In this document: positions 1 through 64,000 of the stretch, in pieces
How positions within the stretch are numbered: the first letter of the stretch is position 1
Layout: every line of letters starts with the position of its first letter
NCBI GenBank assembly: GCA_963931925.1
Contig: OZ007579.1
Span: 38,663,457-38,727,456, forward strand
DNA from: Onchidella celtica
Lineage: Eukaryota; Mollusca; Gastropoda; Systellommatophora; Onchidiidae
Reading direction: 5' to 3'
Length of the DNA: 64,000 nucleotides
Position numbers and translations under genes: made by a program
The notes under the pieces: model-generated
What the model was told of the DNA's origin: nothing
What the model saw: only the letters and a program-made list of their open reading frames with translations
Databases searched by the model: none

Positions 1-29
1 TTCTCTAGTTTGTTGTCTCTACCTTCCAT
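1..29 (-). CDS. TPR module 0, exon 1 (partial, cut by window edge)
   Basis: Reading the minus strand from 29 gives a start codon followed by MEGRDNKLE. This matches the start of exon 1 in modules 1 to 3 (MEGREDKLEEAAN in module 1). The flanking minus-strand bases also match the leaders of the other modules. The rest of this gene lies to the left of the window. It begins less than 1 kb downstream of exon 3 of module 1, so the modules are closely packed head to tail. Identification rests on nine codons plus flank similarity. Confidence 0.6.
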
Positions 30-100
30 TGTTGGGCTGCAGTTTTGTTCTGTGAACCAAGGTGGCAATGGTGATTTTTTCATTTGTCAGGACACAGACC

Positions 101-470
101 AACAGCTTCAGGTATCTAACAGCTCCAGATACCTAACAGCTTTAGATACTCAACAGCTTCAGATACCCAACAGCTTCAGATACTCAACAGCTTCAGATAC
201 TCAACAGCTTCAGATACGCAACAGTTTCAGATACTCAACAGCTTCAGATACCCAACAGCTTCCGATACCTAACAGCTTCAGATACCCAACAGTTTCAGAT
301 ACCCAACAGCTTCAGATACCCAACAGTTTCAGATACCCAACAGCTTCAGATACCCAACAGTTTCAGATACCCAACAGCTTCCGATATCTAACAGCTTCAG
401 ATATGTAATAGCTTCAGATACTTAAGAGCGTCAGATATCTAACAGCTTCAGATACCTAACAGCTTTAGTC
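101..470. repeat. 17-bp minisatellite, about 22 units
   Basis: Tandem units of the form AACAGCTTCAGATACCC with single-base variants run without interruption. The unit is not a multiple of three, and the long plus-strand reading frame through it is a by-product of stop-free repeats. It lies just upstream, on the minus strand, of the module 0 start codon, where the other modules have ordinary sequence. There are no spacers, so it is not CRISPR-like. Confidence 0.9.
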
Positions 471-987
471 ATAAACTGCTGGTACTAAAACTTTCTAATA
501 CACCAAAGGCAGCAATTTTCATCTTTCTCACTATTTCCCATAATTTGTAGTCTCAGTTTAGCTTTAAATTTATTCCATGTGTGCATCTCTACTGTAACAG
601 TAATTTACTGTTGTTGTAGGTAAAGTCAGAAAATAGAGAAGTCAGAAAGTCAGAAACCAATGATGTATCATTGGGAGGTATTTGAGAGGCGGAAGGGGGG
701 GGGGGGATGTTATCAGATGTACTCAGAAACGTTTCCTTCCCATCTCCCAATCATCGTCATCATAATCTTCATCATCATCACCATCATCACACCAGTATCA
801 GCCCAACCGGCTGCATCATTTTCATCCGAACACCGTCATCAGTATACACAGTTTTACTGAAGTTATATTGTCTCGCCCTGAAATTGTGGCTAAACAGATG
901 AACATAAAGACATACATACAAACTGTTTTATTACTATTACACCACATCCCTCCCCCTATTTCAGAGAGATTACGTCACTTCACTCAC
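471..987. other. Spacer between module 0 and module 1 exon 3
   Basis: Short AT-rich spacer with a poly-G run near 700 and an ATC/CAT-rich patch near 760-790. The 970-987 end is the start of intron 3 of module 1 and resembles the same place in module 2. No protease exon like the one at 46160-47586 is present here, although this is where the 3' part of module 1 should be. Confidence 0.5.
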
Positions 988-1237
988 CCTCTTCTGAGGC
1001 ACCGTACAGTGTCTCTTGGTCAGCTACTCTCGCACACGCCTCCATTTTGTCTGCCAACAATTTCTCCTTCTGTTTTCTGACCTCTGGATTCTGCGGCTCC
1101 AATCTCTCAGCTTCTAAGTAATCTTTGAGTGCCAGATCATAGTCTTTGTTGTTGTGATAGGCCTGAGACACAAATAGACCACAGATATATTCAACTAGAT
1201 GACCTACCAGGCATTGCCCGGAATAAACAATCATGTG

Positions 1238-1279
<42 letters not shown>

Positions 1280-4200
1280 GATAAAAGTAATAAACTACAG
1301 TCTTGCTTCAGAACTCATGCGCACCAGAACACTACGCACCAAACTGAACGCATGATACGGTTACTTTTTATGACATGCACGGTGTCAGAATCAAATACGG
1401 TCAAGGGGAAATAACTTAATTAATACAACCTAGAGTAGGATATCCAGATTAATTTCCCTTGCCTTAGAGTAAAATTTAACTTTTGTGAAAACCCAAAATA
1501 TCTATTAGAGTGGCCTTAAAGAATTGTCGTCTGCTGTGTCAAATTTTAACTTTTAACTAATTTGCATAGACAAAGTTAACATCCACGTCTAGAAATCTTC
1601 GTGGATTGATAAGAATAAGAAAATATATATATTAAGAGGCAGGAAAGAGTTAAATAAAAGCCAGTAGGGCTTAGACGAAAGATTAGCGCCCCAGTTTCAC
1701 TTTCCTAAGGGGATTATATTTCCTCTTGCTTCAACGCGTAGTAAATCGTGCTGCTTGCAGAGCGAGCTGGCGGCACTAGTTATTCATTCCATGCCAGACT
1801 TCCGTGGGTGATGGTCTCAGCGTCGATTCTGCTTGAATGAATCCATTTATTATGAACAGCATAGCTCGACGAATGTCTTGTCACTAATCCATGGCTCATT
1901 GAATATGACACCGCCTTTATCTACTGTTTCTGGCCTGAGCGCCAGAACAATCGTAAGTAAGATCTGACCGAGGCTCGTGATGTTTTGACAGTGAATAGGA
2001 GGCGAAAGCATGACAGTTATCCAGTAGGAGTATTGATCACTTGGTGCATAGATCTACCCGGAGTGCTTGCTGAACATTGCAAGATGCTAAATACATAGAC
2101 TAGATCTAGCTGTGAATTCTAGAATTGCAACTCGTACTAATGTGTGAATCATATAGATCTAGATCTAGATTCTAATTGTAATTGAATTGTCTGGGTGAGG
2201 CTGGGAGTTGCCAGTCCATCCTTGATCTAGATCTAGATATAGATCTAGATTCTAGGCCTATCTAGAGTCTATATAATATTTAACTGTGCCGACGTCACTT
2301 CGACGGGCAAGATCTAGATCTAGACCTGTAACTTTGGATCTAAATATCTGAGATGACCTTATGTCTCCAGAGACTGGACTCTATAGCCTACTAGTCTAGT
2401 ATATTGATTGCCATACAATAAGCAGACCAGATTTTAGAGATATATAATTAGTATTTAGATAATTAGCAAGAACAGAAGTTAAATGATTTTGTAGGAAACC
2501 TAGAGCTAGACTTGTAATGACGTATTTATTGATTATAAAATTGATGCTGCTGATATTTATCATTACTACATATTAGATCTCTAGTCGAAATTGTTAGTAA
2601 ACTTAACGTAAATAAAATGTGGCCCTGCAGGCCCTGTTGTTGAATTTATCCACTTGTTCCTTAGTAATTGGCATGGGTCTGCAAGTTAAGAATTAAATTC
2701 AATATTACTATTAAAAATATGCAGTCGAACAACACCCCCAACACACCATTACGATAACAAGGAAATCCATTCATTACAATCGGAGTGCACACCCTTCCTT
2801 GAATCCGTAACACTGGAGAGGGACCCCCTAAAGAACATTTATTATCATAACTTAACAATTAGATAGGGGCACTCTTAAAAAATTAAGTTAGTAAGGAGAT
2901 AGACTCTAGCTATTATTGAGAGAAGAAATAATATAATATAGAATCTAGATCTAATAAGATGATCTAGATCTAATAAAAGGGACACTATTTCTTAACATAT
3001 ATGGAGAGATTTAGATCTATCTAGATTCTAGTTGGAGATTTGTTAGCTATTTGAGTATTTCATAATGTAACTTTATAAGATTGTGATTTCAAATCAAGAT
3101 CTAGAGATCTAGAGACATGTCGATGATATACATTGTATATTAATATAAAATTTTTGCTTGAATTTCATATGATGTTCTGTCAATCCCATTGACCCGACGA
3201 TCATGGCGAGGGACAACATCCATCAGACACCTATCTACCTGTGACAGAAAACGAGACCTTTGGACTTGGGAATGCGAGCTATGGATTGAGGAACCCACCA
3301 TCTAAATTCCTTTAAAAAAAGTTAAGTGAACCATCCGAGTGTCGATTTTTGGGGAGGTTGAGGTGTTTTCCTTCCTCATCATTTTACAGGCTTTTTATCT
3401 TTTTGCATGTTCAGTTTAGTTTAGCGGGTGGTTGGATGGGATCGTAGTTTAGCTAATCTTCTTTGCCAATCGGGTGCAGAACGTGTATCGTTGGCTATAA
3501 ATAACTCGGGGTGATTTGCTATACTATGAATAGTTCTATAGGGATCCATTTATTCGTATAGATTGTGGCGTTCTTTGCTTCCTCCCTTTCTTTAGGAAGA
3601 TGTCTCTCCTGTCCTTTTTCTTAAGACTATCTTGTACATAAGTTAGGGCTGTAGGGTCTGTTATCGTTTGTCTTGCTTGCTGTGAGTCTAGTGTACTGTT
3701 CAGTGTATTTTTTTTTCTTCCTTATAAAGTTTAAACTATTAGAGTCTAGATCTATATTGACATTGCTATGTTTTACAATATTGCCTGAAATATTTCACGT
3801 GCTAAAACCACGTTGAATTTTAATCTGGATTATTGACATTAAGTGAATTATTAGAACCCGTGCAGTTAATACTGCCAGTTCTGGGTTAGTGTGATATAAC
3901 CGATTCGTCTTTAAATTGATGAGCTCCCGAGAGGACAGTGGAAGACTGTTGTATGGGAAGTAAGTTATGTGAAGTGAGAGATGAGTGATGTGTGGTGAAT
4001 ATTGGTATTGTTTTCGGCTGTGCGGCCGCCCGAGGAGCAAAGAGTTTATTGTCTCATGGGACTTGTTCGTATCAGTATTGAGGTAATGTCATTATAAAAG
4101 ACACGTGGTATATTGAGAGAGAGAGAGAGTTGAACCTTCTTACAGGCATTGTAAGCCCCACAGGGCAGTGTAAGGCCGCAGGCAGTGTAAGACGCGGAGA

Positions 4201-7200
4201 TGCAGTGTAAGACCTATGGGTAGTGTAAGGCCGCAGGCAGTGTAAGACCGACGGGCAGTGTAAGACCGACCGGTAAGAAAGGGAATTTTCGCGTTTTGAG
4301 AGATTTTCCAGTGCTAACAGAGAACACTTGATTTGTCGCGTTGAGAGATATTTTGCAGTGGTAACAGAGGACACTGCGTGGTCGCGTTTTAAGAAGTTGT
4401 GAAGAAGAGTGGAGTTTTTTTTATACAACCGATTATGTCTTAGGCTGTCCGCGTCCCGTGGACCAGCTAACATAATACTAAATATGATTATATACCGAGA
4501 TGACTGTGACACTTGACGTGTGCATGGCTTGCGTAAAGCGCATTAGATTAACTAGCTATCGCCTCGTGCCATCTCATCTATACCGGATTCGATACGGAGA
4601 TTAAATAAATAAATCATATTGTTATTGAATTGAGAAAGTTCTATACTATTGTTGCATTTGAGGCAGCACCACGCGAATTTGGAATGTAAACGTTAAGCTA
4701 ATTAACTTTTCGTCGTTTTGGTTGTTTCGGCTTCATTATACGGAAATTCGTTGTAAAAAGTAAGACAGACCAAAATTTTCATTACTCTATTAAAGAGTCT
4801 GTCTTGTATTGAGGTTGGGTGGCGCTTCTCCACCTCATTTCTGGACGGTGGATGGATTCACATTATATTGTTCTCTAATTTATGAACAATTTTTACATTC
4901 TTTCTTGTGAATATCCTCTTTCCACCAGCGTCATTCCGGACTGTGACCTGAGCTACTGACAAACCTGACGCCCTTGTCTGCGGGTCAATGAGATGGAGTC
5001 ATGGCAAACCAAGCAACCAGAGCTACTGCTGCCATAGGATGCCACAATACTTTACTTAATAATATATTATTTGTGAATGTGCATACATGTATCAATATAT
5101 GTGTTGACATAACAATTATGAGTATGGTTCTTCAGTGAGGCGTGACTGTGTGAATATAGTTATACTTTAATTCAAGAGTATACAGTTAAGTAATCATTAT
5201 TATTATAAATGTTTATGAGAAGTGTGATTGTATGAAATGAGAATATACGTCATAGATGAGATTCTACCGAACGTTGCATAAATAATTGTGTAATTTTTTA
5301 TTTGTCCATCCACTATGCACGTTCTTAGTTAAATTTTTATCCATCTTGGGGCTTACTTTTCTAATTTGGTACTTAAGCCCCCACCTCAGTATCAGTGTCA
5401 TTTTCATGACTGTCGAGTTTCTTCGATCCTATCGTGTAAATTTTTCTTAAAATTTCCACTGGGGTGGGGGATGTCAGAATCAAATACGGTCAAGGGGAAA
5501 TAACTTAATTAATACAACCTAGAGTAGGATATCCAGATTAATTTCCCTTGCCTTAGAGTAAAATTTAACTTTTGTGAAAACCCAAAATATCTATTAGAGT
5601 GGCCTTAAAGAATTGTCGTCTGCTGTGTCAAATTTTAACTTTTAACTAATTTGCATAGACAAAGTTAACATCCACGTCTAGAAATCTTCGTGGATTGATA
5701 AGAATAAGAAAATATATATATTAAGAGGCAGGAAAGAGTTAAATAAAAGCCAGTAGGGCTTAGACGAAAGATTAGCGCCCCAGTTTCACTTTCCTAAGGG
5801 GATTATATTTCCTCTTGCTTCAACGCGTAGTAAATCGTGCTGCTTGCAGAGCGGGCTGGCGGCACTAGTTATTCATTCCATGCCAGACTTCCGTGGGTGA
5901 TGGTCTCAGCGTCGATTCTGCTTGAATGAATCCATTTATTATGAACAGCATGGCTCGACGAATGTCTTGTCACTAATCCATGGCTCATTGAATATGACAC
6001 CGCCTTTATCTACTGTTTCTGGCCTTAGCGCCAGAACAATCGTAAGTAAGATCTGACCGAGGCTCGTGATGTTTTGACAGTGAATAGGAGGCGAAAGCAT
6101 GACAGTTATCCAGTAGGAGTATTGATCACTTGGTGCATAGATCTACCCGGAGTGCTTGCTGAACATTGCAAGATGCTAAATACATAGACTAGATCTAGCT
6201 GTGAATTCTAGAATTGCAACTCGTACTAATGTGTGAATCATATAATTGTAATTGAATTGTCTGGGTGAGGCTGGGAGTTGCCAGTCCATCCTTGATCTAG
6301 ATCTAGATATAGGCCTATCTAGAGTCTATATAATATTTAACTGTGCCGACGTCACTTCGACGGGCAAGATCTAGACCTGTAACTTTGGATCTAAATATCT
6401 GAGATGACCTTATGTCTCCAGAGACTGGACTCTATACTAGTCTAGTATATTGATTGCCATACAATAAGCAGACCAGATTTTAGAGATATATAATTAGTAT
6501 TTAGATAATTAGCAAGAACAGAAGTTAAATGATTTTGTAGGAAACCTGGAGCTAGACTTGTAATGACGTATTTATTGATTATGAAATTGATGCTGCTGAT
6601 ATTTATCATTACTACATATTAGATCTCTAGTCGAAATTGTTAGTAAACTTAACGTAAATAAAATGTGGCCCTGCAGGCCCTGTTGTTGAATTTATCCACT
6701 TGTTCCTTAGTAATTGGCATGGGTCTGCAGGTTAAGAATTAAATTCAATATTACTATTAAAAATATGCAGTCGAACAACACCCCCAACACACCATTACGA
6801 TAACAAGGAAATCCATTCATTACAATTGGAGTGCACACCCTTCCTTGAATCCGTAACACACGGTACTATACAATTTATTACGAAACAAACATGCAAAAAT
6901 ACAGATGTTACATAGCAATAAACATTGCTATTTTTAAAAAATACATGCTTGAAGTAAACAACTTTTAATTATAGCCATCATCTTCCTTATCCCAATTGTG
7001 ACCTTCCGGCCAAATTTAAGGCCTGAAGAGTGTATAGTTTGGTCAGTTAGTCATGCCAAAGGTTGCAAGTTACTGAAATATTATAATTTAATAGATACTG
7101 ACGAAAGGATACGCCTTCCTGCATGGAACAATACCACCAATCGGAGTTTAATTGCACGAATTTGTCCACTTTGAAAAAGGATTTTTTTTATTCAAAAGTT

Positions 7201-8615
7201 TCAGTTTTATTTTAAAAATTTCAATGACCGAAAGTTTGAGTATTTCTCTTATGATTCATTTTTACCTGTTTCTTCATTGCCCGGTTGTTGTTTTTAGTTT
7301 ACCAATACATGTATATAAGGCTTTGCAAAATAGAATTTTACAGTGTGTCAGTGATTTCCAGAATGCTCTTAGTAACCAAATTGACATTTTTTCGTTATGA
7401 TACCAGTTGATGGAGGTCTTAACCTGAATAGTTTTTACATTATTAATCTTGATCTGACATGGGCAGTTTTGTCAATATTGTCAAGGGAGTGAATTCTTTC
7501 CCCTTCTCCCCTCGTTTATCTTTATCGTTTTTTTCGGCATTCCTCTCTTTCCAGCAAACATTAACTCTGATGATTCTTTCATTCTTTCACAGTTTGTTTG
7601 TCAGGTCATTGCCCTATTCTAAACATATACAGACATGCACACACATACATACACACACCGACACTCGCCCATGCGTATACACACTCACGCAAATATACAC
7701 ACACGAGCACACACATACACTTTCTCCATTCCCTTTCCACTCCATTCAATGTTCTTAACTGTGAAACAAAAACTGGCAGTACTCGGTATTTGTCACACCA
7801 AGAGATCTAACATTTCCCTTAGTCCTAAACGCCGTCCCAAACTCTTACCTTAACCTTAACTAAACCTAACAACTGTGGTCAGATTTCTTTTATTGAAGCT
7901 GAACTGTTGCGAGTGAAAGAAATGGACAGCTGACAAAATAAACATTTGTTTTTTCAATCCTAAAATCAAATACTAAACACATAACATAAGTTTATAACAT
8001 ACCAGTCCTCTCCTAAAGTAAGCTTTAAAACTGTCATTGTCCATCTGTAAGGCCAGGCTGCAGCGCTGTATAACTTTGGCATTGTCTCCCAGCTTTAATT
8101 CACAGGCTGCTAAATTCAGGTGTGCCGTCAGTACTAGGTTATCTCTCTGTTCTTTCTCCCCACTGGTTAACGATGTTTGACTGGTCAGCAGGTCCAGGAC
8201 TTGATTGTAACTTCTTCTGGCATCTTCAAACTTTCCTGTCTGAAACATTGATTGTCAATGATGACAGACAGACAAACAGACAGAAAGACAGATAGACAGA
8301 ATGATAGGCAGATAGACAGGCATGCATAGATAGATAGATAGATAGATAGACGGTTGGATTGAATGGCATGTGGGTGGACTGTTGGATAGATGCATAGAAT
8401 GACGAATGGATGGAAGGATGGATGGCTGGATTTATGAATGGATGAATGGATAAGTAGATGGATGGGTGGACAGATGGATGGTTCGACAGATGCATGGATG
8501 AATGGCCTGATGGGTAGATCAAATGAAATGTCAACAGAAACTTTACCTTATACAAGTCATTACCACTCTTTTTGAGATTTGCCGCTTCCTCTAGTTTGTC
8601 TTCTCTGCCTTCCAT
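988..8615 (-). CDS. TPR module 1, exons 1-3 (carboxylate-clamp TPR protein)
   Basis: Three minus-strand exons: 8615-8547 (ATG, 23 codons, donor AAG|GTAAAG), 8239-8003 (acceptor TTTCAG, 79 codons, donor CTG|GTATGT) and 1162-988 (acceptor TCTCAG, donor AGG|GTGAGT). All reading phases join. The protein is a single three-motif TPR domain similar to the C-terminal TPR of FKBP4/5-type co-chaperones. The five carboxylate-clamp positions that hold the EEVD tail of Hsp70/Hsp90 are visible: K and N in LKKSGND, N in AHLNLAAC, K and R in KAYFRRG. Intron 2 is swollen to 6.8 kb by a LARD-like LTR element. If the last donor is not used, translation runs four more codons to a stop at 980. No fourth exon was found downstream before module 0. 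Exons look intact; function as a free TPR protein is uncertain. Confidence 0.75.
1244..1275. repeat. (CT)n microsatellite in intron 2 of module 1
   Basis: About 16 CT dinucleotides directly after a C run, within the intron and shortly before the LARD insertion. Confidence 0.9.
1383..2812 (+). repeat. 5' LTR of LARD-1
   Basis: 1430 bp, starting TG and ending CA. It contains runs of CTAGAT hexamers (near 2155 and 2225) that are shorter in the 3' LTR, which explains most of the 43-bp length difference. Otherwise the two LTRs differ at only a handful of bases, pointing to a fairly recent insertion. Confidence 0.9.
2813..5471 (+). other. Non-coding interior of LARD-1
   Basis: Begins with C then a probable primer-binding site, TGGAGAGGGACC (2814 on); the tRNA was not identified. 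A minisatellite of GGCAGTGTAAGACCG-type units occupies about 4140-4275. Blocks are shared in order with the interior of LARD-2 (33588-36184). Examples are the CCCATTGACCCGA block (3187 and 33792), the GAGCTCCCGAGAGG block (3921 and 34548), the TTTTTTATACAACCGATT block (4418 and 35101) and the TGTCTGCGGGTCAATGAGAT block (4976 and 35769). There is no coherent reading frame on either strand. A purine tract ends it at 5471. Confidence 0.75.
5472..6858 (+). repeat. 3' LTR of LARD-1
   Basis: 1387-bp copy of 1383-2812 with the same TG/CA ends, followed by the CACGG target duplication. Confidence 0.9.
6864..8002. other. Rest of intron 2 of module 1
   Basis: AT-rich intron sequence with a CA/CAC-rich patch at about 7630-7720. 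The part from about 7440 to 8002 resembles the corresponding intron of module 2 (about 18330-18500) and module 3. The short reading frames here are not supported as genes. Confidence 0.5.
8257..8515. repeat. GACA/GATA/GGAT microsatellite in intron 1 of module 1
   Basis: GACAGACA, GATAGATA and GGATGGAT arrays fill the short intron between exons 1 and 2. Modules 2 and 3 carry related arrays in the same intron (about 18765-18830 and 49208-49330). Confidence 0.9.
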
Positions 8616-8836
8616 TTTTTGGGTTGAGTTCACTTGACAGCTTGTTTTGGCAGCAAATCTCATGTGCAGTTTCTATTAAAAAAAAAAAAGTTGGCAGTGG
8701 ACTTTTATTGTCTTTGCCAAGACAATTTTTTGGGGGGATGGTTGGGGGTCAAGATAGACATTAAGACCTTCACAAGTCACTGCTTTTGGTCTCCTACACC
8801 GCTATACTAGAAGTAAAGGTATTTTCGCCTTCCACT

Positions 8837-9762
8837 TGTAATGGGGTGAACCATTACAGGGCTGAGTTGTAGCGTGCTGTAGTGGAAGGGAGATAAACCT
8901 GTTTATTTTGACTAGCTGGACCACTTGATGTGGTCAAGGGGAAGTAACCACACAGAAACCATAGATAATCTCCCCTTATTGTTTGATCGTGCACTTGACA
9001 TGAGTCATGTAGTGTTGAGTAACATTGCCAACTGCTGTACTCACTGCGCCAATTTTAAGCCATGATCTTAGCGTTGTCTGTATTGTCCAGGATTGGTCAA
9101 TTTAAGTGACCATCCCTGGTGCCAGAAGTAGAATCTTGTTATGTACCACAACATTGTAAGTTTGTTTAGTATTTATCTTGTTAAGTAATATTTTATTAAG
9201 ATAGTGTATTTGGAACATACACGAGCAAGAGGGTAGTTCTTTAAAAATGTTTTTATTTGTTTTAATGTTTTATTAGAATTTGCACTTAGTGAACTGTTAG
9301 GCAGTAAATGGGTTGCGCGTTTTTGGGTGACGCTTAGATGATAGCGTGGGTCAATCAGTTCCACCCAAGTCTTCAAGACAGCAGGACGTGTCCTTCTGTC
9401 CAGACTAACATAAAAGCAAAAGAAATTGTAAATATTTCAAGATTGGTGAAGTGCCAACTCTGATGATGTAGATCAAGCGTGAATTCATTTGGTTAATTCA
9501 CCGCGCCTATTGGTTGGGTTTATTGTCTGGTTTATTGTCTGGTTTATTGTCCTGTTCATTGTATTGTCTTGTTTATTGTATTGTGATTTACTGTATTGTG
9601 GTTTATTGTATTGTCTTGTTTATTGTGAATTGTATTGTTGTATTATTATTTGTTTTTTCCTTTTCCTTTTAATAAACGTAAATTAATGTCCTCTCAAAAC
9701 CTGATAGTTTTGTTTGTATGTTTGATTGTATAGAGAGACCGCTCGTGCCCGTCCCTGTTACA
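8837..9762. mobile_element. Probable solo LTR in the 5' flank of module 1
   Basis: About 926 bp starting TGTAATGG and ending CCTGTTACA. It interrupts sequence that is continuous in the flanks of modules 3 and 2 (49640-49700 and 19130-19190). Flanking bases CACT and CACA are a possible decayed 4-bp duplication. It has TTTATTGTCTGG-type repeats near 9520-9630 and an AATAAA at about 9670. Boundaries come from comparison with the empty paralogous site. Confidence 0.5.
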
Positions 9763-9861
9763 CACATTATTGTTAGGCTGAGTTTGATTTTATTCAAAAT
9801 GTAAATCTCTTCTGTGAAAGTCATTTAGTACTAGGAAAACAATCAGAGCACAGAATGTATG

Positions 9862-9990
9862 AGAACAGGTACGCCGATTGTGCCCCGGTCCCTTTTTTAC
9901 TTTTCCCTCAAGCAGACAAATGTCGGCAGTCTAGAATGTTCTCTGAAGAAGCGATTTACACCATAAATCTTACCTGTAAAGATCTAAAAT
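9862..9990 (-). other. Conserved 5'-flank block with splice donor (module 1)
   Basis: About 130 bp strongly similar to 50092-50220 upstream of module 3, including a shared AGTCTAGAATGTTCT core. On the minus strand it contains CAG|GTAAGA with the donor at 9973, which reads AAG|GTAAGA in module 3. This suggests the end of an untranslated leader exon. The upstream edge of that exon is not defined. Confidence 0.35.
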
Positions 9991-10440
9991 TTAAGAAAAC
10001 TGCACCTGTCAGTCCAAACAGATATATTCCACGAGTGACATTTGATAGAACAAAAAACTATACTAAAAAATAATATGAAACATTCACAGCAACGGTAAAT
10101 CTCAAAACCATAGAAAATCTACACAGTCTCAGCTGGGTTTGGAGCTAGGAATATAGCGCCAGTACAAGAGGCCCCTTTCTATGATGTGGAATTTATTTAC
10201 CCACGGCAAGCAAACCGCCTGTTTGTTTAAAAAGACTCTTTGAATTTTTTTAGTTTTTTTTAAAAATTCTGTATTAATTGTACTTTTTTTTTTCTTTTAC
10301 ATTTGTTTTTGCCAGACAAAAGCTTGTGTTGTTGTTTTCTTTCACTTCTGATTTTCACTTTCTGATTTCCATTTTGTTATGTTCGTCTTCAAATTCATAG
10401 ATATCTAGTAACATTTCTTCATTGTTTCTCACACGCTTTT

Positions 10441-10565
10441 GTTTTTGCCGTATTTTAACTTTATGGCTAGGGTATGTCTGAGGTGGATAAATGCTTACCT
10501 GGTTCGGTGGATCCCAGTCCCCCGTCGCTGTTCCCTTATCTCAGTGAAACACTCGTAGTCTGGAC
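10441..10565 (-). other. Candidate 5' non-coding exon of module 1
   Basis: About 125 bp nearly identical to 50735-50855 although the surrounding duplicates are much more diverged. On the minus strand the conserved stretch ends ACCAG|GTAAGC, a strong donor at 10498, so 10499 to about 10565 could be a leader exon. A weaker third copy sits at about 60690-60760. No open frame of note. Confidence 0.4.
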
Positions 10566-10859
10566 AGGCAATCACTGCTGTACAATTACTCATACATAAT
10601 TATCTATGTTTGAATTATCACCAAAGATACATTTTTTTCCCCAACAGAATGGGTGAGTAAATGACATAAATTGCTGATGTATGTATATAGGAAAAACTGA
10701 AAAGAGTTACTCAAACAGCCAGGAAGCTTAGCTTAGCTGCATAGCCACGTCACAAGTAAACAAGGTTGCCAGATTTTATTTAAGTTTTCGGATCAAATCT
10801 CTATAAACAGTCGCCTGAAAAATAAAGACCAAAAAAAAAAAAATGTAGGATTTTATCTC

Positions 10860-11290
10860 TGAAGATTATAATATGGTAGGGGAGGGATCGGACACCTGGA
10901 CTTCTCGGAAAGGGATGGAAAAAACGCAGATGACCCGGGTGCACGTTGCGATACCTTAGCAGTTGGAAGTTGAGGAGAGCATGCCTAAAGGCAGCCACAC
11001 ATAGGCCACCGAATTCGGTCACCGAGCCACTAGGCGCTTTAGGTGAGAAGAATTGCGCTACATAAACGGACCGAATCTAGGTGGACTCTGTGTGCAGTTG
11101 TTGAAATTATATAGTGCAATTCTTCTCACCTAAAGCGCCTAGTGGCTCGGTGACCGAATTCGGTGGCCTTTGTGTGGCTACCCTAACAAGGACACTGTCC
11201 GGGAAAAAATAAACAAAACAAAAAAAACTAGCCCCTACCACCCCCTCCCCCAAATTGGATCAAACAATAAACATAATACAAATACAACAA
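10860..11290 (+). mobile_element. Diverged tRNA-type SINE interrupted by a MITE
   Basis: 10860-10988 matches the body of the SINEs at 12581 and 51983 (blocks GGTAGGGGAGGGATCG, ACTTCTCGGA and CAGTTGGAAGTTGAGGAGAGC). 11187-11290 matches their tail (GTCCGGG..AAAA, CCCTACCACCCCC, GGATCAAACAA). The tRNA-like head is missing, and the two parts are separated by the inserted palindromic element at 10989-11181. Confidence 0.55.
10989..11181. mobile_element. 193-bp palindromic MITE with CCTAA target duplication
   Basis: Long inverted repeats of about 66 bp (10989-11054 and 11113-11181) share the core CACCGAATTCGGTCACCGAG and GGCGCTTTAGGTGAGAAGAA. CCTAA occurs immediately outside both ends (10984-10988 and 11182-11186). 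It is inserted in a SINE. No coding capacity; superfamily not identified. Confidence 0.8.
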
Positions 11291-12540
11291 CAACAAATAC
11301 AAGGAAAATTAAAGAAAAATATACACTAAAAAGAGCGGCGCAAACGCCAAGGGCATAGACTCTTCGAAAACAAAAATCTCAACACAGAAACACTAAAAAT
11401 GTAAAGTCAAAATTGGGCAAAAAGAAAAGGTTGTATGTTGCAAAACCCCGCGTGAGAAATAAAACCCAAACAATACAAAGCAAACTAAAGAGAAGACAGA
11501 AAATACACAAATTTTCGGCTTTCGCCTTTTTCAAGTGAAAAAAAAACGAACAATAAAAGACTTCAATAGGAACGAAGTGAAACAGTTTACTTAGCTGCGA
11601 CTTCTTGCTTTCGTCAGCAGCACCAAAGGACGTCCGTCCGCCAAAAGCATGGAACAAATGTAACATCACTTTTGTTTTTTAAAGCTGTTTATTTACTTTC
11701 AGAGATATCCCTTTGTCCGCACACCATGCTTGATAATTAAAAGCGTTTAGAAAACAATTTCCGATTGAAATATACAAGTAAAAAGATGAAATATATATTG
11801 CACTAAGAATAACAAAAATCATTTAAACACGCAGCTATGACTTAGCCATACTCAGAGAAATTACACAATATACACAGTCATGTACTCGGTATTACAAAAC
11901 AAGCTCGTAAGAATCATATACATGTATAACAAGTACACACAGGACCTAATCCATAAGATTTGTAACAACCCCCAGTGGAAGAAATGCACTCGGTACGTAA
12001 ATAAAGCCCGAGTTGCAGATTAAATTGACCAGATAAGCAATGTCAGACAATCTGGTGGAAAGAAACACCCAAATCGGTCTAAGTCGACCAAACTGGCAAC
12101 TCTGCCAGTGAAATCATACTGGAAAATCCCAGTTTTCCCAGAAATATTACGTCACTGATTTCCCGATACTGAGCTGGTGATAATTGGATCGTGTTCAGAA
12201 ATTCATACAGGCAAATAAACGCGAAGCTCCATTTACACACAGCGATCAATGAATTGTGGGGGGGGGGGGGGGGGGGGAGGGGAAGAGTGGGGTTTGGGGT
12301 TGAGGGTGGATTTGAGGGGTGGGTGGGGTGTTAATGCCAAGAGCAGCGAACCACGTAAAATAAAGACCTAAACAAACACGGTTGGGGGGGGGGGGGGATT
12401 AACCGCTTTAGGGGTGAAGTTCAGATGTCTGAACTGATACTTAGATTCTTCTAAAAAATAAATATGTAAACATAGTAGGAGAAAACGTTTCCAGAGGATA
12501 AGACTAAATACTACGCAGTATCCCTAGTCAGTTGAATAAC
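11291..12540. other. Duplicated 5'-flank sequence of module 1
   Basis: AT-rich non-coding sequence. About 11690-12220 is paralogous to 51170-51740 and partly to 41560-41700 (shared AACTGGC.ACTCTGCCA and TTACGTCACTGATTTC blocks). Poly-G runs occur at about 12257-12277 and 12385-12398. No gene recognised. Confidence 0.5.
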
Positions 12541-12580
12541 ATCTCTGTGGATGGATGGAAGGATGTATGGATGGATTTAT

Positions 12581-12890
12581 TGGGGCAAGGTGGTCTAGGG
12601 GCAAGGTGTTCGCCTCTCATGCCGAAGGTACCGGGTTTGATCCGGGTCGGTGCAGGCATGTTGGAATTTTTGGATTTTTTTCATACTTTCCTGTCGTTGA
12701 TTCTATGGTAGGGGTAGGATCGAGTACCTATAGTCTTCTCGGATACGGACGAAAAACTCGGATGGCCCGCGTGCACCTTGGCAGTTGGAAGTCGAAAAGA
12801 GCAGGCCCAACAAGGTCGCTGAACGGGCAAAATAGTAGTTTAAAAAATTTGATCCCTACCACCCCCCCCCCCCCCCAAAGAAAAGCAATA
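12581..12890 (+). mobile_element. tRNA-derived SINE
   Basis: The tRNA-like head at 12581-12660 has A-box-like TGGTCTAGGGGC and B-box-like GGGTTTGATCC motifs, followed by the GCAGGCATGTTGGAATTTTT junction. The body contains CTTCTCGGATACGGACGA and CTTGGCAGTTGGAAG. It ends in a C-rich and A-rich tail. The same family occurs at 51983 (plus) and 16305 (minus). Confidence 0.75.
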
Positions 12891-13431
12891 CCGTCCCCGA
12901 TGCTGCACTGTAGCGACGATGTGTCTGCCCCATTGTAACTGGGCTGCAATGACACTTAGGCAAATTGTGTATAATTTTATTACTGTTAGTTCCAACAGTG
13001 CTTCGAAGTGCTGAAACTCAATCACAATGGTTCTTAACCTTTGTCACGCAATCGCTCACTTAGACTTCAGTGTTTCTTTCATTCGCACACTCTTTCTTCT
13101 TCACCCTCCCTCCCAATCAAAAAAAAAGAAGAGGGTGTCTATTCAGGCAGCTGCCTAGAGTAAGGGGTTCAATGCTGGACTGGTGGAAGGATCTCAGGGA
13201 GTGCGAACTGTCAGCGGATCGTGGGGAGCAATACTTGCACTCCCTCGGTCGCTGGAAACCCACTCTACGCCTCTGCGTAATGCAGAAACAAACCATGGTA
13301 ATTTAAGTTGTTTTTTTTAATCACACAGCTTCTATTGCTGTGTGTTCCGGCAGTACGTCAACACACTAACACTTTATCATTTCACTATTGAATTTCATTA
13401 CTGCTACGCCCACTAATCCACCTCACATTGA

Positions 13432-13803
13432 CAGCGGCGAAGCGTGGGTCACAAAATTCACAGGGGCCCAAAATTTCAAAGAGATCACTGTTTCAACTGC
13501 CAGTTGTGAAAGAAATTTCTCAACACTTAAAATAATCTAAACAAATCAGAGATCGACAATGAGTGGAAAAACACTGGGCAACTTAACAATACTGTCAAGT
13601 GAGAGCGATTGAGAGGTACTGAAAACTTTGCAGGAAAGTAAACATAAATTATCTTTTATTTTAATTACATAAGTGTTTTCTTGGGGAGTAAGGGGTTCAA
13701 CACTGGACCTGGTGAAAGGGACTCATGGAGTGCTATGGCCCCACGGGAAGGGGGCGCAATACTTCCATTGCCCCGCACGCTGGAAACTCACGTTACGCCA
13801 TTG
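13432..13803 (+). mobile_element. hAT-type element remnant with transposase C-terminus
   Basis: Ends CAGCGGCGAAGC and TTACGCCATTG are decayed inverted repeats of the CAGTGGCGTA type seen at 53014 and 53631. Inside, about 13480-13612 reads as ITVSTASCERNFST followed by MSGKTLGNLTILS-like sequence. That is the dimerisation tail of hAT transposases. Flanks CACATTGA and CATACTGA may be a worn 8-bp duplication. The coding part is a short fragment only. Confidence 0.6.
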
Positions 13804-14500
13804 CATACTGATTCATAGCCTAACAAAAAGGCAACAATCTATTACATTGTTTTGTAGGAGCTCTGGTTAGGGCATGGCCTATGAAACCAGAGCTCTGAAT
13901 TACCCGAATGCGTTCGTTGTTGTTGTTGTTGTTGTTAAGGGTATTCGTGTCTTTTCAGCGCTATGCGGCTTTTCTAGAGCGAAGATTTTCAAAAACATGT
14001 TCCACGAGCTTAGGCCGAGTATGCCTTAAAGGTTTCACAAAGTTGATATGTCGCAGTTACACGCGACATTTCAGAGAAGCCTTTAACAAGCCAGATATTT
14101 TCCCGCAGGCGAACTGAAGCATGAGCGACGAGTGGCGGGGTGAACGGTACTGCTCCCGGATACACTTGGGTCTATTTTTGTCACCGCAGTTTTCAATGTT
14201 CGAAACTTCTGGAAAACGCCGGATAAGGCGGGTATCATACTAAGCCCGAAGCGGCACAGTCAGATACTGGCAGACAAGAAAGGCACACTACCATTTCCTA
14301 TCTTTTCTGAGTAAATCTGAGAAGATCATACAACCAGCTTCTGTCATTATTTCTTAGGTGCATATTTTGCTGACAGCAACTGGCTGTGACGTTCCATGCT
14401 TAGTGTGATACAGCCCAAAGATTTAATGGTTGAAATCTGTCTGGCCAATTACGGGAGAGTGGATTAAAAATAAAGTGAGAAAATACAATCCCACCGTGTA
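13804..14500. other. Duplicated flank with empty LINE site
   Basis: Non-coding. Includes a short GTT run at 13917-13935. It is paralogous to 54330-54953 plus 58935-59200. The stretch around 14235 (TATCATACTAAG) is the empty equivalent of the LINE insertion site at 54944-58934. The stretch around 14008 (GAGCTTAGGCC) is the empty equivalent of the MITE at 54534. Confidence 0.65.
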
Positions 14501-14509
14501 GTTTGCTTA

Positions 14510-14600
14510 TGCCACCCCTGAGTGGGTTTCGAACAGGGAAACTTCTGACAACGGGCCAGACGTTCTAACCCCTGGGCTCTCAAGTGGGAGCAATGCAAGA
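14510..14600 (-). mobile_element. tRNA-like SINE head (diverged)
   Basis: On the minus strand a tRNA-like segment with a B-box-like CTGTTCGAAACCC is paralogous to 59205-59285, where the motif reads CCAGTTCGAATCTCGC. The body is unclear and it is not a tRNA gene. Confidence 0.35.
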
Positions 14601-14695
14601 GGTTTGGATAGTAACTGTGTAGAGTTATCTTTTGTACATGTAATTACTTTCTTTTTGCCATTGAATGCCAATGCCCACCTCTTTTCCATAGTACA

Positions 14696-14840
14696 GACAG
14701 ACAGACAGACAGATTAAATAGACAGATAGATAGACAGACAAACAGATAGATGGATAGATGGATGGATATAGATAGATAGATAGATAGATAGGTAGATAGA
14801 TAGATAGACAGATAGACAGATAGATAGATAGATAGATATA
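14696..14840. repeat. GACA/GATA microsatellite (relic of module intron 1)
   Basis: GACAGACA then GATAGATA units. The preceding bases CCATTGAATGCC resemble the exon 2/intron 1 border of the modules and the start of the array at 59380-59520. This suggests a leftover of another TPR module. Confidence 0.7.
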
Positions 14841-14841
14841 T

Positions 14842-15611
14842 TGTCATGAGCTGAGTTTGGGGATCCAGTGAGTAGTGTTAGTGTGATCAGACCCTTAGAG
14901 TAAAAGGTGGGATTTTATAGGTTAGTGGACTGACGCCCTAAGGCGGTGAGTTGTGCAAGCAGTGCACGGGGCACGTGAACCCGGCATGATTTCGGAAGGT
15001 GAGACAAGAAACTGACGGGGTTTGGCTGGAGGTATATAAGCTTAAGTCGCCATTGTTTAATCAGAGAACGGCTGTGGAAATCATTCGCTCCAGTGAGGAT
15101 TCTCTCGGCTCGAGCTCCAGGGCCTGACAGTAGGAGTCGAGCGTAGACAGAACAGATACGAGTGAAGTTAGAAGTGGAGTGACTGTGTCATCGTCCAGAG
15201 AGTTGATATATACGCCTCGTCGCACTATGCCAAAAGTGCGAACCGTGTCCTTTGGATCTACGCTCGTACATTGGCTACGAGCGTATAATGGTAGGCAATC
15301 CATAAGTCCACACTAACGAGACAGGAATTACTAGATCAGCCCAGTGACGAGAAGCTGAGTAGTAGGAAAGCCACCTGGCAATCCTCACAAGAGAGACAGT
15401 GATTAATGCAGTGTAGAATGATAGTGTGTATGGAAAGAAAGAAGTATTGAAGTCATTCATAGAACTAATCTTTTGTAGAAGTAGTACGTAGAGATTGTAT
15501 CTCATGTGATATTGAATGCTATAGATTGTGTCTCATGTGATACTGAATGCCATAGTTTGTATCTCACGTGATACTGGAATTCTTGAACTACAGTTAATAC
15601 GTTTCAGCGAC
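14842..15611 (+). other. Possible solo LTR with TATA box
   Basis: Starts TGTCATGAG directly after the microsatellite and could end at CAGCGACA near 15611. It contains a good TATA box (GGTATATAAGC, about 15030) and three tandem units of about 31 bp, TAGATTGTRTCTCATGTGAT-like, at about 15490-15585. No clear target duplication was found, so the call is tentative. Minus-strand reading frames here resemble nothing known. Confidence 0.3.
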
Positions 15612-15958
15612 AAGCTTGAGTTCCCACAATGGAATTTTGATGTAATAATAATAGTAATAATGTATAGCATTTATATAGCGCATATCCATTTAAAATGCTC
15701 TATGCGCTTTACAGAAACAACATGTCAACCACAGAGCAGAATGGAGCTGCCTGCGAAGCGCTCAACACACTGCACTGCTTCTTTCTCTCTCCCTGACTCG
15801 CTCACTCTCTCTCTCTATCTCAGAGCAAATTGTAACGCAGCCTGTTAGGCTGCAGTTCACAACTCACAGCAGTTCACAACTCACATCAGTTCACAACACA
15901 CAACTCAAATATTATTTGAATATTTATTAATAACAATATATATTTAATAATGAATAAT
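15612..15958. other. Short dispersed-repeat sequence
   Basis: Contains an AATAATAAT run and a GCATTTATATAGCGCATATC...GCGCTTTACAG block that looks like a dispersed repeat, then a CT-rich patch, then three CAGTTCACAACTCACA tandem units (about 15853-15905). No gene. Confidence 0.45.
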
Positions 15959-16305
15959 AATAAATTTTGTTGTTGCTGGTGGGGGAGGGGGGATGATATG
16001 GATACATTTGAATCTATTAATTTCAATTTTCAATTTTGTTCGGGCAGCGGCCTTTCGGCCTGCTCTTTACGGTTTCCAACTGCCAAGGTATCTTTAACGT
16101 GCGCAACGTGCACACGGGCCCTCCGAATTTTTTCGTCCTTATCCGAGAAGACTAGGTACTCGATCCTACCCCCCAATAGGACCAGCCACTTGAAAATATG
16201 AGAAAAATCCAATTTCCAACATGCCTGCACTGCCCGGGTTTTGAACCCGGGACCCTTGGCATGAGAGGCGAGCACCTTGCCTCTGGACCATCTAGCCACT
16301 ATTTG
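15959..16305 (-). mobile_element. tRNA-derived SINE (minus strand)
   Basis: The head at 16305-16225 has A-box-like TGGTCCAGAGGC and a strong B-box (CGGGTTCAAAACCC), then GCAGGCATGTTGG. The body contains CTTCTCGGATAAGGACGA and CTTGGCAGTTGGAAACCG. The tail is simple TTG/AAT-type sequence. Best preserved member of the family also seen at 12581 and 51983. Confidence 0.8.
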
Positions 16306-16557
16306 ATGCAATCATATCTATTGTATCTGCAATCATATATATTATATCCGCAATCATATTTATGGTATCTGTAGTCATATCTTTTGTTATACATAGTAAT
16401 ACATTAGTATGGCCCTTCAGGCCTGATATATATATATATATATATATTTAACAAGTTTGTTATTGCTTATTCTGGTTGTGCCTGGACGAGTGTGAGTGGC
16501 CTTTCGATTAGTCGAATGCGCTAGTATCCCCAAAGACCTTACTCACCTCGAATCTTG

Positions 16558-16931
<374 letters not shown>

Positions 16932-17278
16932 ATAGAAATACAAAGAGAGAAATTTTTTATTTCCCCACCTCCCCTGCCCCAAATCGGTATGGTCTAGTTG
17001 AGAAGCCTAACCGTGAAACCTGAAAAGTGTTTGTAACGTGAAGGGGCGGGGGGTATTAAATCAATTCAACAACTACTGTTGTTGTTCTATCCAGTTTTAA
17101 CCAAGCTGGAGAGTCTCTGTTGTTGAAATTGTTGTCAAATAGATGGGCACGCACGCATACGCACACACACATAGCATCATATAAGTTCATCCTCTCCCCC
17201 CACCCAAAGACATACACTCACATCCACACATCCCTCATTTTGAGATACATGACTGTGTCACATCACGTCACCACTCAC
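16932..17278. other. Region downstream of module 2 exon 3
   Basis: Non-coding. 17215-17278 resembles the start of intron 3 of module 1. No protease exon follows, here or further left before the 5' flank of module 1. Confidence 0.5.
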
Positions 17279-18933
17279 CCTCTTCTGAGACACCATCGAA
17301 TCTCTCGTGGTCAGCTACTCTCGTACATGCCTCCCTTTTGTCTGCCAGCAATTTCTCCTTCTGTTTTCTGACCTCTGGATTCTGTGGCTCCAATCTCTCA
17401 GCTTCTGAGTAATCTTTGAGTGCCAGATCGCAGTCTTTGTTGTTGTGGTAGGCCTGAGACACAAATAGGTAACATTATTACAGATACTTCAGTACAGACT
17501 TGTCATTCTGTAAGGAACTATACTGTGACACAGATTTAAAGTTCCAAATGTTTGTTCAGTTTAGAACATGATCTGCATCCAGATTCATTTTTCTTTTGTG
17601 TTGTACATTTCTATTGTTCTATGTTACCAACGTTCAGTTTTTTAAAATAGTTTTCCTGGCTATTTTAGTTCTCATTGCCATACATGAACTATAGTGGCAC
17701 TGGCAGGTATTGTAAGTTTTTTGGCTAGGTTTGCTGGCAGGATCCTAGGACACTAGGCATCCCCACAAACTGTAAGTTACAACTTCTACGCATACTTCTC
17801 TTTCCCTCTCTTCATTCAAGTCAATTCCACCCCCCCCCCCCGAGAATGTGTGTGTGTATGTGTCACAAATTATATTTGGAAAGTGATTTCCAGAACAGAA
17901 TGTGCTCAGTAAACAAAAACAAAAAAAATATGGAAGAATGCATTTTTATAGTCAGAGTTCATAGCAGACTTTGATGAGCAAATTCAAGGTTTTTTCAAGG
18001 TTTTTCAAGGTCAGTCTTTTCATTTTCAAGGCACAAAACGCCGTGACAAAAACTACGCATGTCTGTGAATTGCTTATGCCCGTAAAAACCTGTGCGACTA
18101 CACCGCCGTCTCCGTTTCCGTTAGCTCTAGCGCCTAGGCCCAAATTTTTTTGTTTTTTCAATTCGATCGCGTTTTTTGGTTTTTCAAGGTTATTCAACTT
18201 CAAGGTTGTGCTCTGTTTTCCAGGCTTTTCAAGACCTTGAAAAACAATTTTCGTTTTTGGAGGTTTTTCCAGGTTTTCAAGGTCCGCTATGAACCCTGTA
18301 TAGTACCAAATGTTGATGGTGTTAAGCTGAATTCATGGACCTGATCTGATATGGACAATTCCATCAACATTCAAGGAAGTGAATTTTTTCCCCTCTTCCC
18401 CCTCCTTCTTCTCACCCTGCCATCTCTCTTTCTTGTTCAGCTGTCTGTTAATCCTAAAATAAAATGCTGAATATATATATGTAAAATAAGTTTACTACAT
18501 ACCAGTCCTCTTCTGAAGTAAGCTTTAACACTCTCCTTGTCCATCTGTAAGGCCAGGCTGCAGTACTCTATAACTCTGGCATTGTCTCTCAGCTTTAATT
18601 CACAGGCTGCTGAATTCAGGTGTGCCGTCAGTACTAGGTTATCTTTTTCTTTCTCCCCACTGGTTAACGATGTTTGACTGGTCAACAGGTCCAGGACTTG
18701 ATTGTAAGATCTCCGGGCATCTTCAAACTTTCCTGACTGAAACATTGATTGTAAACATCTGAGTGAGCGAGTGAGTAAACAAGAAAGTGGGTGACAGACA
18801 AACAGTCAGACAAACAGACAGACAGATAGTGAGATACCAAATCAACTGCCACCACAAACTTTACCTTATAGAAGTCATTGCCGATCTTTTTGATATTTGC
18901 TGCTTCCTCTGGTTTATCATCTCTATCTTCCAT
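17279..18933 (-). CDS. TPR module 2, exons 1-3 (carboxylate-clamp TPR protein)
   Basis: Exons on the minus strand are 18933-18865 (23 codons, donor AAG|GTAAAG), 18736-18503 (78 codons, one residue shorter than its paralogues at KEKDN) and 17453-17279 (donor AGG|GTGAGT). Reading phases join as in module 1. The clamp residues are conserved: IKKIGND, AHLNSAAC, KAYFRRG. Intron 2 (17454-18502) carries a MITE. The protease exon found after module 3 is absent downstream. If the final donor is unused the frame closes at 17268-17270. Upstream sequence is broken from its probable promoter region, now near 41.2 kb, by about 20 kb of nested transposons, so expression is doubtful. Confidence 0.75.
17953..18298. 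mobile_element. MITE with TATAGT target duplication
   Basis: Inverted ends CAGAGTTCATAGCAGAC and CAGGGTTCATAGCGGACC (the latter read from the right end) are flanked by TATAGT at 17947-17952 and 18299-18304. CAG-type ends suggest a hAT-derived MITE although hAT duplications are usually 8 bp. The interior is rich in CAAGGTTTTTC units. It sits in intron 2 of module 2. Confidence 0.75.
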
Positions 18934-20769
18934 TCTTGGGCTGAGTTCACCGGTCAAATTGTTTTAACAGCCAACCTCAGGTATGTCTTCTGTGCAAAAA
19001 AATAGATATGTTATTATTATTTTTGTTTTGTTTTGTATTTTATGTTTGGTAGGACAGAAACTAAAACTTACCAGCTTCACAAGATCACTGCTTGTGTCCC
19101 CAGCAACACTACACTTAAAACAGCAAGTTTCATCTTCCACTTGTTTGTTTTTATTACTTTATTGTTAGCCACTTTTTAAGTTTTGATTTTGTCCAAAATT
19201 AATGTTCATCTCTAATGTGACAATAATTTAGTATTAGGAACACAATGAGGTGTCAGATGTATACATTTCATGAGGAGCTGTCATCAACTGTGCCCATGGA
19301 ATGCAGACCAGGAGATTCCTTTAAACCAATAAGGTTTGAGCGGGAACCACAATTTTGGCATTATCCAATGTCTCACTCTCACTCTAATGGCTTTTTTTAA
19401 TCAAAGAGAAATTTCCTCTACATTTCTAACATTTTCACCAATTTTTAAAATTTATTATTTTGAGTAGAAGACCTTTGTTATCAAATGTGGCCCATACTGC
19501 CCAAAAAATTCAGAAAAACAAAAAAATTAAAACAGGTGGTATATGTATAGAAAGTTTTTCTTTTTCTCTTTTTCCCCCTGTTTTTAGATTCCGTCATATA
19601 TGTACAGTTTTGCAAACTATGAAAAGTACTAGAATTTTTATACATGTACTATGCCATAACAAAGAAACCTATATCGACCCTGGCCAAAAAGAAGTTTCTG
19701 AAACAAACACTATGTGAAATACCCATTTACATCAAAGCAGAGAAACTGATTACAAGTATAAAGCGCTAGAGTAACTCAATCCTATCTAGGGTAAGACTAA
19801 GAGAGACAATTTTATAAATTGTAAATATTCTGAGAAATCACACTCACTCATCATAAAAACAAATGAAGTATTTTTAAAACATATGCACTATGACAATGAT
19901 GCTATCTTTTTTGTAACAGAACTTTACCAAGAAAGATTGTATGAAAACTCTGATAGCTAAAAAAAACTTAACACTTATTAGGGCAAACAGAAAAGGTGAA
20001 AGACATGGATAACTTGAGATATAATTTAAAAAAATATACTTGTATTAAAAGTTAAATTAATTTCCACCTGTTAAAAATAATTTCCATCTTAGCTTGTCTC
20101 ACAGCAAAGATTTCAGTTAAAGCCATTTCAAGGTAAACTTAACTTAAGTGTTCAGGTAAACTAATGGTGATCTTTAGTTTCAAACTCCATATCCATTTAT
20201 TTTCTAAAGAATCACTAAACACTTTTCCTTGTCCAGACATTTAGGTGACTGTATGTACATGTAGTTTTTCAAACTTCTTTGGGGAGAAAACTTAACCAAT
20301 TATGGACCGACAGACATAATGCACAAGCAGAGCGACAGACTGGTAAACAGACGTGAACATGAATTTGTATTTAAATTGCTTCACGAAACAAAACAGTGTT
20401 CATGTATCATTTTCTGGTTATATAGCATGCATAAATCTTCAGTATACATGGCAGTAGACAGCTAGAGACAGACCAACCAATATATAATTATAATATTGTG
20501 TTATAATTTTCCCACCAAAGACAGTAAAACCAGGTTTGTATCTTTCTTTGGTACTACTGAAAATATTGTTCTAAACATTTTTATTTCATTTCCAAATTAT
20601 ACGGTTAATAAAAACGGTAAAATCTAAAACTGCTGGAAGGCCATTTTCATTTATTGATTCATGTATTTCATAGACATCTGTCAAAGCAACCTTTCAAATA
20701 CAGGAATATTTACCTCGACTCGACAAAAATGTCCCTACAGTTTCTGAATAACAAACAAATGAACACAAG
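18934..20769. other. 5' flank of module 2
   Basis: AT-rich. About 18940-19240 is similar to the leaders of modules 1 and 3 (for example ATAATTTAGTATTAGGA at 19224, compared with 9822 and 49709). The rest shows no gene and no obvious element. The conserved leader-exon block seen at 10441 and 50735 was not found here. Confidence 0.5.
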
Positions 20770-20773
20770 TTAA

Positions 20774-21089
20774 CTCATTTCTCCCCAAGTAAATTTGGCC
20801 AAGTTGCTCCAGCTGGCCCAGGTAAATTTTGCAGTTTTCAGGCTTTTATAGGGTGTGTTAGAAAAAAATTCATTACTCGCTTATTTTTAAATATTTTTCA
20901 ATTCTATTTGGTGGAAGTGTTTATAAATTCTGTGGTTGTTTTCATTATTGTGTGGGTATAAAGTAGTAATTTGTAAATTAGAATTGAAAAAAAAAATATG
21001 TCGGGGTCAAAAACGTGGATTCCCCGTTCACAGTACAGCTCGGCACGAAAGGCGAAAACGGGGATTCCCCGTTCGCAGGGAGAAATGAG
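20774..21089. mobile_element. 316-bp MITE with TTAA target duplication
   Basis: Inverted ends CTCATTTCTCCC and GGGAGAAATGAG lie directly inside TTAA tetranucleotides (20770-20773 and 21090-21093). TTAA duplication is typical of piggyBac and Kolobok transposons. The interior has a repeated GGATTCCCCGTTC motif. No coding capacity. Confidence 0.8.
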
Positions 21090-21307
21090 TTAACTCTGAT
21101 GACATAGATTTCACAGCCTCAGTATTTAAAGGGTTTAAGTACCAACTCACATCTGCCAGCCAAACATAAAATGTTCACCATACAGGCCTATATGTGGATG
21201 TTACCAGATACACGATACTATTACTATGCTACAGTTTGTAAACCGTCTGCCTCTGAGCCTGCTAAACTATCACACTGATATAATTGTGTAGTTTGGCTCT
21301 TATTATC

Positions 21308-22229
21308 TGTCACAAATCCCAGACTGGGAGATGTAATAAGTTATGACAGGACAACAATCACGAACGAACAAGTTTAACACTTAACAGAACAACCCATCAG
21401 ACTCACACATTTATTAAACGTAATTATACAGATAATAGCGCAATTACATACATTATATTATTGAATTTAACTGCCGTACAACGGCCTTATTCCCACATGC
21501 ACTCTTCCTCGGATCCACAACCCGGTAATTACTTCCTAAAGACACTTCGGCCTCAGCCTCTCCCCTCAGGGTCTTAACAGCACATTAATAATTCACTGGC
21601 ACCGCAGTCTCTCAATATCCCCTTCCTATTGCCATAACACCTTAGCATTCCACTAGCACCTCAGCAGGGCAATAGCACATTATCATTTCAATAGCCCATC
21701 AACATGGCAATAGTACATTATCATTTCAATAGCCCATCAACGTGGCAATAGTACATTATCATTTCAATAGCCCATCAACATGGCAATAGTACATTATCAT
21801 TTCAATTAGCACATTCACGCTCATATCTACGTCCCTGTCCGTGGCCAGACTGCCACGACTTTATGTGCCTCTACTGTCCTGCACCGACAGCCTCACTCTT
21901 GGCCCATGTGTGGGCCCCCGCCCTATGCTGGCCTATCCCCTGTGCTCACCGAGGTGGCTCTTCGGCCCGTCCCCGACACCAGTCATCACTGGAAAAAACT
22001 CTCTCACTAGTCTTCCGACTGCTCCCCTTATGTTCGCCCACTGGGCTTCTCTTGCGTCCGCTCTTTAGGACGTTCTAACTTGCAGTGATAGTAATACAGC
22101 GCTCTCGCCTCCTTCAGACCCCCACCACTCATAACATGCACGCTTTCCCTTACTTGTCTACGTGCGTTAATTTTACTCTCCTCCTTTCCCCCCCGTAATT
22201 ATTAACTATCGCTCACTCCACTCGTGACA
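21308..22229 (-). repeat. 3' LTR of the Gmr1-like element
   Basis: 922 bp. It holds three copies of a 38-bp unit (CATTTCAATAGCCCATCAAC... at about 21690-21806); the other LTR holds two. This accounts for the whole length difference. AATAAATGTG on the minus strand near 21415 is a possible polyadenylation signal. Confidence 0.93.
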
Positions 22230-22250
22230 TCATCCCCCACCCCAAAAAAA
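22230..22250 (-). other. Polypurine tract of the Gmr1-like element
   Basis: On the minus strand GGGGTGGGGGATGA lies directly before the 3' LTR, the position required for plus-strand priming. The LARD elements use a very similar tract (GGGGTGGGGGA). Confidence 0.8.
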
Positions 22251-22585
22251 TTAATGCAATTAATTTCAAATCGCATCAAGAGGACTGTCAACGAGTGAGC
22301 GTGAGCAATACCTACATTAAAAATGACCTACCAATGCCCCTAGCACATAAAATACCGGAATCAGGGGAAAATATGGGGATCAATATGCCCTGCACTATGC
22401 ATATATGTATCACATCATCAATAGCTAACTAAACACAATACCTAATACAGAATCAAAAACCAATCAACCTATCAACCATTCTTCATATCATATTTATAAT
22501 GTCAATATTTTAAAGTCGACGACTCATTCACACAGATCCTGTCAATGTTCCTGTCCTCCGATGTATAAGCTCCTGAACTCTTCCC

Positions 22586-23416
22586 CTAGGCTCGACTAAG
22601 GTAGTCGGCGATATGATTGCTGGTTCCTGGAATTGGTTGAATAACGAAGGTATACGGCTGCAAAGCCAATGCCCATCTAGACAAGCGTGGGCTGGACGAA
22701 CGATTCTTCGACAAAAACGTCAGTGGCTTGTGGTCTGTCTGGATACAAAATTCTCGTCCCATGAGATAACGTCCCAATTTCTGGACGGACCACACAATGG
22801 CAAGACACTCCCGCTCTATCACAGAATACTTTCTTTCTCTCTGCAATAACTTCCTACTGACATAACATACAGGATGGAAACATTCGTTCTTCTCCTGTAG
22901 AAGACAAGCGCCGACACCAGAGTCTGACGCATCCGTTCTGAGGATAAAATTAGATCGAAAATCGGGTAATATCAGAATGGGTGACGATGATAATGCTGTC
23001 ACCAAATTATCAAATGCTGTCTGACATTCAGACGTCCACTGGACCTTATCGGGTTGTCCCTTCTTAGTAAGGTCAGTAAGAGAAGATGACAAGGAGGAAA
23101 AATTTGGAATGAACTTTCTGTAATAATTTAAAATTCCCACTAAGCTTCTGACTTGTTTCTTTGTTTTAGGGATTTGCAACCCTACTAATTTGTCAATTTT
23201 TGTTACTTCAGGTCTCTGAACACCTCTACCCACGATATGTCCTAAGAATACTATCTCTGGACATGCCAAATCCATCTTTGCGGGTTTAGCAGTTAACCCA
23301 AAATGACGTAATCGTTTAAAAATTACTGTTAGTGTCTGAATATGATCAGACCATGTCGACGTATGACACGCTATATCGTCAAAGAATGACACGACATTAG
23401 GTATGTCCTTTAATAC
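22586..23416 (-). pseudogene. Truncated reverse transcriptase plus RNase H
   Basis: The open frame starts in the RT palm at PNVVSFFDDI (the YxDD box reads FFDD) and continues through the thumb (FLGHIVGRGV, LVGILNYYRKFI) into RNase H. The RNase H active-site segments are TDASDSGVGA, ERECLAIV, TDHKPL and a final HIADYLS. All RT sequence N-terminal to the FFDD box is missing. The frame abuts the integrase tail at about 23416-23425, in a different reading frame, so the junction is an internal deletion. RT activity is impossible from this copy. A stop at 22586 is followed by 350 bp to the purine tract. Confidence 0.88.
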
Positions 23417-23420
23417 CAGT

Positions 23421-23650
23421 ATGAGAATACAGATACTCTGGTCTCTCATGAAACCTCTGCAGCCTATCAACATGGAAAACCTTACTCGATCCATCCATGT
23501 GGATAGCGTAATCTACCTTTGAAACAACTCGCTCAATAACATAAGGACCTTTCCATACCATCAGTAACTTATTATGGTCCGCAGGTAATAACAATAGAAC
23601 CTTGTCTCCTGGCTTAAAAATTGTCAGTTTGGATCCTCTATCTTTATAGT
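23421..23650 (-). pseudogene. Integrase C-terminal GPY/F module
   Basis: PGDKVLLLLPADHN then VWKGPYVIERVVSKVDYAIH and FHVDRLQRF form the GPY/F domain that follows the catalytic core in Gypsy integrases. It is out of frame with the core (stop at about 23756), so a frameshift separates them. It ends at the RT deletion junction. Confidence 0.8.
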
Positions 23651-23755
23651 TTTTTTTCTCTTTTTGAAGCGATACTCGAAGCTTCTTCTGCTATAGTGCG
23701 CGCTGAAGATAATCTTTCTCTTAAATCAACAAGGTACTAAAACACTGAAATCTGC

Positions 23756-25978
23756 TTATCGTCTCCAGATGATGGCGACGTCATCATGTCCCCTAGGACT
23801 ACGACCATACATCATTTCAAAAGGAGAGAATCCCGTTGACTCCTGCCGTACCTCTCTGTACGCGAATAACACTGCAGGGATATATCTATCCCAATCTTTA
23901 GGGCGATCAGCAGCTACCTTACGCAGCATCGACTTTAACGTCGAGTTCAATCTTTCGCACATGCCATTAGCCTGCGGATGATACGGGGTGGTAGTGATGG
24001 GTTGTATGCTAAATAATCGGAACAATTCCTTCATCATTTCCGAAGTAAATTGCGCCCCCCTATCAGATAAAATCTGTTCCGGAATTCCCACCCTAGCGAA
24101 AATTCCAAACAGCGCTTCCGCGACTGCCTCAGACGTTATGGTCCGAAGGGGAACCGCCTCTGGCCATCTCGTAGCATTACATATGACCGTTAAGAAAAAT
24201 CGATTCCCCCTATCGGTAGCTGGGTGAATGGGGCCAACAAGGTCTATCGAAACCTTTTTAAACGGTTCCGAAACCGTGGGGATCTTTTGAAGAGGAGCCT
24301 GGGGTGTACGACCCTTATGCGTCGTCTTTTGGCACGCACTGCATGTCTTACAATACACTTGTACATCTCTGTGGATAGATGGCCAGTAAAAATTTTTAAG
24401 AACCCTTTCTTTGGTTCTAGCTATTCCCATATGACCCGCCAATGGGACATCATGTGCCAAATGCAATACTGTTGCGATCAGCAACGCTGGCACAACGACC
24501 TGCTTTAAAATGGAGGCCACCGTTACATACTTACGGAACAGAATGCCCGCCTGAACAACAAAGGAAGACAAGCCGTTCTTATATTTCCTCGTTTTCTCCG
24601 TTCGCGCCTCCTCAAAACATGGACTCAATGATGGGTCCTCCTTTTGTAATGTCGCCAAGCGCCCTGGTGTGATATCCAGGTTGACCGCTGGCGTTGCCAA
24701 AGGTCTAATCTTACTCCTATCACGTACCTGTCGACGTGTCTCGACTGCGGCACAAAAGTCAATACCTTTTGATTGTGACCATGCCTGCACATTCTCCTCG
24801 GAAGGGGAAACTACCCGCGATACATTACCAATGATGAGCTGGGCGCCTGGAAAACAACCAACGACTGCTTCGACTTCCCCGCTAAGGAAAGGCGTATCTA
24901 TCACTATTCTTGCCATGGGTAATTTCTCAATGGCCCCTGAAAATTGTATGCATGGGACAGTCTCACCTGTAAGCTGTGAATCCCGAATGCAGTCCCTATG
25001 CACTCCCACAACGGTAGATCCTGTATCTCGTAAAACCGAGACCGGTTCGTCCCCAACAAACCCCGGATAAACCCTAAGACCACCTCCTGTATGACATGAA
25101 TTTATAACGGGGATCTTTCTCCCACAAGGTAAAACACCGGAAGATAATAACTTCTCACAACTGGGACACTTAGAATACTGTCCGCCTCCGTTGTCCGATG
25201 TAACACACGCAGCCGCATGATGAAATTTATTAGGGGAACATGGATTGGAGCCACTGCGATTGTCATCCACGTTCGCCGCTATCCTACCTGCAGGGCAATT
25301 CACGCTGATGTGATCTGCTCTTCCGCAGTTCCAACACTTCGCGGCCCTACAATCGCGTGAAAAATGCCCCACGCGTCCGCAAATCCAACATTCCGCTCCC
25401 TGTGCTCCGCTAGACCTGGGTCCCCGTGACCCATCGCGACCGGAAGTAAAGTCCCTATGCCGTCGGTCATCGGCAAAGGTCACAAATCGCCCTCGGCCAT
25501 TACCGCGACCTAGCCCTCCTGCTCGGTCAAACTTACCGGATCCATATGCAGGTGATTGGTGATACCCCCTACGTTGCCCCTGGGCTTGCCCGTTATAGGC
25601 ACCACGCTGACGCGACCTGTCTTTATGTCCTGCCGGCGACCCCTCAACAACAGCGACGTAACCAGCATCCTGCACGTACGCCCTCGCTACTGGTTTGGAC
25701 GGATGTGCCGTACGGTATGCTTCCGCCAACTTAGATGCCTCCTGCACCGTCGCGGGTTCGTTTTCTTTCAGGAAAGCCACCAGATCTTTATGGCACGACG
25801 CGTACAGCTGGTCACGGATCATTAGGTCTTTCAATTTAGCAAAATCCGCGCCCACATGCGCCAAGTCCATCCAGTTCGTGAAATATTCTGAGTCTCGCGA
25901 CGAAGGCAGCAAAGTCCTCCCTGGTATCCGCACGTGCTCGCCTAAACTGCTCCCGGAAATATTCCTCGGTACGCGCAA
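23756..25978 (-). CDS. Gag C-terminus, zinc knuckles, protease and integrase core
   Basis: 740 codons. Residues about 30-95 are SCAN-like capsid sequence (LKDLMIRDQLYASC). Two CCHC knuckles lie at C197-C210 and C215-C228. The aspartic protease motif is DTGST at 318-322. The integrase HHCC finger is at about 509-549 (HDVPLAGH, CKTCSAC). The catalytic triad is D579, D639 and E675 with 35 residues between the last two. There is no RT between protease and integrase. The frame is open throughout, but the gag N-terminus lies in another frame, so the printed start is probably not used. The last ten or so residues follow a frameshift. Confidence 0.9.
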   Translation of the reverse strand: MRVPRNISGSSLGEHVRIPGRTLLPSSRDSEYFTNWMDLAHVGADFAKLKDLMIRDQLYASCHKDLVAFLKENEPATVQEASKLAEAYRTAHPSKPVARAYVQDAGYVAVVEGSPAGHKDRSRQRGAYNGQAQGQRRGYHQSPAYGSGKFDRAGGLGRGNGRGRFVTFADDRRHRDFTSGRDGSRGPRSSGAQGAECWICGRVGHFSRDCRAAKCWNCGRADHISVNCPAGRIAANVDDNRSGSNPCSPNKFHHAAACVTSDNGGGQYSKCPSCEKLLSSGVLPCGRKIPVINSCHTGGGLRVYPGFVGDEPVSVLRDTGSTVVGVHRDCIRDSQLTGETVPCIQFSGAIEKLPMARIVIDTPFLSGEVEAVVGCFPGAQLIIGNVSRVVSPSEENVQAWSQSKGIDFCAAVETRRQVRDRSKIRPLATPAVNLDITPGRLATLQKEDPSLSPCFEEARTEKTRKYKNGLSSFVVQAGILFRKYVTVASILKQVVVPALLIATVLHLAHDVPLAGHMGIARTKERVLKNFYWPSIHRDVQVYCKTCSACQKTTHKGRTPQAPLQKIPTVSEPFKKVSIDLVGPIHPATDRGNRFFLTVICNATRWPEAVPLRTITSEAVAEALFGIFARVGIPEQILSDRGAQFTSEMMKELFRLFSIQPITTTPYHPQANGMCERLNSTLKSMLRKVAADRPKDWDRYIPAVLFAYREVRQESTGFSPFEMMYGRSPRGHDDVAIIWRR

Positions 25979-26510
25979 ATCGGCGAAGCAGCAAAGACTT
26001 CAGCTTATCATAATCATGTACGTCTTCGCGCTGTAGCTCTTTAAAGTAGGTTAACGCTCTCCTCTGCAACAAGGAAGCCAGGTACGTGGACCATAATTGT
26101 TTATTCTCCCCCCATTGCAGTTGTGCGTTCAGTTCGAACCTGTAAAGGAAGGCGTCTATGTCGACCTTCCGGTCGTCGAACGTAGGCAGCTTAATCCTAA
26201 CGCCACCTTCATTTTGCCCCTGCCGCTCAACTGTTTCTGTTGGCGCATTCTTTTTGATTTCCAACTCGGCGATTCTTATTCGCGCCTCTCTCTCCTGTTC
26301 CTTATCCCTAGCCTCTATCTCCCTTAACTTTAACTCCCTTTCCTGCTCCATATCTTTATCCTCTCTCTCCCTTTCTTTAGCGTCTCTCTCCCTATCCTTA
26401 GCACGCTCATCGCGCAATTCCGCCTGCTGTTCTTTAATCCAGCCGCGCAGCTCCTCTCCCTCAAGGCCAAGTTCCGTACCTACTTTCATGAGCTCACGGA
26501 GATCCGCCAT
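25836..26510 (-). pseudogene. Gag N-terminal part, frameshifted
   Basis: Starts MADLRELMKVG. A charged coiled-coil stretch (about residues 25-90, rich in RERDAKERE-type repeats) is followed by a capsid-like region (IKLPTFDDRKVDIDAFLYRF, LQRRALTYFKEL, LLRRFARTEEYFREQF). Homology continues in the frame of the 740-codon ORF from about 25890 (EYFTNWMDLA). The break falls inside the capsid region, so it looks like a mutation and not the programmed gag-pol shift. No membrane segment. Confidence 0.8.
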
Positions 26511-26581
26511 TTCACAGATTTATGGCTATGGTATGTATTATGAGAACGACTAACCTGTCGGTGTCAGGATAATCTTGTAAT

Positions 26582-27856
26582 TGTCGTGCTGGGTCACGAC
26601 TTGTTTTTTTTTTTGTCACGGTTTCGTTGTTTTAACCAGCGGAAATGTCCTTGAACTGTTTTCGTGAACAGTTTGTTTTTGTAACGCTTTTTCTTAGAGA
26701 TGGAAAGAAAGTGGGGCAAGATAGAATAAATGGATAAGTTAGCAGTGACGGTGCAGTTTTCGACCCCGTGATTTTGATGAACTCTTACGAGGGAAGAGAA
26801 GGGGTGAATAAGGTTAGATAGTTTAAGACGCTTAGTCACGGTCAGAAATTCGTACATAAAACGTAGAAAGCACGAGGGTTTAGTGATTTTAGTAATGGTT
26901 TTGACATGTTAATTCGACCTTGTCTGTTTCTGGTACAAGGCCGTGACCGACTTCCATGTAGATCTATTAATACTACGAGCTGAGCTCGGAATGGATGCAC
27001 CAATCAAATCCAGGCATTTGGACGGTAATTTGCAGCTGGCCGCACAGTATATAAGCGTAGCCATACTGATGTTCTTGACTCCATGCAGAAATATCCATCT
27101 GTGCAGGCGGTCGGCGGGATTCTGCCAGAAGAATCAGAAGACTGTTATATTCATGTCTATGCCCTTTATAGACACTGAAATGAGACCATATGCTATTTGT
27201 GAAAATTATCCACTGCTGTTTATCTACGGTTCCCTGATTTCTGATCAGGGACCAAGTGTAAGTGTCTGCCTGTTGATTCAACAATGAACGTGAAGCTGAC
27301 CTTAATTTTCCAGTAGGAGTGCTACCGAAGAATGCAAGACTTCCATGTACATTAGCTTGCAACTAGATCTAGCATGAATGTCTGGTATACACATTTGTAA
27401 ATTGAAATTGATGTGTCTGGATGAGGCTGGGGATTGCCAGCCCATCCTAGAGCAGATCTAGATCTAACTTAACTACGTCAGTTTGTATTGACGAGTTTGA
27501 TCCATTATAAGCGGTAGGCACAAATAACTGAGATAACATTGTCGTCTGAGACATTAGAATATTATTTGTTAGATAGTAAATAAGTAATACTTAAATTGTG
27601 AGTGAGACAGAATGATATAATCTTTTAGGAATCTAGAGGAGACTTCTAGTGACATATTATTGACTTTTCATTTGATGCTGCTGATGTTGTCTTTTTAATA
27701 TGTAAGAGCTAGACGAAATTGTTAGGGAATATTAAGTAAATAAATTTGTGGCCCTGCAGGTCCCGATAAAAACCATTCAGATTGTTATTAGTATGTGGCA
27801 TGGGTATGAATGAGTAATTCCTAAATACCTCTCGATTTTTAAATGCAGTCGTAACA
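26582..27856 (+). mobile_element. Solo LTR related to the LARD LTRs
   Basis: About 1275 bp from TGTCGTGCTGGG to CAGTCGTAACA. It is similar in order to the LARD LTRs, including a CACCAATCA.ATCCAGG block, a CTGG.TGAGGCTGGG.ATTGCCAG block and a GTGGCCCTGCAGG block. Flanks GTAAT and CTAAT may be a duplication with one change. It sits about 70 bp upstream of the gag start of the Gmr1-like element. Exact ends are uncertain. Confidence 0.6.
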
Positions 27857-28798
27857 CTAATAATTCCTTAATATCCAACTCGTAACAGTCGTAACTAACG
27901 ACACGACCAGAGACCTGAGATCACACCAGATATAACAACACCCAATTGTCTCAAATACAATTCAGAAATTTATCTACTTCCTAACTAATTCTATATTCAT
28001 TAAATGTATAGCACTATTAATAATAAAAGAGAATAGAAACGACAAGAATGAAGAAATTCAGTAGAAGGACCACAAGTACGTCAAGGACAACGAACCAGAC
28101 TAGGACAAAGACCTAAAAAAGAAAATATGGCAAAAAAAAAAATGCAACCTAACTACGCCGATTACACTACAAGGTACGAACAAGAACAGTCTGAAAAAAA
28201 AGAACGTATCTACAGATAGGTAAGAAAGGGACAAGAGAAACGTCTTCCTAAAACAACAAGGAAGATGGAACGCCACAATCTAAACAAAAATACAGGTCCG
28301 TACAGAACTGTTCACTGTGATGAACGCGGTTCCAAGTTTAGCCCACCTCCCGAAGAGGATAAACTACGTTCACCACAGCAAACCCGCGCCACCGCCCGTT
28401 TAATCTATTACGACAAAAACAGAAAAACAGCGGAAAAAGACAGGTGAACAGACAGCCCTCAATCCAGGGCACAAAAATTTTGACTTTTACTTAACTTTTC
28501 TGACTATAACCTCTCCCCTTGTCTCGGAGCTCTGGCTGCTTGACCTCTACAGGCTGGCACACACACTCTGCAGAAATTTAAGTACACATTAATACATATT
28601 CATCAAAATACATGCATCAATACATATTCATAAATATACATAAATTATACCATCATGAAATTTCCATTCATCCCACGAACAAAGACAGCACAAATTCCTA
28701 CCACAAGATAAGTATTACGTGGACAAAAACTAAAGTAACAAATGCCCACTGAAAAATACCTACTAACTAACTACAACTAAATATTACGAAAATGGACG
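27857..28798. other. Leader region of the Gmr1-like element
   Basis: AT-rich sequence between the primer sites and the solo LTR. No frame of note and no recognised motif. Confidence 0.5.
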
Positions 28799-28867
28799 TG
28801 TCACAACGGACGAGCCCCCAGTGTCACAACGGACGAGCCCCCAGTGTCACAACGGACGAGCCCCCAT
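28799..28867 (-). promoter_or_regulatory. Triplicated tRNA-Pro primer-binding site
   Basis: Three tandem 23-bp units adjoin the 5' LTR with one spacer base. Each contains, on the minus strand, TGGGGGCTCGTCCG, which matches the 3' end of tRNA-Pro and is the familiar proline primer site of retroviruses such as MLV. The 14-nt matches lie at 28807-28820, 28830-28843 and 28853-28866. Each unit also repeats the TGTCACAA that begins the LTR. Confidence 0.85.
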
Positions 28868-29751
28868 TGTCACAAATCCCAGACTGGGAGATGTAATAAG
28901 TTATGACAGGACAACAATCACGAACAAACAAGTTTAACACTTAACAGAACAACCCATCAGACTCACACATTTATTAAACGTAATTATACAGACAATAGCG
29001 CAATTACATACATTATATTATTGAATTTAACTGCCGTACAACGGCCTTATTCCCACATGCACTCTTCCTCGGATCCACAACCCGGTAGTTACTTCCTAAA
29101 GACACTTCGGCCCCAGCCTCTCCCCTCAGGGTCTTAATAGCACATTAATAATTCACTGGCACCGCAGTCTCTCAATATCCCCTTCCTATTGCCATAACAC
29201 CTTAGCATTCCACTAGCACCTCAGCAGGGCAATAGCACATTATCATTTCAATAGCCCATCAACATGGCAATAGTACATTATCATTTCAATAGCCCATCAA
29301 CATGGCAATAGTACATTATCATTTCAATTAGCACATTCACGCTCATATCTACGTCCCTGTCCGTGGCCAGACTGCCACGACTTTATGTGCCTCTACTGTC
29401 CTGCACCGACAGCCTCACTCTTGGCCTATGTGTGGGCCCCCGCCCTATGCTGGCCTATCCCCTGTGCTCACCGAGGTGGCTCTTCGGCCCGTCCCCGACA
29501 CCAGTCATCACTGGAAAAAACTCTCTCACTAGTCTTCCGACTGCTCCCCTTATGTTCGCCCACTGGGCTTCTCTTGCGTCCGCTCTTTAGGACGTTCTAA
29601 CTTGCAGTGATAGTAATACAGCGCTCTCGCCTCCTTCAGACCCCCACCACTCATAACATGCACGCTTTCCCTTACTTGTCTACGTGCGTTAATTTTACTC
29701 TCCTCCTTTCCCCCCCGTAATTATTAACTATCGCTCACTCCACTCGTGACA
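28868..29751 (-). repeat. 5' LTR of the Gmr1-like element
   Basis: 884 bp, about seven substitutions from the other LTR outside the 38-bp repeat. It is followed on the outside by TTATC. Confidence 0.93.
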
Positions 29752-29756
29752 TTATC

Positions 29757-29984
29757 TTTAACCAACTTATCTAGATCTACCTTTTATATGATGTGTATTG
29801 CTCTCTTTCGTCTTTTCTCTCAAGCTTAAATATCCCCCCACCCCCACCACCCCTTTTGTAAAAAGTTTAAACTAAAAGAAAGGGGCACAGTTTCAGTCCT
29901 GATGTATTTATCTTCAACTGGGAACATAGAGCATGCTTTAAAATGCATATAAAGAGGCTCAATGAGGCAATTACATATGGCCAC
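29757..29984. other. Spacer between two transposons
   Basis: AT-rich spacer with a C-rich run near 29835. No feature seen. Confidence 0.5.
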
Positions 29985-31100
29985 GCTTATTCGCAGACAT
30001 CTGCGAATAAGATCAGAATCTTATTCGCAGGGATGGATTTTTGGTTTTGTGATTTTTATTTACGAAGAGCTCCTTTAAATCACAATTCTGGCTCGTTTTG
30101 TTGAGTAATTAAGCTCAATAAGATGGCTCGATTTGGAGGAAAGCATGGTGTTTCTTATGTTACAATGATACACCAGGTTGTCTTTTTTTTTTTAGTGATA
30201 CTGATACTTAAATCGGTTATTGTGTCCTCGGTAGCATTACAGAGACCTTGCATAGTAACGCTTTCACTCAGGTTCCCCGGTGGCATGCTAAGTAAACCCG
30301 CCTGCCGAGTTGGTAAATGGAGTTGGAATCTCCGCAAGAGCTGAGTTTTTTTGGGGGGAGGGAGGGGGTTGTTACTTTTTTTCTGCTTTTCCCCGCACTT
30401 CATCATTGTTGCTTTGCTCCAGAGTATAAAATTGTGGCTAGGATTTTTATTTTTTTCTTAGATGAATTATTAGTCAATTTTGTCGGGTGTGAAATCACAG
30501 AGAAAGTCAGACAGAGCAGATAAAAATGAACTAAACTTCCATGCAAACAGAAAAGTAATAGAACAAAACATGACAAATAGCTGAAGCAGAAGACCCCCCC
30601 AAAAATACGGGATAGATCTAGGTCGTGACAGAGAGAGACGAAATTTTCAGTTCACACTGACGACAAGAGATTATTCACAAGTTTAAAATTTGATTTACAT
30701 TTTTATGTTATAATTAGTTATTAGCAACTGCCCCGTTCAAATTTTCAATGAACAGGAATAAATATTAAAACCAAGAAGAATAAATAAAAGAAGAGCACAC
30801 TGGTAATGATAAATTTCCCCATGACATCAAGTTGGCAAAATCCTAAAGAAGAAAAAATGATTCCTAATAATGAGCATTAGGCCTAATAGGTATCAAAAAA
30901 AAAAAAAAAATGCTCTTGCGTGGGATTGTACCCAAGACGGATGGAACCTACAGCCTCAGACTAATAACTGCTGATGCTAGTCATTGCACCAATGCAGACC
31001 ACGATAGGGTGGGGGAACTTTTCGACGACAACACCACAAAACCAAGGAATGGCATCTGCAAATAAGATCGGGATCTTATTCGCAGACGTCTGCGAATAAG
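29985..31100. mobile_element. 1.1-kb DNA element with compound palindromic ends
   Basis: Inverted ends of about 46 bp (29985-30030 and 31055-31100) are each built from two nested palindromes of the TTATTCGCAGA/TCTGCGAATAA kind followed by a GATC..GATCTTATTCGCAG arm. The interior has a poly-A run (30895-30910) and a tRNA-like patch at about 30915-31010, but no transposase. Target duplication is unclear, so the exact ends and superfamily are open. Confidence 0.65.
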
Positions 31101-31291
31101 CACTTCGATTAGCCTACATATATTTCTGACTAGACCTATTTTATATCACCAAGTTGTAACAAACGCACATCAGACAAAACTGTGGTTATAATTATAAAAA
31201 GGTCAAACTGAAAAAATAAAGAACTAAATCTAGATCTAGATCTATGACAATATGCTTGAATGAAACATCATCAGTAGAGTGTGCCTCAGGC
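31101..31291. other. Spacer and left target site of the P-like transposon
   Basis: AT-rich with a CTAGAT hexamer run near 31230. It ends in the CTCAGGC duplication (31285-31291). Confidence 0.6.
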
Positions 31292-31322
31292 CGTGGCCTT
31301 CGTAACTACATGGCCAAACACA
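31292..31322 (+). repeat. Left terminal inverted repeat of the P-like element
   Basis: 31 bp, exact reverse complement of 40894-40924. Confidence 0.92.
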
Positions 31323-31418
31323 ATGCCGATATGCGGGTAAGTGACGTCACGGGATGCGGCGGTACCGTCTCAAGGCTGCGCTCTCTAGGCCAAGGCTACA
31401 GGAAACAAAGTTTAAATA

Positions 31419-31675
31419 CCGGTGTAGGATCCGGTTTCGTCCCCCCTTTGAGATGGTCCCCCGGGGGACCTTGTCAGAGCAGAAAAGGTCCCCCGGGGAC
31501 CTTTTCAGACTAGAAACTGCTCTGAAAAGGGCACCCTTCAGCGATCCAGCCTCGTTTTCGATTGGTCCCCCACTAGTTATTTTTCTGACAAGGTCCCCCG
31601 GGGGACCTTTTCTGCTCTGACAAGGTCCCCCGGGGGACCATCTCAAAGGGGGGACGAAACCGGATCCTACACCGG
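31419..31675. repeat. 257-bp palindromic insert with about 95-bp arms
   Basis: Arms 31419-31513 and 31583-31675 are nearly perfect reverse complements starting CCGGTGTAGGATCCGGTTTC. They contain further short palindromes GGTCCCCCGGGGGACC. It lies between the left end and the transposase gene of the P-like element, in what should be its promoter region. No clear target duplication, so it is either a foldback MITE or part of the P-like element itself. Confidence 0.75.
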
Positions 31676-32335
31676 CACTATAACAATGCTTGTGTGTTGA
31701 CTGCTGTTTCTGGTCTTTGTGTGGATTTATTAGACTTATTGTTATTCTCAAGATTGGATATTTGTTGTGTCGGTCTCACGTCTTCTCACGTCTTGGAGAC
31801 CGCACACACAGTGACACTGGCATATTTATGTGGTCAGTACCCTCCTAACAGTTAACCTTGTCTTTGACTCCTCTCCACCTGTCCTAGGGTCGTTGTACAT
31901 CGTGAGAAAGCAAGTTCGTTGTCCGTCTTTGTTCTTGTTTGACTATATATGTAGGATACCTGGGAGTCCCGTCAGTCGGTGTAGTAGACGTGTACCTGTG
32001 CAATGCCTATCTGTACAGTGTTCATTTATATGTGAAATTATTTCTGTGTATAACGTATACCTATACAGTGACAGTAACTTTCATATCCGTATATAGACTT
32101 ATGTGTGTCGATTAAAAGGACTTACGTTATTCTGTAATATTCTAAAAACCCCACGCACGACACCACAATATTCAATGTGAAAATGCCTAGAAAGTGCTGT
32201 GTTCCAGGTTGTAGAGGAAATTACGACGATGGTGAGAAAGTTTCTGTTTAAATTCCCGACTGAATCGACAAGGCGAGATCTATGGCTAAGTAAAATTCCT
32301 AGAGCTGACTTTACTCCTACATCTCATCTGTTGTG

Positions 32336-33587
32336 TGTGTCAAGAACAGATTTGATTCATAAATGTTTCCACTGAGTAAATTTTTGTGAGAGAGCAGTGA
32401 GTAATTTTTACAAATGTAATTATTGTGCGAGCCAGCATAACTTGGTCTCGTAAACAATTTGTTTTGAACAGTTTTTTTCCTAATAGATAGACAAAAGGTA
32501 TGGGGAAGGATAGACGGACAGCGTAGGTGTGCATGACTGAGCACTTTTTATATCTCGTGTTTTGAACTAGGTTTAGTAGAGAGGGAAGGGGTGAGTAGGA
32601 ATTAAATGTTATTGAGACGTCTGTTGACGTACAGAGAAAAATCCGTGATCCATAGTAAAAGCTCGGGGTTTTGAACATGTTAAGAATTTATTGCTATAAA
32701 ATTACATTTTATTGTCTTGAGTGATTCGACCTTTGATGTCGACCCAAGGTCGTTGCGTAGGGCTGTTACTTAAAATAACTCAGTTCGGCAGCTGAGCTAG
32801 AAGTGGTTGCACCAATCACAATCCAGGAATTAGACGGTAAGCTGCAGATGCAGTCCAGTATTTAAGGCCATACAGAACTCAGTTCTGGGCCACATGTAGA
32901 CAATCCATTTACGAGGTGGACGGCGAGCTCTCAGCCAGATGAGAAGTCATAGAGACGCAGCGATTGAGCTGATATGTACAGTGATGGAGCATTGTCAGAA
33001 ATCTACGCTCCTGAGCCCAAGCCTACTTGTTTGAGCATTAAACCCACAGCGCTAATATCAACAGCCCTCACATTGTGGGGGCCGAATGGTGAGCTAAAGA
33101 TTTTAATTCCATGCTGAATTTACAGCCACCTACACATGTAGACTGTTGACCAGTACTGCCAGACCACATGCATTTCCCGCGACCACGTGTGAACTACACC
33201 AGAGCGCGCCTGGCAGAGACGCTATATAAATATGTTTTAGTATGAAGAGAGATAGAACTTTAAACCTTACAGGATCCGTCGCCCTCGGGCGCGGATTCTT
33301 TTGAATGTAAATTTATTGTGACTTAGATAACTTCATATTACATTGCCTTAAGTACTTCATAGTTGCTCCTCAGCTTAGCTGAGCATTTTCAGTTGCTATT
33401 GTATTCGTTATCTATTGTATATTTTATCTTTGAATTTGTTAGATATATAAACTTTGCAGTCTGTTACTCAAATTGATTTATTTAGTTTTTAGAGTGAAAG
33501 TTGTTTAATTGTTGTTTTTTTTTTGTGCTCGTGTGATTGGGAAGCGGACCTCTTGATCTATATTCCCCAAAATCCCGATCCGCGACA
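32336..33587 (+). repeat. 5' LTR of LARD-2
   Basis: 1252 bp with TG/CA ends. Differs from the 3' LTR at only a few positions. Confidence 0.9.
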
Positions 33588-36184
33588 CTGGAGGGGACAC
33601 TACACGACATTGTTTAATTTATAGTTTATTTAGATTAGATTATAATATCGTTTTTCTCTTTGATTAACTTTTGTTTCTTTTCAGTTTCAGTGCTCACGTG
33701 GTCTTCACGTTGAGCTACTTTAATTACTTCATTGTATTTAGTTTTGTATACTGCTTTCTTTGATTATTTGTCCCACATATTTCCGGCTCTCCCATTGACC
33801 CGAGGATCGAGGCCAAGGAGACTTCAACGTAACTGAACGAAGAAAGACAAACGTACTGACTGTGGTGTACGCAAAGGCTAAAGGAATCTCCACCAGTTCC
33901 TTGAGTTAAGTGATTCCATCCTTAATATTGTCTGCGTTAAGGAGTTGAGTGTTCCTCCTTTTGTTTTACAGGCTGATTTTACTTTTTCTCTGTGTTTAGG
34001 AATTCACGGGCGGTGGCGAGGGCGTTCTTACGTTTGCGGGTCCCCCCTGCCAAAGTGGTGGCTTGGTCGCAGACTCTGCCGTCTCGACGACAGATTGTGC
34101 GGTCTCGCAACACCAGTGGTTATTGAAACTGTGGGAAGTCGCATTCGCGAGAACGGACTTTGATAGGGATCTGTACACTTTGTTTAGATTGTAGCGTTTC
34201 CATCTTCCTCGTTGTTTTAGGAAGACGTCTCTCTTGTCCTCTTCTTAATCCTATCTGTAAATATGTTCAGACTGTAGAGTTTGTTATTGTGCGTCTTTTC
34301 TTGTTGGTCTGGCGTCTAGTTTCCTGTTTTTTTTATTACACCTTACGTACATTATAATTATACATTCCTTTGTTTCTTATTTTACCTAAGTAACTCATGT
34401 GTCTACATTGACACATTGAGTAATTTGATCTGGTTATTGAGAGTAACGATTTTATTGAATTGTTGGAACTCGTGCAGTTAGCACACAGCCAGTTCTATGG
34501 AGCTTATTAAGCATCATGTATAACCGATCTCGTCTTTATATTGACGAGCTCCCGAGAGGGCAGTATTAGACTGTTTAGGGAGGTGATTTTTTTTTTTTGT
34601 GTAGTGATGAGTAGTGAGTATTGATTTTATTGTCGGCTGGTGCCGCCGCCCGAAGAGCAATGAATTTGTCTCATGGGAAGAGTCTGTATCAGTATCGAGG
34701 TGATGTCGATATAAGAGCTATGTGAATTATATATATTGAGTATACTTTTTTTTAGTCGTCTGCGTATGACGTCGACCCGAGGAGAGCAATAATGAGATTG
34801 CCTCATGGGATGGATGATATTGGTATTTTTCGATTATTTGAGAGATGTTGGCAGTGCTAACGTAGTACACTGCGTATCCGCGTATTCGCGTGTTATTGTT
34901 GAACCTTCTTACAGGCAGTGTAAGACCGACGGGCAGTGTAAGACCGACTAGTTATGTAAGGAAGGGAGTATTCGCGTTTTGAGATATTTTGCAGTGGTAA
35001 CAGAGGACACTGCGTGTTCGCGTTTTTGAGTTTTTTGCAGTGGTAACAGAGGACACTGCGTGGTCGCGTTTTAAGAAGTTGTGAAGTAGAGTGGTGTTGT
35101 TTTTTTATACAACCGATTATGTCTATGGTTTTCCGCGTTTCGTGGACCATCTAACGTAATACTAGATATGACAAGTAAGAATACTGATTATGATTGTAAC
35201 TCTCCATGCGGTCAGTGGATGAGTTATCTAAGAACATACCCGATATAGATATTGAATTGAACCGATTATGACTATATACCGAGATGACTGTGACACTTGA
35301 CGTGTGCATGGCTTTCGTACGGAAACGGCGCATTAAATTAACTGCTATCGCCTGGTGGCACCTCATCTATCCCGGATTGGATATAATTAGAAATAGATTA
35401 AAGGGTTATGTTATTTAATTGAGATTTAGATTATTGTTGAATGCGAGAAGCGCTATATAATTCTTAAATCAAGACGAGCGCTACGCAGATTTTGAAAGAG
35501 TACGTCAGGCTTTTGTCGGCGTTTGTTATTTCAGCTTCACTATGGCGAAATTTATAATCGATAAACCAGAATATGTTGCTATTTTATATAGAGTCTGTTG
35601 AACACTGAGATTGAGCATTTTTCACCTTTTTCGGAGACCGTGGATGGTTTCACATTATATTGTCCTACCAATTATGGACATTCTTTCTCAAAAATTTCCA
35701 TGTGATTCCTTTTTCCACTAGCGTCCATCCTGACCATGACCTGAGTTTCAGACAACATTGACGCCTTTGTCTGCGGGTCAATGAGATGAGAAAATGGCAA
35801 ACCGAGCGACCAGACCTACTGCTGCCAGGATACCAGTACTTTAATTAACTATTGTTCGTTCATGTTCTATGAATGTATTAATTACGCTCAGTGAAGCGAT
35901 GAGCTAGTTGCTCAATATTTCAGTCTTTACAGTATGTCTGTGTGAGAGAAGTTTATCACTTTAATTCTTAAGTGCTACAATAATTATATATTATCACAGA
36001 ACGTCGCATATAAACATACATATGCTATTGTCCATCGATAATGCACGTTCTTAGAATTTTTTTTTTTTTGACTTTCAGTAACGATATATTTTTTACTATA
36101 TAGCCCTTTCCAAAGTACTATTACATAGCAACGTTAGTAGACAGTTATGTCGTTCAAACCCTAAGTTTTCACTGGGGTGGGGGA
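33588..36184 (+). other. Non-coding interior of LARD-2
   Basis: Shares the CCCATTGACCCGA, GAGCTCCCGAGAGG, GAGGACACTGCGT and TGTCTGCGGGTCAATGAGAT blocks with LARD-1 in the same order. It includes short GGCAGTGTAAGACCGAC repeats (about 34912-34950). No long frame. Confidence 0.75.
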
Positions 36185-37436
36185 TGTGTCAAGAACAGAT
36201 TTAATTCATAAATGTTTCCACTGAGTAAATTTTTGTGAGAGAGCAGTGAGTAATTTTTACAAACGTAATTATTGTGCGAGCCAGCATAACTTGGTCTCGT
36301 AAACAATTTGTTTTGAACAGTTTTTTTCCTAATAGATAGACAAAAGGTGTGGGGAAGGATAGACGGACAGCGTAGGTGTGCATGACTGAGCACTTTTTAT
36401 ATCTCGTGTTTTGAACTAGGTTTAGTAGAGAGGGAAGGGGTGAGTAGGAATTAAATGTTATTGAGACGTCTGTTGACGTACAGAGAAAAATCCGTGATCC
36501 AGAGTAAAAGCTCAGGGTTTTGAACATGTTAAGAATTTATTGCTATAAAATTACATTTTATTGTCTTGAGTGATTCGACCTTTGATGTCGACCCAAGGTC
36601 GTTGCGTAGGGCTGTTACTTAAAATAACTCAGTTCGGCAGCTGAGCTAGAAGTGGTTGCACCAATCACAATCCAGGAATTAGACGGTTAGCTGCAGATGC
36701 AGTCCAGTATTTAAGGCCATACAGAACTTAGTTCTGGGCCACATGTAGACAATCCATTTACGAGGTGGACGGCGAGCTCTCAGCCAGATGAGAAGTCATA
36801 GAGACGCAGCGATTGAGCTGATATGTACAGTGATGGAGCATTGTCAGAAATCTACGCTCCTGAGCCCAAGCCTACTTGTTTGAGCATTAAACCCACAGCG
36901 CTAATATCAACAGCCCTCACATTGTGAGGGCCGAATGGTGAGCTAAAGATTTTAATTCCATGCTGAATTTACAGCCACCTACACATGTAGACTGTTGACC
37001 AGTACTGCCAGACCACATGCATTTCCCGCGACCACGTGTGAACTACACCAGAGCGCGCCTGGCAGAGACGCTATATAAATATGTTTTAGTATGAAGAGAG
37101 ATAGAACTTTAAACCTTACAGGATCCGTCGCCCTCGGGCGCGGATTCTTTTGAATGTAAATTTATTGTGACTTAGATAACTTCATATTACATTGCCTTAA
37201 GTACTTCATAGTTGCTCCTCAGCTTAGCTGAGCATTTTCAGTTGCTATTGTATTCGTTATCTATTGTATATTTTATCTTTGAAATTGTTAGATATATAAA
37301 CTTTGCAGTCTGTTACTCAAATTGATTTATTTAGTTTTTAGAGTGAAAGTTGTTTAATTGTTGTTGTTTTTTTGTGCTCGTGTGATTGGGAAGCGGACCT
37401 CTTGATCTATATTCCCCAAAATCCCGATCCGCGACA
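36185..37436 (+). repeat. 3' LTR of LARD-2
   Basis: 1252-bp copy of 32336-33587, joined directly to transposase coding sequence at 37437. Confidence 0.9.
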
Positions 37437-40335
37437 GTGTGTGCTAAACACTTTAGTGATCAGTTCCTCATCCGATCTGATTCTGTTACAAGACCAGACG
37501 GAAGTGTTTTGACGGTGCAAAGATCAAAACCAAAACTTGGGGATGATGCTTACCCGTCAATTTTTCAAAATTGTCCATCGTATTTGTCTGACGAACCAGC
37601 TCCAAAAAGAAAAACACCGGAGGAAAGGCATAGGGAGGCCCAGCAAAGAGATGAGGAATCATTTTCTGATTGGTTAGAAAGTGACAAAATAGATACTTTT
37701 TCGGATTTTGGTAACAGTCTAAACAGTCATGTATCAGGGACCGTCTGGATTTATAGGCTACACAACAACGTTGAAAAACATGCCACTACCAGCACCAATT
37801 TATCCGACGAAAAGGAAAGTCCATACTGGAGTTTTTACAATTTACAAGATTTACTTAGCAGCAAGCCAGCTTTAGTTTCGGCAATTAGAGTACATTCTGA
37901 CATGCACGTAGAGATTTTCACACAAGAGAATACAGGTATTGTTCAAGTTCCAAACACATCTTTGAAATGGCTCTTTGGTCAGCAATCTCCCCTTATCCTC
38001 ACATCCTGGTCACAGTTTGATACAATGCTATCACACTTCGCCAGTGCCAGCGCCAAAGAGATGGATGTCAAACAGCAAATTCAAGTTTTTGTTGATGGCT
38101 TGCAGAATTTGTGCTTAGACGAACCAGCAGAAGAAACTGATGAGCACAGCGAAGACCAGGTTTTACCACTGAAAGACAAACTTTCCTTTTTGGTGGAACA
38201 GTTAAAGCTATTGTCTTCTCCGGTGAGACGATACTCATCTGAAACACTGCTTTGGGCTTTTCAAATTTTTGCAGCAGCCCCTAGAACCTATTCTATGTTA
38301 AGAAACTCTCATTTAACTCTACCACATACTTCATATTTGAAGAGACTTTCATCAGTATTTACTATTGGAAGCGGATTGACAGATGGAAGCGTTCACGAGG
38401 AATATTTGAAGCAAAAGTGTCAAAGTTTGAATGAGGGAGAGAGAATGGTAATTTTAATGTTAGACGAAATTCATGTCGCGCACCAAGTATCCTACAAAGA
38501 GGGAAAACTGGAAGACACAGCCTCAAATTCTCTGTCTCAAGAAGCCAGCACAGCTCAAGTTTTCATGGTATCAACCCTATTATGCAAAAGTAAAGATGTT
38601 GTGGGAATTGTTCCTGTCAAAAATTTGACTACTGATTTGTTGTACGACATGCTTCTTGAGGTTCTGAAATTGCTCCACAGCATAGGATATTCTGTTGTAT
38701 GCGTGATCTCAGACAACAACAGAGTAAATCGTAATGCATTTACCAAAATGTGTGGAGGAGAACTGAAGCTTTCTACACAGAATCCCTTCAGCAGTTCTGA
38801 GAAATTGTTCTTTCTGTTTGATACTGTGCATATATTTAAATGTATCAGAAATAACTGGCTTGCTCAGAAAGATGTGGAGAAAACATTCCAGTTTCCTTCA
38901 TTTGAAAGTTCTGCCTGTACTGAAATTATGAAAGCATCATTTTCTCATTTAAGAAAGTTGCATTCTGCTGAAAAGTCGTCTGCACTAAAACTGGCACCGG
39001 CACTGAACAAAACGGCTTTGTATCCAACAGCTACTGAAAAGCAGAACGTCAAATTGATGCTTAAAGTTTTTGATCAACGAAATATTTTTGCCTTACAGCA
39101 TTTTGAGAAGCACTGGCAGAAAGATACACGAGGCACTAGAGAATTTCTAGACATAATTCTACGTCTGTGGAACATAGTTAATGTTAAACATCCATACAAA
39201 GCTAAGAGACTCAGGAATGACGACTTTAAAGTTATAACCTCCATCTCTGATATGAACATGCAGTAGCCTATATGAAGAAAGCAGTTGAATGGCTTCAGGA
39301 GTGGCAGAAGTTAAATCTGAAACCAAGAGAAGGCACTATATCGAACGAGACAATGACTGCTCTGGATCATACACTGAGAGGCTTACAAGAAATTTCTTCC
39401 TACCTGTTAGATGAAAAAAGTTCAAATATATTTTACTTGGCAAGTTCCAAACTGACAACCTTGAATTTAGATTTAGTCAGTACAGACAAATGAGTGGATG
39501 TAACTTCCACGTGTTGGTCCAATAGTTACTTGAAGGAGAAAAAAAGCTCAAGCTAATTAGCGTCCTAAAACTGGTTTCAGCGTCCAAAGGGACTTTAACA
39601 CTCAAAGATGTCACTGAACCTCTGGAGGAAACGGTTACCCAACTGAAAGATTCTTCAGTTCAACAGTATATAGAGTTTCTGCCATTGATCCCCGACTGTG
39701 AGAACGTCGAATTAACAGAGGAACAACAAAAAGCTTTAGTATTTGTGTCAGGTTATGCAGTCTCCAAAGTACTGCCGCGCACCAACTGTGACGACTGCAA
39801 GAACGAGTTAAGACTAGACAAAACGCTTCATGTGGAGGGGGCTAATGATTGTTACACCTATTTGTCTGCTCTAGACAGAGGAGGTTTAGTGTGGCCGTCT
39901 GATCTTGCCGTGTCAATTATTACAGAAGCTTTCAAAGTTTTTCAAGTTCTGGTTGGAAAAGATGACAGTGAGAATAAATTTCTGCAGACCACAAACCACA
40001 GAATAATTCTTTTGCAATTGTCCCTGCGAAGAGTTATGGATCTGGAATTATGTCAAGGAAAATGTGAAGAATGCGGGGTTCTTTATGAAGAGGTGGCTGC
40101 CAAATGTATCAAACCAGTGGTAAATATTTTCCTGAACAATTATTCTAAAAGCTTCTGTGACCAGGCGTCATCTGCAAATACTTCAAAAAAAGTGAAGACG
40201 TTCACCAAAAGGATTTAGTTCTATCCGTCTGAGCAGCTCCTTATGTCCAGCTAAGGTAAAGCATCTTAGACTGTTCATGTTTGCAAGTTTCCTCTCACCA
40301 TCTGTCTTTTCTCCTGTCTATCAAGTGTGCATGTG

Positions 40336-40338
<3 letters not shown>

Positions 40339-40392
<54 letters not shown>
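40339..40392. repeat. (CT)n microsatellite
   Basis: About 27 CT dinucleotides inside the 3' part of the P-like element. Confidence 0.95.
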
Positions 40393-40394
<2 letters not shown>

Positions 40395-40893
40395 TTCCCA
40401 ATTTCTCGTTTCTTTCCTTACAGACACGAAAGATATAGGAGTGGTGAACACATTATACATGTATTAAAATACAACAGTGGCCGAATCTATTATTATGTCG
40501 ATATTTCCTTATTAAATATATCGGTATGCTGCTTAAGATAATAATATTATCATCAACCTACTCAGGCTAGCAATATTGGTGTCTATAATGGTAGATAAGT
40601 AAAGTAAGTCGTCGGACAAACTCTAAGCCTTGGCTTCCCGTTGATCTATTCGGTTTTAAATAATAATTAATAGTAGTAGTCACCTTTTTGTGGTCGAATT
40701 TTAAGACTTGCAGATCTACAGTGTAAACATTCTTTCATCTTAAGGCACATGCATGCTACATCTTGCTTTGAGTAATACGACAACACAAGTACCGGTACGT
40801 TACACATTACGTTGGTACACTGATATATCAGGTTATCAAAACACCTCTGCCGAAAGCCGAGCATCGCCGCTTGCTGTGACGTCACGCGCCCGC

Positions 40894-40924
40894 TGTGTTT
40901 GGCCATGTAGTTACGAAGGCCACG
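40894..40924 (-). repeat. Right terminal inverted repeat of the P-like element
   Basis: 31 bp ending GAAGGCCACG, followed by the CTCAGGC duplication and a further partial CTCAGG repeat. Confidence 0.92.
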
Positions 40925-41149
40925 CTCAGGCTCAGGCTCAAGGTATCTGTGTCGGTGGATTTCGATGGCTGTTTCATCAGTACCGGGGACTCTGGTACAG
41001 TGGGCGGAAAATAGGCGGTATCTAAAAATATTGGTCTAGGTCTATTGACTCTTGTTTGAACTTGTCACATGACTAAGATATATAATTCTTGATTCGCTAC
41101 GGAATTGGATACACAATAATGTGAACCTCTGATGGAGAAGAACTCAACA

Positions 41150-41720
41150 TTCAGGAAGCTGTAGTCAGTCGTAGCCTTAGTAGGAGACAGGGTTGCCAGA
41201 TTTTTTATCGCTTTCTAACAAAAATAATCTTCACAAGGAGTCAACGTAACACCAAAGTCAGAAATTGGTAAAGGGAAAAGTTGTATGTAGGAAAGCCTCT
41301 CTCAAGAAATAATATCCAAACGATATAATAAAACGCAAAGAAAAAAAAAAGTTTTCGGTTAAAATATACAATGATTTATAATTTCACCACAAAACAAGTA
41401 AAACAGGAAAATGTTTTGTGGAAAATACAGACTCATACAAACGTTCTCCTAAAATGAATACAAATTAGAATTTGTTATTTTGTGTCCAAGTTGATTATCG
41501 AATGAAGTAAAAGATATTTTTCAACTCCTGAATGCACTCCATTGGGCAGTTCCTAAACGTCACTTCACTCTCAGCATCAACTGTTACTAGATAACGCCTA
41601 TCAAAACGACCAAACTGGCAATCCAGTTATAAAAATTAGCCTGGAAAGTCCCAATTTTGATTTCCCCGCTGTTGAGCTAGCTATACCTCTATCGGAAATT
41701 CCCACTAACCAACCACGATT
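41150..41720 (-). other. Displaced copy of the TPR-module 5' flank
   Basis: Contains GGGTTGCCAGATTTT, AAAAGTTGTATGT and CCAAACTGGCAA..CCAGT blocks in the same order as 10750-12130 and 51060-51700. It probably belonged to module 2 before the Gmr1-like and P-like elements separated them. Confidence 0.55.
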
Positions 41721-42311
41721 TTATGCACAGTAAAAATGAACTGGCTTGGGAGAAAATTAAAATTCTCAGCTATCGAGCTGATGTTCCATACCCAAAGTAT
41801 GCATAGTTGTAACCTGAGATACAAAATTATCCTAAACAGCAGAACTTTCACAGAAAGTGACACGAAATGCTCAGCAAATTCAATACCGGTGTCCAGAAAG
41901 CTTACGTCATGCAGAGAGAAACTGAAAATAATCATAAAATTAAAAGCATGTATAAAAAGCATGCATGAATAGTGAAGATCTAGTCTAGTTATATAAATAG
42001 GTATTTAGTTTATAAACTCAATCAGCTTGAACAAAAATGATAGTAAAAACAATCATTTTCACCATACTTTACGTTTAGCTAAATTTTTTTAGCAGATTTC
42101 CCACAATTTGTATTGAATTACCTTTGTGGAGTACCATAATTTATGTCGTCCCTCTTTCTTCCTATCTCTCTTTCTCTCCTTCTTTTTATCTTTCTCTTTC
42201 TATTCTCTCTGTCTCTCAATTTTCTCTCTCCGTTTCTCTTTCTCTCATTTTCTCCCATCGTCTGTCTTTCTGTCTGCCTGTCTGTCTGTCTCAGTCTGTC
42301 TGTCTGTCTCA

Positions 42312-42355
<44 letters not shown>

Positions 42356-45300
42356 CAGTCTGTCTGTCTGTCTCCCTCCTCAGTAGTGACATTCCAACTT
42401 AGTTGGAGTCTATATTCATTGCCAGCCTACCAAAGTAATCTGCTGAATGGTGGCATTTCGTTGTAGCTTCAGTTTCCTGCATCACAACTAAACAGCTCAT
42501 TTTTGGCTATCAGGAGAGACCAACAAAACACATAAAATATTTTTATACTTTGTAATCTTCAGCGTACTCAATGTAAAATTTGTGTCAACTGTGAGGCAAA
42601 AGGCGGAAGGTTCTTTCTTTGTTGTCAGAAGGAGCTCAAATCTCAGGAAATTAGCAATGATGATTCACTTTCAACATTGCATCAGTTGATGCACATAGGC
42701 ACACACGCATGCACAAAAACATTTGTTTTCTCTTCCAGCTGTCTTTTTAGTTACCCTCGAGCTATTTATTTATTTATTTATTTAATTATTTATTGACCAA
42801 TTCTTTTTCTTTTTTTTTCGATTTTTTTTTCATACACATCTGTAATTTCTGCAACACAGAGAGACAGAGAAGGAAAGAGAGAGAGAGAGAGAGGGAGAGA
42901 GAGAGGGAGAGAAAGGGAGAATGAGAGAGAGAAAGATTGATAGAGCGACTTCACATGAGGCATACACACTATGAAATACATAATGAAAATTTCACATAAA
43001 AAGACAGGGGAAATGATACAAAGCATAAACATTCAATCTACACACATTTTGTCTGTCGCTGAGCAACAGTGATTTTATTTGCTGAACCCAAGCGACAGCA
43101 ACATCTACTACTACCACTAGAGTTGCTGCTGATGTTGCAATAAGAATAGCAAGCTATTATTGTAAAACTAATACCAAAAAAAACAACAACAACTGAAGAT
43201 TCGTGAGCGATGAAATCCGAAATTGCAAAAAATGTAAGATGGCTCACCTGAATTTAAAACTTACTAATTCGGTGTTGAATTACATAAGATATTCCACAAG
43301 TTTGTTGTCAAGATTGCTGCCCTGATACTATCTTGAACTTAAAAACTTGGTAAACCGTAATTTCTAACTGGAGAGACTGGGTCAAGGGCATAGGGTCACT
43401 TTCAATTATGGATCCCTCAACCAAATACACAACAACAATCCTGTAATGACATTAGCAAGCCAGTCCAACAGTTATTTCAAAAACATCCTCAAGGGAAACG
43501 TAGCAAAGAAAAACGATCTAGAGAAACACACAGCAAAACACGTTCGTTAAAACTGAACTAGCTATAAAAGTATAAACTGGAAAAGTGAAAACAAAAATCA
43601 AAGGGTATGATTATCTGCATCTAAAGAAAATAATTGTATGTGGACAATGGTACATACAAATAGTTTTAGTGCACAACATACAGTAACGTACTTGTTACAT
43701 GCAAGGATTACTTTTTTATTTCAATGGACTCATTGCTGCACAAATCATATTAAAGAATAATCATGAAATTAACTAGGATATAGTGGTAATACATACAATA
43801 ATAATAGGAACAGTTTTAATTTTACAATTGTCATTCTACTTGTGTTTTACACAAAGGACAAAACCCATCTCAGTCTTAACACCCTCTTATTCAGTAACAT
43901 TTGATTGCGTCCTTTCTTTCCCTGACGTCACAAGTATACACAAAACAGTCACCAGTGGGGTATGCAAGTAGTTCTCAGTGAAACAATGGAACATAAAATT
44001 CTTGGTTTAGAGGGAACGACTTTGACCATGCTAATAATGATGTTTTCCTTTATTCATAGTAAAAAATTTCATCATAAAAATATTGTATCAGTTCTGTCCA
44101 AGTATACTTGATAAGTTCATTACATGGTGTTAACAGTAACGCCTTTCCAATAAAGGAATCACCAATGGGTTATGCGGTATTTGTATGTAAGCAATGGTGA
44201 TATTAATGTTAGTAGTAGTTTTGATGCAAATGTATTTGTTGTATTGCTGAAGCCAGTGGTAAGTTTGGTAAAGAAATGTTGATTATGATGAATGTGGCGG
44301 CTGAACTAAGTTAGGAGTAGCTGTGATGATGATTCTGATGGGCAGTGTAGAAGCTGTTTTTTTTTTTTTTGTTCGCAATGCTTAAGTGTTGATGGTGAGG
44401 TGACTTAATAGTGGTAAGGCTAGAAATGGCGATGGTGCTGATGGTAGCAGTAGAAGTATTTGTTATTTTCTCAGCTCCAAGTTTGGCACGCTTTCTCATC
44501 GATACAGTAACATTAATGTAAAATTTTAATGTTAATAGCAAAAAAACACGATATATATGAAAATAATAAAGTACGTCATAATGCGTTACTATATCAGATA
44601 TCATAATTCAGGACACATCTCTCACATCATTGAAATACAAAAGTACAAATGTATTATTATACTATTTTGCATGACAGTACACAATATAAGTATAATAAAA
44701 AAAAATTGTCTGTAAAATTTCACCAGTATTTCCCTTCTATTAAAAGACAAACAAAAAAATCTTACGTAAAAAAAAAAACAAACTCGCAGGATTTTGAATA
44801 TGACCTAGGGCCACCCATACAGCTCGGAGTTGCCTGAAATTTTACAGGTGATTCCCTTTCGACCTGCAGAAGGTTGTCTCTGTGTATTTGGAGGTTTAAA
44901 ATGGTGGGGAAGTATTTTTTGAGTTTGCTTTGTGTCGCTGATCTCGCCCTCGGATCCTTTCTTTTCCTCGAACACATGACGTCATCACTTTCTGCGATGT
45001 GTTCATTATTAAATACGCTGACCCACGCGCAAATAATTGCCATTTCGTGAACGCTGGTGGGGTGTGTAAGGTACCAACGCGCTAAGGGAGATGCGGTAAG
45101 ACTTATCTAGAAACAAAACAATTACAAAAACAAAATAATTGTAATAAACCCAAGGGAACAGGCAAGGTGAAGCAGATCCACTATGATCACCTAAAACTGA
45201 ATTGAATAGTATTAAGTAATAAACATATTTTTCCCGGGCAGTGCTGGATAACTCAGCTAATAAAGAGAAACAAAGTTTACAGTACGTATATATAGTATAA

Positions 45301-46020
45301 TTGGATTAGTGCACAGATTAGTAAAGTGAAATTGATGCAATGTAACATTGGCACAGTACCTGAAAGAAAGTGAAGCGCAACCTGGTCAGTGTTTTCATTC
45401 TGTTACAAAGCGGAATTGTCAGGTAAAGGCAAACGGAATTTGATAAAATCTACAAAGGATGAACGATTTTTTTTCCAATACACAGACATCATGGCGACTG
45501 TCTCCATTATTCCTATATTGGTCGGTGGGGGAACTGAAGTATTATATTATAAATCGTGGATGCGCAAATTTAGATCAAAGTTTGGAGAAGCTAAGAGAAT
45601 TCCACGATTGAAACAATATTTCCATTTTCCCAGTTTTGCAAATTACCTTTCATGTAAAGGAATATATTATCATCTTCTCACGTAATGAATGGTAGAGAAC
45701 AAAGGTGAGTAACAAAAGGCTGGTAAGTATCATCTTGAGAGTTTTATTATCTGTTATTATATGATGTTTGTAGTGGTGGAAGATGTTGTCGTGGAGGTGA
45801 TGATGAATAAGGTAGTTGCAATCGTGTTGTGATTGTGGTGGTAGTGGCAACAGTGTTGGTGATATTAACCCTAGTATTATTAGTGGTACCAGTAAACCGG
45901 TGATAATAATATATTAATTACATCGATGATAATGGTTGTGTTTGTACATAGTAATAGCAGCAGCATTACAGTTATTGATGATAATGGTAGTAGTTGTAGC
46001 AGTTATTGTGAAGGTTTTCC
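41721..46020. other. Intergenic region downstream of the TPR-protease gene
   Basis: No convincing gene. Holds a TTTC/TCTG microsatellite (about 42160-42376), a GAGA patch (about 42870-42930), AT-rich sequence, and an unassigned moderately GC-rich block at about 44790-45080. No target duplications or inverted ends noticed. Confidence 0.5.
42160..42376. repeat. TTTC and (TCTG)n microsatellite
   Basis: Pyrimidine repeats, purest at about 42255-42376. The overlapping serine/leucine-rich frames are artefacts. Confidence 0.93.
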
Positions 46021-46026
46021 TTTATT
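46021..46026 (-). terminator. Candidate polyadenylation signal
   Basis: AATAAA on the minus strand, 134 bp after the stop codon of the protease exon. Confidence 0.5.
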
Positions 46027-46159
46027 ATTTTGTCTACATTCTCATTGATGAGGTTACAGTAATATGAATTTTAATTTCAGAAAGTATAAAATAAAATCAT
46101 TCAAAGTGCAATGCTATAATGATACAGAACATACATTTTTCCTAGCGTCTGGGCATAGT

Positions 46160-47586
46160 TTAGGGGTCAATGGAAACTCCACTTTGATTGCTGTGAACTT
46201 GCACCATCTTACTGTGTGGATGAGTCGTATTCCCCAAACCTATCTTGCCCATGATGTGGACAGGTGCCCCACTGGAGCCTGGACAGGTGGTGTTTGTGTA
46301 TTTGTAACTGGAAGAATTTTCCCTAGGTCCAACATTCCTTTCTGTGACATCACCTAGACTGATTTTCTTCGCCAGTCCGTGAGGGTGGGATACGATAAGT
46401 GTAAATGGATGATCAGAATTATAAAACTTCTTATCACAATGCTCATTGTCATTTTTGTCGCTTGCTTTTGTGTCAGACGGTCCAACAGAAAAATCCTGCA
46501 GCATACTGTTCAGCGTCACCACAGCTGTGAGGTGAAATCTGTATTTTTCCAGCATCCATTGATACCCGAATTGGTCGAGCAAGGCCTCAAAGTTATCTTT
46601 TACCTGTCGGAACTCATCACCCTTCTGATCATTTTCATCATAAGCTTCAAACAGAAGTCCGATCAAAAACTCACATAGATTACCACCGTTAACCTTGTCT
46701 AACAGACAGCGTCCATGTACGGACTGGATTTCGTCTCCTGGTTTGTGATTATGTTTCTGTACAAATTCCTCCCACATCTGTTTGGCATCACCGTTTGCGA
46801 TCTCTTTCATACTATCAATCACCCGACTTAACTCCTGGAGTGCCTCTTCCCGTTTTTCATATAAATTAAAAAATTTGACTGACAGCTCCACATCTTCGTC
46901 ACCTTCATCTTGAACTAGTCCCAAATCATACTTAACCTGCCGGCAAAGACGCTCGTAGGTCTCCAATGCCGTTTCAAGTTTTTCTGCCAACTGCAAGTCG
47001 TGAGTCACAAAATGAACGCTACTAGTATCTTTTTCAACAATGCTGTCAACGTCCACAGCTGCGCTCACGTTTGGACAAGACTTTCGGATTGTCCGATCGT
47101 CATCATAATCAAAATAACAGCTTGAATTTCTTCCCTCTGTGTTATCGAAAATCACATGCGTGGCCGTGATTATTACAATTCTTGCAAAGTGCGTTTCCGG
47201 TTTTTTAGAATTCTTGCATGTATCACAAGGACAAACTTTATTCCCGTCTCTGGGGAATATCCGTACAGCAGCTACACTTCCAGTACCTACTCGAAGTTTA
47301 TCCCTGTATCGCAAGCTGGAGAAAGGATACCTCTTTTTTGTCCCCGGCACAAACTTAGGCCGCTCGCTACTGTTTCCATTGACCCTCAGTAGAACGGTTG
47401 AACTTGTCAAAGCTTTCACGCATGCCAACATAGTTTCAGTCCTGTATTGTTTAGGAAGATCTTCCAGACAGAACTGAGAGACAGGTATGTACTCGCTGTG
47501 TCTTCCTGCCTTACGACATTGCTTTTGGTAATCTCGCAGCTCAGCCTCCTCATCATCTTCATACAGCACCACCACTTCGTGACAAT
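46160..47586 (-). CDS. TPR-protease gene, exon 4: trypsin-like serine protease
   Basis: Open frame of 475 codons ending at 46160. S1-like features: the His motif ITATHVIFD, a candidate Asp in FVTHDLQLA and the Ser motif CPGSSGAPV. In the predicted full protein these are about H304, D357 and S599. A cysteine pair motif (CPCDTCKNS) precedes the His. Between Asp and Ser there is an insertion of about 150 mostly helical residues (EEALQELSRVIDSMKE and neighbours), absent from ordinary trypsins. No signal peptide is seen, so it is probably intracellular. The acceptor TTTAACAG lies at 47587-47594; the frame upstream of it (to an ATG at 47611) overlaps SINE-derived sequence and is likely intron. The acceptor phase fits exon 3 of module 3, whose trailing G completes a GAT codon. 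Confidence 0.8.
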
Positions 47587-48113
47587 CTGTTAAACAGATA
47601 CATAGGCGCATGTTAAAGATACCTTGTCAGTTGGACAAAATTAAAAAAAAAAACAAAACACGAATCTTTACCACTCTCTGCCCTTCCAAATGGGATCAAA
47701 CAAGTATACAAAATATAAATACAACTAGAACAACAAAAAAAAAAAAAAAAACAGGAACAGGAAAAATAACAAAACAAGACCGCGAGAGTTGGAAATGCCA
47801 AGAGCAGACTCTGAGATCCCCCGAAGACAAAGGATTTAAAACACACAGGTCTATTTGTCACGGCCTGAAATTGTCTCCAACAGATGCAAACAAAGACATA
47901 CTATTTTATAGAGACAGACATGTTGTTTTCTTATCATTGCATGAAATTCCCTGTCTTCATTTAGAGCAGTGTTTCTCAATCTTTTTTTGTCACACGCACA
48001 CACTTCACTTTTCTGAAAACAACAACAACAACAACAACCGTGCCTTCTGAAGTACCAGCCCCACCAAAATACTGACATGTCCCAATGTAGAGATATCATA
48101 TTGTTTCACTCAC
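47587..48113 (-). other. Intron 3 of the TPR-protease gene, with SINE fragment
   Basis: 527-bp intron with donor GTGAGT at 48113 and acceptor TTTAACAG at 47587. About 47605-47830 on the plus strand is a SINE tail (GTTAAAGATACCTTGTCAGTTGGA, GGGATCAAACAA, GAGAGTTGGAAATGCCAAGAGC), so the printed ATG at 47611 is transposon sequence. Confidence 0.6.
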
Positions 48114-49205
48114 CCTCTTCTGAGTCACCATCCAATGTCTCTTGGTCAGCTACTCTCGCACACGCCTCCATTTTATCTGCCAGCAATTTCTCCTTCTGTT
48201 TTCTGACCTCTAGATTCTGTGGCTCCAATCTCTCAGCTTCTAAGTAATCTTTGAGTGCCAGATCATAGTCTTTGTTGTTGTGATAGGCCTGAGACACAAA
48301 TAGACAACATTACTACAGACATTTCAGGATTGGCAGAAGGACTCGTCATCCTGTGTGGACTACACTGCCGAGGGGAGTTAAGTTGCACTCATTTGTTCGT
48401 TTTAATAAAGAAATCAATTTTTCATTTTTGAGTTCATTTGTAACGAAAGATTCTAATGACCGAAAACATGCCAGTTTCTTTAACAATTTAATTTCAGTTT
48501 CAGTTTTCTTGTTAATTGTTGTAACACAGGACCTTTCAAAATGCAACTTTTATTGTTGGAATTGTTTTAAAAATAAATAAATAAATAAATTAAAAAAGTA
48601 AATAGAAAATTACACTTAGCAAGAAATTGTATACTCGTATATTTTGTCATAATGCCAGGTGATGTTCATCTCAACCTGATTACATGATCCTGATTTGATA
48701 TGGGCAGTTTTGTCATCTGTCAAGAGAGTGAATTCCTTCTTTATCATCATGTACTAGAGTTATGTCCTTTTTCCACCCAAAGCCAAAACCAACTCTGACA
48801 ACCATGTCGTTTTTATCTCATAAAAAAAAAAGAAGAAACAGAAATACACACACACTCGCCACACACACATACACACATGCACATGCCAGAACTTTCTATT
48901 AATACTAAAACCGAACGTTTTAAAACCATACGTTTACTACATACCAGACCTCTTCTGTGGTAAGCTTTGATACTCTTCTTGTCCATCTGTAAGGCCAGAC
49001 TGCAATGCTCTATTACTTTGGCATTGTCTCCCAGCTTTAATTCACAGGCTGCTAAATTCAGGTGTGCCGTCAGTACTAGGTTATCTCTCTGTTCTTTCTC
49101 CCCACTGGTTAACGATGTTTGACTGGTCAACAGGTCCAGAACTTGATTGTAACTTTTCCGGGCATCGTCAAACTTTCCTGACTGAAACATTGATTGTCAA
49201 CATGT

Positions 49206-49291
<86 letters not shown>

Positions 49292-49439
49292 GGGCGGATT
49301 GATTGAATGGCTGGATGGATGGATGGATGGATAGACAGATGGATAAAATCTATTGCCAACAGAAACTTACCCTACACAAGTCATTGCCCCTCTCTTTGAG
49401 GTTTGCCGCCTCCCCTAGTTTATCGTCTCCATCGTCCAT
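48114..49439 (-). CDS. TPR-protease gene, exons 1-3 (TPR module 3)
   Basis: Minus-strand exons are 49439-49371 (MDDGDDKLGEAAN, donor AGG|GTAAGT), 49181-48945 (79 codons, acceptor TTTCAG, donor CTG|GTATGT) and 48288-48114 (acceptor TCTCAG, donor AGG|GTGAGT). They encode one three-motif TPR domain with all five carboxylate-clamp residues: LKERGND, AHLNLAAC, KAYHRRG. This is the pattern that binds the EEVD tails of Hsp70 and Hsp90. Exon 3 ends in phase 1 and joins exon 4 (47586-46160) in frame, giving about 160 TPR-region residues plus 475 protease residues. Module 3 has the shortest introns and no insertions in coding sequence, so it looks like the functional copy. Leader exons may lie at 50218 and 50791. 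Confidence 0.82.
49208..49292. repeat. (GATA)n microsatellite in intron 1 of module 3
   Basis: About 21 GATA units followed by GGAT units, in the same intron that carries arrays in modules 1 and 2. Confidence 0.95.
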
Positions 49440-50091
49440 TGTTGGGCTGAATTCACTTATCACGTAGTTTTGTCAGCAAATCTTATGTGCATTTTTCTGT
49501 TTAAAAAAAACAAAAGTTGGCAGGTTTTTTGTGTGTTTTTTTTGGTAGGTCATTGTCAAGACAGACATCAGCAGGTTCACGAGTCACTGCTTGGGTCTCC
49601 TATACCGCTGTGCTAGAGGCAGAGGGCTTTTCATCCTCCGCCCCGTTTCACGCTATTGTTAGCGGCAGGTTGGGTTTGATTTGGTTCAAAATGTAAATTT
49701 CTTGTTGTGATAGTAATTTAGCAGTAGGATACCAATGACACGATAGATAGATAAATATTTTCTGGGTCCGATCCCCAGGATAGTCCCCATAGACAGCTGT
49801 GTATTCATTTACTTTGTTATAATATATGTTTTCTCTTACCCATCTATTTATTTATTTATCTATTTATTTACCTTGGTCTTCACTTTTAATTCCTTCGAGC
49901 ATCTATGTACAAACACACCTCTATAGGCATCTATATATTTATAAAAAATTGAATTTGTTCATCTCTGTTCGCTTAATTAGGTACCTATTATTTCTTTATT
50001 TAGTGATCACTGAGCCATGCACTGAATGAATACATTCAAAATCGCATTTCAATCTGAGCTCTTAAAAAAAAAAAAAAGATAAACATTATGA

Positions 50092-50220
50092 GACCAGGTA
50101 CACCGACGGGAAGCCATCAGTTGTGGCCAGGCGCCCTCTCCCTTTTCCCTTCAAGCAGACAAATGTCGACAGTCTAGAATGTTCTCCTGAAGAAACGACC
50201 TACATTACAAATCTTACCTT
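50092..50220 (-). other. Conserved 5'-flank block with donor (module 3)
   Basis: Counterpart of 9862-9990. Minus-strand AAG|GTAAGA places a donor at 50217. Confidence 0.35.
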
Positions 50221-50734
50221 TAAAGATAAAAATCTAAGGAGAACAACACTTATTAATCACAAAAAATAAACCCAAAAGAATAACATCTAGCAGTCACAAC
50301 ATGTGATAAATTATGTGAGTGTAATTTAATAAAACGAAAAACTACATTAACCTGCATGAACAATTCATAGTATCGGTAGAGTAACCTCAAAAAAATAAAG
50401 AACAGAAAATCTGTATTGAGGGTTTGGATTAGGAATGCATTGCCAAGAACTGTCAGGAACAACTGGTCCTTTTCCATATGGAACTCCTCACGGCAAGCCG
50501 ACTGGCTTTTGGTTTAATAATACTTTATCAATTTTTTTTCTTTTCAGAATTCTTTACTAGATCTAGTTGTATTTCTTTTTTGTTGGTATTTGCCTGACAA
50601 AGGCCTTGGCAGACCGAGAGCTTGCCTTTTTTTCTATTTCATTTTCTGATTTTCATTTTTTGATTTTCATTTTCTGATTTTGCATTTTCTGATTTCTTGT
50701 AAGGTTTCTTTAGTGTTTCTTATGCGCTTTTTGT

Positions 50735-50855
50735 TTTTGCCGTATTTTAACTTTATGGTTAGGGTATGTCTGAGGTAGATAAATGCTTACCTGGTTCGGT
50801 GGATCTCAGTCCCCCGTCGCTGTTCCCTTATCTCAGTGAAACACTCGTAGACTGG
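50735..50855 (-). other. Candidate 5' non-coding exon of the TPR-protease gene
   Basis: Nearly identical to 10441-10565. Minus-strand ACCAG|GTAAGC places a donor at 50790, so the leader exon would be 50791 to about 50855. Conservation well above the flanks suggests promoter or leader function, or a shared dispersed repeat. Confidence 0.4.
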
Positions 50856-51982
50856 GGAAGCAATCATTATTGTACAATTACTAACGCATAATTATCTATT
50901 TATGCTTGAACTTGTGATAAAAGATATGCACTTTTTACTCTACAGAATGGATGAATAATTTTATAAACAATATGAAGCCCTGATGCAGGAAACGTGAAGG
51001 TGCCCTGCAAACACACAGGAAGCCTGGCCTAGTTGATTGCGTTACCACGTCACAAGTCAACAGGGTTGCCAGATTTTATTTAAGCTTTCGGATCAAATCT
51101 TCATTTAAAAAATTGTCTTAAAGGTAAATACAAAAATGAAAATCATAAATTTTTTAATTCTGTAGATCTACTTCTGAGATATTCAGTGCATCATGCTTGA
51201 TCATTATAAACATATTGAAAACGATTTCGGAGTTACACAGACAAAGAAAAAAGAAAATATCTATTGTTTATATACAAAATGAGCGTAAACACACAGCTTT
51301 GACCAAACTATACTCACAATAAACTCGATAACACAAAGCGCGTTAGGAAAAACCATATATTATTATAAGAAGTACACATAAGATCTAATCAGAAAGCTTG
51401 GTGATGATTTTCAGTGGAAGAAATACATTACATACTTAAATACAGCCACCAAAGTTACATATTAACAAGGCTAGATAATTTTATGTAGAAACAGCAAAAC
51501 TTTGAGAATAAAATGTAATGCTCTTGATATATAAAAACAGCCCGACTAGTAGATTACATTACGCCAATTTATCAATTACAGACAATCTGGTGGAAAGAAA
51601 TGCCCAACGTTAGTCGCAAACCCTGCAAACTGGCGACTCTGCCATTAAGATCATACCGAGAAATCCCAATTTTTCCCAGAAATGTTACGTCACTGATTTC
51701 ACAGAAATGAGCTGATGATAATTGGATCGCAATTAGAAATCCCCACATGCCAAGAAAATGCGAAGCTCCGGAATGAATAGAAATGAATATATTGCTTCCC
51801 GCGTAGGGGGGTTGAGGGGGGGGGGGGTTGGGTGGGTGGGGGTTGAGGTTGGGGATGGGGTTGGGGGAATTACAATCGAGATCAGTGAATTGTCTCGGGG
51901 GTGCTGCGGGGGAGGGGGGGGGGGAGTGGGGGGGGGGGAGATCTATGGATTGATGGATGAAAGGATGTGTGGATGCATTAAT

Positions 51983-52300
51983 TGGGGCAAGTTGGTCTAG
52001 ACGCAGGTATTCGCCTCCGTTGCCGCACGTACCCGGTTCTATTCCGGGGCGGGGCAGGCATGTTGGGATTTTGTGATTTTTCTCATATTTTCCTGTCCTT
52101 GATCCCAATGGTAGGGATAGGATCGAGAAAATAGTCTTCTCGGATAAAGAGGAAAAGCTCGTGGATGGGGTACCTATGCACGTTAAAGGCACCTTGGCGG
52201 TTGGAGTCGAGAAGAGCAGGCCTGACAGGGCCGCTGCCGGGGGCAAAAATGAAAAAAAAAAAAAAAAGAATCCCTACCACCTCCACCCCACCCCCACCCC
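51983..52300 (+). mobile_element. tRNA-derived SINE
   Basis: The head has TTGGTCTAGACGC and a diverged B-box (CGGTTCTATTCC). The body contains CTTCTCGGATAAAGAGGA, GCACGTTAAAGGCACCTTGG and CGGTTGGAGTCGAGAAGAGC. It ends in an A run and a C-rich tail. Paralogous in position to the SINE at 12581, so it predates the segmental duplication. Confidence 0.7.
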
Positions 52301-52456
52301 CGCAAAAAAACAACAACGCCGGCCTGTGCTGCACTGTTGGCGACGACGTGTCTGCTCCAGACTTAACTGGGCTGCAGTGACACTGAGGCAGATTGTGTTT
52401 AATTTCATTGCTGTTTATTCTAGCATGCAGTGCTTCGATGTGCTGAAATTCTATCA

Positions 52457-52944
52457 CAGTGGTTCTCAACTTCTTTCAGGCTATCGCCGCCTCAGACTCC
52501 GAAGTTTCTAACATCGCCCCCTCTTTCTTCTCCTCTCCACCCCCCCCCCCACCCATCCCTACCTCAACCCCTAAAAAAAAATCCATACTCAAACCCAGTG
52601 GATACATTATTTTCATAAAAAGAAAGATTACACACAGATCATGATGTTAATCTTCTCAGAGCTTTTTTAAAGAGGAATACGCCCTTTGGTTATAGATATA
52701 AGACAGGAAACATTCCATGTCAAATGTACGCAAAATACAAAATGGTCAACAAGTCAGTGACTGCCATGTATTTGTCCCCAAATGGTCCTTCATTCGTGTC
52801 CCGGCCCCAATATCACCCCCCCCCCATTTCACTGTTTTCGCCCCCATACCGCCCTTTTCTTCGTCCCCCCCTTCCCCGGAGAAATCAAAATCGCCCCCGG
52901 GGGGGGGGGGGGGGCTGCGATATCACCCACCTTGAGAACCTCTG
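52457..52944. mobile_element. hAT-type MITE with 8-bp duplication
   Basis: Ends CAGTGGTTCTCAA and TTGAGAACCTCTG are inverted repeats of the common hAT form. Flanks TTCTATCA (52449-52456) and CTCTATCA (52945-52952) are an 8-bp duplication with one change. The interior is C-rich with no intact transposase. Confidence 0.75.
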
Positions 52945-53013
52945 CTCTATCATTTCACGATCGAATTTCATTCCTGGCGTCACTGCTAGGCCCACGGACC
53001 CACAACACATTGA

Positions 53014-53461
53014 CAGTGGCGTAGCTTGGGGGGGGGGGGTACAGGGGCGGTTGCAAAATCCTTGGGGGGCGCAAATTTCAAAACTATCACTGTATCAACC
53101 GCCAGTTGTGAAAGAAGTTTCTCAAAAGTTAAATTAATGAAAACAAAGCAGAGATCGACAATGAGCCGAGAAAGACTGAGAAACACAGCAATACTGACAA
53201 CTGAGAGAGATTAATGTCCAGACTTGAACATTTTGTACACAGCCTATTTTAAATAAATTTGAGCACACGTCATATTAAATGCATTTTACTTTATTTACAT
53301 CGGTATTTTCTTAAAATACATGTGCCTTGGCGAGTAAGGGGTTCAGTACCGGACAAGTGGAAAGGACTCAGGGAATGCTAACTGTCTACGGGTCGCGGAA
53401 AGGGGAGGGGGGTGCAATACTTGTCTTATTCCGGTCGCTGGAAACTCACTTTACGCCACTG
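53014..53461 (+). mobile_element. hAT-type remnant A with transposase C-terminus
   Basis: Ends CAGTGGCGTAGC and TTACGCCACTG are inverted repeats. 53082-53214 encodes ITVSTASCERSFSKVKLMKT and MSRERLRNTAILT, the hAT dimerisation domain, ending at a stop. Nothing upstream of that domain remains. Confidence 0.65.
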
Positions 53462-53630
53462 CATAATGCAGAAACGAAATAAAAGCCATGGTATTTTAAG
53501 GTTTTTGAGATCACACTGTGTATAATGTTGTTGCTGTGTGTTCCGGTGCTGCAACACGCTAACGCTTTATCATTAAAATTTCACTATTAAATTTCATTAC
53601 TGCTACGCCCACGAATCCACCTCACATTGA

Positions 53631-54330
53631 CAGTGGCGAAGCCTGGGTGGGGAGACATGGGCCGTTGCCCAGGTCACAAAATTCACGGGGGCCCAAAATT
53701 TCAAAGAGATCACTGTTTCAACTGCCAGTTGTGAAAGAAATTTCTCAAATCTTAAATTAATCAAAACAAATCAGAGAACGACAATGACCGGAGAAAGTCT
53801 GAGTAACCCAGCAATACTGCCAAGTGAGGGAGATTGCAATGTGTACTTCAATACTGTTACTGAACATTTTGCACGAAGGCCAGCAGTAGATGCGTTTTAC
53901 TTTAACTACATCCGTGTGTTCTTAAAATACATGTGCTTGGGGAGTAAGGGGTTCAGTACTGCACTGGTGAAAGAGACTCATGAAGTGCTAAGGGTCCACG
54001 GTCGAGTGATTTTTTTTTTCGTACGAGCTTTAGCAAATTCAGGAGCAGGGCAGCAACACACCCCCAAACACAGGTCATCGGCTAAGGGATTTCTCGTCCT
54101 ATCGAACACTGCCATGGGTGCTGCAATCTCTGGACTGTGCCTGGTAATATTATGACTCTGAACGTCACCGAAAATTCCTGGGATGTGTTGGAGCTGTCCT
54201 GCGTTTTGGGGGTCTGTTGTTGCAACGCTCCTGAATTTGCCAAAGCTCGTACGGAAAAATATCACGCCCACGGGTCAAGGGCGCAATACTTGCATTGCCC
54301 CGCACGCTGGAAACCCACGTTACGCCACTG
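53631..54330 (+). mobile_element. hAT-type remnant B with transposase C-terminus and MITE
   Basis: Ends CAGTGGCGAAGC and TTACGCCACTG; flanks CACATTGA and TACACTGA may be a worn duplication. The C-terminal hAT fragment (about 53705-53850) is a second, closely related copy next to remnant A. A MITE is inserted at 54004-54267. Confidence 0.65.
54004..54267. mobile_element. MITE nested in hAT remnant B
   Basis: Inverted arms GAGTGATTTTTTTTTCGTAC... and the reverse complement of ...CGTACGGAAAAATATCACGC extend over about 45 bp, sharing AGCAAATTCAGGAGC. Flanks CCACGGTC and CCACGGGTC are an 8- to 9-bp duplication. The paralogous site near 13735 lacks the insert. Confidence 0.75.
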
Positions 54331-54533
54331 TACACTGACTCATAGCCTAACAAAGAGGCAACAATTAGTTATTCTTGTAGGAGATCCGGTTGGGCGTGAA
54401 ATATGAAACCAGAGCTTAGAGTTATGTGAATACGTTTGTTGCTGCTGTTGATGTTATTAAGAATTTACGCTTCTTTTCAGCACTGTCAAGCTGTTTCGAA
54501 GCGAAGGTTTTCAAAACAAGTTCCACACGCTAA

Positions 54534-54740
54534 GGGGTGAAACAGACTAAGGCTGGTGTAAGCACCAGACTGGGAGTTTACTGCCCTGAAAGTTCCCTTC
54601 ACACTAACACAATAGGCACTGCCTACACCTCGGCCCAGCGCGATGCAGCGGGCAGTACCTATTGTGCTAATATGAAGCAAAATTCATGGGCGTCAAGCCA
54701 TAAGTCTGGTGCCTACACCAAACTCGATCTGTTTCACTCC
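54534..54740. mobile_element. MITE of about 207 bp
   Basis: Inverted ends GGGGTGAAACAGA and GGAGTGAAACAGA (the latter read from the right) continue into GGTGTAAGCACCAGACT-like arms. The paralogue near 14008 (GAGCTTAGGCC) is empty. A short duplication of CTAAG/CTTAG type is likely. Confidence 0.65.
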
Positions 54741-55733
54741 TTAGGTCCAGAGTGCCGTGAAAGTCCCGCAAAGTTTCTATGTCATACGTGTCATTTCCGA
54801 GAAGCCTAGAAATTCGGGGTAACCGGTAATGGTCACGGATACACTTGGGTCTGTTCTGTCAGCCAGGTTCGCGAAATTACGATCTTGGTAAAAAAATGTT
54901 CAATGCGCCAAACGTTTACAAAACACTGGATAAAAGAGGAATCATACTAAGAGGAATCATACTGTTTGTCAGGCCAGAGTTTTCTGCTATTGTATGACAG
55001 TACACAATACAGCCTGCTACTGTCACCCCCACTGTCTTGTGGGTCATCTCGGGAGAGAGGAAGACTAGGGGAAGGTAACCCTGAATACAAATACCACACT
55101 GCCTTGTGTGTTGCTATGATAGCAAAGGCTATGGGAGTAAACCCAGACAGAAAATCAGGAGTGGAGACCCGAAGGCGGTTGTCAGGGAGAACTGCATCAA
55201 ACTGGCTTCCAGCATCTCCTGCAGCCGGACTAGTTCCAAATGTATTGACCTGGTCTCTCCCTTGGGTTTAACTAGAATGGCAGAGAGAGGGGTGGTGCCT
55301 CTGGGCAAAGCACCATCTCTTAAAAATAGCCCAGGCAAGGCAGCAAAAGGAGGAGGCGTTTGCTCGGGCTTGGCAAGCGTCTGTCTCTCCTCTATAAGCC
55401 CACCCATTTCCGATTTGGAGAGGACACTCCAGCCATCCGTTACGGATGGGCACAACACGGGAGGTGGCAGTTACCGGTGATAAGCTCAATCCATTTGGCG
55501 TACGGATGAGCGCCAGGGGTCCCCTCTGTCGGTGGGAGCGGCTTTTCAGCTGCATTGATCAACTACCGCCCGCCGTAACCTGGGCAGCCCCCAGGCAGTT
55601 GGGTGTTGTTCCGCCACGTCAGCCTGCTTCATAAGGTGGTTGGAGCTAGACCAAAAGTCAAAAAGCTGACGTAAAGTGTGCACCTGGCAAAAACAGAAAA
55701 ATACTAAAACTTGGTACCTGGAACGTCAGAACA

Positions 55734-58700
55734 ATGCGCCCAGGCTTGCAACAGCAAGATCTCACTAACATTGACTCCATCAGGAAATCCCAAATTATTG
55801 ATCGAGAACTTCAGCTACTAAACATCGACATCGCTGCCCTTCAAGAAACTCGACTTCCCGACTCCGGGTCAGTCAAAGAAGAAAACTACACCTTCTTCTG
55901 GCAGGGCCTTAGCAGCGAACAGCCGAGAATCCACGGCGTGGGCTTCGCCGTAAAAAACTCCCTTATCAATTCGATCGCAACTCCAATTGGAGTGTCAGAA
56001 CGCATCATGACACTCAGACTGAACACCCGGTCTGGTTTTACCAACATTATCTGTGTCTATGCCCCAACACTTACCTCCTCTGACGAAACCAAAGACATTT
56101 TCTACGAGGCATTGCAGAGGACTCTCCACAACATCCCTCTCACCGAAGGCCTGCTAATTCTGGGTGACTTTAACGCTCGAGTGGGAGCAGATCACTCCGC
56201 ATGGCCAAAGTGCATTGGGCACTTCGGCATTGGCAACATCAACGAAAACGGGAAGCGCCTTCTGGAGCTATGCTCCGTAAACTCATTATGTGTTACAAAC
56301 ACGTACTTTGACCTTAAGAGATGCCAAAGAACATCATGGCGCCATCCCAGGTCTGGCCATTGGCATCAATTAGATCTTATTCTCTCAAGGAGGAAGAGTT
56401 TGGGCTGTATAAAAATAACTCGTTCCCTCCACAGTGCTGACTGTGACACCGACCATGCACTGGTAGTCAGCAAAATCAAAATTTCGGCCAAGAAAATATA
56501 CAGATCAAAAGCCCCTTCAATCCCTAAGATCAATGTAACAGCAATCAGAGATGAATCAAATAGAAAGTCATTTGAAAAGTTATTCGCTGAAAGCATGGAT
56601 AATGTCACCCAATGTGACTCGGTAGATGAAACATGGAACACTCTCAGTTCAAAAATTCATGACTGTGCCATCAAGTCTTTTGGACAGCATAAAGTTTCAA
56701 ACAACGACTGGGTAGCCCAGAACAGCGAAATTCTCCTACCTCTCATTGAGCAAAAGAAATCTGCTTTCAATGAGTATAACAAAAATTGCAATCAGAGTAC
56801 AAAAACTTGTTTGAAAAATGCAAAAGCTAAACTTCAGCTGGAGGTAAGACGTTGCGCCAACAAATACTGGACAGACTTGTGTAACAGCATACAAGAGGCA
56901 AATGAAAAGGGAGATATGAAAACCGCCTTTAGTCAGATGAAAGTAGCCCTTGGGCCAATCATCACCAAAAGCGCCCCACTTAAGTCTGTAAATGGTGAAC
57001 CCATCACAGATAAAAATGAACAACTGAATAGGTGGGTAGAGCATTACTCTCTGTTGTATTCAACTCAGAAAAATATTCCACCAGATTTTGAGGAACACCT
57101 CCAAAAACTGCCAATAATGGCCGAACTTGACGCTGAACCTTCCTTAGTCGAGCTTTCCAATGCAATCGACCACCTGTCTGCTGGAAAAGCCACAGGAAGT
57201 GACAACATTCCTGCAGAGGTATTAAAAGACCTAAAAGGCCCACTATTACCACACCTGTATAATCTGTTACTGCAGTGTTGGAAAGAAGGCGTGATACCAC
57301 ATGATATGAGAGACGCCAAAATTGTCACACTTTACAAGAACAAAGGAGACAAAGGCGACTGCAACAACTATCGAGGCATATCCCTCCTCAGCATTACTGG
57401 AAAGGCTTTTGCTCGCGTCATCCTCTGCCGCCTTCAACAACTGGCGGAAAAAGTCTTACCAGAAACACAATGTGGCTTTCGAAGCAAACGATCAACTATT
57501 GACATGATATTTGCACTTCGGCAAATCCAAGAAAAATGTAAAGAACAAAACAGGCCGCTTATAACATGCTTTGTGGACCTAACAAAGGCTTTCGACACCG
57601 TAAGCCGATCTGGCCTGTATGCAATCCTTAAATCCATAGGCTGTCCACCAACATTGCTAAAACTTATTGCATCCTTCCACACTGACATGAGGGCATGTGT
57701 CAACTTTGAGGGCTGGACATCCAATTCATTTGCTGTAAACAGCGGTGTGAAGCAGGGATGTGTTCTTGCTCCTACCTTATTTGGTATATATTTTGCAGCC
57801 CTACTCAAGAATGCCTTTGGTCAATGTTCAGGTGGAGTACTTATTAACACCAGAGTGGACGGCTCCATTTTTAATGTTGCCAGACTAAAAGCAAAATCTC
57901 GTACAGAGCATATTATGTTACAAGAGCTCCTCTTCGCAGATGATGCTGCAATCGTGGCCCACGATGAAACCACGCTCCAGGCTCTCATCAATAGCCTTGC
58001 CAAAGCCTGTGACAAATTCATGCTAAAGATCAGTGTCTCAAAAACTGTAGTTTTGACACAAGGCTTGAGAAACTCCAACCCAATCATGCTGAATGGCTCT
58101 CCTCTGGAGCAAGTGGGAAAATTCTGCTACCTAGGCTCAACCATCAGTGGTAGCACAGACATAACAACTGAAATAAATGCCAGAATAGGAAAGGCGGCCA
58201 CAGCTTTTGGCAAACTCTCAAAAAGGGTGTGGAACAATAGCAAGCTGACCATCAAAACAAAGGTACTCGTGTACCAAACTTGCGTCCTAAGCACCCTGCT
58301 GTATGGCTCAGAGACATGGACCACCTACTCCAAACATGAAAGATCCCTCAACTCCTTCCACCTGCGCTGCCTACGCAAAATTCTCAAGATCAAGTGGCAA
58401 GACAGGATCTCAAATATCGAAGTTCTGAGCCGAGCCAACATTCCATCAACTCAGGCTCTCCTAGGCAAAAAAAGACTGCGGTGGCTTGGACATCTCCACC
58501 GTATGGATAATGATCGCATCCCCAGACAAATTCTCTACGGGGAACTTGCTACTGGCAACCGACCCAGAGGTAGGCCACATCTGCGATTCAAAGACACTTG
58601 CAAGGTCACGATGAAAGCATTCAACATCGACCCCAATGAATGGGAGAACCTTGCAAGTGATCGAAGCAGATGGAGACAAAAATTGCGCAGTGGCACGCTC

Positions 58701-58865
58701 GCAATAGACTTCAAGGCAAAAGAAACATACCTGACAAAACGACAGAGGCGGAATGAAAACACTCGCCAAAGTGAACCCAAAAGACTGACCTGCAATCACT
58801 GCCATCGCACTCTCGGGTCAAACATTGGTAGAATAAGCCACGAGAGAAGCTGTCAGTCAAAGTGA
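55734..58865 (+). CDS. LINE ORF: AP endonuclease-reverse transcriptase
   Basis: 1043 codons without a break. Endonuclease: ALQETR (E38), GDFNARVG (144-151), SWRHPRSGHWHQLDLIL, and D240-H241 in CDTDHALV. RT: NYRGISLL (545-552), FVDLTKAFDTV (D615), GVKQGCVLAP (671-680), FADDAA (734-739). A C-terminal region (RRLRWLGHLHRM, RPRGRPHLRFKD) and a zinc-finger-like C-x2-C-x12-H-x3-C (C1020, C1023, H1036, C1040) follow. The first endonuclease strand (LGTWNVRTM) begins before the ATG. The frame is open back to 55650, but the only ATG in it is 55734, so translation may begin at a non-AUG codon or after an upstream frame. It is intact and potentially active. Confidence 0.93.
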   Translation: MRPGLQQQDLTNIDSIRKSQIIDRELQLLNIDIAALQETRLPDSGSVKEENYTFFWQGLSSEQPRIHGVGFAVKNSLINSIATPIGVSERIMTLRLNTRSGFTNIICVYAPTLTSSDETKDIFYEALQRTLHNIPLTEGLLILGDFNARVGADHSAWPKCIGHFGIGNINENGKRLLELCSVNSLCVTNTYFDLKRCQRTSWRHPRSGHWHQLDLILSRRKSLGCIKITRSLHSADCDTDHALVVSKIKISAKKIYRSKAPSIPKINVTAIRDESNRKSFEKLFAESMDNVTQCDSVDETWNTLSSKIHDCAIKSFGQHKVSNNDWVAQNSEILLPLIEQKKSAFNEYNKNCNQSTKTCLKNAKAKLQLEVRRCANKYWTDLCNSIQEANEKGDMKTAFSQMKVALGPIITKSAPLKSVNGEPITDKNEQLNRWVEHYSLLYSTQKNIPPDFEEHLQKLPIMAELDAEPSLVELSNAIDHLSAGKATGSDNIPAEVLKDLKGPLLPHLYNLLLQCWKEGVIPHDMRDAKIVTLYKNKGDKGDCNNYRGISLLSITGKAFARVILCRLQQLAEKVLPETQCGFRSKRSTIDMIFALRQIQEKCKEQNRPLITCFVDLTKAFDTVSRSGLYAILKSIGCPPTLLKLIASFHTDMRACVNFEGWTSNSFAVNSGVKQGCVLAPTLFGIYFAALLKNAFGQCSGGVLINTRVDGSIFNVARLKAKSRTEHIMLQELLFADDAAIVAHDETTLQALINSLAKACDKFMLKISVSKTVVLTQGLRNSNPIMLNGSPLEQVGKFCYLGSTISGSTDITTEINARIGKAATAFGKLSKRVWNNSKLTIKTKVLVYQTCVLSTLLYGSETWTTYSKHERSLNSFHLRCLRKILKIKWQDRISNIEVLSRANIPSTQALLGKKRLRWLGHLHRMDNDRIPRQILYGELATGNRPRGRPHLRFKDTCKVTMKAFNIDPNEWENLASDRSRWRQKLRSGTLAIDFKAKETYLTKRQRRNENTRQSEPKRLTCNHCHRTLGSNIGRISHERSCQSK

Positions 58866-58890
58866 AAGTGAATATTCTAGCTGCTAAGAC

Positions 58891-58904
58891 CGTCTGTAAA
58901 GACG
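58891..58904 (+). other. 3' hairpin of the LINE
   Basis: CGTCT GTAA AGACG forms a perfect 5-bp stem with a 4-nt loop, 25 bp after the stop and just before the TA-repeat tail. Such 3' structures can be the template recognised by the LINE RT. Confidence 0.55.
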
Positions 58905-59204
58905 CTAAAGGCCATATATATATATACTAAGAGGGAAACCGCACAGTCAGATGCTGGCAGACAAGAAGTGCACACCACGATTTCATTTATTTTCTTAGTA
59001 AATCAGAGAAGACACTGTCATGCTAAGCCCACTCAGACACTGCCAGCTACTACCATTATTTCTTGGGTGTACATTTTGCTGACAGCACCTGGCTGTGACA
59101 TTCTGGGCTTAGTATGACACCCCCACCCCCAAGGGATAAGGGTCGAAACTTGTTAGGCTAATGACGAGAGAGTGTTTTAAAGAGAAAGTGAGAAAATAAT
59201 TTGC

Positions 59205-59285
59205 GAATGCCACCCCTGAGCGAGATTCGAACTGGGAGACTATTGGCACCGGGCCAAAGTTTCTAACTACTGGATTGTTGCATTG
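59205..59285 (-). mobile_element. tRNA-like SINE head (diverged)
   Basis: Paralogue of 14510-14600 with B-box-like CCAGTTCGAATCTCGC on the minus strand. Confidence 0.35.
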
Positions 59286-59409
59286 GCCTTAACACATGGG
59301 GACGTGACAAGAGAGGTTCAGGTTCAGGCTGCAACTGTGCAGAGTTGTCTTTGTACACCTAATTTCTTTCTTTGCCATTGAATGCAAACATGCATTTCTA
59401 TTCCACAAC

Positions 59410-59437
59410 ACAGACAGACAGATAGACAGACAGACTG

Positions 59438-59520
<83 letters not shown>
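59410..59520. repeat. GACA/GATA microsatellite
   Basis: GACAGACA then about 20 GATA units, occupying the place of intron 1 of a decayed TPR module. Confidence 0.93.
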
Positions 59521-59521
<1 letters not shown>

Positions 59522-59522
59522 T

Positions 59523-59585
59523 CAAATGAGCCGCCAACAGAAGCTTTCCTTTATGCAAGTCATTGCCCACCCCCCCCCCCACCCC
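59523..59585 (-). pseudogene. Relic of a TPR-module exon 1
   Basis: ATCAAATGAGCCGCCAACAG..CTTTCCTTTATGCAAGTCATTGCCCAC matches the exon 1 donor region of module 1 (GATCAAATG..CAACAGAAACTTTACCTTATACAAGTCATTACCAC). It then runs into a C tract and the start codon part is lost. Confidence 0.6.
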
Positions 59586-59977
59586 GGCTTTAGACTTATA
59601 TCAGTTGATTTCACGATATATCAATGCAAAACAACTAGTAGTCCTGTGCCAAAATAAACAACAACAAAAATATATTTCCACCCTAGCGATAGCGCCTCCC
59701 TCCTTCCTTTTTTCGTAAAACCAGCCATTTGCCTAATTGATCACTTGTACAACTTGAAATTATGGAATAAAACCATAAACAGACTACTACAGTACCATCT
59801 AGGCAAAGAGAGTCAATGGTCAACACTCTTTGAACTCATAAAAACACATTAATTGTGTGAGATAATAGTATGCGTGTGGACAATGCGATCGTAACAAAAC
59901 ATTTAAATCAGCCTGGTAAGCTTATGTTAATCTCCGTCATTTATGGAGGCCTAATAAAAATTTAATATGCTATACCT

Positions 59978-60175
59978 GTCAGATAAAATATACTATATCT
60001 GTCAGATAAAATATGCTATACCTGTCACATAAAATATACTATATCTGTCAGATAAAATATGCTATACCTGTCAGATAAAATATGCTATACCTGTCAGATA
60101 AAATAATTATGCTATACCTGTCAGATAAAATAATTATGCTATACCTGTCAGATAAAATATGCTATACCTGTCACA
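59978..60175. repeat. Minisatellite of about 23-26 bp
   Basis: About eight units of CTGTCAGATAAAATATGCTATAC, some with an extra AAT. Edges are sharp. Confidence 0.92.
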
Positions 60176-60469
60176 GCGCTGACCATTCCACACCCTTTGT
60201 CTCCAACCCCCCCCCCCCTCCCTTACCTGGAAAAACAATTGCATTTTTTGCATAAGAATGTGTGTAGCTCTCTCCACATGTCCTCTCCATTGTCCCCACC
60301 CCGCTTTCAAAAACCATGCCAAACCAATTTTCATGAAGAAACTGGCTAATTATTTCACTACTTCACCTACTTGTTACAAACAAATGGTACTCTAAACTGA
60401 TGTAAGTATGCACAAATTGAATTCCATAAAATATAGAACCAGATGAAACAGATTTAAATATTCACGTTA

Positions 60470-61080
60470 GTCAGTGGATTATGCCTGCAGTAGATCAATG
60501 CTCATCTGTTTGAATGGATCCCAGTCAACGTTTCCCACTAATTTCTCCAAACCACTAAGCCAAACCTTTGATGCCTTGAGCGAAAACGTTTTAAATTCAA
60601 AGCCGATGTGTGACATTCAAACTTGTGTGCAACATTTCGATGTGGGCGGTACCAGTACAACGACACACAGCGACACACAGCCGTGAACCCGCGCAGGTTG
60701 GAGGGAACATAGACCCCACCCAGCCCAGATCTCTGTTCCGTCACCACAGTGAAATTATTATTCCTCCTCTGGTCACAGGATTATTTTTGTACAATTATCA
60801 TCACATAATTATTTAATGTTTGGATGACGATCTAATAGAAATATAAAGTCTCTCACCACAGAATTCATACATAGATCATAATAAAGCTTTTGTACATGGA
60901 GCGGTGAATCTGGGCAAACTGGAAGGAGACGCGAGTTTATATTCAGGAAGTTTGGCTTGACTGCACAACTATGTCACAAGATCACATAAGGATTGGCACA
61001 AAAACTGCACTGGTGACCAGTTAAGTTGCAATTCAGTACAAAATAGCAGTTCTGTGCTACAAGTGCATAAACAAAACTGC
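60470..61080 (-). other. Relic of a fourth module 5' flank
   Basis: 60690-60835 aligns weakly with the conserved leader block and its continuation at 10505-10615 (TGTACAATTA.CA..CATAATTAT). 60950-61000 aligns with the CAGGAAG.TTGGCTTG..TATGTCACAAG part of 10715-10760. The surrounding frames are not supported as genes. Confidence 0.4.
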
Positions 61081-61139
61081 ACCACCTTACCTTTCCACTC
61101 AGGCAGAGCCCTACTCACCATCTCGTTCTTCAAGATAAA

Positions 61140-61330
61140 GCGACCAGGGCCTTCTTAAGATTTTTAACTGCAAGTCAAAGAAACTAGGAGGCAGAGCATT
61201 TACACACTCTGATCCGCATATCTGGAACTCGCTGCCAAAATCGTTGTGAGAAGCATCTACCGAGTCAAAATTCAAAACTGGTCCAAAAACCTACTTTTTT
61301 AAAAGACACTTTCAGTTGCCTCGTTCACAG
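61140..61330 (+). pseudogene. LINE reverse-transcriptase C-terminal fragment
   Basis: Translation gives GRAFTHSDPHIWNSLPKSL, a stop, then SKFKTGPKTYFFKRHF. This matches the terminal WNSLP...FK..LKT.LF motif of CR1/L2/Jockey-type LINE proteins. It is short and broken. Confidence 0.6.
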
Positions 61331-61422
61331 TCAATTTATTTTCTCAATTCACTTTATTTTTGCTGTTTTATTGTTTAATTTCTGACTTGCAGTACACACA
61401 TGTGTGTGTGTCTATGTATATG

Positions 61423-61491
61423 ATACCGGCAAAGTATGAAATTCTGGCATTCATTTTAATACCGGCAAAGTATGAAATTCTGGCATTCTAG
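61423..61491. repeat. Two tandem copies of a 38-bp unit
   Basis: ATACCGGCAAAGTATGAAAT... is present twice in direct succession, the first copy with a short AT extension. Confidence 0.8.
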
Positions 61492-61499
61492 AATGCCGA

Positions 61500-62635
61500 A
61501 ACAAATTAGGTAAAGCATGAAAAAGAGTTGTAATTTTGATTTGTTACATAGTATGCCTAGGCATCATATACATCCCTTATAGGAGTGTAGGGTATCTGAG
61601 ACGCCAAGACGTACGACTAAGGGTATGACAATAAATTCCTACAATAAAATCTTCTTGAAAAGCATGGTGTCTTTGGGATCCCGAGACGTACGGGTAGAAA
61701 CAGCAAAAATGCATGTGCGTTAGTGAGCACGCACGTGCATATTTAAAATTTTAAAATGGGAAGATGGGCAATGGCGTCATTGAAGAATACCTGGAATTTC
61801 AAAATTAAAAATTACAAAAGTTTTTAATTGCTTCTGGGTGTATTAGACCCATGGCGTACGATACTGTGAGGGGTAAAGCCCCACTACCAGTGTCCATTCA
61901 GAACGCCATACTACAAAAATTTGAACTCGCATGTTGACGTTATGGCTTGGCAAGTTTCTTACATAATTCAGCCAGTTTTCCTACTCCTCGCGTAATTTAT
62001 TATCATTTCATAGATCATTTTGTTGGTGAATGTTCGATAGAGAAGTCAACAGAAGGGGTTAGGATTAGAGGGGATCTAAGTGCCCCCCCCCCCTCCCTCC
62101 CTAACTGCACTTATCCAGGTAATTACATCTAACGCACCCCTCTCCCTCCCGGTCTACTTACTTACCTACCTGCTTCCCTGTCTATCTGTCTGCCTGCCTT
62201 CCCGTCTATCTGTCTGCCTGCCTGCCCGTCTATCTGTCTGTCTGTTTGTCAGTCTGTCGCCTTTTCTTAAATTAATTGCCTCGCCCTCTCTCTCCCCCAA
62301 TGTTCTGCTTACTTATAAACACTTCCGAGTCAGTGATAAACAGATCTGAGCTGCATACACAGAAAACATTTTTGTGTAAGATTGACTAGCTGACTCTGAC
62401 TTGACTTGGACCCAGAACTCTTTCAATACTGATAAGTCTGTTGTTGTATCGCCCATGTTAGTTTGTCTCCGTCAGCTTATTAGTCTGAAACTGCTCCTCC
62501 AGAAATTTATATTCTGTTTTATAAAAGGAATGTTTTAACAAATCTAGAAATAAAATAGGGACACCCGGAACTTAACAATACTAGTTTCATTGGGTTGAAT
62601 AGAAAGGTTCAGTGCTGTATGCTTAATATTTGTAT
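61500..62635. other. Intergenic sequence
   Basis: AT-rich with two GACGTACG-containing blocks near 61605 and 61685 and a CTGTCTGCCTGC-type microsatellite at about 62175-62255. No gene or element with defined ends recognised. Confidence 0.5.
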
Positions 62636-64000
62636 TTTTGTGTATTTGTATTTGTCACCTCACCTGTCACCTGTCGGCTTCATCGTCATCGATGTTAGCT
62701 GCTACAGTGGATGTCACGACAAAATCTCCTCCACCCAATCCTGTCCTTAGCTTTCCTAGTTAGTTCACTTATTTCCAGCTGGCTGACTTTCTTGATGTTA
62801 TCGTGATATGTAATGGGTGGTCTTCCTTGTTTTCTCTTTGTTTCTGTCTTTCCTTGAAGGATTGATATCATAAGGGCCGTGCTTTTGTTTCGGGCCGCGT
62901 GGCCGATGTATGCAAGTCTTCTTTTATTTATTTCAGGTGTTATTCTTCTGGTGGTGCCAAGCTGTTCTAAGATGCTTGTATTTGTTCTCCTTTCTGTCCA
63001 ACTTATTCTGAGTAGCCTTCTGTAAAGCCACATTTCAGCTGCCTCCAATCTTGTTATGTCTGCCTTTTTGAGTGTCCAGGCTTCACAACCATATAGTAGG
63101 ACTGGCCAGATCAAGCACTTAAGTATGTTCACTTTGAGGTCCGTTGGTGTGCCTCTATCCTTCCAAATGTTGTTTAGTTGAACCATTTTGTGTTTTGCCA
63201 TTCCTATCCTTGTTTTTATGTCCTTTGAGCAGCTTCCATCTTGCGATTTATGTGATCCTAGGTATTTGAAATCAGTCACTTTTTCTAGTGCTGTTTTGTT
63301 TACTAGTATCTCCTGGTGTTCATGGTGCCCTGTTCCAGTATGCATGACTTTCGTTTTCTTAGCATTTAGGTGTAGGCCTGCTGTCTTGCCCGCTTCATCC
63401 ACTCTGTGCAACACTCTTTTCATGCTGGTGATGTTATCTGACATAAGAGCTGTGTCATCAGCGTAGCGAAGGTTTGTGATGTTTCGGCCTCCGATCTTTA
63501 TTCCCATATCTTCTATGTCTGCGTTTCTCATGATCTGCTCAGTATAAATATTGAAAAGATGAGGTGAAAGTATGCAACCCTGTCTGACTCCTTTCTCGAT
63601 GTTGAAATATGGACAGTTCTCATTGTTCCATCTAATCGTTGCCTTTTGTTCGTGGTATAGTGCAGCGATGAGGGTCACAAGGTGTTTCGGGAATCCCATC
63701 TTAATCATTATATCGAACAGGTGATGGTGCCTAACGCTGTCGAACGCTTTGCTGTAGTCTATGAACGTGATGAAGGCTTCGTTTCCATTGCTTCTTATCT
63801 GTTCAATCATTATTTGTAGTATGAAGAGCATGTCAGCGGTTCCTCTGTTGGTCCTGTAACCAGCTTGACATTCTGATAGTTCCTCTTCTACCTTAGATTT
63901 CATTATGTTGAGTATGATGATGAGCAGGATTTTGCTGGTGTGACTGATGAGGGCGATGGTTCTATAATTTCCACAGTCTTTGACATTGCCGCTTTTGTAT
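62636..64000 (-). mobile_element. 3' part of a second RTE-like LINE, running off the window
   Basis: The coding part starts beyond the right edge. The 3' end after the stop has repeated CAGGTGA units and a tail of ACAAATACAAA type near 62640. Confidence 0.75.
62695..63999 (-). CDS. LINE reverse transcriptase, C-terminal part
   Basis: Open frame from the window edge (DCGNYRTIALISHTSKILL) to a stop at 62695. RT motifs: AFITFIDYSKAFDSV, GVRQGCILSPHLFNIY and YADDTALM (the YADD box). It is followed by the C-terminal region WPVLLYGCEAWTLKK, RRLLRISW and KRKQGRPPITY, typical of RTE/BovB-type proteins. No break in this part. The sequence differs clearly from the LINE at 55734 (YADD against FADD, no terminal zinc finger), so it is a different family. 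The ATG at 63903 is internal. Confidence 0.9.
   Translation of the reverse strand, partial: YKSGNVKDCGNYRTIALISHTSKILLIIILNIMKSKVEEELSECQAGYRTNRGTADMLFILQIMIEQIRSNGNEAFITFIDYSKAFDSVRHHHLFDIMIKMGFPKHLVTLIAALYHEQKATIRWNNENCPYFNIEKGVRQGCILSPHLFNIYTEQIMRNADIEDMGIKIGGRNITNLRYADDTALMSDNITSMKRVLHRVDEAGKTAGLHLNAKKTKVMHTGTGHHEHQEILVNKTALEKVTDFKYLGSHKSQDGSCSKDIKTRIGMAKHKMVQLNNIWKDRGTPTDLKVNILKCLIWPVLLYGCEAWTLKKADITRLEAAEMWLYRRLLRISWTERRTNTSILEQLGTTRRITPEINKRRLAYIGHAARNKSTALMISILQGKTETKRKQGRPPITYHDNIKKVSQLEISELTRKAKDRIGWRRFCRDIHCSS

Follow-up and report, generated by a model that had tools for sequence, protein, structure and literature searches.

CHIP consists of a TPR domain and a U-box, PP5 of a TPR domain and a phosphatase, and FKBP51 and FKBP52 of a PPIase and a TPR domain. 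All of them place a three-repeat TPR with a five-residue carboxylate clamp beside an enzyme, as does the gene from Onchidella celtica described here; yet the enzyme is a ligase, a phosphatase or an isomerase in the known proteins, whereas in the Onchidella gene it is predicted to be a protease of the S1 fold. The clamp is defined, in the accessible part of PMC2939883, by three TPR motifs with Lys5 and Asn9 in the first, Asn6 in the second, and Lys2 and Arg6 in the third, and TPRs of this kind bind EEVD tails. CHIP marks proteins bound to Hsp70 or Hsp90 for degradation, according to the abstract of PMC6433865. The best reading of the Onchidella protein is, in our analysis, that of a chaperone-docked cytosolic protease, with a logic like that of CHIP or PP5. 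Unlike CHIP, its protease exon (exon 4) has no match to the U-box at E ≤ 1 in a Pfam scan.

On the protease side, the closest systems are HtrA/Deg, FAM111 and a set of prokaryotic effectors. HtrA/Deg proteases, whose chymotrypsin fold exon 4 is predicted to share, are the top Foldseek matches of its structure model, but a Pfam scan of the exon gave no match at E ≤ 1 to the PDZ domain that HtrA/Deg proteases carry at their C-terminus. Vertebrate FAM111A has N-terminal UBL domains (PMC9798293, accessible part); where FAM111A has these, the Onchidella gene has a putative clamp TPR and, in addition, an insert in the protease. Pfam scans of exon 4 and of the TPR part yielded no match to the two N-terminal UBL domains of FAM111, which Pfam may not model. 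Effectors combining TPR and trypsin-like peptidase modules are likewise described for fast-evolving prokaryotic conflict systems in the accessible text of PMC8195603; this text mentions no clamp TPR, and the likeness is one of module combination.

Proteins that link a clamp TPR to an enzyme have precedents. A protease in the role of that enzyme, the insert and the family expansion were not found described in a literature search that proceeded at the level of titles and listings and covered subscription journals thinly, and neither was a clamp-TPR/trypsin fusion as such. The literature checked for such a fusion includes the accessible parts of PMC6212638, PMC9798293, PMC8195603, PMC2939883 and PMC6767649, none of which showed one; the main text of the last of these, which deals with trypsin architectures, does not mention TPR.

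Gene structure and the TPR clamp

The window, i.e. the whole stretch of 64,000 nucleotides that was analysed, corresponds to C13:38663457-38727456 in a genome of 1.14 Gb. It contains several mobile elements: a 1071-residue open frame with endonuclease and reverse transcriptase domains of a LINE-type element (55650-58862, plus strand), a transposase-like frame with a TNP-like RNase H domain (37386-39263, plus strand), and retrotransposon frames with zinc knuckle, integrase, reverse transcriptase and RNase H domains (22589-25999, minus strand). The features of the gene are the following:

49439-49371, minus strand: exon 1, with ATG start; first half of TPR1, including K15 and N19; donor AGG/GTAAGT, phase 0
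49181-48945, minus strand: exon 2, acceptor TTTCAG, donor CTG/GTATGT, phase 0; rest of TPR1, TPR2 and start of TPR3, including N65, K95 and R99
48288-48114, minus strand: exon 3, acceptor CTCAG, donor GAGG/GTGAGT, phase 1; rest of TPR3, a helix and an acidic linker
47587-48113, minus strand: intron of 527 bp between the TPR exons and the protease exon, splice motifs and phase kept in paralogues
47586-46160, minus strand: exon 4, acceptor TTTAACAG, ending in TAA; predicted chymotrypsin-fold serine protease of 475 codons, including the split one
47156-47158, 47027-47029 and 46271-46273, minus strand: putative catalytic residues H144, D187 and S439 (exon-4 numbering)
46409-46891, minus strand: helical insert, exon-4 residues 233-393, between the catalytic Asp and Ser
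46021-46026, minus strand: AATAAA, a sequence motif past the stop and possible polyadenylation signal

The initial annotation had proposed four exons on one strand, with a gap of 527 bp between the third and the fourth. These exons, with their splice sites and phases, are all present in the sequence; exons 3 and 4 join in frame, and the four together form a single open frame of 635 residues. No signal peptide is apparent, as had also been proposed: the N-terminus is not hydrophobic, the best 12-residue Kyte-Doolittle mean being 0.73 for windows starting at residues 1-40 (hydropathy scan alone).

The TPR part matches Pfam TPR_1 with an E-value of 3.4e-17. Its sequence matches in the PDB begin with designed TPR proteins, and the best natural ones are SPAG1 (4.4e-20) and then FKBP4 (5.6e-17). 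All five clamp residues are in place (K15, N19, N65, K95 and R99, at the motif positions given in the accessible part of PMC2939883), in agreement with the earlier reading. Among the copies in the genome whose TPR exons are present, the exon-2 clamp residues are conserved in 13 of 13 and the exon-1 Asn in 10 of 10, while the exon-1 Lys is conserved in 9 of 10, with Arg in the remaining one (locus L010 was re-read by eye). The same genome encodes an Hsp90 with a C-terminal MEEVD, and from this and the clamp residues we infer that the TPR would bind chaperones.

The protease exon and its relatives

Modelling of the protein structure, which the initial annotation had suggested as a check, gives a predicted chymotrypsin (S1) fold for exon 4, and structure searches place this model near HtrA, FAM111A and the glutamyl endopeptidases; the match lists also contain pathogen proteases and toxins. 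Sequence searches of the PDB with exon 4 and with a profile of the own-genome copies (A2) matched no protease, and the evidence for the fold comes from models. Pfam Trypsin_2 falls below its cut-off on the window copy (16.6 vs 27.6 bits) and matches 14 of 24 family members at E ≤ 0.01. This shortfall is the result of a weak profile; the S1 assignment rests on the modelled fold and on the triad.

For the protease, His, Asp and Ser motifs had been reported in the initial annotation. The triad is indeed kept, but the catalytic Asp had to be corrected, the most likely residue being D187 of exon 4. None of the 21 rows of alignment A1, which comprises the relatives and the window copy, departs from H144, D187 and S439, nor does any of the 16 full copies from the same genome. 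The intact triad, the predicted chymotrypsin fold and the lack of a hydrophobic N-terminus support an intracellular protease of the active type. Thr434 and His458 of the protease exon are also invariant in the relatives and the own-genome copies; they resemble the pocket of glutamyl endopeptidases, which might, at a guess, mean a preference for acidic substrates.

Searches with exon 4 yielded 20 gastropod relatives (E 4.4e-44 to 4.1e-12, 27-41% identity), uncharacterised S1 proteins from Lymnaea, Physella, Biomphalaria, Bradybaena, Arion and Elysia. They share with exon 4 the invariant His, Asp, Ser and Cys positions, but none of the 20 has a TPR, all 20 lack the 160-residue insert that separates Asp from Ser in exon 4, and their N-termini vary where exon 4 begins. 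The insert, which had escaped the initial annotation, is helical and splits the protease between the catalytic Asp and Ser. It is found in all nine own-genome copies of alignment A2 and is the most variable part of exon 4, with 5 of 161 positions invariant across 16 copies. Two of the relatives have peculiarities of their own: P0001 (Lymnaea stagnalis, 666 residues) apparently comprises a tandem pair of protease domains, and in P0018 (Physella) a different long insert precedes the His motif.

The same domain order in other molluscs, for which the initial annotation had proposed to search, did not turn up: none of 21 database relatives of the protease has a TPR Pfam domain. These are the 20 from the exon-4 search and one from a search with a 24-row profile, in which the 7998 candidates sharing most words were scored. 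When the full 635-residue protein was used as query, its TPR region gave three multi-repeat proteins and no fusion at an E-value cut-off of 1e-15, which hides distant TPR proteins. The collection used in these searches for fusions elsewhere was one without a close relative of Onchidella celtica that they could show. By its sequence, the protease belongs to a gastropod family, and its join to a TPR has so far been seen only in the genome of Onchidella celtica.

Copies across the Onchidella genome

The initial annotation had overlooked that the gene has many copies, a large part of them without a detectable TPR exon 2. Exon 4 matches at at least 90 places in its own genome, a lower bound, as 90 of 292 first-look candidates were scored. 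Exon 3 has 73 matches and exon 2 has 70, some of the latter being fragments or other TPR genes. Within 15 kb, exon 3 lies upstream on the same strand in 56 of the 90 protease exons and downstream on the same strand in 3, with none on the opposite strand in either direction; within 5 kb, the same-strand counts are 40 upstream and 1 downstream. Conversely, 58 of the 73 exon 3 matches are followed by a protease exon within 15 kb and 15 are not, and the pairing is not strictly one to one. The TPR-protease arrangement is more than chance, given that exon order and strand are repeated from copy to copy across the genome.

Exons 2, 3 and 4 occur in order at 18 of the 90 protease exons; at 38 exon 3 alone was found, at 9 exon 2 alone, and at 25 neither of them. 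An exon 1 like that of the window copy is present in 9 of the 20 loci L009-L028, the window locus included, and in two further TPR copies in the window, B and C (see below). Because no exon 2 was found near many protease exons, many members may lack a working clamp. In six loci where exon 3 is present and exon 2 is not in hand (L015, L016, L017, L019, L026, L028), a replacement N-terminal exon was not apparent, as no stretch of more than 60 bp upstream of the exon-3 block was common to three or more other loci. L012 and L021, in which exon 3 was not found, have one shared upstream stretch each, and L027 has none.

In one subfamily (loci L032-L045, on C15, C11, C9 and further contigs), exon 3 is retained together with its donor, but its TPR3 is altered. 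The upstream region of these loci yielded no exon 2, and the clamp may be lost there; in two distant copies, the stretch upstream of exon 3 is free of exon 2 for 8 kb (C15) and 7 kb (C9).

The two further TPR copies in the window are:

17274-18933, minus strand: copy B, exons 1-3; phase-1 donor kept, in-frame stop moved by one codon (TGG TGA)
983-8615, minus strand: copy C, exons 1-3; protease exon outside the window

Downstream of copy B, no protease exon follows within 15 kb. That of copy C (locus L028) is located at C13:38659398-38660663, 3,781 bp beyond exon 3, and the last part of its protease is in another frame. Within the window, the family profile matched exon 4 only, all other scores having an E-value of 0.32 or worse.

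The proteins change fast. In pairwise comparisons, exon 4 has a median dN/dS of 0.53 (16 copies, 120 pairs), exon 2 one of 0.43 (45 pairs) and exon 3 one of 0.48 (66 pairs). Between exon 4 of the window copy and its nearest paralogue dN/dS is 0.41, with dN above dS in 0 of 1000 bootstraps. Six close exon-4 pairs were compared pairwise, a comparison in which gene conversion can lower dS; the only one near significance is L025-L026 (dN/dS 1.38, dN above dS in 978 of 1000 bootstraps), followed by L022-L023 (1.18, 785 of 1000), and the other four range from 0.41 to 0.80. This is weak evidence of positive selection.

Probable chaperone docking and its alternatives

We consider it probable, at roughly 0.6, that exons 1-4 form one gene for a 635-residue cytosolic protein, whose clamp TPR docks on the EEVD of Hsp90 or Hsp70 and whose protease cleaves chaperone-bound proteins. 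This would best explain the gene structure, its recurrence, the splice phase and the clamp and triad residues, all read from the sequence, together with the modelled fold; the transcript, EEVD binding, catalysis, the substrates and the role of the insert are what we infer from them. A chaperone-tethered intracellular protease had already been proposed in the initial annotation. Its fusion and its intracellular protease, here of the active type, are supported by gene structure, phase, triad and predicted fold, while chaperone binding stays a prediction; a role in quality control or defence, also proposed there, may follow.

In the protein, an N-terminal three-repeat carboxylate-clamp TPR would be followed by an acidic linker and by a serine protease of the chymotrypsin fold that contains the helical insert. 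The likeliest docking site of the TPR is the EEVD at the C-terminus of Hsp90 or Hsp70. Docking there would hold the protease beside chaperone-bound proteins, some of them being cleaved, much as CHIP brings a ubiquitin ligase to such proteins, and the fast-changing insert probably sets the choice of substrate or partner. Members without a detectable exon 2 imply that the protease also works clamp-free, that these members are decaying, or that their TPR exons are too far away or too changed to be found.

It is conceivable, if rather unlikely, that the fusion is real but that chaperones are not its target: the TPR might recognise a different acidic tail or have a part in folding, localisation or self-inhibition, the protease acting alone, for example against pathogens. 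Chaperone-independent use is implied by the relatives that have no TPR and by the own-genome members in which exon 2 was not found, and it is the insert that varies most; yet wherever the TPR exons are intact the clamp residues are near-invariant, which is what EEVD binding would lead one to expect.

The window copy would also allow for two adjacent genes, one for a small TPR co-chaperone that ends just past exon 3, the other for a protease with its start near exon 4, which were duplicated together and are not spliced to each other. Unspliced read-through of its exon 3 meets a TGA at 48108-48106, a point missed in the initial annotation, so that a stand-alone TPR protein of 162 residues is possible judging from this copy alone, and an in-frame ATG lies 25 bases upstream of its exon 4. 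Further, a Met at exon-4 residue 5, which could act as start, is present in 16 of 19 loci, the window copy not among them, and in 0 of 14 distant copies. The other copies argue against two genes. The GT donor of exon 3 is at phase 1 in 16 of 16 copies from loci L009-L028 and in 14 of 14 copies of more distant subfamilies on six contigs; the CAG acceptor of exon 4 is at phase 1 in all 19 loci whose exon start was read (a count that leaves out L027, a partial match) and, by eye, in 13 of 14 distant copies. In contrast, a stop next to the exon-3 donor occurs in 7 of 16 near and 0 of 14 distant copies (7 of 30), and an in-frame Met between the exon-4 acceptor and the nearest upstream stop in 6 of 19 loci. 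Over 14 copies, the distances in exon 3 correlate with those in exon 4 (Mantel r 0.30, a value reached in 15 of 5000 permutations). That the splice sites are kept while a separate TPR stop and protease start are not argues for one spliced transcript and makes two genes quite improbable. The fusion put forward in the initial annotation is well supported by the repeated gene structure, by the splice phase and by the fact that neither a TPR stop nor a protease start ahead of exon 4 is conserved.

Very improbable is a largely decaying array in which the window copy is the relic of a once useful fusion, for although stops interrupt 11 of the 90 protease matches, no protease goes with copy B and that of copy C shifts frame near its end, the other 79 are free of internal stops and the window copy is open over four exons, with clamp and triad kept and a dN/dS of 0.41 to its nearest paralogue.

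A tentative extension of the chaperone-docked reading, which we regard as possible but unlikely, is a lineage-specific expansion of docked intracellular proteases in cell-intrinsic defence, in which the TPR would read chaperone occupancy, the insert would recognise foreign or damaged proteins and the protease would cut them. If true, this would join the logic of FAM111A, an intracellular antiviral S1 protease, to that of CHIP, with its chaperone docking. Hsp70 and Hsp90 recruit phosphatases, isomerases and ubiquitin ligases through clamp TPRs, and a protease joined to such a clamp would make direct proteolysis at the chaperone testable. With at least 90 places in the genome, an insert more variable than the protease core and proteins that change rapidly, these genes resemble families in evolutionary conflict and provide a concrete set of mollusc genes to assay.
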